A stretch of DNA of 64,000 nt from Owenia fusiformis (taxonomy: Eukaryota; Annelida; Polychaeta; Sabellida; Oweniidae), in NCBI GenBank assembly GCA_903813345.2, contig CAIIXF020000004.1, forward strand, positions 6,345,525-6,409,524. The letters are read 5' to 3'. The position numbers were made by a program, and so were the translations under genes. The first letter of the stretch is position 1. Each line of letters opens with the position of its first letter. The notes under the pieces were generated by a model. The model was not told the origin of the DNA and did not search any database. It was given only the letters and a program-made list of their open reading frames with translations. Below are positions 1 through 64,000 of the stretch, piece after piece.

Positions 1-520
1 GTACCTGTCTTATCAGCTAGATAAGTCGCGCTGCGAGCATGATTGTTTGAAATTATGTACATAAAATGCGATGTATATTTACATAATCGAATACTATGAA
101 CTGGTTTATCTTGAAGCATCTGCACTATCATTAAAATGTAATAAATTGCAATTGGAGAAGAATGAAATGAAATGAATAATTGCCAAACCATGTGCGAAGC
201 AGATATTTCACTGATAAGAGTGAAACGAGTGAAGCATATGGGGACCCCGTTTAAGAAATTTAACACCAAACGTTTGCCTAAGCCCTTCGAAAACCTTGTA
301 ATAATAGTGAACATATCAAGCATAGGGAACCTGATGAAATTGTGAGACATATCGCAATAATTGATTATGAAGCCCTTTAGAAACCTGGTAATAGATTTTA
401 AAGCACTTGTGGAACCGTGTGTCATATAAACTAATAAAACTATGAAACCGATGAAGCTGGTGAACTTTTTTGCTAGTATACATCGGTTGGTTTAACTGTT
501 ATATTCTTGTATTTTTGTAG

Positions 521-3500
521 GTCCACTGACTTTATTCGTCCCATCAAATGAAGCGTTTGCAGCTCTCCCGGATACAACCATGGATAAACTTCGATCCAAT
601 GTTACATATCTCACAGAGATTTTCTCGTATCACGTGGTACCCACTAATGCATACTTCTCTCGAGACTTCAAAACTGACGTCACCTACAAAACTCTTTTGG
701 AACCTAGACGCGTTAGAATGTATGTCTACCCTCGGACTAAAAAGCAGGTATTTTTTTACTTTACAATTGACCACCGAACCTGCATCAGACTAACCATTCT
801 TCTAACCAGTGTTCATTTTCTTTGGGTACGCGTTCTTATAATTTCCTGTCGTATTTGTGTTTCGTATCATTTAAGATAACCTCAATAATATCAACCCGAC
901 GTTGTCATTGCTGCAATGTCTTGATTTTTGAGAGTTAACATTTTTGGCCTTGTCTTTGTTTTTGTACTATTCTTTCTCATATGATTAACAAAGATACAGC
1001 CATCTTTACCCCATGCAAGATATTTCCATCTTTCATCCTAAAAAGTAACACGTGCAAGATGAGATTTACTTGTGACATCACTGGTTTATAAACATCAACA
1101 ACATGGCAACGGGTACAGCTTTGCTATGCGTATCCATGCTCATTCTACAAAACTTAGCTGAGACGTCATAACAATGTAGCTTTGTTGCCACACGTATCCA
1201 TTAATTTTCTTCAATATTGTTATGACGTCATAACAATTGAAAAATGAAGTTCCATTCATTTCTAGCTAATTTTCACTCAATTTTATAATAAAAAGGTGAA
1301 AATATGGCATAATACAGAGTTATATGAGAAAAACTTTCTTGTACTCGTACCTGTGCAATGTCGTCCATTCTTGACTCGCTTTGATAATGTTTCTTTATCT
1401 CGTCTACGACTCAATAAAGAAGAATTATCAAAGCTCATCAAGAATGAACGATCTTGCACAGGTACTCTTATAAGAACCTCTACATCTTGTTAATTTATAA
1501 TTGTTCTTTTAGTTTTATGTTACTGGTTCTAAACTCACCAGTTGGGACAACGATGCAACTAACGGAGTCGTTCACGTGATTGACGAGGTCATGTTTAAAA
1601 TCCCGAAGGAAAACCTCCAAGAAAGAATAGATGATAAACATGAGAATTCGAAAGCGAATTTCTCTAAACTTTCCGAGTTGTTAACAATGGCAGGTCCTAA
1701 ACTACAAACCTACCTTGCAGGTAGACATTAATATTGTTTGAGTTTAGATAAAGTATTTGACGACAGTTTTCTCCAATTTTCCACTTTGTGGTATGGTAAC
1801 AATGCGGCATTTAGTCCAGTATAGTCTAGTTCACACAACCCGTCACAAGAAACACTTTTTCAAATGAACTTGATGCTCAACGACCAATACAGTTATTTAT
1901 CACTTGGAACATCAATTTTAGAAAAACGTATATATCCCGATTAGTGATAAACCTAATAATTTGTGTAACGTGATACCGTACGGCATCTATAATACTACTA
2001 GTAGATCATTTTAGTGATATCATGCGATATCTACGATATATCGCTATGTGTTTCCGTTAGTTACTTTCAAAAATGATGCATTCGACTGGTAACATCGACT
2101 ATGTAATTTGATAAACCCACTGATACTTATACTAATATGAATAATATACATTATGTTAAAGGATAGTTGGAAGAGGACCTAAACGGACAACGCGGGGACC
2201 ACGTAGCTACCACTTGTAGTAAAAAGAAGCAGTTGATTGTACAGATGACATGTCCATTTTCAGCCATTATTGAATAAAACTGATTCCTCAAGGTTTAGAT
2301 TACTATTACAGTTGCCCTTTAACTTCTAATTTATAGTCGCTCTTTCGAACATAGAACTCTGTACTTCCAGATGACAGCCCAAAAACAATGTTTGCTCCGA
2401 CTAACACTGCCATAGAACGTTTGCCACCAGGTGCTCTGTACTACTGGCAACATAACAAAACTGCACTACAAGGTGATCTATATGTATTGCATAGTAAGAT
2501 AATAGAGAGATTTCGCACCTAGTGAAAGTACAACTTATAACGTATACTTATACTTATAGGTAAACGTACAAGGTGTCTCATAATGTGGGCTTTTCGTCAG
2601 GAAAGATCTTCTCGGACTGTAATAAATACAGGTCAAAGGGATGCCATTTGTACTTTCTTAAATTGTAGCATGTTTAGTTGATCCAAATGTGTTTGTCTAG
2701 AATAAAATAGGCTCATATATAGTACATATGTTATAGACCCATCTTTTCTCAAATTGACTTTTTGGAGATGCTCGTTATGAAACACCCTGTATGTCATATG
2801 TTGAGCTACTGAATGGGTCGTTTCCAGGAATTGCTAGAACCTACAGGTTTGATTGGTGTTTCAAAGTGATGGTTAGTGTTTGATTGGATACTGTTCCCAC
2901 TCAGCCAATTAATTTCAAAAAATGCTTGCGGTCAATTGTTCCACACACATGTAGGCAAATCTTTATACGGAGATCCAACTGTATACGTTATCATCTACGT
3001 AAATATACCGTTTTGTAAGTTCATTGAACTTATACTGATCATGAAAACATTGAAATAATCAACTTGTTTATGTAATGACTCACTTTAAAGAATCATGACT
3101 CACTTTAAAGGATCGTGTTCATAATACACTACAAATACAAGGACACGGAAGCAGGCATTTAATTATAATGTGCATAATCTACACGTGCAGATGACAGTGC
3201 ATTCACAGTCTCTAGTTGATGGAGCTTTTCTATAACGGGAATAGTTATGTTCCATTAAGTACAATTTAAAATTGATTTTAGTAAATATAATAGTTCGACG
3301 TGACCCTTTAAACTATACGTATACGTATAAGTTGTACTTTCACTTATGTGCGAAATCTCTCTATTGTATCAATGTTTTTGTTTTTTATTACTATCAGAAA
3401 GTGTTCATGTGAAAAATAAAAGCATAAAGAAGTTGTTTTCGGTTATTTAACATATATTAATATATATTTATAGATGAACTAACAAAATGTAATGCAGCAT

Positions 3501-5010
3501 TTAGTTAAGGAATAAAGAATGATGTATCATTCTATATTGGAAAGAATGATACATAGAATAGAATAGTTCACCATTTACACCTACAAGATTGTTGTCTTTG
3601 AAGAAATTAAATTTTATATGTTTTAGGACAAGTTTTTTTTTATTTAGAAATACTAAATAGGGGTGTTGGCTTAGATTGATATTCGTTTAGAAACTATTAA
3701 GAAGGTTTTGTTTGTCAAAATATTATACGAAATGAACAGATTAATTTGATGTAGAAAAATTATGAAAACTTATTTAGAAAATCATTGCAGTGACTGACAT
3801 GAACACACGGATGATATGACGTCACCCCTTTTTAAAGAATAGCCCTACTCAACCCGTGCATGTATCAGGAATTAAATACACATAAATCATTTTCATGCAT
3901 ATATCAATAAATTCACACACTGAAATGCTATAGGCTGATCGGCTGAGACACACTTGGCATGTTTGAATCAATCATAAATGTCGATTGTATTTCGGAGATT
4001 TTCAAGTTATGTACATTTTCTTATTTTTCATTTCAGAAGTATTGAAGTACCACGTGGTCAAAACAACGTTGCTTTACGTAGGATTACTCTCTGGATCTTT
4101 GGAAACAGTTGAAGGCTCGAGAATCAATATCACCCAGAGCACTTCTAGAGGTATGTTTTATTCTTTCTTTTAAGTTATTCGATATCCTTCATCAGGATGT
4201 AGTCTCTTTGTTCGTGTAAAGTTACCTAAGTAACGCAGAGCCAAACTAATGCAATAGGACCATCACTTTAAAATATCAATACAATCGAATTTATAAAGTT
4301 AAATGATAGCAAGGTCACGTTTAAAGGTGATAAGATAATGGGGCTATATTGCGAGTTTAAACTTCTGTGAGATTAATGTCGAGGTCATACACTCAGGATC
4401 AGTCTCGGAACATTTGAAATAAGCGGACTTATATTTACATATTTATTTTTAGCTCGCCTCTTTTAACACTATCATAAAAATGTAAATTTCTTCTTTTGAA
4501 CTATGTCATTGGTTCAAAAACATTACCTTTCTTATTTTTCTTAAATTAAATTAAATTAAAATAACTAAATCAAATTGCATAACTTTTTACACATTCTTTA
4601 TATAAAATAAATCTAATTTTGTTTACCGAACTATGGACAATGGTGTTGAAATCGTCTGTATGAAATCAAAAATCTAAAATCCGTTCGAATGTGCTGTACT
4701 TGTTACAATAGTGTGACTAGGAAAATGAAATATAAACCCTAAAATGCCGTTTGAGGTTGTAATATTAATACGTAAATATAATAGGGAAAAACCGTTACAT
4801 TACATTCATCTAAAAGAAATCAAAATGTGTACTACACCGATACAACCTTATATTTTTTCAGGCGTGATACTGAATGCTAACTCTAAACCAGAACGAGGAT
4901 ACAACTCAGCGTTTCTCACCTTCAGGAACATCACAGTCACCAATGGTGTTATTCATGGTATTGACAGTATGCTTCTCCCTTCACCAGTGCCACAACGATA
5001 TGTTCCATAG
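521..5010 (+). CDS. FAS1 (fasciclin) domain protein, 3' five exons
   Basis: Exons 521-747, 1513-1720, 2371-2472, 4037-4150 and 4862-5010 (stop TAG) join in consistent phase (acceptor phase 1, then junction phases 0, 1, 1, 1) with AG acceptors and GT donors, giving about 266 visible residues. The start lies upstream of the window. The first two exons form most of one FAS1 domain: H1-like TLFVPSNEAFAALP, a YHVVP motif, and H2-like GVVHVIDEVMF. A second domain follows with KTMFAPTNTAIERLP, VLKYHVV and NGVIHGIDSML. FAS1 domains are extracellular adhesion or matrix modules; cell-surface or matrix location is inferred from the family. The C-terminus stops about 10 residues after the second H2 motif, with no membrane anchor or GPI-like tail visible. 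N-x-T/S sites (NVT, NKT, NIT) suit a secreted protein. The family call is firm; ligand and gene identity are unknown. Confidence 0.88.
1347..1465. repeat. Hairpin (inverted repeat) in FAS1 intron
   Basis: Two arms of about 50 bp face each other around a short loop: the left begins GTACCTGTGCAATGTCGTCC and the right ends ATCTTGCACAGGTAC. Within the arms TTTGATAATG pairs imperfectly with AATTATCAAA. It ends about 50 bp before the exon at 1513. It may be a small MITE or a transcribed hairpin. Confidence 0.6.
2502..3364. mobile_element. MITE-like element with long TIRs, FAS1 intron
   Basis: The ends are inverted copies: ATAGAGAGATTTCGCAC at 2502 and GTGCGAAATCTCTCTAT ending at 3364. The similarity extends inward about 50 bp (AGTGAAAGTACAACTTATA against TATAAGTTGTACTTTCACT). 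I see no transposase. It carries a nested smaller element at 2569-2789. Confidence 0.65.
2569..2789. mobile_element. Small TA-flanked MITE nested in the previous element
   Basis: The left end is CAAGGTGTCTCATAA and the right end is TTATGAAACACCCTG (reverse complement CAGGGTGTTTCATAA). TA is present on both sides. About 221 bp and non-coding. The CAGGGTGT-like end recurs at other element ends in this window. Confidence 0.55.
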
Positions 5011-6770
5011 TACACTGTAAAATATGAACTCTTGAAATAATACTATAATACGATAATACGAATATATGAGAAATTGAAAGGAGCAAGATCTAAAAATAAC
5101 TGAATAATTCTAAAGATGTTAGGGAAAAACAACAACATTTTATTGTATTACTTCATCTCAACCCCAAAATGCTCGAACTCAAAATTGAGGATAATTCGAT
5201 GAATATAACAGCTTTGCAAAAATGAAGTGGTGAATTTGAAAATGAAGCAACGAGGTGCTATTGTGCATTGATCATGTTTGAGAATAGCAAACGACAGAGA
5301 AACATCACCGTGCAGTAAAGAGTAGGCAAAATAAAAATAAACTAATCATCAACACGCAAATAATTAATGCCTCATAAAAGTTGAAAGTGGTACAAGGGAA
5401 GTGCCTTAACACTCCTAGTATTAAATCGAGTTAAGGTTTGGTTCTTTAAAATAATAGTCCTCAATATAAATGACATCGATATGTCTACTTCCGGTTGAGT
5501 TTTTGGATACAGTTGTGAAATCCTCCTTTTCTCAGAAGAATTCAAATCGATCGAGTCTCAGCAAGTAGATTCATTTGGGGTTATATGGCTAGAATCCATT
5601 TTCAATAAAAAGTATAAGGTTTCTTCAATAGGACATTGGGCTTGTTTTAAGAACTCTAATGTATGTCACTCTCATTTTCTTCTTTCTGATTCTCTACTTC
5701 TTTCTGATTCTTCGTCACACCTCATTTCCTCATCTTTCCCTTGATCCACTTCTCGTCGCAATTCTTTCACCCAACTTATTCTTACAGTCCGTCATTACTC
5801 GATATTTCCACTATTATACATGCATTTTTCATACTTGTCATTAAAGACTTACATTATTCAAAGATATTCCAATTCAACATATTGGCGTTGTCTCTGGGTT
5901 CTTTGTTATATGCATAATTTAATAAGTAATAGGGAAGTTCTCCATGAAACGATGACAATTAATTTCTTTCTAACTACAAAAACATGCATTGAGCAGACTA
6001 AATGATGGGTCTGGTAATCTGAAGCAATGTCTGAACTTGTAAAATATCATGATGACCTTATGTAAATTTAGAGCGTAATGTGCATTAAATGTGTCAATAT
6101 ACACACCCCGAGAGCTTGAGAATCGATTACATGTACATGGTGTTCAATAAATAAAAGCAATGATTGTTATTTATTTGAATATATGATATATGATTGAATA
6201 TATAATTTGTCTTTCACAAGTAGATTAACCATAAGATAAAAAAATTGAAACTGTTTTACAATTTAATGCGTTTGTCCCAAAACATGCTATGCTACAAACG
6301 AGAATAACTCTCAATGGCATGGGGTGTGCATCGTGTAATTACAATTTAAGCTCAGTGAAAACGTGTTCTAGCTATTTTCATTCCATGTTATTCACTTGAA
6401 AAATCTGTTGTTTCTATTTTGTGAAGTTTACCCTATGTTTATATTAACCTACTGTTTTAACATAAGCATGTGTATAATTGGTATAACATTAAAGTGAATA
6501 GCTTAACGTAAATGATGAAAACCTCTCGTAAGGGAAATGCGCAAAATTAGACCAGAACCTGGTTTTTATTGAGTAAATCTTTTAGAGCTTTTAATTTTTT
6601 GACACCCTGTAAATCCACACACCTTTGTTTTACATCCAGTCATTATCAGTGTACTTTATCGTTTAACTTGAATTCGATTGGATAAGAAAGATCACGTGAT
6701 ATTGTTTGTGGTCAAATTTAAACCTGCGCCATAAATCACGTGACTGTGCTTCTGAAGTTCATCGCCACTG
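5011..6770. other. Intergenic, FAS1 to CBM14-a
   Basis: AT-rich spacer. The nearest AATAAA hexamer after the FAS1 stop is at 5331, over 300 bp away, so the true polyadenylation site is uncertain. No convincing gene is seen. Confidence 0.5.
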
Positions 6771-6810
6771 GGTATTTGAAGAGTGGCATACTGTGAGAGT
6801 ATCGGTCAAG
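6771..6810 (+). promoter_or_regulatory. Candidate 5' untranslated exon of CBM14-a
   Basis: A good donor, TCAAG|GTAAGA, lies at 6811, 270 bp upstream of the acceptor TTTTTGTAG at 7082 that precedes the start codon. This mirrors the untranslated first exons of CBM14-b and c. The preceding TTTGAAGAGTGGCATA resembles TTTGAAGAGTGGTATA upstream of CBM14-b (about 34675). No TATA box is evident, and the 5' limit is a guess. Confidence 0.4.
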
Positions 6811-7085
6811 GTAAGATCGTTTTTATAGACACTTTTAATTGATAATAAGATCAAAACAATCAGCCGGTGAAACACAAAACATCAATCCACTGACTTTGGC
6901 TAACGAAATGATTTTTAATGAGCAGATTGGAGATATGATAAGCATAACACTGACCCCGTTTATGAATCGATGAATCAACGGTTCTATAATTTGTGATCTC
7001 AAAAACTGCTGGACACTTTTGGACAAAGGGTATGCAGTGGGAAAGCCAGAGTCATATATCTGATACTTCACTATTTTTGTAGGAA

Positions 7086-10000
7086 ATGTTAGCCTTAATT
7101 CTTCTGTTCGTCTGCTCCGCATTTGCCAGTGGTCCACCAGTTGTCACGGATCCGGGTATGTAATGCATGACGTCACATTGCGTCACAGATCAGTATTGAA
7201 GGCATATTCTAAAATACAGACGGTGAAAAAATCACAAGCAACATGCACAATTAACCGATATCTATTAGAATCTGATATCTCTAAAAATGACAAATGTGTA
7301 GCACTTTATAAGAATATTAACACAGAAATATCTGTTTGTACTGGAAAACTGCAATTTGAGGATTTGAAAAATAGATTCTCAAACTTATATTATGGGAACC
7401 AATTACCGATGACAATTTGATAATCTGGTGACGACTCTGTAAACGGAAATGAAATATCAATTATATACGTCTCCATTTAGGAAAACGTCTTCATTCTTTC
7501 AGTTTTTATATAGCCTGTGTTCTGTTAGTGGAAAATTCACATTTTTATGAAGAAAAATGCAACATTAGATTGGTTACGTACTATACAATCAGTCAACCTT
7601 TAGTTAAAAACACGGACGTAATATATTGCATGACTATTAAGCATGGTTATTATCGAGTACAGATTCATATGGGTCGATTGTTGGTACATTTATTTTATTA
7701 TGACCTTAAGAAGACAGAATACATAGATCATACATATGTTACAATAATAAACATGTTAGTAGATGACCAAAGGGAAAACTAAAACATGGCGACAATAAGC
7801 ATACGGAGTACAAAAAAGAAATGTGGCCAGTCGACATATGAGCTTGGCCATAGGAAAACAAGTCTTATGACAATAATTAAAATTGTGTTACAAAGCCAAA
7901 ATGTGCCCAAGATTAAGAGGAAAATGTGCTAAATTCAAATCCGACTTCAGACGTTGTCTATTTATGCAAGAAAAACTTGTTAAGACATTAGCCAAGGCTC
8001 ATTTGAAAGGTCTCTTTGTGCTTTTTAAGATAAACAAAAATCATAACATTGAAAAATCTGTGATAAGACCCATTTTCCTGTGACCTGGCTCATTAAGATT
8101 TAAAAAAGACATTAATATATGACCTATTTCCAGCGATCAAATAATTCTTTTTCGAGTAATCTCAAAAAGTGAAAAGTGTAATATTAATTTTTTGTTTTTT
8201 TTTCATTTAATGCAAATAGCTAGAAGTGTATCTTCAATTATAATAGCATAGGGAGCATCTCAAAAGTTCATTGTAGGATTATTATCTGTATTTGAACATT
8301 TAATCTGTGACCACTGACCACCCACTCCCTCCTCGTTATGTTTGACATGCGGCATTGTGTTAAATTACACTTTATCTAACATAATAATAGTACAGTCAAT
8401 TTTAAATAATTATTCAAACCTGCATTTTGTACTGTATCAGCATAAAATTATCTCTAGTATTGTATCATACTGTACTACTCTGAGTTCATATCCTAACACA
8501 ATTTGAGCAAATAGAATTCCCTGGCACACTGTCAGAAAGCTAACTTTCAAGGGTAATGTGGCCCTTCCCTATGACTGTTCAAAATAAAGTTATTTTCCGA
8601 CATAGATCTTTTGAAATGTCCCCTTATAAGAGAGAATACACACCAAATACTGTACTGTTTTTGTGGGAGGTGGGTCTGGACCAGAGGAAGGTAAAGAAAT
8701 AAATGATTTCATAACAAATGGTCAAATTAAGAACATATACTGCATGGACAATTGCACATACAGGGTGGGCCAAAAAAAACCACCCCCCTAGCCAATATTT
8801 CTGATAAATATTCAATTATTAACATGCACACCATCAATGATATATCATTTTAAAGATAATTTAATTTGCAACAGAATGATATATAATAGAACAATTTTCA
8901 ACAACTCTGGCTCGAGATATAACAACTTATGTGACATGGGGGTCAAAAAACACCTTTTCAATTTTCGTCGAATTGTGCGAACAATTGCCTATTTCTACCA
9001 AATTTTAGTAAATTACAACATTGTCATGAGTCTTTCATAATTGGATATTATATATTGTTTTCATTCAGTTTTTGAACCTTGCATGCTCAATATACATGTG
9101 TATGCTTATAAAATTAATTCATTTCTTCTTCAGTCTGTCCAAATATGGCTCAATAGACTCACCCCGGACCCAACTTCTGATTTGATTTCTCGCTTAAAAC
9201 GCGAAAGCCATTGGTATAATTGATGGACCTCTGCAGAAGTACCATCCAACACCTAATTATTCATTCTTTCAGTATGTCTACACCCCTGATGGGCTAGGGA
9301 TCTCCATAGACAAACTGTTCTTAATGCCCCAAGTACTATACATGTAATAAAAAGGCTATACTCTATATCAGTAAGCAAGAATAGTGACATTTGCGATAAA
9401 AGGCTACTCAAATCGAGATGACATTTTTCTGAAAAATTGGTGGTGTCCACTCAGTGTTTCCCAAAAAGGAAAGACCATACAGGCCCTGTTTTTTGAACCA
9501 GGAGCAAAAATATACTCTGAATGTTAATGACATGAGGTGGTAAAAAAGGACTCCTCAAGAATATAAAAAACATGTGAAAGAAATTTCATTTTCTGATAGA
9601 ACAGTGCTCCATCACACAGGTCCAATGCTACCCTGGAGTTTTTGGAGATTGGAAATGTCACCATCTCTAGCCCAAAATAATGGCTTACTAGCAGTCCAGT
9701 TGCCAATAATGTTGATAACCATACCTGGGAGCATCTAGAACAGTTGATATTTAAATATTCTCAGCCTATCAGGGATGTAGAGGAACTGAAAGAAAGAATA
9801 ACTAGCAGTTGAATGGTACTTCGGCATACATCCATCAATTATGCCATCAACCAATGGCTTCCGCGTCTTAAGCGAATAATCCAATCAGAGGATGGGTCCT
9901 GGGGGTGGGTCTATTGAGCTATTTTTGGACAGACTGAAGAAGAAATGAATTAGTTTTATAAGCATACACATGTATATTGAGCATGTGTGGTTCAAAAATT

Positions 10001-13000
10001 GAATGAAAACAATATATAATATCCAATTATGAAAGACTCACATAAATGGTCATATTTCTATATGGGGTTGTTGAAAATGGTGCTATTATATATCATTTTG
10101 TTGCAAATTAAATTATCGTTAATATGATATATCATTGTTGGTGTGATTGTTAAAAAAGAAATATTTATCAGGAATATTGGTTAGGGGGGTGGTTTTTTTG
10201 GCCCACCCTGTATAAATCTGTAAATATTGTTTGAAAAAATTGATCCTGATATATTTTCCATTGAATTACTTCAGATGAGTGTAGGAATAATCTGGGATAT
10301 CTGAATGGAGCAGATTTTGGAGAAGATTGCTGTTCATTCGTTGTATGTGATAGCGTTAGGCTGAACAGAACAGGTCAGTATATAATTAATTTACCCCAAC
10401 ATTTTTTTAGTTTTTCTATTTCTTGCTAGTTTTCTATGATACATATTTTAAACAAGCTCGTTTAATGACGCACATCATTTTCTTCAGAAAGCATTATATT
10501 GTGCATCGAAATCCTAATTTCCAGCATAGTATTCAATAGACATGAGTATAATGATTCCCGTTGACACCAACACGAAACTGTAAATCTCCCGTTCTAAACA
10601 CAGCTCTGAAACTGATCGGATATTTGAAGTAGACTAAGTAGCGCTTGTTTTGTATGCGCGCTATATACATTACTGTATTGATTCATTGGCTTTGCGTTCA
10701 CGGTTACGTTGTGAAAAATATCGCTAGCCTAATCCCTCTATTATCAAATTGGACATCCGGGACATTCAATGTAATAGACTGAATTATCAAATGGTAATGT
10801 TACACTCACACTATCCCGACCATCATGTAATAGTGTTATAACATCATCACAGACATCACAGACTTACATATGACAGACTCCCCCAGGCCGACAATTTGGC
10901 CCCACACTCTGTGTTGGGGACATACCGTCTTGCCTTATGCTAAACAGTGTTACAAATTAAGCGTTGACAGATGACATCACTGTGGGAAATCTCAAAACAT
11001 GCTAGCCCACATGAAATGAACTCAACATTTCTAAATGATCAATTTTGGCAATCAAAACATTTTCCGGTGTTCTGCTGAATATGCAGAGTATAAAATTATT
11101 GTAGCTACCGTATCAAAATAAAAATTGACTAGCGAGGAATATTTTCATTTCAAATATGGGGGCCAATCCGATGTCTGACAACCTTTACAAAAATCTAGGC
11201 AGTGTGCATTTTTACCTTCTGTGAAATAACAAGTGGAATTTAGTAGTTGTTTTGTGTTTTATTATCATTCTGCATCGTAATTAGATGTGATGTGGTGTTA
11301 AAACGTCAGCAGAAATACATATCCATACGATAATTAAGTGAATTTGATAACATATTTTTCCAAAACCCGTCTCCTGCTAAGGATATAAAAACTTGTATAA
11401 GCATGCTCAAAAGTGCGAATTTGCACCTCAATGTCAACCTAAATCAATGTTGTGTCTAAAACACGTGCCTGATCTACTCAAAACAGCTTGTCATTCACGT
11501 ATACACGCTCAGCAAACATAGCAAAATGATCTGAATCTTGGAATTTCGTTCGAGAGCTTGTAATACTCTGCATGTCTTCATCATAAGTGTTCATCAGACT
11601 TCGCGCATGCTCAGGAGAAAATCATCAACCAATCAATAAATCAATGTTGCGCATGCGTCTTACAAGGGTACAGAAATTCGGAAATCAGCCGGAGAAATCG
11701 AAACAAAAGCGTACTGACGGCGCATTCTCCTATGCTGCGATCTAAGATTTTCAGCATATATAAAGTATTTTGGGATTTTTCGAATGAGGTAAGTAACATG
11801 CGCATTTTCGTAGTACCATATTGACTGTATTAAATTTATGCCAGGTTGGTTGTCAATTTTATATTACTCAGATGTAGTTCAATTGTTATTATGTGTAGTT
11901 TCGTGCTTGAAAAAATGGCAATAACATTTCATGTAACATTATTTGATTCAGGGTTCGTTGGTAAATGTACTGGAGGCACCGGTTGGAATGACGAATTGAA
12001 GGTCTGTGACGACAAAATATACTTGGACAATTGTGATCCTGCCAACGATTGTGACATCCCCTCCAGAACAACTGCACTGTGTTCAGCTCCACAACCAACT
12101 GGTAGGCTATATAAACGTTACCAAATAGACAATACAGGGGAGCTTTCGATACAAGTTATTTGGTCAACTACGTAAACTTGTACTTCTAAATTAAAATACA
12201 AGGTGTTACATAACGAAGGGTATTAGTAAGAAATCTCTCCCCCCATTTAAAGAGAATACGGACAAAATATTCGTTCTTTAGAAGTAATTGTCAAAATATT
12301 TTTTCAGCTACTACTTGTTGTCTGGGACAACGAATTGGTACGGGTTTCCCTGGCTATGAGCCCGTTTACGAAATGGGCTCGGACGAATTTCACTACAGAA
12401 GAGTAGGGGAAAGGGGCGAGGGACTGTGTCCAAAAGGCATGATCTTCATACTTGATAGTTGTTGCTGTGAAGAACCTGAAAGTAAGAATTGTTATGTACT
12501 GTAACATGTCGTTATTTAAAGGCCCCAAGAAAATTTTAAAACGTTTTTGATAATGTTGTAGTCTTACTTAATATGATACATTTGGTTGAATTTACAACAA
12601 ATTACAATCATTCAAATAACACAGAAAGCACAAAATGACTTCAATTTAATCGTTCACTTTGTTGCATTGCGTTATAGCCGAGCCTATTGCACCATGTGAT
12701 GACCTCAGTAGTTTTTTCTTCGACAACCCAAATGAGGCATGCTGTTCTTACGTACAATGCTTTGTAAACAGAACTGCATACGTTGTAAGTTAATTTGTGT
12801 AACAAGAAATGTGGTATCCACATCTTGGTACCGTCAGTTTGCGAACGTACACATGTATTCTCCGCAACCACAGTCGGTGTCACATAAGCATTTTGAACAA
12901 TTTTAACTGACATCATATACACGCACGAATGAACGACTTCGCCTGACGCCATGTTTTTACTTTATTTTACAATCTCGGCTGACGAAGCTGGCGTAATAAA

Positions 13001-14366
13001 CACATTGTTGTGCAGCTCCATCCGACGTCATGCGCATATTCTAAATAAAAGCATATGCCCGGAACTTGAATCCACCGTATTTGTTTTTGTGGTAGAATTG
13101 GAAGACAATGTGTACCAAAACAATCCTCAGACATCAAAAAAGCAACCACTTCTAAATGTAATGCTAAAACAGAGCTGAATATGTACGGGTAATTTCCCAT
13201 ATGAATCCAGCTCTACCTTTGTCTCAATTGTGGAAAATTGGAGCATGAAATGTAAATGATGACAGCTCCTGGAGCAGTTGATTGGTTGTATTAAAACTTT
13301 CAGTGACAACTTTCCATAGAATTTTACTGATGTGTGCAAAATGTTATTGATGTCATTAGTCTAGTTTACGAGATATTGCAATTGCTTACTTCAATGGTCT
13401 CCTTTTTTCCGGTCAACCTGTACATTTCCATGACATGATTTTTATCTGACTCGTGGCCCTTAATATTTAGATAGAATCCTGTATGCCCCCGAGCGTATGG
13501 AACTCAGTCAACAAGACATGCGACATCCGAGTGAACGTACCGGAGTGCGCAAATGCACTGTGTGGCCCCGAGATGACCGATCCTCCATGTGACGATCCAC
13601 CAAGCCAAGGAGACTGTTGCTCAAATGGAAACTATTTCCAGGTATAGATAATAAATGAATAAACACAAGGAGCACACGCGTCTCGAACTCACGTCTCAAA
13701 CTCGCCCAAATCGCCTAGTCTGAACGTGCTGGCGCTCAAGCCCTCTCGGCCAACTCGACAACCCCAATAAAGGTTGTTTTGTTAGTCGATCAGACAAGAG
13801 GCAGCTGATGTTGACGCTCGAACACACCGGAGGCGTTTGTACAATCATATTGTCTTGACGCTCTCCATCAGTCAATAGGGAGTCTAAGCTTGCATAAACA
13901 ATCGAAACGCCAACCTATACGTTTGACCATTCGCCCATACAACTGCATTGCTTAAATATTTTCCGTTCACGTTTACGTTGTGAAAAAACTGCAAGCTTAG
14001 ACTCCCTAATATGTCATATGGCACTGCAACAAATGACACCATTCGAAAGCTAGAGAATCATTGTATGATCTGTTCATGACTCTTAACCATTACATTACTT
14101 TAATTACCCTTGCTGAAGTGTTATTTTAGTAATGTAACGTCAAACGTTTAAAGTGTAGGCTACGTTCCGGCTTTATATTTAATTGTAACACCAAATCGCT
14201 TCGTAAATTCCAGGCTGAAGCAGATCCCATCCAATACGTGATCGTTGGAGGGCCTGCAGCCTCCGACCGTCTACAGTTATGCCCCGTGGACATTGATGGC
14301 AATCAGCTCGTTTTTAACAATGACCCAGATACGTGTGCATGCGAGATAGATGCCGACTTTAAATAG
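7086..14366 (+). CDS. CBM14-a: secreted cysteine-rich protein, two CBM14 domains
   Basis: Coding exons 7086-7155, 10275-10373, 11952-12101, 12308-12481, 12678-12784, 13471-13641 and 14214-14366 (TAG) give 307 residues in frame. The N-terminus is a signal peptide (MLALILLFVCSAFASG). Residues of about 25-80 form a CBM14/peritrophin-like domain (CCSFVVC, NRTGF.GKC.GGTGW, VCDD). A CC...CCCEE module follows (ATTCC to DSCCCEEPE), then a second CBM14 (CCSYVQC, CMPPSVWNSVNKTCD), then a second, shorter CC module ending TCACEID. CBM14 domains in other animals bind chitin; binding here is inferred. A cuticle, tube, shell or mucus matrix role would fit. It is diverged from CBM14-b and c and has six coding introns against their three. 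The donor at 13642 has a SINE starting 9 bp downstream. Similar lengths of the three paralogues support the model. Confidence 0.85.
8761..10210 (+). mobile_element. Tc1/mariner-like transposon relic
   Basis: A 1450 bp element bounded by CAGGGTGGGCCAAAAAAA and its inverted copy TTTTTTTGGCCCACCCTG, flanked by TA on both sides. The inverted repeats extend roughly 280 bp (ATGATATATCATT and ATAAATATT pair in both arms). On the + strand at about 9714-9812 a decayed transposase C-terminus reads DNHTWEHLEQ, then QPIRDVEELKERI, which matches the end of Tc1/mariner catalytic domains. Upstream parts are broken by stops and frameshifts. It sits in CBM14-a intron 2. Confidence 0.8.
10620..10745. repeat. 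Dispersed repeat related to 13877-14007
   Basis: The segment ending GTTACGTTGTGAAAAATATC and then CGCTAGCCTAATCCCT resembles the right arm of the inverted repeat at 13877-14007 (TTACGTTGTGAAAAAACTGC, then TTAGACTCCCT). Probably two copies of a small non-autonomous element in the same gene. Confidence 0.45.
13651..13768 (-). repeat. tRNA-derived SINE
   Basis: On the minus strand the sequence resembles a tRNA-Leu head: GAGTTGGCCGAGAGGG (A box), GAGCGCC, and GTGAGTTCGAGACG (B box), followed by a CTCCTTGTGTTTATTCATTT tail. A degenerate relative with the same tail lies at 62553-62690. It starts 9 bp after the donor of exon 13471-13641. Confidence 0.6.
13877..14007. repeat. Inverted repeat, CBM14-a last intron
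   Basis: Perfect 18 bp arms AGGGAGTCTAAGCTTGCA and TGCAAGCTTAGACTCCCT enclose 95 bp. Non-coding and MITE-like. Confidence 0.6.
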
Positions 14367-14389
14367 TAATTTGCCTGCAAGATTATGAT

Positions 14390-14395
14390 AATAAA
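14390..14395 (+). terminator. Polyadenylation signal of CBM14-a
   Basis: AATAAA lies 24 bp after the stop codon at 14364-14366, a plausible but close cleavage signal. Confidence 0.5.
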
Positions 14396-16943
14396 TATAA
14401 AATTCTTACAAATAACTTAGTTTTGTTGAACTAAATGATCATGCAATTGAAATATATACGTGTCTAAAAGATGCACCCATGTAGCTGAAGCATATAGGTT
14501 TTCTCCCCAAAACACAGTTTTTGGTTCAGTATTTGATGCTTAAACCCCCAGCAATGGTTGAATTATTGTATTTTATGGTGATTAACTTCACACAGCCGGG
14601 TGTCGGTATCAAACTGAATCTAGACTGTATTTTTGTATGCCCGCGGTGCTAGTAAATTGCGTTATGTTTTAATCAATTTTCTCCCCAGCATCACCAAAAA
14701 GAACAATAAGCCCTGCAGTTCTCATTACATGCCCATGTGTTTTCAACAAAAAGGATCCTTCAAGGGCACTAACACTCACATAATTCGTTTAAGACATCGC
14801 GGTTACTCCTGTGGTGCAGTAGCAACAACCCGGCGCCGTTGACATACGCGAGCAGCGTTAATTAGCGGTTTAAGTGCGCTTGGGTGAACTGATTTTGTTG
14901 AAAACGTGTGCGCATGTAATTTGCAACGCATGGGCTCATTGTTCTTTTTCGTGATACCAAGGGGGAATACTTATTGTATATTATGCAATGCACTAGGTAT
15001 TTCAAGAACACAGCCCTAGTAAAAGTCACTTTTTCTTATATTATTTAAGCTGAGGGAAATTAACTGCAACTAGAAGTGATTGGTTGGTTACGTAAGACCA
15101 TGGGTAATTGAAAGCCCATGGTAAGACAAGTTTCCTTAGAAGCGGACTCCTGGATTTTGATATACACTGTATACAATCATGTATCTGTAGTAATAAAGGA
15201 TACGATAAAATTCAAAACAACATTAGGATGAAGAATAGATGGCGATAATTACCTCATTTTAGCGAGCAATATAATGAAATATTTGCCCTCGAGTCTAAAT
15301 CAAAGATAAATATAGGCTATACAATATATAGTGCGTAGCAGTAGGCTTAGATTCAATCTGGCCGTACGGTCAACGCACGAATATCGTATGGCTCTACCCT
15401 GCGACCGCCTTTCAATTTGGTATTTATTAACGAGCTACTCCCTTCGTAGGGGCGCCTTGATGTGACCCTGCTTCATCATTTAAAACGCGTATGGCAACCG
15501 TTGTTTTTCATTTCTACACAAATTCAAAATGCACGGTATGGATGGCAAATGTGACTGCTAAAGTATCTGGCCCCAGAAATCTTTGGCCCCAGAAATTCTA
15601 AGGCGGCCGAAGGATCATGACTGGTCGCAGAAAAAAGATGAATGTTTGGATGGTCGGATCCCGTTGCTTAAATGTCGCTGCTAAAATATCTGACAGCGGA
15701 TGTTCTAAGACGCACAGATACAATAAACTGTACGGTCGACGTGGGAAAGGTGACTTGGACTTTATGTCTTGATGATTATGGGGCATACGAGGCCCGGCTA
15801 AAGTTTGAGCAAAGAGTCCACTGTATAAAGGTTTGAATGACGGACAATTCAAGTTAAGTTAAGTTTAGGGCTCTTGTTCCAAAGATTTCGATCTCTACAG
15901 CCAAATCCAAGATATTTGGTACCAAGTGTGATATATCATTGGAAAGGTCTTCCAAAGTTACGTTGATTGGCATATATCTGACACATGTCAATCAAGCTCA
16001 CCAATTTTTACATTGTATCAATTGAGAAGACCATATGCCTAGAAACATGGCAATTTGGCGTATTTGGCCGGATTTTAAGAATCGGGTATTGGAAAGGTCA
16101 ACGGACCAAAAGATGACTAAATATGTTTATGGCGATGAATTTAAGCAATTTCTGGATAGGGTTAGATGTTCAGAAAATAAAGGTGCAAGGAAAGTTGTGA
16201 AAACCTTTTTGTAACAAGTAAAATGCGAAAAAGATGAACTTTTTGACGTATTTCTGAGGTCATATCCTTGTCATTTTGACGCAAAAAAGCTACTAAAAAG
16301 AGGGCATGTTAACTATAAAAGACATAATAAAAATATAGGTAAATTTCATTCAAAACACTTGAGAGTTGGTGAGTTAACATAACTTTGGATGATCTTTCCA
16401 ATGGTATATCACACTAAGTACCGTCTGTTAAGGTTCTAGCTGTAGCAGGGGGGACGGGACTTATTTGACACCCTGTATAAGTTTGCATAATCAGGATTTT
16501 GCGCTTTCATTGCGTAATGTTATTGCATTATATTATACAATAGTTACGTAATCGTATCTTTTGTATACAATTACGCAACCTTTTTATCGATAGATAGCCG
16601 TCTCCCCATGCCAAAAAGTTTTGTAAATATGGAAACTTACACATGTTCTTTGGATATAAATGTATGTCCTTCACTGCATAAATCGTACATTTTACATTTC
16701 TTCAAATATTCATTAAAAACGTCTCGGCATGTTTGTTATTTATTTCTAATATAAACTTTCAATGTCAAAGTTTTTCACCTTGAAACGACTGCTCAATAGA
16801 GAATGTCAGACTTTTTAAAACCTTCAGTGTGAATTGCTATAAAACACAGATGGACTAAATACGAACCAAAACGCGACAAAACAGTTAAAAAGTAACTATT
16901 ACATTAATTATACACATAGGCTTGTGGTCACAGTAATTTTGCT
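14396..16943. other. Intergenic, CBM14-a to AMT1
   Basis: No coding exon recognised. It contains an inverted-repeat element (about 15868-16480) and otherwise unassigned AT-rich sequence. Confidence 0.5.
15868..16480. mobile_element. Inverted-repeat (MITE-like) element
   Basis: The left arm, around TTGGTACCAAGTGTGATATA and TCATTGGAAAGGTCTTCC, pairs with the right arm, around GATCTTTCCAATGGTATATC and ACACTAAGTACC. The right end is GACACCCTG followed by TATA; the left terminus is unclear. No transposase seen. Confidence 0.5.
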
Positions 16944-19900
16944 ATGGAGAACCTAACGAATATAAACGATCCGCAGAGGTTGTACGATGAGCTGAAAACA
17001 GATTTTGACAGTGTAAAGAAAAATTTGGATATATTCTTTCTTGTTGTTGTAGCATGCATCATATATTGTGAGTATTGTAACTATGTATTCTCTCAAGTAA
17101 ATTATCTCAATATGGTTCACAAGTGTAACAAGTGTATATATAAATTAATTAAATTCGACACCTGACGAGGAGGGGGCTCTGTGTAGTTCATCTTGCTCGA
17201 GGCAACAGAGGAACAGAGAAATAAGACGCATTCTTCTTATACATCCCGCCATTAGTTTGGCTACCTTAGCTCCCCCATTGGATTGCGCCTCTTTATGTTT
17301 GGATTTTTAGGTACATAACCTGCGATGAAAATATTTAAAACAAAGGTGGACATATAGTTTTACTTTATTTCCCATACCTCAATTTTTTCCAATTCTTTCC
17401 CTCTATTACAATAGTCGAAAATTGATGTCTTTGAAAATCGACATTCCAATGTAAACGAATGGGAAAGGCAAATCAGATTTCAGGATATCTATTCAGTAAA
17501 AAATCATCAAAAAATATTTTTATGTTGTAAATTGAATTGTCTTATTTTTTCCAGGAATATTTCTTACTTCACTTTATGAACATTAAAGTCGCATAGCTTC
17601 AAAGTCTTTTTTTTTAAATCATTTATCGCCTCCTGTGTTACTTTAAGGGGAGAGGTTTTTGAAAAACAAATTTGACTTTGACTTGAATATAATCTGGACA
17701 CATGTCAATTTTTGGTTAAATAAAGTTAGCAAATTCATTTGAATACTAAATTAATCTTTTTTTGCGAGAACTTGGATGGATGGATATTCTGCCATACGAC
17801 GTGTGGCAAACCTACCATACATTGGTTTACATGGGATCGTCGATTTTCAAAAGTAATCAAACTTGTCATCAATTTTCGACCCATTGTAAATGGTGACCAA
17901 TTTTAGAACATTTGGAGGTTTTGGAAATTATACCAATTTATATTTCCAGCCCTAAAAGTAGTTTATTCTTTACAGATTATGCAAATAAAAATTCAAACAT
18001 AAAGAAGCTTAACACGTATTCCAATGGAGAATTTAGGGTTGCCAAACTTATGGAGGGGAGTGATTTTTGTCATGTCATGTTATTTTCTTGGCATATGTTC
18101 ACCATAACCTCTAATATGCCTTTTCCAAGATTTGAAAAAAAATATTAAATGGAAACCTCGTACATAAGAAATCAAAAATGCAAAAATATTCCTTAAAGGG
18201 CTAAGAATAGATCGCTTGCGAACCAAATCTTAAAAATATATATCTGTATGTCGAAATAACACATTAACCTTATTACGTGTTTAAAGGTAAACAGAAATAA
18301 ACGAGCGTTAGTATTTTTTATAGGTAAAAGTTGAATACAAGACATTAGTGCAGCCTTCAGAGAATTACTGATGCGAGGTTAATGATAAAGTAGAGGGAAG
18401 CTTTATTTTGATAGAAAATATATTACCCGTTTATGTGACTTGTATGCACTAAACAAGTATAAGTTCAAGTGTAAGCCCATGTCCTAATGAAGACCGAAGT
18501 AGGGAAACTGAGTATTAACCTTTTTTCCTTTTTGTATATAATAATTGGATTTTATTATTACTGATGCCCTTTTAGGGCCAAACGTACATCCGATATACAA
18601 TTTTCAATAACAGTATATAGCAATAAAGTAAAGACAATAGGATTACATTCTTCAAATGACATAGAAAATGTTACTTTGATATAAGAATCCTGTCTCTACC
18701 AATCATTAGATACTTTATCATGTCAGCAGATTCTTTTAATATGATCCCCTCACTCGTCAATAGAAAAATTGTCTTTTGGTGGTCATTCATGTTTTTAAAA
18801 TTACTACACAGGTTTTCAAGTTTTTCAATATGGGATTTTCTGATAAACTCCAATTTTTTACATTTGAATAAAAAGTGTGTTTCATCTTCTATAGCCGAGT
18901 CCTTACATATTTTTTGGTATCGATATGGTGAACTGAATTCAACAATGTTTTTCTCTTTAACCAATTATTGAAAATATTCTGTAAAAAACACTTTTTAAAA
19001 AGCGGAGATATTTTCTAAATGAGGCGTAAAACTGAAAATGGTAGTTTTAATTTTTCCTTTAATAAATATACTAATTCATTCTATTTATGTGATTACTATT
19101 TTCGAAGTAACATATTTAAAGTTGTTTAAGGATTTAAGCCCTGGACTCTCAGTAAATTGTTGGCTGAATCATACCATGAAGTTGTTGTTTCCAAACCTTT
19201 ACATGACCGCGCGGCGGGAATGCAAAGTTCAGGAAACAACGACTGGGTGGAATGAAGCAGCTACAATGCATTGAGTTTTGGGCTTAAATTCTTTTCACAC
19301 ATTGCAATTGTTTCTACAAAATCATCCAAAAGGAACGAAATCACTAAAAGAACACATTTTAAATGACATTTTTTGCAAGGGTTAAGTTGGCAAGTCATCA
19401 AATCCAATGTGAAAAGTCCACCAGAATACTAGTTCAAATCTTTTGGATTGCTAATTATGGATTTATAATCAGTTATAATGTCAGAAAATAAAGACATTTT
19501 CACTGTTGTCGTCGATCAAAGTCAAGGTCACAAGAATATCGGCCATTCATTTGTGCGATATTTGCCGCGGAAATCAGCGCCGACAAATTGTTAGGAGATT
19601 TAAAAATATCAAGCTGGAACCCTGGGAGCCAAACTTCGTTGATGTTATTATCTAGAAAGATTAGAGGAAAGTTACCACGCAAAAACTAAGAGCATTAACT
19701 AATTGTTAATTTTACAGAATGAAGGCAGATGTATGCGAATATCCTACCTTATTGGCCAATATTGCATTTCAAATCCCGAGCCATCCCGTGGGGAGGCGGT
19801 TTTCTCAAACTCACTTAACATTAACATTAATTTGTTAACTGTTTTTCAGTTATGCAATGTGGATTTGCGTTACTGGAATGTGGAGCTGTAAGGAGCAAAA

Positions 19901-22900
19901 ACACAACCAACATTCTTATCAAGAATCTCTTAGATTCATGTACGTATATATTTGATTAATTTTCTCCCAATTTCAACAACATCAAAAATGTCTACTCATT
20001 CTCAAATCCCTTAGTGCCATTGATACACCCCTTGTAAACAAAAAAAGTTATGCATTTATTTTTATTGTATTTTAATTGTTTGAATTGGATATCCTGAGCG
20101 GAGAGTTAAGTTTAGTTTCACTTATTGGAAACGTATCTGGTCGTCAACAAAGGGCTGCAAAGGGCTGCAAAGAGTGTGTGAGTGTAAACTAATGCCAAAC
20201 GAGTACAAATGACTGTTAATGATGAGTGTGTGAGTGTAAAGTAATATCAAACGAGTACAAAGGGCTGTTAATGGTGAGTGTGTGAGTGTAAACTTATGTC
20301 AAACGAGTACAAAAGGCTGTTAATGATGAGTGTGTGAGTGTAAACTAATGTCAAACGAGTACAAAGGGTTGTTAATGATGAGTCAAAGAGTGTAAACTTA
20401 TGTCAAACGAGTACAAAGGGCTGTTAATGATGAGTGTTTGAATGTAAACTAATGTCAAACGAGTACAAAGGGCTGTTAATGATGAGTGTGTGAGTGTAAA
20501 CTAATGGCATACGAGTACAAAGGGCTGTTAATGATGAATGTGTGAGTGTAAACTTATGTCAAACGAGTACAAAGGGGTGTTAATGATGAGTGTTTGAATG
20601 TAAACTAATGTCAAACGAGTACAAAGGGCTGTTAATGATGAGTGTGTGAGTGTAAACTTATGTCAAATGAGTACAAAGGGCTGTTAATGATGAGTGTGTG
20701 AGTGTAAACTAATGTCAAACGATCACAAAGGGTTGTTTATGACGAGTGTTTGAGTGTAAACGAATGTCAAATTAGCACAAATGGTTGTTAATGATGAGTG
20801 TGTGAGTGTAAACTAATGTCACACGACTACAAAGGGCAGTAAATGATGAGTGTGTGAGTGCAAACTAATGTCAAACGAGTACAAATTGTTGTTTATGATG
20901 AGTGTTTGACTGTAAACTAATGTCAAACGAACAGAAAGGGTTTTTAATGATGAGTATGTGAGTGTAAGCTAATGTCACACGAGTACAAAGGATTGTTTAT
21001 GATGAGTGTTTGAGTGTAAACTAATGTAAAACGAGTACAAAGGGTTGTTAATGATGAGTGTGTGAGTGTAAACTAATGTCAAACGAGTACAAAGGGTTGT
21101 TAATGATGAGTGTGTGAGTGTAAACTAATGGCATACGAGTACAAAGGGTTGTTAATGATGAGTGTGTGAGTGTAAACTAATGTCACACGAGTACAACGGG
21201 TTGTTAATGATCAGTGTTTGAGTGTAAACTAATGTAAAACGAGTACAAAGGGCTGTTAACGATGAGTGTGTGAGTGTAAACTAATGTCAAACGAGTACAA
21301 AGGGCTGTTAATGGTGAGTGTTTGAGTGTAAACTAATGTCAAACGAGTAAAAAGGGCTGTTAATGATGAGTGTGTGAGTGTAAACTTATGTCAAACGAGT
21401 ACAAAGGGGTGTTAATGATGAGTGTTTGAATGTAAACTAATGTCAAACGAGTACAAAGGGCTGTTAATGATGAGTGTGTGAGTGTAAACTAATGTCAAAC
21501 GAGTACAAAGGGCTGTTGATGATGAGTGTGTGAGTGTAAACTAATGTCAAACGAGCACAAAGGGTTATTAATGATAAGTGTGTGAGTGTAAACTAATTAC
21601 AAAGGGCTGTTAATGATGAGTGTGTGAGTGTAAACTAATGTCAACACTACAAAGGACTGTTAATAATGAGTGGGTGAGTGTAAACTTATGTCAAACGAGT
21701 ACAAAGGGCTGTTAATGTTGAGTGTGTGAATGTAAACCAATGTCAAACGAGTACAAAAGGTTGTTAATGATGAGTGTGTGAGTGTAAACTTATGTCAAAC
21801 GAGTACAAAGGGCTGTTAACAATGTGTGTGTGAGTGTAAATTAATGTCAAACGAGTACAAAGGGCTGTTAATGGTGAGTGTAAACTTATGTCAAACAAGT
21901 ACAAAGGGTTGTTAATGATGAGTGTGAGTGTAAACTAATGTCACACGATTACAAAAGGTTGTTAATGATGAGTGTGTGAGTGTAAACTAATGTCACACGA
22001 GTACAAAGGGTTGTTTATGATGAGTGTTTGAGTGTAAACTAATGTCAAACGAGCACAAAAGGTTGTTAATGATGAGTGTGTGAGTGTAAACTAATGTCAA
22101 ACTCGTGCAAAAGGTCGTTAATGATTAGCTGGCGTGTGCAATCTAATGTCAAACGAGTGCAAATGGTTGTTTATGATGAGTCAGTGTGTGTAAACTTCTA
22201 TCAAACTTAACGAGTGCAAGTAGGGTTGTTAATGATGAGTGGGTGAATATAAATTAATGTCAAACAAGTCCAGTGGGTTGTCAATGATACTTGGGTGAGT
22301 GTAAACTAATTCCAAACGAGTAAAAAGGATCAATTATAAGTTGGTGAGTGTAAACTAATGTCACACGTCGCAAATATTTCTTTAACACAGGTATAGGTGG
22401 ACTTTCATATTGGATATTTGGATATGCATTTGCATTTGGACCGGAGGGCAACGCCTTCATCTCATGGAAGCATTTTGCCTCTGAAGGGATGGACCCCGAT
22501 GGTTACGCCCATTGGTTCTTCCATTTCGTATTTGCTGCAACCGCTGCGACGATCGTAAGTGGCGCCGTAGCAGAACGATGCGACTTCATAGCTTATTTTG
22601 CATACAGCATCGCAATTACAGGTACTGAGTTAAAACAAGAATGATTGGCAGCCAGAATGCAACATCAATATTTTCCAACAAAGCTAGCGCCATTAAAGTC
22701 TGACAAATTTTGTGGCTATAAATTTACAATTAGCGATGAGAAAGATTGAGAAATGGCGACTCTTTAAGTTTGAATTTTGTACATGGCAACGATGCCCCTA
22801 TATGGCACAATATCGGAATTGCATTCTGGGATCCAATCCTCTTTGGAGTTAAAAAACATACTAACATGGTGATATGATCTGGATAGCGCTATACGTTTTT

Positions 22901-25900
22901 TCATATTTGTGTGGTCTTCTCAACTTTATGAACTCAAAACTTCAGCTAAGCCTAATTGTGGGGGGTTGTACACTCAATAACGGTAAAAACAAATCATCCA
23001 TGAGCTTATCAAGTACACGAAGATTAACATATCTTTTTGGCAACAATATTTAGGTCATATAACCCGTCTGCACTTAAGAACTACTCGTTGACACATTGTT
23101 CTTGGCAGTCTGTTCATTTTCATTACATAAACAGAAGAGAGAAAGGGCACTAAGTGGGCAATCTGAAATCCGTCCCATGAAAATTGCTCCTTAGATCTGA
23201 ATATGCCTGTATAGATATACAGGGTGTTCAGGAAATAAAGATAATAATGTCATAACTTTTTTATTTGTTCATGGATTGCATTGAAAGTTTCAGAGATTAT
23301 AGTTTTAATACATGCATTTTAAATGAATAGATTTTTGCACACCCTTTCGAGCTTCAGAAGATATATAGGCCTACCTTTATGTCTAAAGTGCATTTCCGTC
23401 AATAAGCTTGGCACAAGATCAAGTCAAGTCACTTTGGATAAGTTATCAAATCTTGATTACGTTAAGTGATTCAAAAATCATCAAATTTGTTTCGAACCTC
23501 AGTGCTATTGTTATTATGTGATACACCCCCTATCCGTACTCTGAAATAACGGTACCGCACGGTACATAAGCGTATGGTACCGTATTGTGCTGTGCGGGTA
23601 AGGTGCCAAACAATGTTCATGGTCTGTATGATTTTGTTTAAGCCTACGATATCGTGCGGTGTCTTATTTTACGGTGCTTTTTGCCAACCACAGTACTGCT
23701 AGAATCTATAGCTGTGTAAAAAATTAAGATTTAAATATTATAATTATAATTTCCAGGCTTTAATATGTTATCCATTCAAACTTCCGATTGTCAAGCTAAT
23801 AGAAGGAAGGAAAGCTGTTCCACTATTTTGAGCTGAATGTATTCTTTATCCTCAATATCCTCCCCTCAGCTGGACTAATGCACATCGACAATTCTCAAAT
23901 ATAGTCATGAGGGACAGGCACTAGAAAAGTCTGCTAATTCCTTTATTGCATTTTTAAGACAAATTAAATGGAATCTAAACAAGATTTATTTATGCTAGGA
24001 TTTGTGTACCCCGTTGCTTCACATTGGGCCTGGGACGAAAAAGGTTGGTTGTATCAAGGGGTGACGTTCAACGAGACAATGGGGAATGAAACCGTCGAAG
24101 TTAATGTGGGATTCCAGGTATTATATTAATTAAGCTACTAGTTCTTGTGACCTCCACGCTACTCAACTTATTGGGGGTTACACTTGACTTGGAGCAAGAC
24201 TAGTATTATAAATAAGACAAAATAACAACACCACGCAGTTGAAGTGGTCGTTTCGTTCAGTACACAGTGACATTATTAAAGTTGATGCAATCTGGGCTTG
24301 GTCCACTTTTCTGAACCGTTTTGCTCTTGCTGAAAAATGAATGAATGGTTTTCATTGATATATTGATTATGAGACCATTTGAAATATTGTTTCATTTACG
24401 GAACTATAAAAGTAAAATGCAGGAAATTGCATATGTTTTCCTGCGTGGAATGAAAACATTTGAAAGATGCATAACTATTCAACTCAATAGAATGGAACAG
24501 TTAACTTTCGCCTGATGCTTTATATTACTGTTTCAGGACTTTGCTGGTAGCACTGTCGTCCACCTATTGGGCGGTGCTTCGTCTCTCGTCGCTGCGTTCA
24601 TACTTGGCCCGAGGATTGGTCGCTTTGAAGATGGATACCCCGTTGAAATTAAGGGCCATTCTGTTCCCGTCAGTATCTATATTTATATAATAATTAACCA
24701 TGTCTGGCAACTGGTCGATATGTTGAATCCCCAACATTGTTCGGTGATTTGAACGACCGCATTCAACGATGTCCCAATCCAGGGGTCGAGACAGGATTAA
24801 GAATGAGACGCATCGAATTTGGCAATACAACTTTGAGAAAAAAGAAAATAACAATATCATAAATTAGGGTTATGTTATGGGAGGTTTTGAAAATGGGGTA
24901 TATCCTGAGGGAAATATAGATATCAAAGTTAATGCGACTGTGCCTTTTAACCCTTTCACGACGATAGGCTCCATATGGAGCCCTATTATGTAATACCTTT
25001 CAGGACGATAGGCTCCTTTTGGCACCATTATTTTTATTTATATACATCAATGAAATGACAATATCTCCAGTTCTATTCAGTATTTTTACACCAAATTTCG
25101 ACAAGTTGTTCTAATGTGATAATCCTTACTATAAATTGTATTTCAGTGATAAAATTCAGGGTATAGGTCCCAGGGCGTACGTATTTTGCAGTTTTCTTCT
25201 AAATACTGCTCTTACTTATCCGTCACCAGAGCCAACATTTTCCTCTTATATTCACGTCGGGAAAGGGTTAATATATTTTTACATTGTGGTTAACGTTGTT
25301 TAATTTATGTTCTTGTAGTTAACTGCGATCGGTGGGTTTATTTTGACATTTGGGTTCTTTGCCTTCAATGGAGGCTCACAGGGAGCAATTTCAAATGCAG
25401 GTACAACTGTAAATCATTGAGGAATTACCATGTGTACATGTATACTATATACGGAATGAAAACATAATTTTGCAACATTTTAAACGTCCGAAATACGAGG
25501 GCCGTTCAAAAACACTTTTAGAAATGTTGTGATTTCTAGGTTTTATGAAGGAATCACATTGACCTTTTCAGAGATTGAAGGCAAAATACAAGTTATCACG
25601 CTCAAACACATTTACCATTAAAAATTTATTATTATAGCCGAGAAGGCAACTTGAGAATAATGTAATATCACGGGCTATATCCTTCTTGAATTTAACAATC
25701 TGATGATGGTGCAGTATGTAGCACGTGGTCAACTTGTCATTGATTGTAATATACTACTCTTAATGTGCTACTATAGGAGATGGAGGCGCAGTGTGCCTAT
25801 CTATGGTGAACACTGTCATTTCTGGAAGTTTCGGAGCTATAACCGCCCTGATTTTAAAGAAAATGGGGATATTTGGGAGGGATCGTAAATGGAGTATACT

Positions 25901-28900
25901 CGTAACGATAAATGGAGCATTAACAGGAATGGTAAGTCTGTATTTCAGCTTTACCTTTGTCAAACTGCGCTACGAGTTATGAATGAAATAAGCGTTGACA
26001 ACTTTAGCAAACATACGAGAAACAATTTTTGATTAGAATTCATTTGTTTATTCAACAGATGACAATATACGTTCATGCATTTAGGTGTCGATTTGCGCTG
26101 GCTGTAACGTTGTTTATCCATGGGGCGCTGCAGTTACTGGCGCCATTGGAGGCCTCACGTTTCTCCTTTGGAGCCACCTCATTCTGAAGTGTAAGATTGA
26201 CGATCCACTCGACGCAGTGGCTGGTGAGTGCAGTGATTTATTTCTATCAAGGTCGAATACCAAAACGTGCCGACGTTCGCAATTTTAGGGAATTGACGTT
26301 TGTATGATAATTTAGTTTTCTGTTTGTTTCGTCCGTACATTACTACATAGGCGTACTCTCTATCTGTTATTCTTGACATCCTTGAATCGATCAGTTGTTT
26401 TGTAAGTTAGTTTCTACTCCCCATAAACATCTTTGATCACGATACTCTTGATATCTACATTGTTTTTGCAAATGAAGTCAGCACATCCAGTGACTGTCTA
26501 TGTCAGTAAATGCATGGACTTTCAAGCCCAAGCTTACTGTAATTAATTTCTCTCATAAGTCCATAAGTCGGCAACGGCTCGACATGTTTGTTGAAATGTA
26601 TTTTATTTGATGTATTTTAACTGTATAATATGTGTGACTTTTAACTATTCTTATTAACTAGCTAATTGTAATGTTGTGTTTGTTTCGCATAGTACATATG
26701 GGGGGTGGAATCTGGGGAACGATTGCTGTCCCAATATTTATGGCACCTGAAAAGGACGGCTCAAATCCCGGGATATTGTTTGATATTTCGTCTAGAGCAC
26801 CTTGGATGGTAAAGGCATTAATTTCTATGACTTTATAAACAATCGATTGAACTTTTTAACTTCAAAACTCACAAATTACCTTATTTCTTTATTTAATTTT
26901 TGTTATTTTTATAACACTTTTCGCATGTGCATTCATAAGTAAACCTACTTAGATTGTTTCTGATTTCAGCTTTTAGGATAAAATTTTGTGAGAATCCAAA
27001 CTTGTAGAAACGTCTAATTATCTGGTATGTTTTTTTTTCATTCCAGCGCTTTGGATGGAATGTTGCAGGAATGGTATCGATCTTTGTATGGGCATTCGGA
27101 ATTAGTGCTATCATGTGGCTGATTCTTCGGCTGCTGAAATTGCATCGAGTCAGCGAAGAGATCGAGACAAAAGGCGAGATATAGTTTTCTCACTAAACCT
27201 CAGTCACATTTGCGCTACGGTGGTCGTACGGCGGTCGTAGTTTCACAAAATCGATAAAGACAATTTACATTGTACTGCCTATCCCTGTATTTTATGCTGC
27301 ATATTTCTCTCAATTTTCGAAAGCTAGGACCGCCTATTGCCGTTGATCAATTGTAATCAAGGCATTAGTTACCATTAATCCATTTTTTAGTTCCACTGAA
27401 ATCACATAGCATATTTTAAAGGATTTATAATCGTTTCAACATGACTGGTTGTAATTTTTATTTACATTTTCTTGCTGTGAGACGTTCTAGTTTCGCACTC
27501 CATTGAATTTGAGTAAATAATACTTGATTTTACAATACTGAAATGTCATTTGTTGATTGTTTGGAAACATTTTCTGATAATTAGTTAACTCAATTTAATT
27601 GTTTAACAAAACAAGGTAACCATCTCTTTTAATCTTGCTGTATTTGCCAAAGATTCCATTAAATACTTCACGTCTTTTCTCTATTTGCCATTGCAACTTT
27701 TATTTTTATATTATTACAGGTCTAGACATGCCTAAGCATGGAGAGTCCGCTTACCCAGCAGAGGCTTATAGACACGTTTGTCCTCTACTGGCTATTGCAC
27801 CTAAAACGTTTTAATTTTATATTTTTATAGGTCTAGACATCCCTTAGCATGGAGAGCCCGCTTAACCAGCAGAGGCTTATGGACACGTTTGTCCTCTACT
27901 GGCCGTTGCACCTAAAACGTTTTAATTTTATATTTTTATAGGTCTAGACATTCCTAAGCATGGAGAGCCGGCTTACCCAGCAGAGGCTTATGGACACGTT
28001 TGTCGTCTACTGGCAATTGCACATAAAACGTTTTATCTTTATATTCTTATAGGTCTAGACATCCCTAAGCATGGAGAGCCTGCTTACCCAGCAGAGGCTT
28101 ATGGACATGGCTGGGAAACAAAAGGTGAGTTCTTCACTTTAGGTCATGTGAGTGTTTAAATTACAGTCTTACATGTGTACAGTGACATCTTAATGACTTA
28201 CAGTCTTACAGTGGCATCTTAATGACTTACAGTTTAAACTAAGGAATACACCCTCCTTCAAAAGCTTGATAAGTCTTACAGTGACATCTTAATGACTTAC
28301 AGTCTCACAGTGGCATCTTAATTTTAGCGGTTTGCTTCATGTGTAGTTTGGTAGGCTCATGAAGAAATTCAAATATTATTTTTGAATTGGGCTCGCTTTT
28401 GGAGAAAACGGAAACCATCAACGGCATACTTTGTGTTTGCGCATGCGCTTTTGGATGTGACATGGTACACCTGTTCCCTTTGCTCACACATTTAGAATTA
28501 ATTAATAAAAAACAATAATTGATGAATAATTTTAGGTTCAGCATTGAAAGAACTTGCCGGAAAAAGCATGTCCGAAACAATGTTCGGTGACAAAACAGGT
28601 AAGTACAAATTGAAAAGAATTTTGTCAGTTGTTGAATTCGGCATTCTTGAGGCGGAAAATAATCAGGCATGTGCTTCTCTGGATCTTAAATTATATTATA
28701 TGCCTTATTTTTCATCCTCATATTCTATATTCCTAATTTTTATGCCATATCGATCTATATATCACCGATCCATATCGTTTGATTTATCTTCCTAGAAATA
28801 GCACCTTATACTCGCCTACAACCAACCAAACCGATCATATTCTATATGGTCATTTCATCAACACGGTTGATTTGATAATGATCTAGACTAGAACTGCCAA

Positions 28901-29695
28901 GGCACTGGCAATGGGGGAGGGGCGCTGAATAGTTAATAGTATAGTTTTCATATAGCTTTTGAAATCTCGTTAAATCTCGTTTTTCGTGAGATTTTAAGAG
29001 ATTTGCATATTAGATTTCTAATGATTTACATTTCCTTCTTTTAAGTGGCATATTTCAATTCAGTGAAATGTTTTCTCCTATAATAGCTTTGATTTACACA
29101 GTTATGTAATTTGAATAATTTCTCATAACTTGGGCCAAATCTTCATTGATGCAATGCTAAAATTCTTTAAAACCTTGGATTTTTTGTATGTCAACCAACA
29201 TTTGCATGTTTAATCACAACATGTACATTAACAGGGTCATCATATGGTATTTCATTCAAGTTGTTCATTGATACAACTAACACTTTTTTGATAAATCATG
29301 AAATTAAGGCACTATTCCAAGATTTTAACATGTAAGTGAATGCAACTCTAGCCCAAATTAAGAGCTGAATAAAAGATGGCAGCACTATATTTCATTGCTT
29401 TTTCTGCTATTTAGAAAACTATCCTATTGCGCTCAGCAGAGTAAAATTACTTATTTTCCAATTTGCCAATATTTAGAGCTCCTTTTTATATTCAATTCTG
29501 TTTGACAATTCTATTTCCCCTGCGTTTTCAGCCAGTGTAAGGAAACGTGTTTCTCAACGTATGGAATCAGACAAGATGATGGAAAACCCCGAAGCCCACG
29601 CGATCTTCAAAAGCGATCAGGAAAGATCTGACCGTAATTCGAGCGGCCCCAGTGACGGGCATGTTAATGCTGCTTTAGATACCAGTCAACTGTGA
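16944..29695 (+). CDS. AMT: AMT1: ammonium transporter (AMT/MEP type), 13 exons
   Basis: Exons 16944-17067, 19850-19939, 22391-22621, 23999-24117, 24537-24668, 25319-25400, 25777-25931, 26085-26223, 26693-26808, 27047-27173, 28053-28124, 28536-28598 and 29532-29695 (TGA) keep frame and give 537 residues. Amt/MEP transporters move ammonium across membranes through a trimeric channel-like protein. Diagnostic segments are TM1 ([18 protein letters not shown]), [23 protein letters not shown] (first pore histidine of the twin-His pair), [28 protein letters not shown] (second pore histidine) and FGWNVAG. The pore residues are intact, so it should be functional. The cytoplasmic tail contains [13 protein letters not shown], common in animal AMTs, then a serine/charged end. 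All introns look GT-AG except intron 10, which seems to be GC-AG. Intron 2 contains a minisatellite of about 2.2 kb. Confidence 0.93.
17242..18062. mobile_element. Inverted-repeat element, AMT1 intron 1
   Basis: The left end has CATTAGTTTGGCTACC and the right end GGTTGCCAAACTTATGGAGG. Internal arms (CTCTTTATGTTTGGATTTTT against AAAAATTCAAACATAAAGA) pair over about 100 bp. It is the same family as the element at 30130-32664, which has cleaner ends. No transposase seen. Confidence 0.7.
18540..18970 (-). mobile_element. LINE (non-LTR retrotransposon) 3' fragment
   Basis: On the minus strand 18671-18964 stays open and reads [18 protein letters not shown], then [16 protein letters not shown]. The pattern E(D/E)E.HFLF.C.....R is typical of the region after the reverse transcriptase in LINE ORF2 proteins. 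Only the C-terminus is present, so it is a 5'-truncated copy. Confidence 0.6.
20145..22370. repeat. 52 bp minisatellite, about 42 copies, AMT1 intron 2
   Basis: A tandem array with period 52 bp. A typical unit contains GTACAAAGGGCTGTTAATGA, then TGAGTGTGTGAGTGTAAACT, then AATGTCAAACGA. Units vary by point changes and a few short deletions (near 21596, 21640 and 21880). Copies decay toward the 3' end, after about 22100. It ends about 20 bp before the exon 3 acceptor at 22390. Blocks of variant units recur (e.g. GGCATACGAG at about 20505 and 21130), showing multi-unit duplications. Confidence 0.95.
24859..24925. repeat. Dispersed repeat shared with 45446
   Basis: GGGTTATGTTATGGGAGGTT, then TTGAAAATGGGGTATATCCT, resembles 45446-45508. 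A non-coding repeat in AMT1 intron 5. Confidence 0.5.
27197..27250. repeat. Fragment of small GC-rich MITE family
   Basis: CCTCAGTCACATTTGCGCTA, then CGGTGGTCGTACGGCGGTCG, resembles the half-palindrome at 35442-35540 and fragments at about 55385 and 56095. It starts 13 bp past the TAG that follows AMT1 exon 10. Confidence 0.5.
27720..28052 (+). pseudogene. Three decayed tandem copies of AMT1 exon 11 plus its acceptor
   Basis: Copies begin at 27720, 27831 and 27942, and the functional exon at 28053, exactly 111 bp apart. Each carries a TATAG or TACAG acceptor and GTCTAGACAT. Copy 2 has in-phase TAG and TAA stops. In copies 1-3 the exon's 3' part (GGCTGGGAAACAAAAG plus GTGAGT) is missing; GACACGTTTGTC stands where copy 4 has GACATGGCTGG. 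They probably do not contribute to the protein. Confidence 0.75.
28930..29420. repeat. Dispersed ~0.45 kb repeat, AMT1 last intron
   Basis: Aligns by eye with 40050-40440. Shared words include AGATTTTAAGAGA/AAATTTTAAGAGA, CAACCAACATTT, ACATGTACATTAACAGGGTC/ATATGTACATTGACAGGGTC, and ATAAATCATGAAATTAAG/ATAAATCATTAAATTAAG. No coding capacity seen; the class is unknown. Confidence 0.6.
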
Positions 29696-29988
29696 TAATA
29701 TGTTACATAAGACATTGTACCAGGACTCCCATTTTATTCCCAAAACTGGAACACATGTGATATCATCAGTTAATGGGTCATCGTTGATTTTATTTTTTGC
29801 TCATTTGTTTGATTTGTCGTGGTGTACTATATACATTAGCCTTGCCCAAGTCGGTATTTTTTTACTAATCTGATTTTGAATTAATAGAAATCAAGATAAG
29901 TTAAAGAGACCGACTTTGGCAAGGCTATTTATACATGTATATTAACCTTGGTTAATAATTATGTAGATTAGCCAGGGAAATATTAAGC

Positions 29989-29994
29989 AATAAA
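29989..29994 (+). terminator. Polyadenylation signal of AMT1
   Basis: AATAAA (in GCAATAAAGC) lies about 295 bp after the stop codon. It is the first canonical hexamer I see. Confidence 0.45.
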
Positions 29995-30686
29995 GCTTTA
30001 CCGTTATCTCTAAGGATTAGCTTTAGGGATTAGCTTTACATGGATTCCTTACCATATTGGAAATTACTCACCCCCCCCCCGTCATACCGATGTAGTCAAT
30101 CATTTAACTGCTGGTTTAACCATCATATACACTCCCCTCCATAAGTTTGGCAACCTTTTTCCCCCATTGAACTACATGTTAAAGCCTCTTTACGTTTGAA
30201 TTTTTATTTACTTAACCTGCGATGAAATAACTTATAATATTAATGGAAACGTAACTTGACTTTATTTCCAATACCTCCAAACTTTCTCAATTTTTTTCCT
30301 CGATTACAATAGGTCGAAAAGCGATGATAAATTTGATGAATTTTTGAAAATCGTCATTCCCATGTAATCCAATGGGAAATGAAGGGTTCGGGGCAAATCA
30401 GAAATCAGGATATATTTTCAGTAAAAAATTCAGCAAAAAAAATTTTTATATAGAAAATTGAATTGTCTAACTTTTTGAACACTAAGTGTTTAGTTTATTT
30501 GATGAATATTAAAGTTACAGCGCTTCAAAGTCATTTTTGAAAATAATTTTTCGCCTCCTGTGTTATTTCAATGGGAGAGGTTTTTTGAAAAACAATTTTG
30601 ACTTTAAAGCCCTATAACTTTGTTGAACCTGAAGAAACATATCAATTTTTGTTAAATAAAGTTAGCAAATTCAATTGCCTGCCTAA

Positions 30687-32353
30687 TAGAGGTCGCAACG
30701 GTACTGAAAACCAGTACCGGTAACCGTCACGCTAATAACCGTACCGTTACCGAAATACCGGTAAAATATGTAAGATAAAATGCCAATGCGCTGCCAATGT
30801 TTGTTCCTAACTCTCTCCGTAGCTTCTCAAGTCTAAATGCCATGGTGCAAGACCGATTTTGAACCCATACTGATGAACTTCACGAAATAGTATGTAACTA
30901 TCTTACGAATCAAGATGTATTTTAGTTTTAAATTAAATGTATTTACACGTCGCACGAAACTGGGGACAATTAGCGTAACATTATGGCGTCAAAAAAACAA
31001 AACAAAACAATGAGCAGTATAGGGCGCAAACAGCCTTACAACGTCAAAAACGACAAGCGTCACATTTTTTACAAGTTTAGTCAGCCTCAAAATAAAATAC
31101 TTTATCCTTATCTAATCATTACAAAATTTACAGGGTAGCAAGATCTCGAGGACAATATTTCTAAAATGTTTTTGAATTTTGAAAAACGGTCAAGAAATCC
31201 ACTTGGGGCGTTAGTAAAAATTGATATGTATGGAATTTGTGGTAAAAAATCGATGCGTCACATTTTTTCTCGAAAACCAGCTCTTATTTTGATATTATTT
31301 GCAAAATAAACAAACCGGTTATTGTTTTGTAAATTTCGCCATGACAATATTGTGCAGTTAAATTTTCTTTCAAATCAGACCTAAATTAGAAGGTTAAATG
31401 AAGGTAAACTTATTGCTCGTCCCATTCGCCTTCAAAACCTTACACAATTTTGAAAATTTTAAAAGCGTTCGTATAAGATAATTTGAAATGTAGCCGTTAA
31501 GCAATTGTGACGTCATGAATGCAAATGTTCCATTGAATAAATTGTGAAATTTAAGTGGGATTTTGATCATTATTTCAAAAGTTATCTCAATTTCAACGAG
31601 CCCTGTAAGCGTAAAGTGTTACGTCTTACAGCGTATTTGACGATGTCGGAGTATATTTAATTTTAAAAATGTGTTGGATCCCATCAAAATTTTGAAGGAA
31701 AAATAATTTCATTGAAATGCGAATAAAAAATACTTCAAAATGATATGTAAAACACATAGTTGGCTTTTTAAATAAGGCAGAGATTAACGTTCAAAGCTAA
31801 GATAAGCCCGCATTTCCCGAATTGTCCCCAGGTCCGTGCACGTCATAATTACACATTTCAAATATCCTGATGTGGTGAGTTTGGCTGAAACATATCATAT
31901 TCCTGCGTCATCCGTGTCAAGTGAACGTCAGTGCAGTGCAGCTGCTAACACCATCACTTCCAAACGGGCACGACTTCAACCTCAGGTTGTCAATGCGTTG
32001 TTCGTAAATGACTATAACATAATTCAGTTTCTGGATCTGACGTTGACAACTACGCCGGAACTGCCAAACAACCAAATCTGAGCATGAAGCTACTACACCC
32101 GAACTGCCAAACATGGACATCACACCTGAACTGCCAAACATGGAAATCACACCTGAACTGCCAAACATGGATATCTAAATGTCTATGTAAACGTACGCAT
32201 CGTGAAAGTGGAAATTAAACGAAATGATTAAAAAAACGACGTGTCTTTTATTTCCCCGGGGATTATCGTCGGTTAACCGGTTAATAATTTCAATACCGGT
32301 AAATGCTCAATTCCGTACCGAAACCGTATAACCGGAATTACCGTCAGCCTCTA
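30687..32353 (+). mobile_element. hAT transposon, internally deleted
   Basis: An exact 8 bp target duplication, CTGCCTAA, flanks it (30679-30686 and 32354-32361). The ends are TAGAGGTCGCAACGGTA and the inverse of TAGAGGCTGACGGTAAT. Subterminal ACCGGTA/TACCGGT motifs are dense at both ends. Eight-bp duplications and a TAGAGG-like end are hAT features. It encodes only the C-terminal transposase remnant at 31836. Confidence 0.85.
31836..32081 (+). pseudogene. hAT transposase C-terminal dimerisation remnant
   Basis: An open frame reads IPASSVSSERQCSAAANTIT, then SKRARLQPQVVNALFVNDY. This matches the hAT dimerisation region, in which P.SS...ER.FS.A......R..L.P..V..L.FL is typical. The catalytic part is absent, so no active enzyme is expected. 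Past the stop, short repeats of the ACCTGAACTGCCAAACATGG type encode PELPNMDI units. Confidence 0.8.
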
Positions 32354-32954
32354 CTGCCTAACTCGTATTTTTTGCAAGGACTCGGATGGATGGATATTCT
32401 GTCATATGACTTGCGACAAACCTACCATTTCCCATTGGTTAATATGGGAATGTCGATTTTCAAAAATTCAACAAATTTATCATGATTTTGCGACCTATTG
32501 TAATTGAGGAAAAAAATTGAGAGGTATTGGACTTCAAATTACGTTTCCATCAATAGTATAAGTATTTTCATCCTAGGTTAAGTAAATAAAAATTCAAGGG
32601 TAAAGAGGCTTTTACACGTAGTTCAATGGGGGAAAAAAGGTTGCCAAACTTATGGAGGGGAGTGTATATCTACTTTTTGAAGCCAGATAGGAACAAATAT
32701 TTAAATGTAAAATACTGTTGTATTAAAAATGTTTGATGAACAGCGGTGACAAAGCTAAGATGATTTTATACATGAATACTAGTTAATTAAGAGATATATG
32801 AAACGATGTGTATGATTCTATGGGCATTTAAACTTTGAAACACCATTTTCTAACTGATTTTCTGCTTTTATGGTGAAGGCCTGTTTACAGTTGGTTCGTT
32901 ATTCAGCTCATTGAACAAGTTAGGTAGATAGTACTATTTATTTTTAAGTCAATG

Positions 32955-33055
32955 AATTATTCAATAATTTTAAAATAAATAGTTTTTAGTTTAAATAAAC
33001 TATTTTAAACTAAAACTGTTTATTATTAAAATTAATGAATATTCAATTTTTGCCT
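32955..33055. repeat. AT-rich inverted repeat
   Basis: GAATTATTCAATAATTTTAA and AATAGTTTTTAGTTTAAA pair with TTTTAAACTAAAACTGTTTA and TTAAAATTAATGAATATTC around 33000. An imperfect hairpin with no coding content. Confidence 0.5.
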
Positions 33056-34686
33056 ATATGTTCATAATTCTGTAGTATAACCTGTTGTATAATAGCTGCC
33101 ATCGTTACACTCGTGTGATATTTTTTAAAATTATAGGGATGGCTTAGCTAGGCTACCCAGCTTCCAAAAGTCTGAAATATTTTTTTAGTTCGCAATTCCG
33201 GGTATGCAATTCATTCAATATCGATCCATATTAGTCTACTTTTGGAGCAAGTGTATACAGAGAAGAACATTATATGATTGTTGATGTCATTTTATCAGTA
33301 ATCCCCTGTCGCACCAACCTAGTTCATATAACCGTTCTTTCCAGTCCTACAACAAGTGGTAAAATGGGCTAAATCTGGCTGTGGTTGAGATAAATGTCTG
33401 AAATAATTAGCCATTGCATTTTTAAATGATTGAAAATTCTAAATCGTCTTTTCGTCCAAGGACGTTCATGAAGTTAGTAAATAGACCGTAGAAAGTTGCA
33501 GCTACGTTCTTTCCGTTCGCACACAGTTTAAACCCAGTTTGACAACATTTTGAAGAACGCAGTGGCAAGTACTTTTGTGCCATAGCTATATTATTGCTAA
33601 CTCGTTCAGAAACAGTGTTTCATACGTCCTAAATCAGCTTAACCCATTTGCAAATAGCTCCACCTCGTTTTCTACACATCTACGGACAGTTCAACTCTTG
33701 CTAAAAAGGTTCCGTTGTAAGATTGAAGTAAAAAAGGATTGAAGAACGAAAATTCCGTTCGTAGTACGTCCAACTCGTTCCCAGTACGTTACCACACGCT
33801 CTGATTGCAGAACGCGACGACCACTAGAAAATTTCGAGTACGTTCATGAAAACCTCGGCCGATTATAAGTACGTCCAATCCGTTCATACACATGTACAGT
33901 TTAAGCCCGTTTTCGAGAATGCGGTGAGAACTGGCTTGATGTGACAGTAGTGATACAGTTAGTTCAAATCAGTATTATCTGAAAAGTATGTAACTTATAC
34001 ATGTACATTCCAAGATTAACCTCACATAGATAATATTTGTACACGATTTTTTATACAGAAACAAAGTATAATATGTATTGCAAAACCAAATAAATAATTA
34101 TAACAATGGGATTGATTTGTTTTTTTGCCATTGTTTGACTTAAATGGGGACATTTATCACTATCTACTACAGATGATACGTCAGAAATCCTTTGCTACAC
34201 CCCATTCGAAATAAATTCGTCAAAAAGGTACTAGTAAGTCCATCTATAGCGTATAGTTAATCGAATGGATAAAACGCATCCGCCTTTATTTAAGGTTGTA
34301 TCCAATAGTGCATCAATATTAACAACCTACTATATATACACGATGTCTGCGACAGATTTTTGTTGTGCATAAAGTGTGGAAGGACATCGTCTTTTGCAAC
34401 CGCTTATCATGTTAAGAATTAACCAACAACTATTATGAGCACGAGTGTACATGTTAATCGTCAGTATGAATTAATTGATTCTTTTAAATCTGTTAAATCA
34501 ATGTCCACGTACCTGTACGTAAAATACGAACGTGACTGTGTTTTAAAATCAAAATCTAAGAGAAGCAAAAATGATAAGGAATGAAATAATGATTTTGACG
34601 CTCCAAATTACACTGTCAAAACAGAAAACGTTGTTTTGTTCTTTGTCTTGTGTAAAAAATGAATCAAATATGTTTTTGAAGAGTGG

Positions 34687-34832
34687 TATATAAAAAGGGT
34701 AGTCCGGTTTTTAATCGCCCACATCAATTAGTATAAATCAAGAAAGTGCTTGTGGCGACTCTCGTGTCCACATTGTCCAGTATAAAAGCTGATCTAATTT
34801 CCAGTTACATTAGCACTAAGATTACAAAATCA
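34687..34832 (+). promoter_or_regulatory. Core promoter and untranslated exon 1 of CBM14-b
   Basis: TATAAAAGCTG starts at 34781, and the donor ATCAG|GTAAGT follows at 34833, leaving an exon of roughly 20-30 nt if transcription starts about 30 bp after the TATA box. CBM14-c has the identical TATAAAAGCTG with a CATCAG|GTAAGT donor 58 bp further on, which supports this. A second TATA-like box, TATATAAAAA, lies at 34687 and could drive a longer exon. The exon would splice to 36141, 10 bp before the start codon. Confidence 0.65.
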
Positions 34833-35441
34833 GGTAAGTTCAACAGTTTAAGTTATCATTTTTTGAAAATATTTCCATTTGATAAAATCTTTATATTTAA
34901 TGTACGATACTTCAGACTTGATCAGATATTTTTTTAAATATAATTATCCAAAGCAAACGCATTGGTATGTTTATTTAAATGCCATAGTATAATTTTTACA
35001 TTTTATTCTTTCTTTTGACTCATTTTTAAAATATAAGCTAGAAATGATATGTATACATTAAAAACCAATATATACAATATATATATAACATGATATAATT
35101 AATAATAAGATAATGGTATTATTTCAGGAATATATTTAATGCACTTTGAAACTAGAATAAACACGATTAGAATTTAATCATATCACACACTTTTTCAACA
35201 ATTGAATGAAGGTTGTTTGGGGTTTCTAGAAGCACTCATCCTTTGGGATTATGCTAAAAACCCACCCAATAAAAAATATTATATATCAACACACTTTTTC
35301 AAAACAGCAGAGAAAACACGCGTTTTCAATTTAAAAGTTTTATTTTCGTAATTTCTCAAAATTAACATATTACACGAACATACAATCAAGGTACCTGCGT
35401 CTGCCAGGGATGTAGCATTATGCAGGATATTAAGCTACTTA

Positions 35442-35540
35442 TGCCTCATTCACATTTGATTAACAGCAACTGTGCGGCGACCGTAGTTTCGTGAAGGAAC
35501 GGCCGCCGTACGCCCGCCGTAGAGCAAATCTAACTGAGGC
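35442..35540. mobile_element. Small GC-rich palindromic MITE
   Basis: GCCTCATTCACATTTG and GAGCAAATCTAACTGAGGC are inverted ends. The middle is GC-rich (CGGCCGCCGTACGCCCGCCG), unlike its surroundings. Related fragments are at 27197, about 55385 and about 56095. Confidence 0.55.
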
Positions 35541-35922
35541 TTTAATTGCACCTTACTTATGAACCCAGGCTGAATATTATAACTGGTTCATTTGAAAATC
35601 TTAGACGACATCTATTATTCTCATTTTGTTACTGATATTTTTTCACAGTCGATATCTTTTATACTTTTATATATAATTCATATATGTTACCTATATAGAG
35701 ATACATTGTTAAAATATCGTAAGTTATAACTTTAAAATAAGTCAGATTAACCAAATTACTATGGCGTTTCACTTTTTAATGGCTTAAATAAGGTTAATCT
35801 AATATCAAAATGTTCTTTTCTTTTCTGATGTTAATGCACACATTTTGATGAAAACATAGTTCGTATCTTATACGGTTCAAAAGTTGTGATTTAAAGTTCA
35901 TAATATAAATATAAATATATAT

Positions 35923-35969
35923 AAATTGTGTCAAAAGTATGTAAACTTTATATACTTTTGACACAATTT
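35923..35969 (+). repeat. Perfect 18 bp hairpin in CBM14-b intron 1
   Basis: AAATTGTGTCAAAAGTAT and ATACTTTTGACACAATTT are exact inverses separated by 11 nt. It lies about 170 bp before the acceptor of the first coding exon. It could fold in the pre-mRNA or mark a small element. Confidence 0.75.
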
Positions 35970-36150
35970 AAATTACCTATTAAGGTAACTTTACATTACA
36001 CAAATTATCTATTCTAGAGTGTAATTTTACACGACACCGGTGCGTTCAAACACTCCAATCAATCACGTCTTCGACTATCTAATAGCTATCTCTCAGAAAT
36101 CGAGTCCCAATGATAACGAATATAAAATCGTATATTTCAGCTCTTTCACC

Positions 36151-37934
36151 ATGTTGCCGTTCGTTCTCCTCTTCGCCGCCGCTTTGGCCAGTGGTCCCCC
36201 AATCGTCCTTGACGACCCAACACTCTGTCTTCCAAGTGGTTACATCTCTGGTGTAGATTTTGGATTGGACTGTTGTACTTTCGTTGTATGCGACAACGCT
36301 AGGCTCAACAAGACTGGCTTCCAGGGAAAATGCATGGGAGGAACCGTATGGAATCAAGCTCTCTTGGTCTGCGATGATGCTAAATATGTTCCCGACTGCG
36401 ACCCAACAACATGCGACGGTACTCACTATTTATCTGTTGTAAAAATATCATTGCATATACATGCATTTTGACAAGATGTATACATGTTGAACAATAGGAG
36501 AGTTTGTAACGTTTCACATATTTATGTTGTCTTCAAACAAAGTGACAATTCATACATGGTCATATATGAAAACGTAATAGACAAAGACACGTCAAAACAT
36601 ATTTTACATGTTTATGTCATATATCATTGAATTATTGCTTGTAGTCCCAAAGAGAACCAATGCCGAGTGCGCCGATCCTCAACCTTCTGGTACCACATGT
36701 TGTGTAGGACAGAACAGAGAGAATGGCAAGAACGGATACGAGCCAGTCTTCACCGCTGGATCATCACCTGAAAATTTCATCCGTGGAAATGACCGTGAAG
36801 AACAATCTTGCCCATTCGGCCAGGTCTTCGTCCTGGAATCATGCTGTTGTGAATACGAATGTGAGAGTTTAACTATCTTCTACTCATACAGCTCATCAGC
36901 TTTGTAAAATTAAAGATTTGATAATTTGAAGATATCTGCTCGAAATAATCTTCTAGAAAACATCGAATTCAAGCTCATTAAAGTTATTAAATCGTTTTAT
37001 TTCCAGACGCCTTTGTCGAGCCATGCACTGACACCAGCGGATATTACTTCGCCAACCCCGAGGACGGATGTTGCTCATACCTTCAATGTTGGGTCAACAG
37101 AACCGGATTCGACGTCGTACCATGCATGGCACCAAGTGTGTGGAATGACGATAACAAAACTTGTGACATCGTCAACAATGTCATGGACTGCATGGGAGTT
37201 GATTGTGGACCTGAGATGACTGACACCCCATGCCCAGACACCTTCGATGGTAGGTTCTATGAAATAATGTTATCATTAAAATGATGACTACCGTCTTCAT
37301 TAATAGAAAATGAGTAACAACATTGCATATGATTGAAAAAATATTTTGGTTCGATTGCAATATAATCAGCTATATTCACTTTTACTCGCTTACAGTATTG
37401 ATATATACACATACCCTTTAGAATGTATTTACAAAAGAAAAAAAATTCAAATAACTTGTTATATAACCTAGAATAATCGGGAAATTGTCCAGAATTAAAG
37501 TCATGTTTTATTAAAGTTTTCGATAATAGGCACGGCATGGAATGAGGAGCAAACATATACATTAAACTTTTTAAAAATCGAAAGTTACTCCCCACAGCTC
37601 TAATTTTCCAGTTATTTTAACCACTGCACTCGATAACATGTCGTTGTCATGATGAAAATAGGTATTTTCCCCCTAATCAAAAATGTAAAAAAAACGTGAA
37701 AGTATAACTACTTATACCAATTAATCACGTTTCAATATTTCTCATTCAGGAGACTGTTGCCGAAATGGATTGTTCTACACACTTGGCCCAGATAGTACCC
37801 AGTACACCATCGCTGGAGCAGAGGGAAATGACAATGATCGTCTCCTTTGTTGCCCAGTAAACATGGCCGGAGAGCAGATGGTCTTCAACGCTGACCCCGA
37901 TGTCTGTTGCTGCGAGGTTGAGGAGATCTTCTAA
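36151..37934 (+). CDS. CBM14-b: secreted cysteine-rich protein, two CBM14 domains
   Basis: Coding exons 36151-36418, 36645-36860, 37007-37249 and 37750-37934 (TAA) join in phase 1 each time and give 303 residues. The acceptor TATATTTCAG ends at 36140. Residues 1-15 are a signal peptide (MLPFVLLFAAALASG). CBM14-1 follows with cysteine spacing C-x14-CC-x4-C-x13-C-x12-C-x8-C. Next come a module from GTTCCVGQN to LESCCCEYE, CBM14-2 (CCSYLQC, NRTGF, CMAPSVWNDDNKTCD), and a final module from GDCCRNGLFYTLG to DVCCCEVEEIF. This is a duplicated two-module design. Chitin binding is known for the family and not shown here; the CCC modules are unrecognised. N-glycosylation motifs NKT and NRT fit a secreted product. 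Very similar to CBM14-c. Confidence 0.92.
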
Positions 37935-39735
37935 ACTCTCCTTAATATAGAGAACTAGTTTTTGCAATGTATTGATCTAAGATAAAATATACATTTATAA
38001 AATAGTCTTACTAATTATATAAGGCATTAATAGTTATTTATTTAGTTGAGAAAAAATGTGTTGCTATTTTACAAACACAAAATACATATTTATCGCTCAG
38101 TTATTGTTTATAAGTCTGTAGTGAAAAGAGTAGTCTGCCCCCCCCCCCCTTATCTACTTCTCCAACTACATGCTGGAAAGAAGATGGGGGGGATCAAGGG
38201 TCTTGAAGCAAGACTATGGAAATACCATGTGTTGTACAGTAAGCAAAACATGCGAACATTTTTTTTCTTATTCTACATTCCTGAAATCATCCTCTATTTG
38301 AAACCCTTTGGCGATCGAGTTTTTCAAATCACTTTGAGAATTTGGAAAATTGGTTACATTATGGGTTCCCTTAGACGTGTTCATATATAAAACTCTGGCT
38401 GAATTCAGGGACTTTGTCCTTACATGCAAATTTCAAACTTCCACACTACCTTTTGATATATGCAACCACATTTTCAGAGGATCAAAACACTTATTTCAAA
38501 AAGTTTAGTTAGTCACTGTTGTGATCCTATTCAAGTCAAAAAGAAATATTCCTGTAAACGAATTGTCAAACGATTGTAAATATTGACAAAAGATGAATGT
38601 TTTGGTCTGGTCTTAAAAGTATTGCATCTACTTTCTGCTAAGTATACCAGTAACATTTTCTCAAATAAAGATGTATGAAAGAAAATATGTAATGATTTGG
38701 GATATCAGTTATTTTAGAAAACTATATGAAACGGTTTAGATTTATCCGTATTATACTACATGTACGTGTAGCTCCGCATTATGGCCATTGCAAAATATTA
38801 CAAAATGATATATCCTCATACGCCGTCGCAGTATCCATTTTATTTTATAATTTCTGTATTGTTTAGCTTTTTAGGCTGAGCAAATTATCCATTCTTTCAA
38901 TAGTTCATGGTGAATTTACGAAATATATCAAGTTTCACATAGGTCGAGTTATTTATTTAAATGGAGCATGTAACGTTAATACGTTAATACGCCTGACATA
39001 CGCCTGACACTGTGAACGGCATATTGCATTTTTATGTCACCAACACTTGTTGTCACCCGTTAATACAATAATTTGGTCAGCTACTAATTTACAATTCTGA
39101 AACTTATTAGGAAACTTAAAAACGCTTGCCTAAAGTTTCCTAAATACCAAACTCTGATGTAGCTGAGTCAGTTAACATGAACGAACAGCAAGGGTTGAAG
39201 AGAATAAATTAAATTAAATTACGAAATGTAAAAATACTGCTACTTTTCGAAATCTTGAAGCTGGAGTAGGCTCATGGTATAGTGTATTGCAATGATTTTT
39301 GACCAGTGAAATAATTTTAGAAAATTGAATAATGTGATCAGAACAGTGTTCACTTCTTCCTTAGACATTTCAAATGTCAACTCAGAATATTTAATAGTCT
39401 TCTATTTAAGCCACAAGTTATTTTTCGCCATGACTGCCCAACTCATGAACTGATGTTTGAGAGAAGGAGACATCTATTCTGTGTATATGCGACACATGCT
39501 GCTATACCATTCTTCCATGGACCATATTTCAATATTTTAAATATTAACATATTTAGTTTTTTTGGCACATTTGATTGTTTCAAATTTTGATATTGATCAC
39601 TTGTATCCCCCGGGTACACAGAGGCTTTGAATAATCATTTCTGCCATTGAAGCACGATAAAATGTTGTTATTTATTGTGTAAACTTGATTTTAATCACCT
39701 ATAATTCAAGTAAATGCAATCCCTCGGGAAGGTGC
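37935..39735. other. Intergenic, CBM14-b to CBM14-c
   Basis: AT-rich, with no exon recognised. An open frame at 38046-38390 has no recognisable domain and spans a poly-C run, so it is probably chance. Confidence 0.45.
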
Positions 39736-39741
39736 GTTTAC

Positions 39742-39799
39742 TATAAAAGCTGTTGGCATTGTCTAAATTCAACAGCAATTGCTCAGAAGTCCGCATCAG
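39742..39799 (+). promoter_or_regulatory. TATA box and untranslated exon 1 of CBM14-c
   Basis: TATAAAAGCTG at 39742 is identical to the CBM14-b core promoter. The donor CATCAG|GTAAGT at 39800 ends a short untranslated exon. It would splice over 2.7 kb to the acceptor ATGCTTTAG ending at 42530, 10 bp before the start codon, the same leader length as in CBM14-b. Confidence 0.65.
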
Positions 39800-40049
39800 G
39801 TAAGTGAAAATGTTTAATATAAAAATAAAAAGTAAAATAAATAAAAAGAGACAATGAACAAAGTCAATGATTAACTTGAAACATGAAATACTGTATCCTC
39901 TGTAATCAGCGCCTTGGACGTTTAGAACATTCAGAATACTTCCTTCAGGCCAATATATAAAGCGCCCAGAATGAAGTGAAAAATCCCAATTTGTGGCAAT
40001 TTCTTTTGCCTAGAATGGCTTATTTGCAATACTAAATGTTTAGAAATAG

Positions 40050-40440
40050 AGGAATTTCTATTCAGCTTTGAAATTTCACAAGTTCTCGTTTTTGTAAAAT
40101 TTTAAGAGACTAGCACATTAAACCTTGTATTTTTTCTTCTTTTGTACAATTATGTCATTTAAATAATTTTCCATGACTTTTTAAAAAATTCTCCTTTGAT
40201 GAAATGCAACAATTCTATAGGTTTATTCGTTTGACAACCAACATTTTCATGACCAATCACAATATGTACATTGACAGGGTCATACCATAGTATGGCATTC
40301 AAAGTTTCAGACAGATTAAACCAACACTTTGTCATAAATCATTAAATTAAGTGATCTCAATTTACATGTGAATCAATGGCAGTCTGGCCCAAACAAAACA
40401 AAACAAAAAATAAACAAGGGTGACATCTATTATTTCAGCT
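40050..40440. repeat. Dispersed repeat, second copy of 28930-29420
   Basis: Shares collinear blocks with 28930-29420 (for example CAACCAACATTTTCATGACC and ATTGACAGGGTCAT). It lies in CBM14-c intron 1. Confidence 0.6.
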
Positions 40441-40878
40441 TGTTCAGTCATACCCCTTATTGAAATTGAAATATTTGGGTTATTGCTTGAAACTATTAAT
40501 GTCGTGTCTCGTTCCCTCCGTCTCTTTATTCGTTATGCAAATAGGAAAATATGCAAGGTATTATCACATTTCAATTGATTGAATATACAGGGAGTGCCAA
40601 AAAATTGTGCAAATTTTTTAGACGTCTAGAAAATATATTGAAATGCCTGTACAGGCGAATGCCGCGAAGAACCTAAATTGCATCCGATAGATTTGAACTC
40701 AGGACACTCTAAATATTGAAAAGTTTCAGATTCAGTCCATCATAAGTTAAAATATTGCAGGACTATAAGCCTCTGTGTGATTGATTACGTCAAATCGAAG
40801 GATGAGCCACATTTACGTACATATTTAAAAATACTGGTTGTGTTTGTTATTGTCTATTCTTTTTAGAAGTTGTTATAC

Positions 40879-41727
40879 CACCCTATGCAGACAGAGCCTG
40901 TGGGAAATATTGGGTGCGGCGCAAATGAGCGGAGGGTGCGGAGCTAACGGTCATTTTTGAATTTAAAATTGGGATATTTCTGAAACTAAGCCGTTTTGGG
41001 ACTTCAAATATGCCAAGATATGTGTACTTGACACCAAGATCAATAAAATTGTGAAAATAGTAGTGCAATTCATTTAATAGCGACGCAGTATGCCTTAAAC
41101 ATTTCCCAGACCTATATATTTTGAGACTATCCTTTTAATACTGCGTCCCCAGCATTCATAAAAAATGGTGTTCAAGATACACTACCCATGCAAATTATTT
41201 TTGCATCTTGGAAGCCAGACAGTATCTGTGTGCTTTTATAAAAATTCGGAAATGTTCTTCAGATATGAGCCCCCTCTAAATATTGGGTGCGGAGCAGCTC
41301 CATAAACGTACCTCCACACCCAATATTTAGAGGGGGCTCATATCTGAAAAACATTCCGAATTTTTATAAAATCACACAGATACTGCCTGGCTTCGAAGAT
41401 GCAAAAATAATTTGTATTGATAGTGTACCTTGAACACCATTTTTTATGAATGCTGGGGACTCAGTATTAAAAGGATAATTTCAAAATATATAGGTCTGGG
41501 AAAGGTTTAAGGCACACTGCGTCGCCATAGAATGAACTGCGCTACTATTTTCACAATTGTATTGATATTTGGTGTCAAATACACATATCTTGGTATATTT
41601 GAAGTCCCAAAACGGCTTAGTTTCAGAAATATCCCAAAATAAAATTCAAAAATGACCGTTAGCTCCGCACCCTCCGCTCATTTGCTCCGCACCCAATATT
41701 TCCCACAGGCTCTGTCTGCATAGGGTG
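40879..41727. mobile_element. 849 bp near-perfect palindromic (foldback) element
   Basis: Begins CACCCTATGCAGACAGAGCC and ends GGCTCTGTCTGCATAGGGTG. Both arms, about 410 bp each, are inverse copies with few differences, meeting near 41300 at a spacer of about 20 bp. A 5 bp target duplication, TATAC, flanks it (40874-40878 and 41728-41732). No coding capacity; non-autonomous. It lies in CBM14-c intron 1. Confidence 0.85.
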
Positions 41728-42349
41728 TATACATATTATCAATGATGCTGGAAGTATCACTTGATAACGATACTACTTCTTTATTCATTATGTTTTTAAA
41801 GGTAAGCATCCACGATGATTCTCTTTGTTGTTTGATAGGCTAGATGCACCAGTGTTTCCGATCGCGATAACATGTGATTGTAAAAATGAGTAGCTTGTTT
41901 GAATATATCTAGTGGATATTTCCGAAGCTCTTAATAGATCGATTGCATCTTTGCTTTTTTAGAATATTTACAAAAAATAACATCATTAGCTTCCCAGATA
42001 AGATGGAAATCGTCTTACGTGTAAACCATGCATTCATTTAAATCTTTTTTAGAAAAGTAATTTGACATGCCTCATACTACGGATCCATGTAGAATTATTG
42101 GAACTACTGATTGTTCAAAAATGTTATCCTTATTGAGAGTTTTAAACAAGTATTACCAAATGACCTTTGCTTATCACGCTTGGTCATACAGATAGTTCTG
42201 GGATCAAATAGACGTCCCTGAACGATTAATGGTCATTTGGGTATTTTATTTGACCGTGCGCGTCTTCGTCCCATCCTTTTCAAAAATATTTTTCTGTATA
42301 TTTGTTCTTTTATCAAATATGTACAGTATGGTCAATATTACTATTGCCA

Positions 42350-42520
42350 AACATCTGATAAATCTGCATAGTAACCACATCTGCATAGTAACCACATCTG
42401 ATAAGTCTGCATAGTAACCCCATCTGATAAATCTGCATAGTAACCACATCTGCATAGTAACCACATCTGCATAGTAACCACATCTGCATAGTAACCACAT
42501 CTGCATAGTAACCACATCTT
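42350..42520. repeat. 17 bp tandem array next to CBM14-c splice acceptor
   Basis: About nine units of CATCTGCATAGTAACCA, some replaced by CATCTGATAAATCTGCATAG variants. It ends about 10 bp before the acceptor ATGCTTTAG at 42530, so it makes up most of the region where a branch point would lie. Confidence 0.85.
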
Positions 42521-42540
42521 CATGCTTTAGCCCTTCCACT

Positions 42541-45500
42541 ATGTTGCCTTTGGTTCTCCTCTTCGCCGCCGCTTTGGCCAGTGGTCCTCCTGTCGTCCTT
42601 GACGACCCAACACTATGTAATCCAAGTGGTTACATCGCTGGTGTAGATCTTGGATTGGATTGCTGCACTTTCGTTGTATGCGACAACGCTAGGCTAAACA
42701 AGACTGGCTTCCAGGGAAAATGCATGGGAGGAACCGCATGGAACCAAGCTCTCCTGGTATGCGATGATGTAAAATACGTTCCTGATTGCGACGTAACAAC
42801 ATGTGACGGTACTTACAATTTGTATTTTGTAATAATTAATAAGGAAGTTAAGCTAAAGCTTTTGTAAGATAACGTATACGTGAACGTGTATAAGTAAGGT
42901 CCTCTGGGGATAAGTTGTCCATTTGTAATATTTATTTACCCGATTGAGATGTAAGGTATAAGAAAAATAGTATGTATGTCTCTGGATATATTATAAATCC
43001 ATTATATTACATCATGTTTTACTATTATGTTCACAAGTTCTCCAAAACGTGTAGCTTAACTTAACAATTAATCCAACAGCCCGAACAGGTTTATCAAATT
43101 TTCGCTTTTTACTGAAAATGATTCATAAACCGTTTTTTTTATCATATAAGAGTCTTCAAAAGCAATATTAATACGTCGTTGAATACGATATGCTTTCATT
43201 GTGATGTCATGTTATTTACATTTGAGGATTGGCTCCCAGATTGCAACATCGATATTCTGTCCCATATATGGGCATGTCGTGATACAAAATTCAAATTCAA
43301 ACAGCCGCCATTTTGTTCACTCAAACATTTGAATCGTGAATTTTGGTCTTATTTCCTCACGAAAAATTTCACAACTCACAAGGAATGATCGAGATATTGG
43401 TTCAAATATTGTGAACTGTTTATTTTGAATTTATAGTTGGTTTTAATTTCAGAAAATAACGACATTTGACGTTTTCATTGTTGGAATATATCGAGTTCCG
43501 ATCCAGGGAGCCAATCCTCCTTGCATTTGACTGGCATCCATTTTATCAACTTGTAGCAATCTACTAAATCGTCAAGAGTGTAGCCCAGGTATATAACCAA
43601 CTTGTTGAAATGACAGCGTTGGCATTTTTAAAAATTCGCATTTTTACTACGCGAGTGACGTCATGTGCTTTTGACTGGGCATTTTATTATCAACATTGTG
43701 TTAATTATATAGATGTCACTACGGAAACGCATATATATTTTTAAAGATAAATGTTTCATTTATTTGATAAGTTGTCATCATTAAGTGCAATACCAGGAAT
43801 ACGGTACCAACTGTATATAAGCATCGCATTATTATTCCTAAACAGGCGAGAAAAATGGCTCCGCAAAATGTTTGAGATTATGTTCGTAGTTACGAAAATG
43901 ATGACGTAGCATAAAAGTCTCCTTATCTGAGATTGGCCTGGTCTATTACGTCATATATTGGAATCTGCCTCATTCATTGGCGTTTGCCTCATCTATTACA
44001 GTTTACCTCGCCTACTAGAGTTTGCCTCATCAATTCAATGTTTCAATTCTTCCAATAATGAACAAGTATCAGATATTTCAAATCCTTAACTAACAATGAG
44101 TTAGGCAAAACAATTTATTCTAGTTTGTTAAATCATTATAAACGAGTAGAGACAAGTTTGGTGCTCGTAGTTGTTGTAAACAAATACAATACACACTAAT
44201 ACAGTGTGTCTCAAAAAAATGTTACACTTACAAAAAGTTCAATATCTTTCATAATTTTGACTTTTCTCCTAAAATATACTTTGGATACCAAAAGAGAAAT
44301 CTTTCTCGAATAATTTGATACCATCAGATTCAAAATCTGTCCTTGATTGGCTTCCCAGGACAGCTTTTAGTGTCCCATGGTAACATCTGACTTGCGCCAA
44401 CTTCTAAGTGATTGGATGGACTAAATGACAAAAGAGGAACAGTTTCTTTAACATTTAATTTTCTTCTGAGTAGAAGTCATTCTGTAATTTTCCTATTTGT
44501 CTTACTTAGTATGACCACTGGCCATGGGTCTATCCGCATAAACATGTGGTCCCCTCAACATGTTCTCCAAAGCAAATCTGAGGTACCCTTGCCCATGCGC
44601 ACATGCATTGCAATATCACACTGATTGCATCAATTATTCTTGCAGAAGTTCATTAAGGTCAGTTTCTGATGCTGTAAAGCGCTTTCAGAGGCCCTTCAAA
44701 AAATCAAGGGTGTAAAGTGGGATGACACTTGGAGCCAATCCATTGGGTAATTCAATGCTATCTTCTGATTTCCAAAGAGTTCTACCAAACGATCTGCTAC
44801 AGGCCTTTGCACCATCCTGTTGCCATCATACGTAACAACATTGAACACTATGACAATGAAATCTTGTATTTCTATCCAGGAAAGAAACAACTGGATCATT
44901 GATCAAATCAAGATATCACTGTCCACAGCATTCACACCAAAAAAGAATTGATCACTACATGTCCAACCACTGAGAAGTTGGCGCAAATCAGATTTCACAT
45001 GCGTCTGTAAAATCTGTCCTGTACAGCCAATCATGGACAGATTTTGAATCTGATGGTGTGGATTTATTCGAGAAAGACTGGTCTTTTGGTATCTAAGTAT
45101 ATTTTAGGGATAAAGGAAAAATCATGAAAGATATTGAACTTTTTGTAAGTGTAACATTTTTTTGAGACACACTGTATACCCAACACCTAGAAATGCAAAA
45201 GATACTTTGTTTGTCTAATTGTATTGTTTATAGTATATTTTTGAAAGTGCCTTACTAACATCTAACATTCAACCGATAAACCATTAATAAGGAACAGACA
45301 AATAAAAACAAATACATAATCATTACTAATAAGCCAAATGGGTTGCTCATGAACACCAAATGCAAGGTATAGTAGAGTGCAATAGTTTGAATCGTGGTGT
45401 CATCACTGCTGAATCACGAGCTTATATAAAAAAGGTATAGATATATAAGGGTTATGTACTGGGAGGTTTTGGATATGGGGTTTATCCAGAGGGAGATATG

Positions 45501-48500
45501 CATATCAACCTGAGGGACCGAAGGTAGATGTGCATATCTCACGAGGGATGAACCCAATATCCAAACCGACCGTACATAACTACTTTATCCTATACCAAGT
45601 AGAGTTTTCAGGGGCATATGGCCATTTCAATAGTACAAAGTGTAAAAATAAACAAATCATTCATATGCAAAGTCATTTTATTGCATTTCCACTACTTACC
45701 GGAAGCGGGAAGATTTGCACCGAAGTGGGAGATATGGCGGGAGATATGGAGGTTTTGGATATGGAAACCTCAAAATCAGGATACGGTATATATCTTACCA
45801 ACTTATCTCCCTAAAACTCTACTTGGCATAGGATAAAAACAAATATCTTCCAAGGTTTCCTTAAACTTATACAGGGTTCGTACACCTTTTTCAAAATGAA
45901 TTTCCCTGACAATTCCCTGACATTTCCAGGCAAAAAAGGAAATTTCCAGATCTAATTTTCCTCGCGCGCCCTCTAAAAAGTCTCAAACAACTGTATTATT
46001 CAAGACAAAAAGACTTATTATGAAACATTTGGGGTTTCTCCTTCAGTACCATTTCTCATGACTTAACTACTTGTAAAGGCAGTCTTTAGTCTTATTCACC
46101 AATTTATTCCTGATGCATTTTATTTTTAATATTACATATTCTACATTGCATAAGGCCAAAGGTAAACATACATGTACAGGGGCATAGCCAACAAGTATCA
46201 AGGAGGTGCATCTTTTGGGGTTTGCATCACTGTGAGCAAAGGAAAACCAGAAGAGGGGTACGGGGGTGAAATTTTTTCAAAATTGACAATTGTATCTGGT
46301 GCATTCTAAGAATTTCAAACTATAATTTGTTAATGTTTTGTAATGAATCCAATTGACAACTGAAACTTTAAAATTTTGATCTAAATCCTACTAGAAAAAA
46401 TAGCACCTAATGAAACATATTTCTATTGAATATTATCATTGTGAACATTATATGATGGCAATAACCTGGCATTACTATTGTCTTCTCCCTTTTGGGAAAA
46501 TTACACCAAAACAATTGACACCATATTAGAAATTCCTTCTCAAGTAGCATCACCAGATCACGAAAAGGCTAAGGCCTATGATACCAAATCAAATAATCAG
46601 TATTTTGTGTTATCAGGAATCAAATTTCTTTAAATTATCAAAAATTTCATAAAAAAATGGTGGCAATTTTAAATTCAGAGACCATCTTGAATATTTCTTC
46701 TTGAGCAGGTCCTTTGTCCCTAAGGCTACATCATACAAAATTTGAGCCAAAGTAAAATGCTGGGTTCATCTTTACAAGAAGAAAAATTTGGACCAAATTC
46801 AAAAACTGTTAATAGTACCCCACACACATTTTGGTTGCCTACTTCCATGTGCTAAGGTTTTCAAAATTGGCAAAGCCCCTGAAAGTTGAAAAGACTGACG
46901 TACGATTGGACTGTCGAACAGACAGCTTCTTAATATAAATACAATTTTACATTGTAAAGAGCTCCCAGAATTTTTTTTGTTTTTCACCTCCCCCCCCCCT
47001 CAGATTAACCCCTCATCAAACCATGAAATATATACCAGTAATTAACTTTGAATGGCCTAAGACTAAGCTTACTACATAAAAAAGCATAATTGTATTAAAT
47101 CATCTATACATGTACATTATTTTTATTGTTCGGTTTCAGTGTAATGTTCACACTGTTCTTACAAATAGACAATACCAGATCTAATGTCATTCAACCAACC
47201 CTAATGAAAAGATTTCCAATTTGTGGAAACAACTAGGTGATTTTGGATTTCACTTATATCCTGTCATAGCCCTAAAATGTATTTTGCTGGAACATTATTC
47301 TTTCAACATTGATACAAAATTCCCTGACATTTCCCTGACACATCTACTGTTTCAAAATTCCCTGTCATTTTTGGCCCTTTTTGACCTAATTTTAAAATTC
47401 CCTGACATTTCCAGCACCTGGAAAAATAAATCAATTTCCCTGACATTTCCAGGTGTGTACGAACCCTGTTATATTGTTGCTTTCAGTGCCAAAGAGAACC
47501 AATGCCGAGTGCGCCGATCCTCAGCCAACTGGTTCCACATGTTGTGTTGGACAGAACAGAGAGGGAGGCAAGAACGGTTACGAGCCAGTCTTCACCGCTG
47601 GATCCGCACCTGAATTTTTTATCCGTGGAAACGATCGTGATGAACAGAAGTGTCCATTAGGCCAGGTCTTTGTCCTGGAATCATGCTGCTGTGAATACGA
47701 ATGTGAGACTTATTTTTTGTTAACATTCATTTTAGAAGATTATATTACCAGAATTGGGATTATTTCATAGTTAACAAGTACATGCGTTTTAACAACTTCC
47801 AATACGGTGTATACACCTTGTTCGATGACAATTATTTGATTTAACAACGTCTGTCTCACATTAGCTTCGAATACTCAGTTCGCAGTCGCTTTTTCATAGT
47901 TGATTTTATCTCCAGATGCACCCGCTCCGCCATGCGATGACACAACCGGGTTCTACTTCGCCGACCCCGACGACGCATGTTGCACATACCTTCAATGTTG
48001 GGCCAACAGGACCGGGTTTGATACCGTCCCATGTATGCCACCAAGTGTGTGGAATGATGACAACAAAACTTGTGACATTAAGTATAACGTCATGGATTGC
48101 ATGGCTGCTGAATGTGGAGTTGAGATGACTGATGAACCATGCCCAGATTCCTTCGAAGGTAATTATTATGAATTTAGACATAGCTAGGCAATGTGTATCC
48201 GAATCCAGCCAATCTGAACACGCTATTGCATACAACTGCACTACATTTGCGACTAACAATCCCTCCAAGCTTATTTGTTGAATGGTTATCAAAGTGACAA
48301 TTTGATTACCATTACTAAACTTAGTACTTGATTCTGCTAACCTCGTACAATAGTTGAAACAACACTCGTACAATAGTTGAAACAACACTCGTACAATAGT
48401 TGAAACAACACTTTTTTTGAGGCGTGATCAGTCCGCAATGCACTGAGTCAAGGGCTTGAAGTATTATTTTTTTGAATGTAAAATCAGATAACTTTCATAT

Positions 48501-50946
48501 GTAGGTGTCTCGTGACATGAATTGAATGGCAATATGTAAAGGGCTTCACATTGAATCACACTACCCTACCACGTGACCACGTTTAAAAGGGGAACAGGGT
48601 ACAGCTAAGTTGCAAATGGAGGACGTTGGTTTAATTCCATATTTCTGAACGTAAAATACATTTTACATTTATTTCTAGTGTTCTACCAGACACAAAATTG
48701 ATTCATCAAGCAGTTTGTAGAATATTTTTGGCAAAAAAACACTATAGGCAAAGATAGATAATAGCGGGCGCAGTGAAGCAAAACTCGAATGCAATACACG
48801 ATACATTTCAGTAAATCTATCAACGTACAGGTAGCATGTAAGTTTCCCTTCGAAAATGTTACATTGATATGAAACAAAAAAACAGTTAACTGTTATATAA
48901 ACTGCGTGTCATCGTGTTATAGGAGGATACGTTTTCTAGTATGTTATTCAACTGTATTTTTTTGAATTTGAACAAAACATTTTAAATGATCGGTTTTTGA
49001 AGACGGTGTGAAATTAGACCATTCAAGGGGTTAAATAGAAAGATTCTTCACATGTAGTTCAGGCAATTTTAATTATTCTGAGTAGCGGATAGTCATTAAT
49101 ATTGATAGTGGGTAGTAATTTATCATTAACGTGTTAATATTTAATTTCGTTATTTTATTTCGTTTTTATACCCTAGTAACACGTATAATCTGGCGTTCTT
49201 GTTAATTTAATGCCTAAAATACATACGACCTGAAAGCCCGTGTCTAAATCTACAAAATAATGTTTACTTTATTTAGATTAAATAACAATTGATGACACCT
49301 CAAAGCATCAACAGGCGGCCTTTTTAGCATTGCTTTCACTGTTTGCAACGTAAATGTACATGAGGTCGGGACATAGTATGTCTGTATAATCAGCTTACTT
49401 TCTCGCTCCCTGTACTATTGAACAATTTACATTCCTTGTACCCTGTATTGATCAACTTTTGCAACTGTGTACCGTGTACTATGACATATCAAATATTTTA
49501 AAATTTTAAACGATATTATTTACATTCTTTCTTCAACTCTCATATAACTTGGAACATGGACTTCACTGTTGCACCACTGAAGTGTAGCGAATAGCAATAT
49601 TGACTCACTCCGAGCACCAAACGTATTAACCTTTTGACTAAGCAGTTGATATACTCAAAAGCGACATGGTTGAAAGCCCAAAAATTCGCGCATGCGCGAT
49701 CGAGGTAGGGTAGTGTGTGAATACGGTATCGAATAATTCCAGCAATTGAGATTACTAAGCAAGACAGTGGGTGTGATTCTCGTCAAACCGACAATTTAAT
49801 GCACTTATGAATTCCAGTCAAAATATTTGCAATATATTATATTATGGTGTCTGTTTATACACTCATTTCCATATAGGTTTAACAACAGGAACTTTGCACT
49901 GGATATAAAATCAAAGGCTGCTAATGTTTCAATCTTATACTCTTTGTTCCCCAATAACAATAGTTCAGAATTACATGACACAATTGAAAATTTTGAATTG
50001 CCAAACATTTACAAGCTCTAATAAGTAATGCAATAAGGGACTTTATTACCAACACATTTAAATATGAATGGAATAGAGACAGGTCCTATTCATATTTAAA
50101 GAGAGAATCAGATATAGCGAGTAGGCTAAACAAAAAATTGTATCAATTTAAGAATATTTTTGGCTCATTTCATTCCTCCTCATGTCTATTTTACTAAAAA
50201 TCACAAAAGTGCATACTTTATTCCAGGAAAACAAACGATTTTTACAATAATGTATTATTTTTCTATAAGAATGGTTACTATTCTTATTATTTGGATTTTT
50301 CACCCATTTTTGCACTTTGAATCAAAAATAACTTCACCAATTTATAACATATTGTGAATCTTTTGGGAGATATTGTATTTGATATTGTAAGTAATAGATT
50401 GGTAGGTCAATTATACATGTTGCTTGTAATTTTGTCATCCCCTCTAGATCAGATTCTGCCTTTACATGAGTTGTCCATAAAATAGAAGATTAATCCGGTA
50501 GACGCTAGTCGCTATTTGCAATCGCGAATAGAAGCTAAGTAAAGTAGTAAATACATAGTATAGTAACATATACGATAGATATGTCTTCCGGTTTACGTAT
50601 TTAAGTCCACTCACTTGGCAATGTAATCATTGAGAAATTATTGTATATCGAGACCCAGGGAAAATCACCGAATGCACATTTAATGAAATCAGTGTGTATG
50701 GTATTTTTATTTGTTTCAATATGCCAGACACTTTCTATATACTGTCAATATACACTAGGGGATTGTTGCCGAAATGGATTGTTCTACACACTTGGCCCAG
50801 ATAGTACCCAGTACACCATCGCTGGAGCAGAGGGAATGGACAATGATCGTCTACTTTGCTGCCCAGTAAACATGGATGGAAACCAGATGATCTTCAACGC
50901 TGACCCAGAAGTGTGTTGTTGCGAAGTAGAAGACTTAGGATTGTAA
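42541..50946 (+). CDS. CBM14-c: secreted cysteine-rich protein, recent paralogue of CBM14-b
   Basis: Coding exons 42541-42808, 47487-47702, 47916-48158 and 50759-50946 (TAA), all phase 1, give 304 residues. The first three exons have exactly the same lengths as in CBM14-b; the last is 3 nt longer. The signal peptide is MLPLVLLFAAALASG. CBM14-1, CC module, CBM14-2 and CC module follow as in b (CCTFVVC, LESCCCEYE, CCTYLQC, CMPPSVWNDDNKTCD, EVCCCEVEDLGL). Protein identity to b is clearly high, indicating recent tandem duplication, but the introns are unlike: intron 2 is 4.7 kb here and 0.2 kb in b because of transposon insertions. Exon 47487 begins only 18 nt after a transposon end. The reading frame is intact. 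Function is inferred as for b. Confidence 0.9.
44202..45174 (-). mobile_element. Tc1-like transposon relic, 973 bp
   Basis: The ends are CAGTGTGTCTCAAAAAAATG and the inverse, TTTTTTTGAGACACACTG, flanked by TA. Inverted repeats extend about 165 bp (TTACAAAAAGTTCAATATCT against AGATATTGAACTTTTTGTAA). On the minus strand, around 44700-44900, LVELFGNQKIALNYPMDWLQ and SSHFTPLIF resemble the FGN..I......W..RSPDLTPLDFFLWG stretch of Tc1/mariner-like transposases, with key residues lost. It lies in CBM14-c intron 2. Confidence 0.75.
45446..45838. repeat. Two overlapping foldback repeats
   Basis: GGTTATGTACTGGGAGGTTT pairs with AACCGACCGTACATAACT (about 45448-45585). CTATACCAAGTAGAGTTTT pairs with AAAACTCTACTTGGCATAG (about 45588-45832). 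It is related to 24859-24925. Non-coding. Confidence 0.6.
45872..47468. mobile_element. 1597 bp transposon with TTATA target duplication
   Basis: The left end is CAGGGTTCGTACACCTTTTT and the right end is CCAGGTGTGTACGAACCCTG. The perfect outer repeat is CAGGGTTCGTACAC, and TTATA is duplicated on both sides (45867-45871 and 47469-47473). Subterminal AATTCCCTGACATTTCC motifs repeat several times near both ends. No transposase recognised; the superfamily is not assigned. Its right end is 18 nt before the CBM14-c exon at 47487. Confidence 0.8.
48342..48410. repeat. 23 bp x3 tandem repeat
   Basis: Three exact copies, each CTCGTACAATAGTTGAAACA plus ACA, in CBM14-c intron 4. Confidence 0.9.
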
Positions 50947-52473
50947 TCGTATTGTGATGTATTGTTCACTGATTTAAATATACTTTCTAATGCGATACAA
51001 TTGTGTTTGTTAATATCGTAAAGGTGTTTTGTTCAATGTAGAATGTTATCCTCTAGCCCACACGAGTGCATTACTTTACTTATTAATTAAGTATATTTTG
51101 TATCGACTTTATCCTTACCTAGTTATTTGGTTTTTACCACACTTTTACTATGATAAGTATGTAAATACAATTTATTTAATTTTTGTTCACATCATACATG
51201 TAATTGCAACTATTATTTAATCATAATTATTAATCAAACATATCGTAAACTGCGAGTATGAACCTTAGAATGTATACGTTTACGTTTGCGGTTCACGTCA
51301 ACATAACCGCCTTGCTTAACCTCTCCAGCGTCAGATGCCCTAAACTTCTAGATTATCTATTCGATGAAGAGAGAAATATTTTAATTGCATTTTCTTTTAA
51401 TAATGCAAACTAATCATAGAAAATAGAATTAAAAGGTATAATTTGTTACTCCGTAAGTGAAACGGACTTGTTTGATCGTAGCTTCGTGTCCTGTAAACAA
51501 ATGATAACTAGATGCAATTTCATTGTTCGTCGAACCATTGTCTGGAATGTTGGATGCTTTCCGTATGGCCTTGGGCACTCTTCAAGAAATCAAAAACAAT
51601 TCCTTTAAAGATATCTTTGAATATAAAAAATATATTAAATGCTTTGGAAAGTATTTGCAAAAATATTCTATATAAGGAAAAGAGTTTTATTTAAAAATCA
51701 AAATCAATAATGGTGTTGAACTGAACTGCACTAATTTTATTATATATGTGTATTGTTAGAAATGTAACTTATGTAAAATGTGTCTCATAAACCCAGGAAG
51801 GGCTGGCTATCTTAGATAGGTGACACTTAAATAAATGAATGAATAAATGAATAAATAAATAAACAAATAAATAAATAAATAAATACCTCCTTCTAACTGT
51901 TTTATGAGTTAATCGGTCCTTTGGATTTGGCATGTTTTGTGTTGCGTGAGGTAAAAATATCTAAATTAATTTGGATCATTTTAGAACTCACGTAGTCTTT
52001 AGCGTGTATTAAAACATGCCCTTTTACAACATAAAACACGTGTGGGTCTCATGTATATTCCAGTGCACTATTTGTGTTCACGTTAAACGACTGCGTGTCA
52101 TTTTATGACAGACACAATCGTATGGTTCTTACCCTAATTTGATACATTTTTCGTGATAGTTTTTTCCATTGATTGTTGACTTCCAAAAGCATTCCCGCGA
52201 CCTTGGGCATTTTATCAATGAACTTCGAAGTAAAACCCTGATGTAGAAACCTTTTCTCGATAAAATGCCGAGTGCACGACTTAAACTCATGGTCATAGTT
52301 CTGGGAGTTAGATAAAACAGTGCTAAAATTAAACTGTGAATTAGAATCAAGACGGTGTTACAGATAACATTGAAATAATTCTATCAAAGTCTCAGATCTA
52401 AGATCTTCATCATATCAAATAATTATTAAGCGGGTCATCTTGGATATTTAGAGGCAAAAGCGCAAAGGATATA
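50947..52473. other. Intergenic, CBM14-c to AMT2
   Basis: Holds a probable LINE 3' end with an AAAT tail (about 51500-51886). No host exon seen. Confidence 0.5.
51500..51886 (+). mobile_element. Probable LINE 3' end with (AAAT)n tail
   Basis: GGGCTGGCTATCTTAGATAG, then GTGACACTTAAATAAATGAA, runs into AAAT/GAAT tetranucleotides (51831-51886). A conserved 3' end followed by a short tetranucleotide repeat is typical of non-LTR retrotransposons. No reverse transcriptase is preserved. Confidence 0.5.
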
Positions 52474-52651
52474 ATGGCACCGAGTATTGAATCATCGTTA
52501 CCAGTTCCGAGACCTATTTCGTCGATGACACCCTGTATAGAAAAGACGGAACAACAGATGTCAGGCGTTGCTGAAATCAAACACAATATTGATATACTTA
52601 ACGAAAATGCAGACGTGTTCTTCATGGTTACAATGTCAATCATCATATACC
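52474..52651 (+). CDS. AMT: AMT2 candidate first exon 1a
   Basis: ATG at 52474, 59 codons plus one base, donor C|GTAAGT. It ends NADVFFMVTMSIIIY, the first half of AMT TM1. Joined to the exon at 63431 the split codon becomes Leu (C+TT), where the other first exons give Phe. Its N-terminal extension is the longest of the four (about 45 residues, with prolines and a cysteine). It could also be a relic of a separate duplicate, but no exon 2 lies between it and 55823. Confidence 0.75.
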
Positions 52652-55600
52652 GTAAGTGCTATTTGGATTGATTCAAATATAAAAAGTTGGGCAAGGGGTA
52701 ACTCTCCCATCGAACCAAGGGCCTGCTTCTGCATGGCGTAATTGCTGATTGGTCGATCATGTTAGGAAAAAAGGGGAAATGCAAAATACACAAAATGTCA
52801 AAACGTGCTACAGGTTACAAAATATTAGTCTTGGCATAATTTAGCAATAATACAAAATATTACATTCTTTTGCGGCGAATATATATATGATATAATAAGA
52901 TATAATCTTTCAGTATAATTCTCGCAGTCCAGGCGTTCTTACCTTACTTAAGAAATAAGAGGGGGAGAAACCCCAGGGTTCAAAGATGACATACGCTTAC
53001 AATGTAAATCTGTATTGAGATGACATCGTCACTGATTGGTTTAGCGAGTCGATCGTTGATTGGTTTAAAACTAGGTCAATTTGAAAACTTTGAAAACCAA
53101 GATGGAGGGTAAACGAATATACGTACTTCCGGGAAAGGAGGTGCGCGAAGGAGGAAATCGTATGACATCAATTGAATCATGGGGTTTTCCCTCCTCTTTT
53201 AAGAAATATACAAAACCGGACGGTGTATTAGAACGTTTAATACGCCTATCTCAAATGCGTTCGTCATTGCTTTCATATGACATGTGTTTCTTGACTGAGT
53301 GTACATTATCTAAAATTACCGAGTTTTTCATCAATATTTTATGTTCGTGAATCGTTATCCCGGACTTTTCTTGGGCAGTTCATCTTGGATCTTAATATCC
53401 GTTCGTATATGGTATGACTCCCCCATCGTTTTGCCGTTTTACTACTTGCCACAATCAACCTCACTGCCAGCATACCAAACCAGGCCCATTTCCCATCAAA
53501 CTACACCCAACTACTATAAGGTGGATATCCTTCAAAAATCAAGTTGGCATGGTTACCAAAGCCTAATAGTTACCATGGCAACCGTGGAAATTGGGTAAAA
53601 AATGAGAGCAAAAAGCACCCAAACCCACCATAATGGCACTAATTTATAAAACATTTCTAGACATACAAATTTTCTTAAACTTTGATATCATCTAGGACAC
53701 AAAAATGTCAAACATTGGGGGTAGGTTTACCACTTCGATTTTTCTAGGCTTGGTCAAAGCAAAACTATGAAAAAAGCACTCATTTTCACCTTTGAATTAC
53801 CTTTTATCGCCCAAATGGCTAAATCTTTCAAGGTCAAGGGTCGCCATACTGAAAGTAAAAGTACGGAGATAAATCTGCTCTTCAGACAATGTTTCATAGG
53901 TTTTCTTTACCACGGAAGAAAGATCTTTTCCATGAGATAATATACGTGAAAGAGGAACTTTGTCTTTAAATGTCATCAAAACTGCCAAGTGAAAATGCCT
54001 TTTCGCACTATTTTTGGTGTAATACATGTACTACCTATTACAATAAAAGTTGCGGGCAACTCACCAGTGCATAAACTACCAGGTTATATTTGAGACATGT
54101 CAATGTAATATTTGTTCATTTTTTATCATTTATTTAGACGCGCACTTTTAAAAGAGTGGCCCGCGTTCATACATTGAATGAAAGAAACATCGAATTACAC
54201 GTGCATTCATTGAATCATTAAAACCTATAATTCAGTAAGGTGTTATTTCAAATGCACTTGAAGATTTAATTTTGATTAAATACCTGCTGGTTTATAAGAT
54301 TTAAGTGAGATAATTTCAATATTAATTTCATTGCCATCACCACCCTTATTGAGGATTTTAATATCCGGCGAAATGGTGAACTGGAAATGTACACAAACAA
54401 CATCATAGAATGCTGAGGTAATCACAAAATCAAGCAACAGTTGCCTCAAATCGTCTTTGGTTTTGCGAAGACTTAAATCGAGAGAATATATTCATCTCGT
54501 GGCAACTCTATAATCGTTGTAATTTACTGAATTTTCAGAAAGTATCCTTTTTATAAATTCCTCGTTTTTCTTTTATTTTTCAAGGAAATGTCAAAATGCA
54601 TAAACTTATTTTTTCCAATCGATCTTAGCCCTATTCTACCTTCGACGTGTATATATATTAACACACGCTGATATACATATTTCGAACAGCGAAATTTCTT
54701 ATGATAATCCATTGACAGTCTTGTAGATGAGGGGGGGGTGGTTGGCTAGCCCTTTCGTGCTATGAAATCCGGGTTACCTGAAATAGGATTAAATGGCAAG
54801 AAATAGGCTGTTTACAATACACCCTCTATATGTACGCTTAGAAGCTTGACGTTCCTATTGGCAAGCACTCCAAATGCTATTTATGTTTAAATCAAAATTC
54901 TACTTCCAGACATTCCACATATTCATACTTTTTGAAAAGGCTTTAAAATGCGATCACACATAGAGCCTCTGTTCGATTAATAATTTTAAGGGGCTGTTCA
55001 GTTCCTTGTTGCTAAAATAGTTTTACAAACACGATGTATTTTACCCTATGCTGACCACTGATATCGGTTAATGACCAATTTGAAATTGTTCAAACTTTGT
55101 ATAAATAAAGCTGCTTAGTTAATTTGGAAACATAAAACGATGGTACACAAAACCCCATGAGAACTTTAAATAGTCTTTATAGGGCTCCCTTAGAGGGGCA
55201 ATAGGGCTATTTTAGTCAATATGTCAGGTTTAGCGAATTGAAGGCTGTCAAATGTTTTTTATTCATCATCAGTCCTGACGCTTATTTGATAATTCAAACT
55301 AACAATTACCAAAATTATAAACATGCTATAACATGTCTGAAGTTCATGTGAGTAAGTAATGCCTGGGTCATATTAAGTAATGCCTTGGTCACATTTGCTC
55401 CGATTTTCACTACGGCGCCCGTCATATAATTTGATTATACGAATAATTGACAGATTGGACGCACTGCCTGCTTTGCCTTTAAAGACTTGTTAAACAGGAC
55501 AGTGCTCCAAATTTTCAATTGAAAATATTCATTTGCAAAATTTGTTTGGGTCTTAATACCTTAAATTCATATTTGGTCAAACCGAAAGCGGTCGAGTTAC

Positions 55601-55822
55601 CTTGTCGCATATCCCTTCGGGAGCCCCCTTACTAATATAAGGACCTAATAGCCTTGAACAAAAACATCGAATTTCAGTACATAAACTACATCATAGCGGG
55701 CGGATAATCGCTATTGGTACACAGCTACCTCAGTCCATCGAACTTGATTTTTCCTTGGATATCTACTCGAGAAATTCTTCAGCATTACATCTAGTAGAGT
55801 TTATAGACGTTTGGATTCGAAT

Positions 55823-55946
55823 ATGGCAACGAATGCAACTATGGCAGATTTGGCGAAACTTATCTCTAAACTTGAAACAAAAACAACGTATATTAGCCAG
55901 AATAACGACGTTTTCTTCCTTGTCACGATGAGCATTATCATTTACT
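55823..55946 (+). CDS. AMT: AMT2 candidate first exon 1b
   Basis: ATG at 55823, 41 codons plus one base, donor T|GTAAGT. It reads MATNATMADLAKLISKLETK, then NNDVFFLVTMSIIIY. The extracellular N-terminus has an NAT glycosylation motif. The phase matches exon 2 at 63431 (T+TT = Phe). Confidence 0.78.
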
Positions 55947-57243
55947 GTAAGTATCAATATAATGTTTTTTTATATATATTCCTGATTATCCCTAGATCAC
56001 ATATTTGATCCACGGCAACAATACAGCGGTTTCAGAGAAATATGCAGCATGAAACATAGGGATAAGCATTACGATGTAGATTTTCACTATGTGAAGCTAC
56101 GGCCGCCGTACGCCCATCGAGGAACAAATATGACCGATGTGTTTGCAGGCAGGAGAGATTGTATGTAACAGGGCCCATCATATTTCCCTGACACAGCCAA
56201 GGATAAGCGACATTACAGTTTTTTCTAAAATGAGGTATCATAATACCATGAAATACCATTCGGTCAAAAATCCATCTTGATACGCACGCCCTTTTGCCTT
56301 GAAGTTATAAAAGCAGCAGATGATAAATATATGTTTTGATTGAAACTACGCCGGTTATACATAATTACCATAGCGTGACCAATACATGACAATAACAGAC
56401 GTGGGCATTTCTGATGGGTTTTCTAGCCCGAGGCGTGCATGCACTGATTACTCTTGAGGGAAGCGTAAAGGGCTTCATTCGTGCAAAACATTGACTGGTT
56501 TAACACTCTTGTAGCCTCCCCCTCCAAAAATCTGACTTCTGATTACCAAATATTTTGAAGGGGTGTAGATTAAAATGCCCATTCATACCTAATGTATCTT
56601 AATCTAGTAGAAATTAATGACCGTATGAAAATGTGTATCGGTGTCCTCAGTCCAAGGATATTTCAAATATTTTTACCGGTAGCAGCAAATGTTGTATTAT
56701 AAAACGATAGTACAGGACACTTAAAAAATCTTTCAACACAAGTTGAACTTATAAGTACTTTACAAACATCACATGCTTGATGGATAAAAACACTGTAGTC
56801 CTTCATGAATCGGATATAAATGTTAAAACGTCGGCTAGCATTACGAGTTGCGTCTGTAAATTTGAAAGGCTTGTTGTCATTTTATTGACGAGGACTAAAT
56901 TGTATTGTTTCATATTACCTTATTGACTGAAAAAAATCGAATTTGAATTCAGGTCAATCTGTCATCTTTAAGAATAACGACAAACTCCTTATTTGATGTT
57001 GCAGCACACAACACGTGATTTTCAGATATTTTGACATTACTGAATTCGCCTCAGGTTTTGAAGGGAGACACGTGGGCTACCTACATGTAGACCCGTCCAT
57101 GATGTATTGACAAACTATAAATAACCAGCAAAGCGAAACGTAGACATTTATAAACATCAAATTTGATATAATTACAAGACATACACCACGCGGTGACTCA
57201 ATCAGTTAAAGTGCAGCTATAACATATATTGGATTAATACAAA

Positions 57244-57376
57244 ATGGCATCGAATGACACGAATGTTACCATGGCGGATCTGGAAACAATGCTCAAAGAT
57301 CTAGATAAACGGACAAGTTACATGAACGAAAATAATAACGTTTTCTTCCTCGCTACTATGAGCATTATCATATACT
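57244..57376 (+). CDS. AMT: AMT2 candidate first exon 1c
   Basis: ATG at 57244, 44 codons plus one base, donor T|GTAAGT. It reads MASNDTNVTMADLETMLKDL, then NNNVFFLATMSIIIY. Similar to 1b (M-A-x-N, TMADL, SIIIY). The core aspartate of DVFF is Asn here. NDT and NVT motifs are present. Confidence 0.78.
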
Positions 57377-59239
57377 GTAAGTATTTCGAATCAGATTTTC
57401 TGCAGGGTTTTGTGTTACTTCAGTTTTCAAATGTCGCCCTTTGTACTCTCTTTATGCCAAATACCAACAATAAGTGCACTGGTATACAATATAATTACGA
57501 TCATTACGGGGTTTGATGTAATGGTATTTAATGAAATTTGTATATTAGTAATACTGTACATGATTTGTGTATTTAATGCTTTATCGATGCTCCTGTGTAA
57601 CAGTATCTAAATCTGCGTAAACTCATACCTTTCGCCACCAAATAAGAACCAAATCTGAATATTTTCATATATCTCACCCGGGGTATCTCGTTCTCACCGT
57701 GGTAAAAGCTAGAACAAGAGGAGTCGATGACAAGTTAAACCAGAAGCAACTTTGACTTTGAGCGAATGTTTCCACATATCCAAATGCCATACCATAACAA
57801 TTCATAATACCTGATTATATTATAAGTTCATTAATTCCAGTAAGTTAAATATACTATGGACCATTCCGTCTGCACGTGTTAAGTGAATGTACATTCAATG
57901 TGAACTGCGTGCGAATCACGCTTTACTTAAAAAATTATGTTTACGCAAGAGCCTCTTTATTATGTGTATTGATAACTGTTTAACCATACGCTTTTACCCG
58001 AAACTATACTTAGACTGTGAGGAAATTCACGGGACACATGCAGAGCTATTTAAATTAAAGCTATTAAAGCTAGAATCAACAGTTATACTGCTAGCAAAAT
58101 TCATCTTTGTGCGCTCAGTCATCACTGTGGCCGACGGGAAGATAGGGAGTATCACGATCCATGCAAATTAATGATTACTAAAGCAATGTACGTGTCATAT
58201 ACCATATAAAAATAAGATCTTGAATTAAACTAGATCTATGACATGAGTACGTATTTATGGTGCATGGTGAAGCTATTTTCGACTTGAAAATAATATTTAG
58301 AAGTGTGCAAAGCTGGTATATTATGATTAGTCATGGACCTATAGAATAGCCAATGATTGATTGAATGCTGAAATGTAAACATTAATTACATAAATTGCAT
58401 GGCCATGGGATTGCAATCATATGTCTAAGTCTAAGATTGGCATAGTTCCCGCCCTCCGGTAAACCTTTGGAATCATGAAAGGGTATTATATACTTAAATT
58501 TAACTTTATTATCAGTATTGCATTTTAATTTCAATTTTAAAAAACAGAAAATTGGATACAAATCTTACAAAAAGCCTAACAAATTGATAAAACTGATTTC
58601 TAAAATACATGTACTGTATGCTCACAATTTGATGCGCTTAGTGACCATGATAGTTTACCACTCACTGTATAGTATAAATATCAGAATATGTGTAGAAAGG
58701 CGTAAAATTGCATGTCTAAGGTCACTTGTTAAACATCTACTTAAACCACTAGGTTGATTGCATTTCTATACATCAAACAAACACCCATCTTGCCGGCATT
58801 TATCAAAATGATAAGGTTTGAAACACTTGTGAGCTAGACTGTATAGATCAGTTTATGGGGCCCTGAACCGGACCCAATATAGGCACCTGGGTTAGATGGA
58901 GTGGTTGAAAGTACTGTATAAAGCGCATTCTTTTATTTATCATGTTTTATTCGATACAATATTATGTATTAAAAGGAAATTTCCTAAAGGCAACTTTGTT
59001 TAACTTCATTAGCCGCAGGGTGACTTAAGCGTTATGTTTGATATCGTTTATATTTCAATGTTGGCCTCTAAAATGTCCTCCTCCAAGCGCAGGACTCCAA
59101 ATCAAGAAATCAAAGAGGTACGGATTCTGTATATTATCTGTTTTGGAGAATGCTGAAATGTTTACTTCAAGGTTGATATAGAGAAACATGATTGCAAGTG
59201 TTATCCCCAAAATCGGTGTGATAAACATTTCATCGACTA

Positions 59240-59310
59240 CCCTTTGCATTTGTTTGACTTCACTTCTTAAAAGAGAGCTTTAACTTGACTCTGCACGCAG
59301 GGTATTCATC
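59240..59310. repeat. ~70 bp repeat, first copy (see 61774)
   Basis: TACCCTTTGCA...GACTTCACTTCTTAAAAGAG...GACTCTGCACGCAGGGTA. The outer ends are inverted (TACCCT and AGGGTA). A second copy is at 61774-61848, so two copies flank exon 1d. Confidence 0.6.
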
Positions 59311-59749
59311 GACTTAAAATGATGAAGAACTTTAACTGGGACAATTTTCGAAACGACCATATATTTGAAAAGAGGTGTGTCCGCTAGATCCACACCAGGT
59401 CAGCCAACGATTTGTCTTTAAGTTCAAGTCAAACTATATTTTGCCGTTTTCTATTTGCCGCCCGTCAACAAGGGATTAATTCGCAAACACATACTATTTG
59501 AACACTGAAAGTAATTTTGGAACAATCGAGGAAATAGCATTGCTTACTTTAACTTGAAAATGTCGTGTAAAAAGCAAATATAATTTTTTAGTTTCATTCT
59601 GTATATTTTGCTCACGTTAACTCATAAGCACATTATCTCATAGTTGTCAGTAACACTACTCGAAACATTAACATAAATAATTGGTCTTTCGAGTTTTGGT
59701 TTTAATATAACCTGTGATCTATTCCGAGTTTTGCGTAACTTAGGTTTAC

Positions 59750-59893
59750 AAAGGTCCATGGGCAGTTTGGCAAGTGATATTAGACAGACATATCTTTCAC
59801 CATGCATGAGTACTTTCTTGGCATAAATACAGTGGTACTCATGGTGAAAGATATGACCGTCTAAAATCACTTGCCAAACTGCACATGGACCTT
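59750..59893. repeat. 144 bp hairpin between AMT2 exons 1c and 1d
   Basis: AAAGGTCCATGGGCAGTTTG, then GCAAGTGATATTAGACAGAC, pairs with GTCTAAAATCACTTGCCAAA, then CTGCACATGGACCTTT. ATATCTTTCACCATG pairs with CATGGTGAAAGATAT. The arms are about 60 bp with few mismatches. Confidence 0.7.
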
Positions 59894-61280
59894 TCGCCCT
59901 TATGTTATCTACAAGGCAAATACCAAATGAGGGTACTGCTAAACTAGTTTCCATAACAACGAGGGTTAATAATAACCCTTCAATGCAAAAAGTGAATAGC
60001 GTTCCCTCAACGACTCTATTACACGTGGGATTATATAAATATGTACACTGCACACTGCGTCCATTGAGTCATTTAACAAGGAAAGCAAACATTAAAGCAA
60101 CCACTCAGAGCAAACTTTTCCATCCTATTTATTATCAATTATATAACCTCGTTGACACGACCCCCAGGTGAAAGTCAAGGAAATCCCTTGCATGAATTTT
60201 TTTTGCGATCCCAAGGAATAAATGTCCGTCACAGTTTAGTCGTAGACCAATGGCACTGATTGAATAAAACATCGTTTGATTTGTATAAACCATGTTTAGA
60301 AGCATAGGGAGTATCTTAGTCTCATATTCAAACGATACTCGTCTCAATGTCCACCTTGGACAACCCTAACCCTCTTGTCCCTGACTTTTTCAGATTTCAA
60401 GTGAACCGAAAAGTAAAGCAATAAACATGCACGGCGATTAATTGACTCTTGTCAACAAGAGTTTCGAATTTAAGCTAATGCATTTATAAAATATGTTTAT
60501 TTCATCAAAATATCGGGGCCTAAGTTCATGGTCGGAGATACTACGCTATTACGTCATTTACGCGTATGCATCGAGGCCATGTTGATACACCCGTATTCGT
60601 ATGGTCTCAAAAGACGCAGAGCATTGAACCAAGCAACAATCGACACGCCTTGGGTGTTTTCACAACTATCAAAACATCTCTATAAACTATTAATAACTGC
60701 AAAATCAGGGATTACAATCCCCCGATAAATAGTTCACGCTTATTGGAAAATGTTATTGTTTTAAACATTATCCTTTTTGAAATATCTCTTCATAAAACTG
60801 ATGATTTTTTATAAGTTTGTTCCATCCATTCCCGATGGTTTTCTGTTAAATGGATAATAAAATATGAACCAAAAAGGTGCGAAATTTGCGTTGTTATGGA
60901 CTCGAGATTAATGCAAGGGATCGGGGGGTTGGTGTTTGCATTTGGGTATGAATAGTGGTGTTCGAGGCCCCTTTGTCAAATGAGCTCAGAGCATCGAGTT
61001 TCACAGAGCTTTGGACGATATATATCTTCACGATATCAGAGAAATTAGAAAATAGTTATAAAAAAAGCATTGTTGAATAGTAGCTTAATCTAATCAGTGA
61101 ATGAGACCAAGAATAGAAAGGAGAAGTATTTTGACAACCTTTTGAACATTTCTTAAATAAAAATAGATAGAAAAAAGTTATTGAAATACGCAAAGTAAAA
61201 GTATAGATTTGATAAAAAGTGTTCACAGCGGAGAGGCTAACGTATCCTCCGGACGTAGCTGAATAGACGACACTTTAAAA

Positions 61281-63520
61281 ATGGCGAATTTAACAATAGC
61301 AGAGAGCGTCGCGCAGTTAGAACAGAAGATGGCCATAATGAATTCAAACTCCGACGTGTTCTTTCTGGTTACAATGTCCATTGTGATATATTGTAAGTTT
61401 TTTTTATTTACCCAAGTCACATCGAGTGTATTTAGAGTCGTATTTATTTTTAAACATGTTGTAGCTGAATAGCGAAAGTGTATACGTTTTCAAATAAGAT
61501 AAAAAACATATTTTGCTAATCGATGGATTGCAAAAGACTGGCAATATTAAGTGAACACATTTTGCGAAACATGATTTAATCGAGATCATATAAAAATATT
61601 TTCATGGAGTTCTGCGTAATTTATGATAAATGACGTAAATGTGATTTACTTTGTATGGGATTATATCAACGGTCTTGATTGAGGTTTAGAGTTAATCATA
61701 TATTCTGACGACTTAGCAGTTTCTGTTTGAAATTTTGTAAAACTATCATATAAGAAATGAATACCTCTTTCATACCCTTTGCATGCGTTCGACTTCACTT
61801 CTTAGAAGAGAGCTTCGTATTCAGACTCTGCGCGCAGGGTACCTCTTTCAATCTTGTTGTATCCTCTTTTGGGCAACCTAGACATAGCTATAATTGAGAG
61901 CACTGAGAAATAAATTTGCAAAGTTAAGGATGTCATGATTCATCCGGTTAAAAATTTAAAACGAAAAGACACATTCCTTAAAGAAAAGTAATGTGCTGAA
62001 CACACTACTACTACATTATATATCTTGAGGAATCAAATACACCGCCGAATGTAGCATTTAGCAATAACAAAATACATCGACTCGTCGGGTTTTTCGGTTT
62101 AAAAATTAGAGAGTGCAAATAGATTCATGTGATAAACTTTTAATCATATCAACATCTTGTCTTATTTTTTGGCTTCTAAAACGTAAAATATTTAAATACA
62201 GTCTTGGTTTAAACCCTTACATAGCACCTCGTTTTTTTATATTTTTTAATTTGATATTATGCCAAATGTCAAAAAAGAAAACCACCAGCCGTCGGTCAGA
62301 CTATTCAAAATTCAGCCTTGGTTCTAAATGTGTTATCATTTAATACATCCTTCACCCATTTGAGGTTATCCAGGCCAGATAAAATTTTGGGGTGTGTGTC
62401 TCATATAAAACATGTGCACAAATAATTTGATTATGTCATCGAATGAAAAGGTGCCTTATTCATATATCTCCTCGGGTTTTATACACAGATAGTGTAGGCA
62501 TGTCATATTAAGTACATGACAAAACTACAAACAAACTAAATTTGGCGATTCCCTATCAATAAATAAACGCAAGGAGCTCACTTGTCCCACGACCTCATAG
62601 TTACGGCGACAGCGGCAAGCTTAGCGCGTTCAGTGTTCTCTCAAGACACCCCCGACCAACTCAACAACCCCAAAAAGAGTATTATGCCATTTAACAATAT
62701 TGCGATGAAATAATTCGGTGAAATATCGATTCAGTGAAACATCGCTTAGCTTATCGTGTTCAGTGTTCTCTCAAGACACCCCCAACCAACTCAACAACCC
62801 CATAAAGATTATTATGCCATTTAACAATATTGCGATGAAATAATTCGGTGAAATATCGATTCAGTGAAACATCGCTTAGCTTATCGTGTTCAGTGTTCTC
62901 TCAAGACACCCCCAACCAACTCAACAACCCCAAAAAGATTATTATGCCATTTAGCAATATTGCGATGAAATAATTCGGTGAAATATCGATTCGGTGAAAC
63001 ATCGCGCAAAGAGCGCAACTCTCATACACTGTATGCTTAGCCTGTTTGCAAAACATATATGTTTCTAGTCGTTAATTAAACATATTTACATTTACCATCT
63101 ACGTACAGATTCCATTCATAAAGATTAAATGACATGAGGATTAAATGAACACTCGTTAGAATGTACGAACAAGTTCACATTTTGTTTGCTAGCTTATGTC
63201 GAACAAGAATTATTTGACCACACTTTAAAAATTGAAACCAGTGTAGTCTTTATAAAGTATTCGTTATATGTTTAAGGTATAATTTAATCAGCCAAGAAAC
63301 CAGAAAATATATAGGCTATTTAATACAATCGAAAAAAATGTCGGAGTTTGAGCTGATTCACCGCCTTAATTAAGCGTCTCTCTCTTCATTGCGTTTTCAT
63401 GTTTTTTATTTGATGAACTTTTATTTCCAGTTATGCAATGTGGATTTGCATTCCTTGAATGTGGAGCCGTTAGAAGCAAGAATACGACCAACATACTCAT
63501 CAAAAATATCCTAGATTCTT
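61281..63520 (+). CDS. AMT: AMT2: first exon 1d and common exon 2 (gene continues past window)
   Basis: Exon 1d, 61281-61392, reads MANLTIAESVAQLEQKMAIM, then NSDVFFLVTMSIVIY, with donor T|GTAAGT. Exon 2, 63431-63520 (acceptor TTATTTCCAG, donor T|GTAAGT), encodes [18 protein letters not shown], then [12 protein letters not shown]. It is 90 nt long like AMT1 exon 2 and nearly identical in protein. The two halves reconstitute AMT transmembrane helix 1 and the conserved RSKNTTN stretch. The gene is a second AMT/MEP ammonium transporter; all later exons lie beyond 64000. Exon 1d is the closest first exon, 2.0 kb from exon 2. Upstream exons 1a-1c are phase-compatible alternatives. Confidence 0.85.
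61774..61848. repeat. ~70 bp repeat, second copy
   Basis: TACCCTTTGCATGCGTTCGA, then CTTCACTTCTTAGAAGAGAG, ending GACTCTGCGCGCAGGGTA. Closely similar to 59240-59310. Confidence 0.6.
62553..62690 (-). repeat. Degenerate SINE related to 13651-13768
   Basis: On the minus strand GTTGTTGAGTTGGTCGGGGG and the end CTCCTTGCGTTTATTTATTG match the A-box region and tail of the SINE at 13651-13768. The B box is degraded. Its head end runs into the 130 bp tandem array. Confidence 0.45.
62621..63005. repeat. 130 bp tandem repeat, about 3 copies
   Basis: Units start with CAGTGTTCTCTCAAGACACC at 62631, 62761 and 62891. Each continues CCAACTCAACAACCCC, ATTATGCCATTT, GCGATGAAATAATTCGGTGA. Very low divergence means recent amplification. 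It lies in the AMT2 intron between exons 1d and 2. Confidence 0.9.
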
Positions 63521-64000
63521 GTAAGTACACGTATGACGTCATTCTTTAATAAATAATGACGTATGTACAGGGGTCATTTTTGATCCACATATATCTTGTA
63601 CAAAATGTTTTTTTTTTATATATTTACAGGCAGGTCAAAATATCGTATACACTTTCTTTGTGAACGTTTCTAGAAAGTGTATCTAGTTACTTTTTGACCA
63701 CCTTTGAAAGGTTTTTGCCACAGCAATTTTTCAGAAGTCTAACCATAACTTTATGACCCATATCTATTGATTTGTATTCTAAAATACGTATCATTTTTTA
63801 TTCTTTATTTCACACTAAACCTATTTACTCCCAAAATACCGACACACGGGATCAAATCACGTGTTTATGACATCACAACCATGTCTCACACTCTCAGTTT
63901 TCTTAGACCCATCGTTAAATGTACCTGTCTTTCCAAATTGTCAATCACACTAGCTATTCAAAATGTCCATGGTCTTGACCACATGCCATTCCCCGGAATT

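What the first reader, a model, noticed from the sequence alone, without database searches (positions are those of the whole stretch)
52474..63520. Four tandem alternative first exons feeding one ammonium-transporter exon 2
Exons at 52474, 55823, 57244 and 61281 each start with ATG, carry a divergent N-terminus, converge on DVFF(L/M)VTMSI(I/V)IY (NVFFLATMSIIIY in 1c), and stop one base into the codon completed by exon 2 at 63431. No other copy of exon 2 (ATGCAATGTGGATTTG) is seen between them. This resembles a promoter-choice array giving one transporter four extracellular N-termini and four versions of half of TM1. I know of no such arrangement in AMT genes. Alternatively the first three are remnants of collapsed tandem duplicates.
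Basis: partly seen in the sequence, partly recalled or inferred. Interest (0 to 1): 0.85.

Follow-up and report, generated by a model that had tools for sequence, protein, structure and literature searches.

The report
Four alternative starts, one ammonium transporter
In an unnamed animal's genome, a gene for an ammonium transporter has four old, still intact beginnings in a row but only one shared remainder, so the animal can probably make four versions of the protein by choosing where to start reading.

Summary
Four ATG-started exons (52474, 55823, 57244, 61281) each end in half of TM1, in the same phase and at a GTAAGT donor. Only one compatible exon 2 (63431) was found downstream. The gene continues past the window; a hand-spliced model beginning with 1d matches PF00909 positions 2-399 of 399. 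The first exons are not decaying remnants: synonymous differences are near saturation while the TM1 half is conserved (pS 0.52-0.90, pN 0.06-0.18; 6 of 6 pairs), and neutral simulation rejects the pattern for 6 of 6 pairs. Similarity ends within about 10 nt of the exons. Each start codon follows an unusually long ATG-free stretch (142-443 nt; P about 4e-5), and no acceptor-like site in those stretches exceeds background. This favours four true first exons with separate start sites. The closest known architecture is the tandem variable-first-exon cluster (protocadherins, UGT1, chelicerate sDscam); no AMT example appeared in the searches made. No RNA, no related genome and no species name were available. 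The four tails differ in length, glycosylation sequons and one cysteine, suggesting isoform-specific trimer assembly or surface handling (inferred).

The parts
52474..52651 (+). first exon 1a of gene B (59 codons + 1 base; longest tail, no N-glycosylation sequon, Cys21)
55823..55946 (+). first exon 1b of gene B (41 codons + 1 base; sequon at N4)
57244..57376 (+). first exon 1c of gene B (44 codons + 1 base; sequons at N4 and N7)
61281..61392 (+). first exon 1d of gene B (37 codons + 1 base; sequon at N3)
63431..63520 (+). exon 2 of gene B, the shared acceptor exon (second half of TM1 onward)
52289..52473 (+). 185-nt stretch before 1a, from the nearest upstream ATG; candidate 5' leader
55380..55822 (+). 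443-nt stretch before 1b, from the nearest upstream ATG; candidate 5' leader
57102..57243 (+). 142-nt stretch before 1c, from the nearest upstream ATG; candidate 5' leader, holds TATAAA (chance level)
61101..61280 (+). 180-nt stretch before 1d, from the nearest upstream ATG; candidate 5' leader
16944..17067 (+). first exon of the neighbouring tandem AMT gene A, the only one of its kind found for that gene; comparison, same phase and exon boundary
19850..19938 (+). exon 2 of gene A, 27 of 29 residues identical to gene B exon 2; comparison

Best explanation
This is one animal AMT-type ammonium transporter gene (gene B) with four tandem, anciently duplicated first exons, each with its own transcription start. 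The chosen start decides the N-terminus. The first exons have donors but no recognisable acceptors, so a first exon lying inside a longer pre-mRNA is passed over and the cap-proximal one joins exon 2 at 63431. The result is four transporters that differ in the N-terminal tail (24-46 residues, outside the cell by AMT topology) and in a few residues of the first half of TM1, with an identical pore body. Shown here: exon structure, phase, a single compatible acceptor exon, open frames, purifying selection, ATG-depleted upstream stretches. Inferred: separate promoters, actual splicing, tissue- or stage-specific use, and an effect on glycosylation or trimer assembly.
For: Exact anatomy, with 0 chance sites in 30 simulated sequences. 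Over the last 13 codons pS 0.52-0.90 against pN 0.06-0.18 in 6 of 6 pairs; neutral simulation P<=0.033 for 6 of 6 pairs, and P<=0.0113 for 6 of 6 pairs over 19 codons (pairs share sequences and are not independent). Third-position excess over the full 1b/1c alignment (8, 9, 19 differences at positions 1, 2, 3 in 39 codons). 4 of 4 donors GTAAGT. Nearest upstream ATG 185, 443, 142, 180 nt away against a median gap of 33 nt (P about 4e-5). Best acceptor in each stretch scores 1.1-4.2, reached by 43-98% of random windows. The 1d model covers PF00909 2-399 of 399, E=2.3e-111; 1a, 1b and 1c versions, tested through exon 3, match 2-123. No other exon 2 of this family lies downstream within the stretches held.
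Against: No RNA reads, start-site data or related genomes. No promoter motif sets the stretches apart: only 1c of the four has TATAAA, and 25% of random 150-nt windows have a TATAWA. The acceptor model is small (14 sites); in leave-one-out 2 of 14 real acceptors score below the best leader site, so a weak acceptor is not excluded. Selection shows that the exons are used, not which exon they join.
Confidence: 0.77

Rival explanations
1. Shared leader: one distant promoter and non-coding exon, with the four coding exons as mutually exclusive second exons. The same four proteins result, but by splicing choice.
For: Start sites are unknown; no promoter motif was found; the acceptor model is weak, with 2 of 14 real acceptors scoring below 4.2 in leave-one-out.
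Against: No above-background acceptor in the ATG-free stretch of any of the four exons, and those stretches look like contiguous 5' UTRs.
Confidence: 0.1
2. Collapsed tandem duplicates: 1a-1c are leftovers of whole AMT gene copies whose other exons are gone, now unused; only 1d works.
For: AMT genes are tandem here (genes A and B), so whole-gene duplication is plausible as history.
Against: All three are open, have ATG and GTAAGT donor, and show strong constraint despite near-saturated synonymous divergence. Remnants of later exons were not convincing: lowest E 0.033-0.046 (three minus-strand hits) against 0.098 in one reversed control, in a search with gaps.
Confidence: 0.08
3. 1a-1c start other transcripts, joining exons that are not AMT-like, or serve as short stand-alone products.
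For: Splicing partners are untested.
Against: Each ends inside a membrane helix at the boundary and phase of the AMT exon 1/exon 2 junction. Three open frames from 52-63.4 kb had no Pfam match.
Confidence: 0.04
4. Assembly artefact or chance resemblance.
For: None found; the assembly itself could not be checked against reads.
Against: Flanks share no detectable sequence, so these are not duplicated assembly copies; 0 chance sites in 30 simulations; no N in the stretches held.
Confidence: 0.01

Closest known systems
Vertebrate tandem multiple-variable-first-exon clusters: UGT1, GCNT2, protocadherins (PMC1885805 abstract; PMC4835542 passages)
   Same: Tandem homologous first exons and one constant set of 3' exons; in protocadherins each first exon has its own promoter.
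   Different: There the variable exons encode large domains. Here each encodes a 24-46 residue tail plus half a membrane helix, in an ammonium transporter of an apparent protostome. Separate promoters are not demonstrated here.
Chelicerate sDscam with tandemly arrayed 5' cassettes (PMC4835542, passages)
   Same: Invertebrate tandem 5' cassettes feeding one constant exon, each cassette preceded by a promoter.
   Different: Cassettes there generally have two or four exons encoding Ig domains, and promoter activity was assayed. Here each cassette is one short exon and expression is untested.
AMT/Mep ammonium transporters (PF00909; AmtB, plant AMT1, animal AMT)
   Same: The encoded protein is an AMT by profile and by solved relatives.
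   Different: Four N-termini for one body. The two other genome members with the same exon 1/exon 2 split (gene A, contig 11) show one first exon each in the 94-kb and 20-kb stretches scanned.

Membership tests
AMT-type ammonium transporter (PF00909) | full-length match to the family profile | tested here: met
   E=2.3e-111, positions 2-399 of 399, hand-spliced 1d model; 1a, 1b, 1c versions through exon 3 match 2-123
AMT-type ammonium transporter (PF00909) | relatedness to solved AMT structures | tested here: met
   28 distinct chain sequences at E<=0.001, best 8qj3 (E=1.1e-55)
AMT-type ammonium transporter (PF00909) | ammonium transport activity | not testable with these tools
   needs expression and a transport assay
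Tandem variable-first-exon cluster (Pcdh/UGT1/sDscam kind) | two or more homologous tandem first exons with ATG and compatible donor | tested here: met
Tandem variable-first-exon cluster (Pcdh/UGT1/sDscam kind) | a single constant set of downstream exons | tested here: met
   remnant search had gaps
Tandem variable-first-exon cluster (Pcdh/UGT1/sDscam kind) | variable exons kept by selection | tested here: met
   comparison within one genome only
Tandem variable-first-exon cluster (Pcdh/UGT1/sDscam kind) | a separate promoter before each variable exon | tested here: inconclusive
   ATG-depleted stretches and no above-background acceptor favour it; promoter motifs uninformative
Tandem variable-first-exon cluster (Pcdh/UGT1/sDscam kind) | transcripts joining each variable exon to the constant exon | not testable with these tools

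The most novel reading that the evidence does not exclude
The four first exons form a switch for AMT trimer identity. Promoter choice swaps the extracellular tail (short tails with N-glycosylation sequons in 1b, 1c and 1d; a long sequon-free tail with a cysteine in 1a) and part of the first half of TM1, so that cells build trimers of differing stability, partner choice or surface targeting around one pore body. It would be the first protocadherin-like first-exon array in a small-solute channel known to me.
Probability: 0.25. Interest if true: 0.75.

Novelty: new member of a known kind. Interest (0 to 1): 0.52.

Why it matters
If transcripts confirm it, an ammonium transporter would join the few gene types that diversify one protein through a tandem first-exon array, and in an apparent lophotrochozoan rather than a vertebrate or chelicerate. 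Because the variable part is short and the body constant, it is a natural chimera set that would show directly what an AMT N-terminus does: trimer assembly, glycosylation, targeting or affinity. That question has been raised for plant AMTs (Graff et al. 2011, seen only as cited in a passage of PMC4440354). It also warns annotators that AMT genes counted by first exon would be overcounted.

Tried and rejected
Chance resemblance: 0 sites in 30 simulated 94-kb sequences.

Promoter motifs: among the four, only 1c has TATAAA within 150 nt; gene A exon 1 also has one; 25% of random 150-nt windows hold a TATAWA. No claim made.

Acceptor model: first scored on its own 14 training sites, which looked cleaner than it is; leave-one-out scores are 1.4-12.0, so lack of acceptors is moderate evidence only.

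Amphipathic or coiled-coil tail: hydrophobic moment beats shuffles at p<0.05 in 1 of 6 first exons (gene A, p=0.009; 1b p=0.051; combined Fisher p=0.017, mostly gene A). Not used.

Remnant search: the gene B exon 4 query was out of frame (gene A exon 4 stood in) and the short FNGGS exon (window 25364 / 72526) was not queried. Lowest E 0.033-0.046 for three minus-strand hits, against 0.098 in one reversed control; I judged these chance.

Organism: a COX1 family search found nothing. A homeodomain search gave a run of Hox hits on contig 1; of the six loci read, one has a Lox5-like KLTGP tail and two have UbdA-like tails (meaning of the motifs recalled), which points to a lophotrochozoan. Size and Hox on contig 1 would fit Owenia fusiformis (505.8 Mb, Hox cluster on chromosome 1; PMC9977687, passages), but this was not tested.

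Literature: ten library searches ran. One search listed three papers holding both 'ammonium transporter' and 'alternative first exon'; passages of two show no link between the terms, and the third, on ankyrin-G, was not opened. Of the rest only listings and the passages named in this report were seen.
Full report
What was checked. The window is G000:C4:6345525-6409524 in a genome of 498 Mb and 525 contigs. Each first exon is open from an ATG, is 1 mod 3 long and is followed by GTAAGT; exon 2 (63431-63520) begins with the two bases that complete the split codon, CTT for 1a and TTT for 1b, 1c and 1d. A two-strand scan of 94 kb (window plus 10 kb upstream and 20 kb downstream) for phase-1 donors preceded by at least 6 of 13 residues of DVFFLVTMSIIIY gave five sites: these four and the first exon of a neighbouring AMT gene. 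Thirty simulated sequences gave none.

The gene. Two AMT genes stand in tandem on the + strand: gene A (exon 1 at 16944-17067, exon 2 at 19850-19938, later exons to about 28 kb) and gene B, the finding, whose later exons lie beyond the window up to about window coordinate 80,000. A gene B protein was spliced by hand from aligned exons, some junctions judged by eye. Beginning with 1d it covers PF00909 positions 2-399 of 399; versions beginning with 1a, 1b or 1c, tested through exon 3, match positions 2-123. Its best solved relatives are AMTs (28 distinct chain sequences, best 8qj3). A third gene with the same exon 1/exon 2 split lies on contig 11, and two contig-3 genes carry the equivalent of exon 2 inside long exons. 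The intron that splits TM1 is thus shared by three genes here, and what is special to gene B is having four copies of what precedes it.

Are 1a-1c alive? Over the 13 codons before the donor, synonymous differences per site among the four are 0.52-0.90 and nonsynonymous 0.06-0.18, in 6 of 6 pairs. If the differences had arisen without constraint, so few amino-acid changes and no stop would be expected with P<=0.033 for each of 6 pairs, and P<=0.0113 over 19 codons (000 simulations each). The pairs share sequences, and the shorter stretch was chosen because it is conserved. In the full 1b/1c alignment third positions differ about twice as often as first or second (8, 9, 19 in 39 codons). With 1.2 kb upstream and 1.5 kb downstream compared, similarity ends within about 10 nt of the exons (the one long 1b-1c match is the stretch their windows share). 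The copies are therefore old and have been kept as coding sequence. The other gene B first exons are 50-57% identical to 1d, against 31% for gene A and 38% for contig 11, so they most likely multiplied within the gene B lineage.

What can they join? Each ends inside a membrane helix in a phase that an AMT exon 2 completes. No second exon 2 was found between them. Genome-wide there are three strong copies, and the only one downstream of the array on its contig is 63431. Genome searches with each first exon found the array, gene A exon 1 once (with 1b, E=4.41) and two weak stop-containing matches on contigs 6 and 8; they missed the contig-11 first exon, so they are not exhaustive. Searches for remnants of later AMT exons between 28.3 and 63.4 kb gave nothing convincing: lowest E 0.033-0.046, three minus-strand hits, against 0.098 in one reversed control, with two exons not properly queried. 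Ten of 51 open frames of at least 75 residues in that stretch were given to Pfam. Two carry CBM_14 domains (36.0-36.5 and 42.5-42.9 kb), one has a match below its family cut-off (47.9-48.4 kb), and the three from 52-63.4 kb have none.

Promoter choice or splicing choice? The nearest ATG upstream of each start codon is 185, 443, 142 and 180 nt away. Neighbouring ATGs in 30-62 kb are a median of 33 nt apart (675 gaps), and four random gaps add up to as much with P about 4e-5. Of four control triplets none shows such gaps in all four stretches. Gene A and contig-11 first exons show shorter distances, 94 and 81 nt. Freedom from upstream ATGs is what a messenger's own 5' UTR tends to show, so each exon probably begins its own transcript. 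Acceptor-like sites in these stretches score no better than background (43-98% of random windows do as well), but the model is small and 2 of 14 real sites score below the best leader site in leave-one-out. Promoter motifs were uninformative. I therefore favour four start sites, at about 0.77, over four exclusive second exons behind a shared leader, at about 0.1.

How it would work. As in protocadherins and sDscam, transcription from one start would place that first exon next to the cap; first exons further downstream lack acceptors and are passed over, and the cap-proximal donor joins exon 2. This step is inferred. In AMT/Mep proteins the N-terminus faces outward in an 11-helix topology (PMC10433425, passages). 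The tails before the TM1 half are 46, 28, 31 and 24 residues long. N-glycosylation sequons lie within the first nine residues of 1b, 1c and 1d, and of the gene A and contig-11 first exons; 1a has none and alone in the array has a cysteine, Cys21. Shuffles of the same residues give a sequon in 15-41% of cases for those five, so this is suggestive only. In tomato AMTs the N-terminus is reported to affect trimer stability (Graff et al. 2011, as cited in a passage of PMC4440354). An effect on trimer assembly or surface handling is my leading functional guess; it is untested.

Known or new? The architecture is that of the tandem variable-first-exon clusters (UGT1, GCNT2, protocadherins: PMC1885805, abstract; sDscam: PMC4835542, passages). 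None of the listings showed an AMT gene with such an array; the library lacks most subscription papers. I file it as a new member of a known kind in an unexpected gene family, with the separate-promoter criterion inconclusive and the transcript criterion untestable here.

Limits. No RNA, no related animal genome and no species name were available. The Hox tails point to a lophotrochozoan (meaning of the motifs recalled).

Noticed in passing
L002:850-3756 (C4:6420374-6423280; about 74.85-77.76 kb in window numbering): In gene B the acceptor and first part of a late exon (GLAWNLAGLVSIAVWSLGC...) stand in 31 tandem 93-bp copies. 28 of 31 acceptors score at least 7.3 with a model that includes the array's own last acceptor; reading on from each of the 30 upstream acceptors meets a stop within 18-118 codons, and the last copy runs into the true exon. 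It resembles the 'mirage' minisatellites of amphioxus genes (PMC3087553, passages; 6 and 3 units in BflGb6), here in an apparent protostome and much larger.
   Followed up: partly
window 27698-28107: Gene A has a similar structure: 3.7 tandem 111-bp units holding the acceptor and start of its late exon [19 protein letters not shown].
   Followed up: partly
window 20172-22367: A 52-bp unit repeated about 43 times fills the end of gene A intron 2 and stops 23 nt before exon 3 at 22391.
   Followed up: no
window 62618-63005: Three 130-bp tandem repeats (96% match) in gene B intron 1, between exon 1d and exon 2.
   Followed up: no
window 36025-42864: Two + strand open frames with chitin-binding CBM_14 domains between the two AMT genes, probably exons of another gene.
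   Followed up: no
window 59741-59910: An imperfect inverted repeat seen by eye between exons 1c and 1d (longest exact arm 17 nt), possibly a small transposable element.
   Followed up: partly
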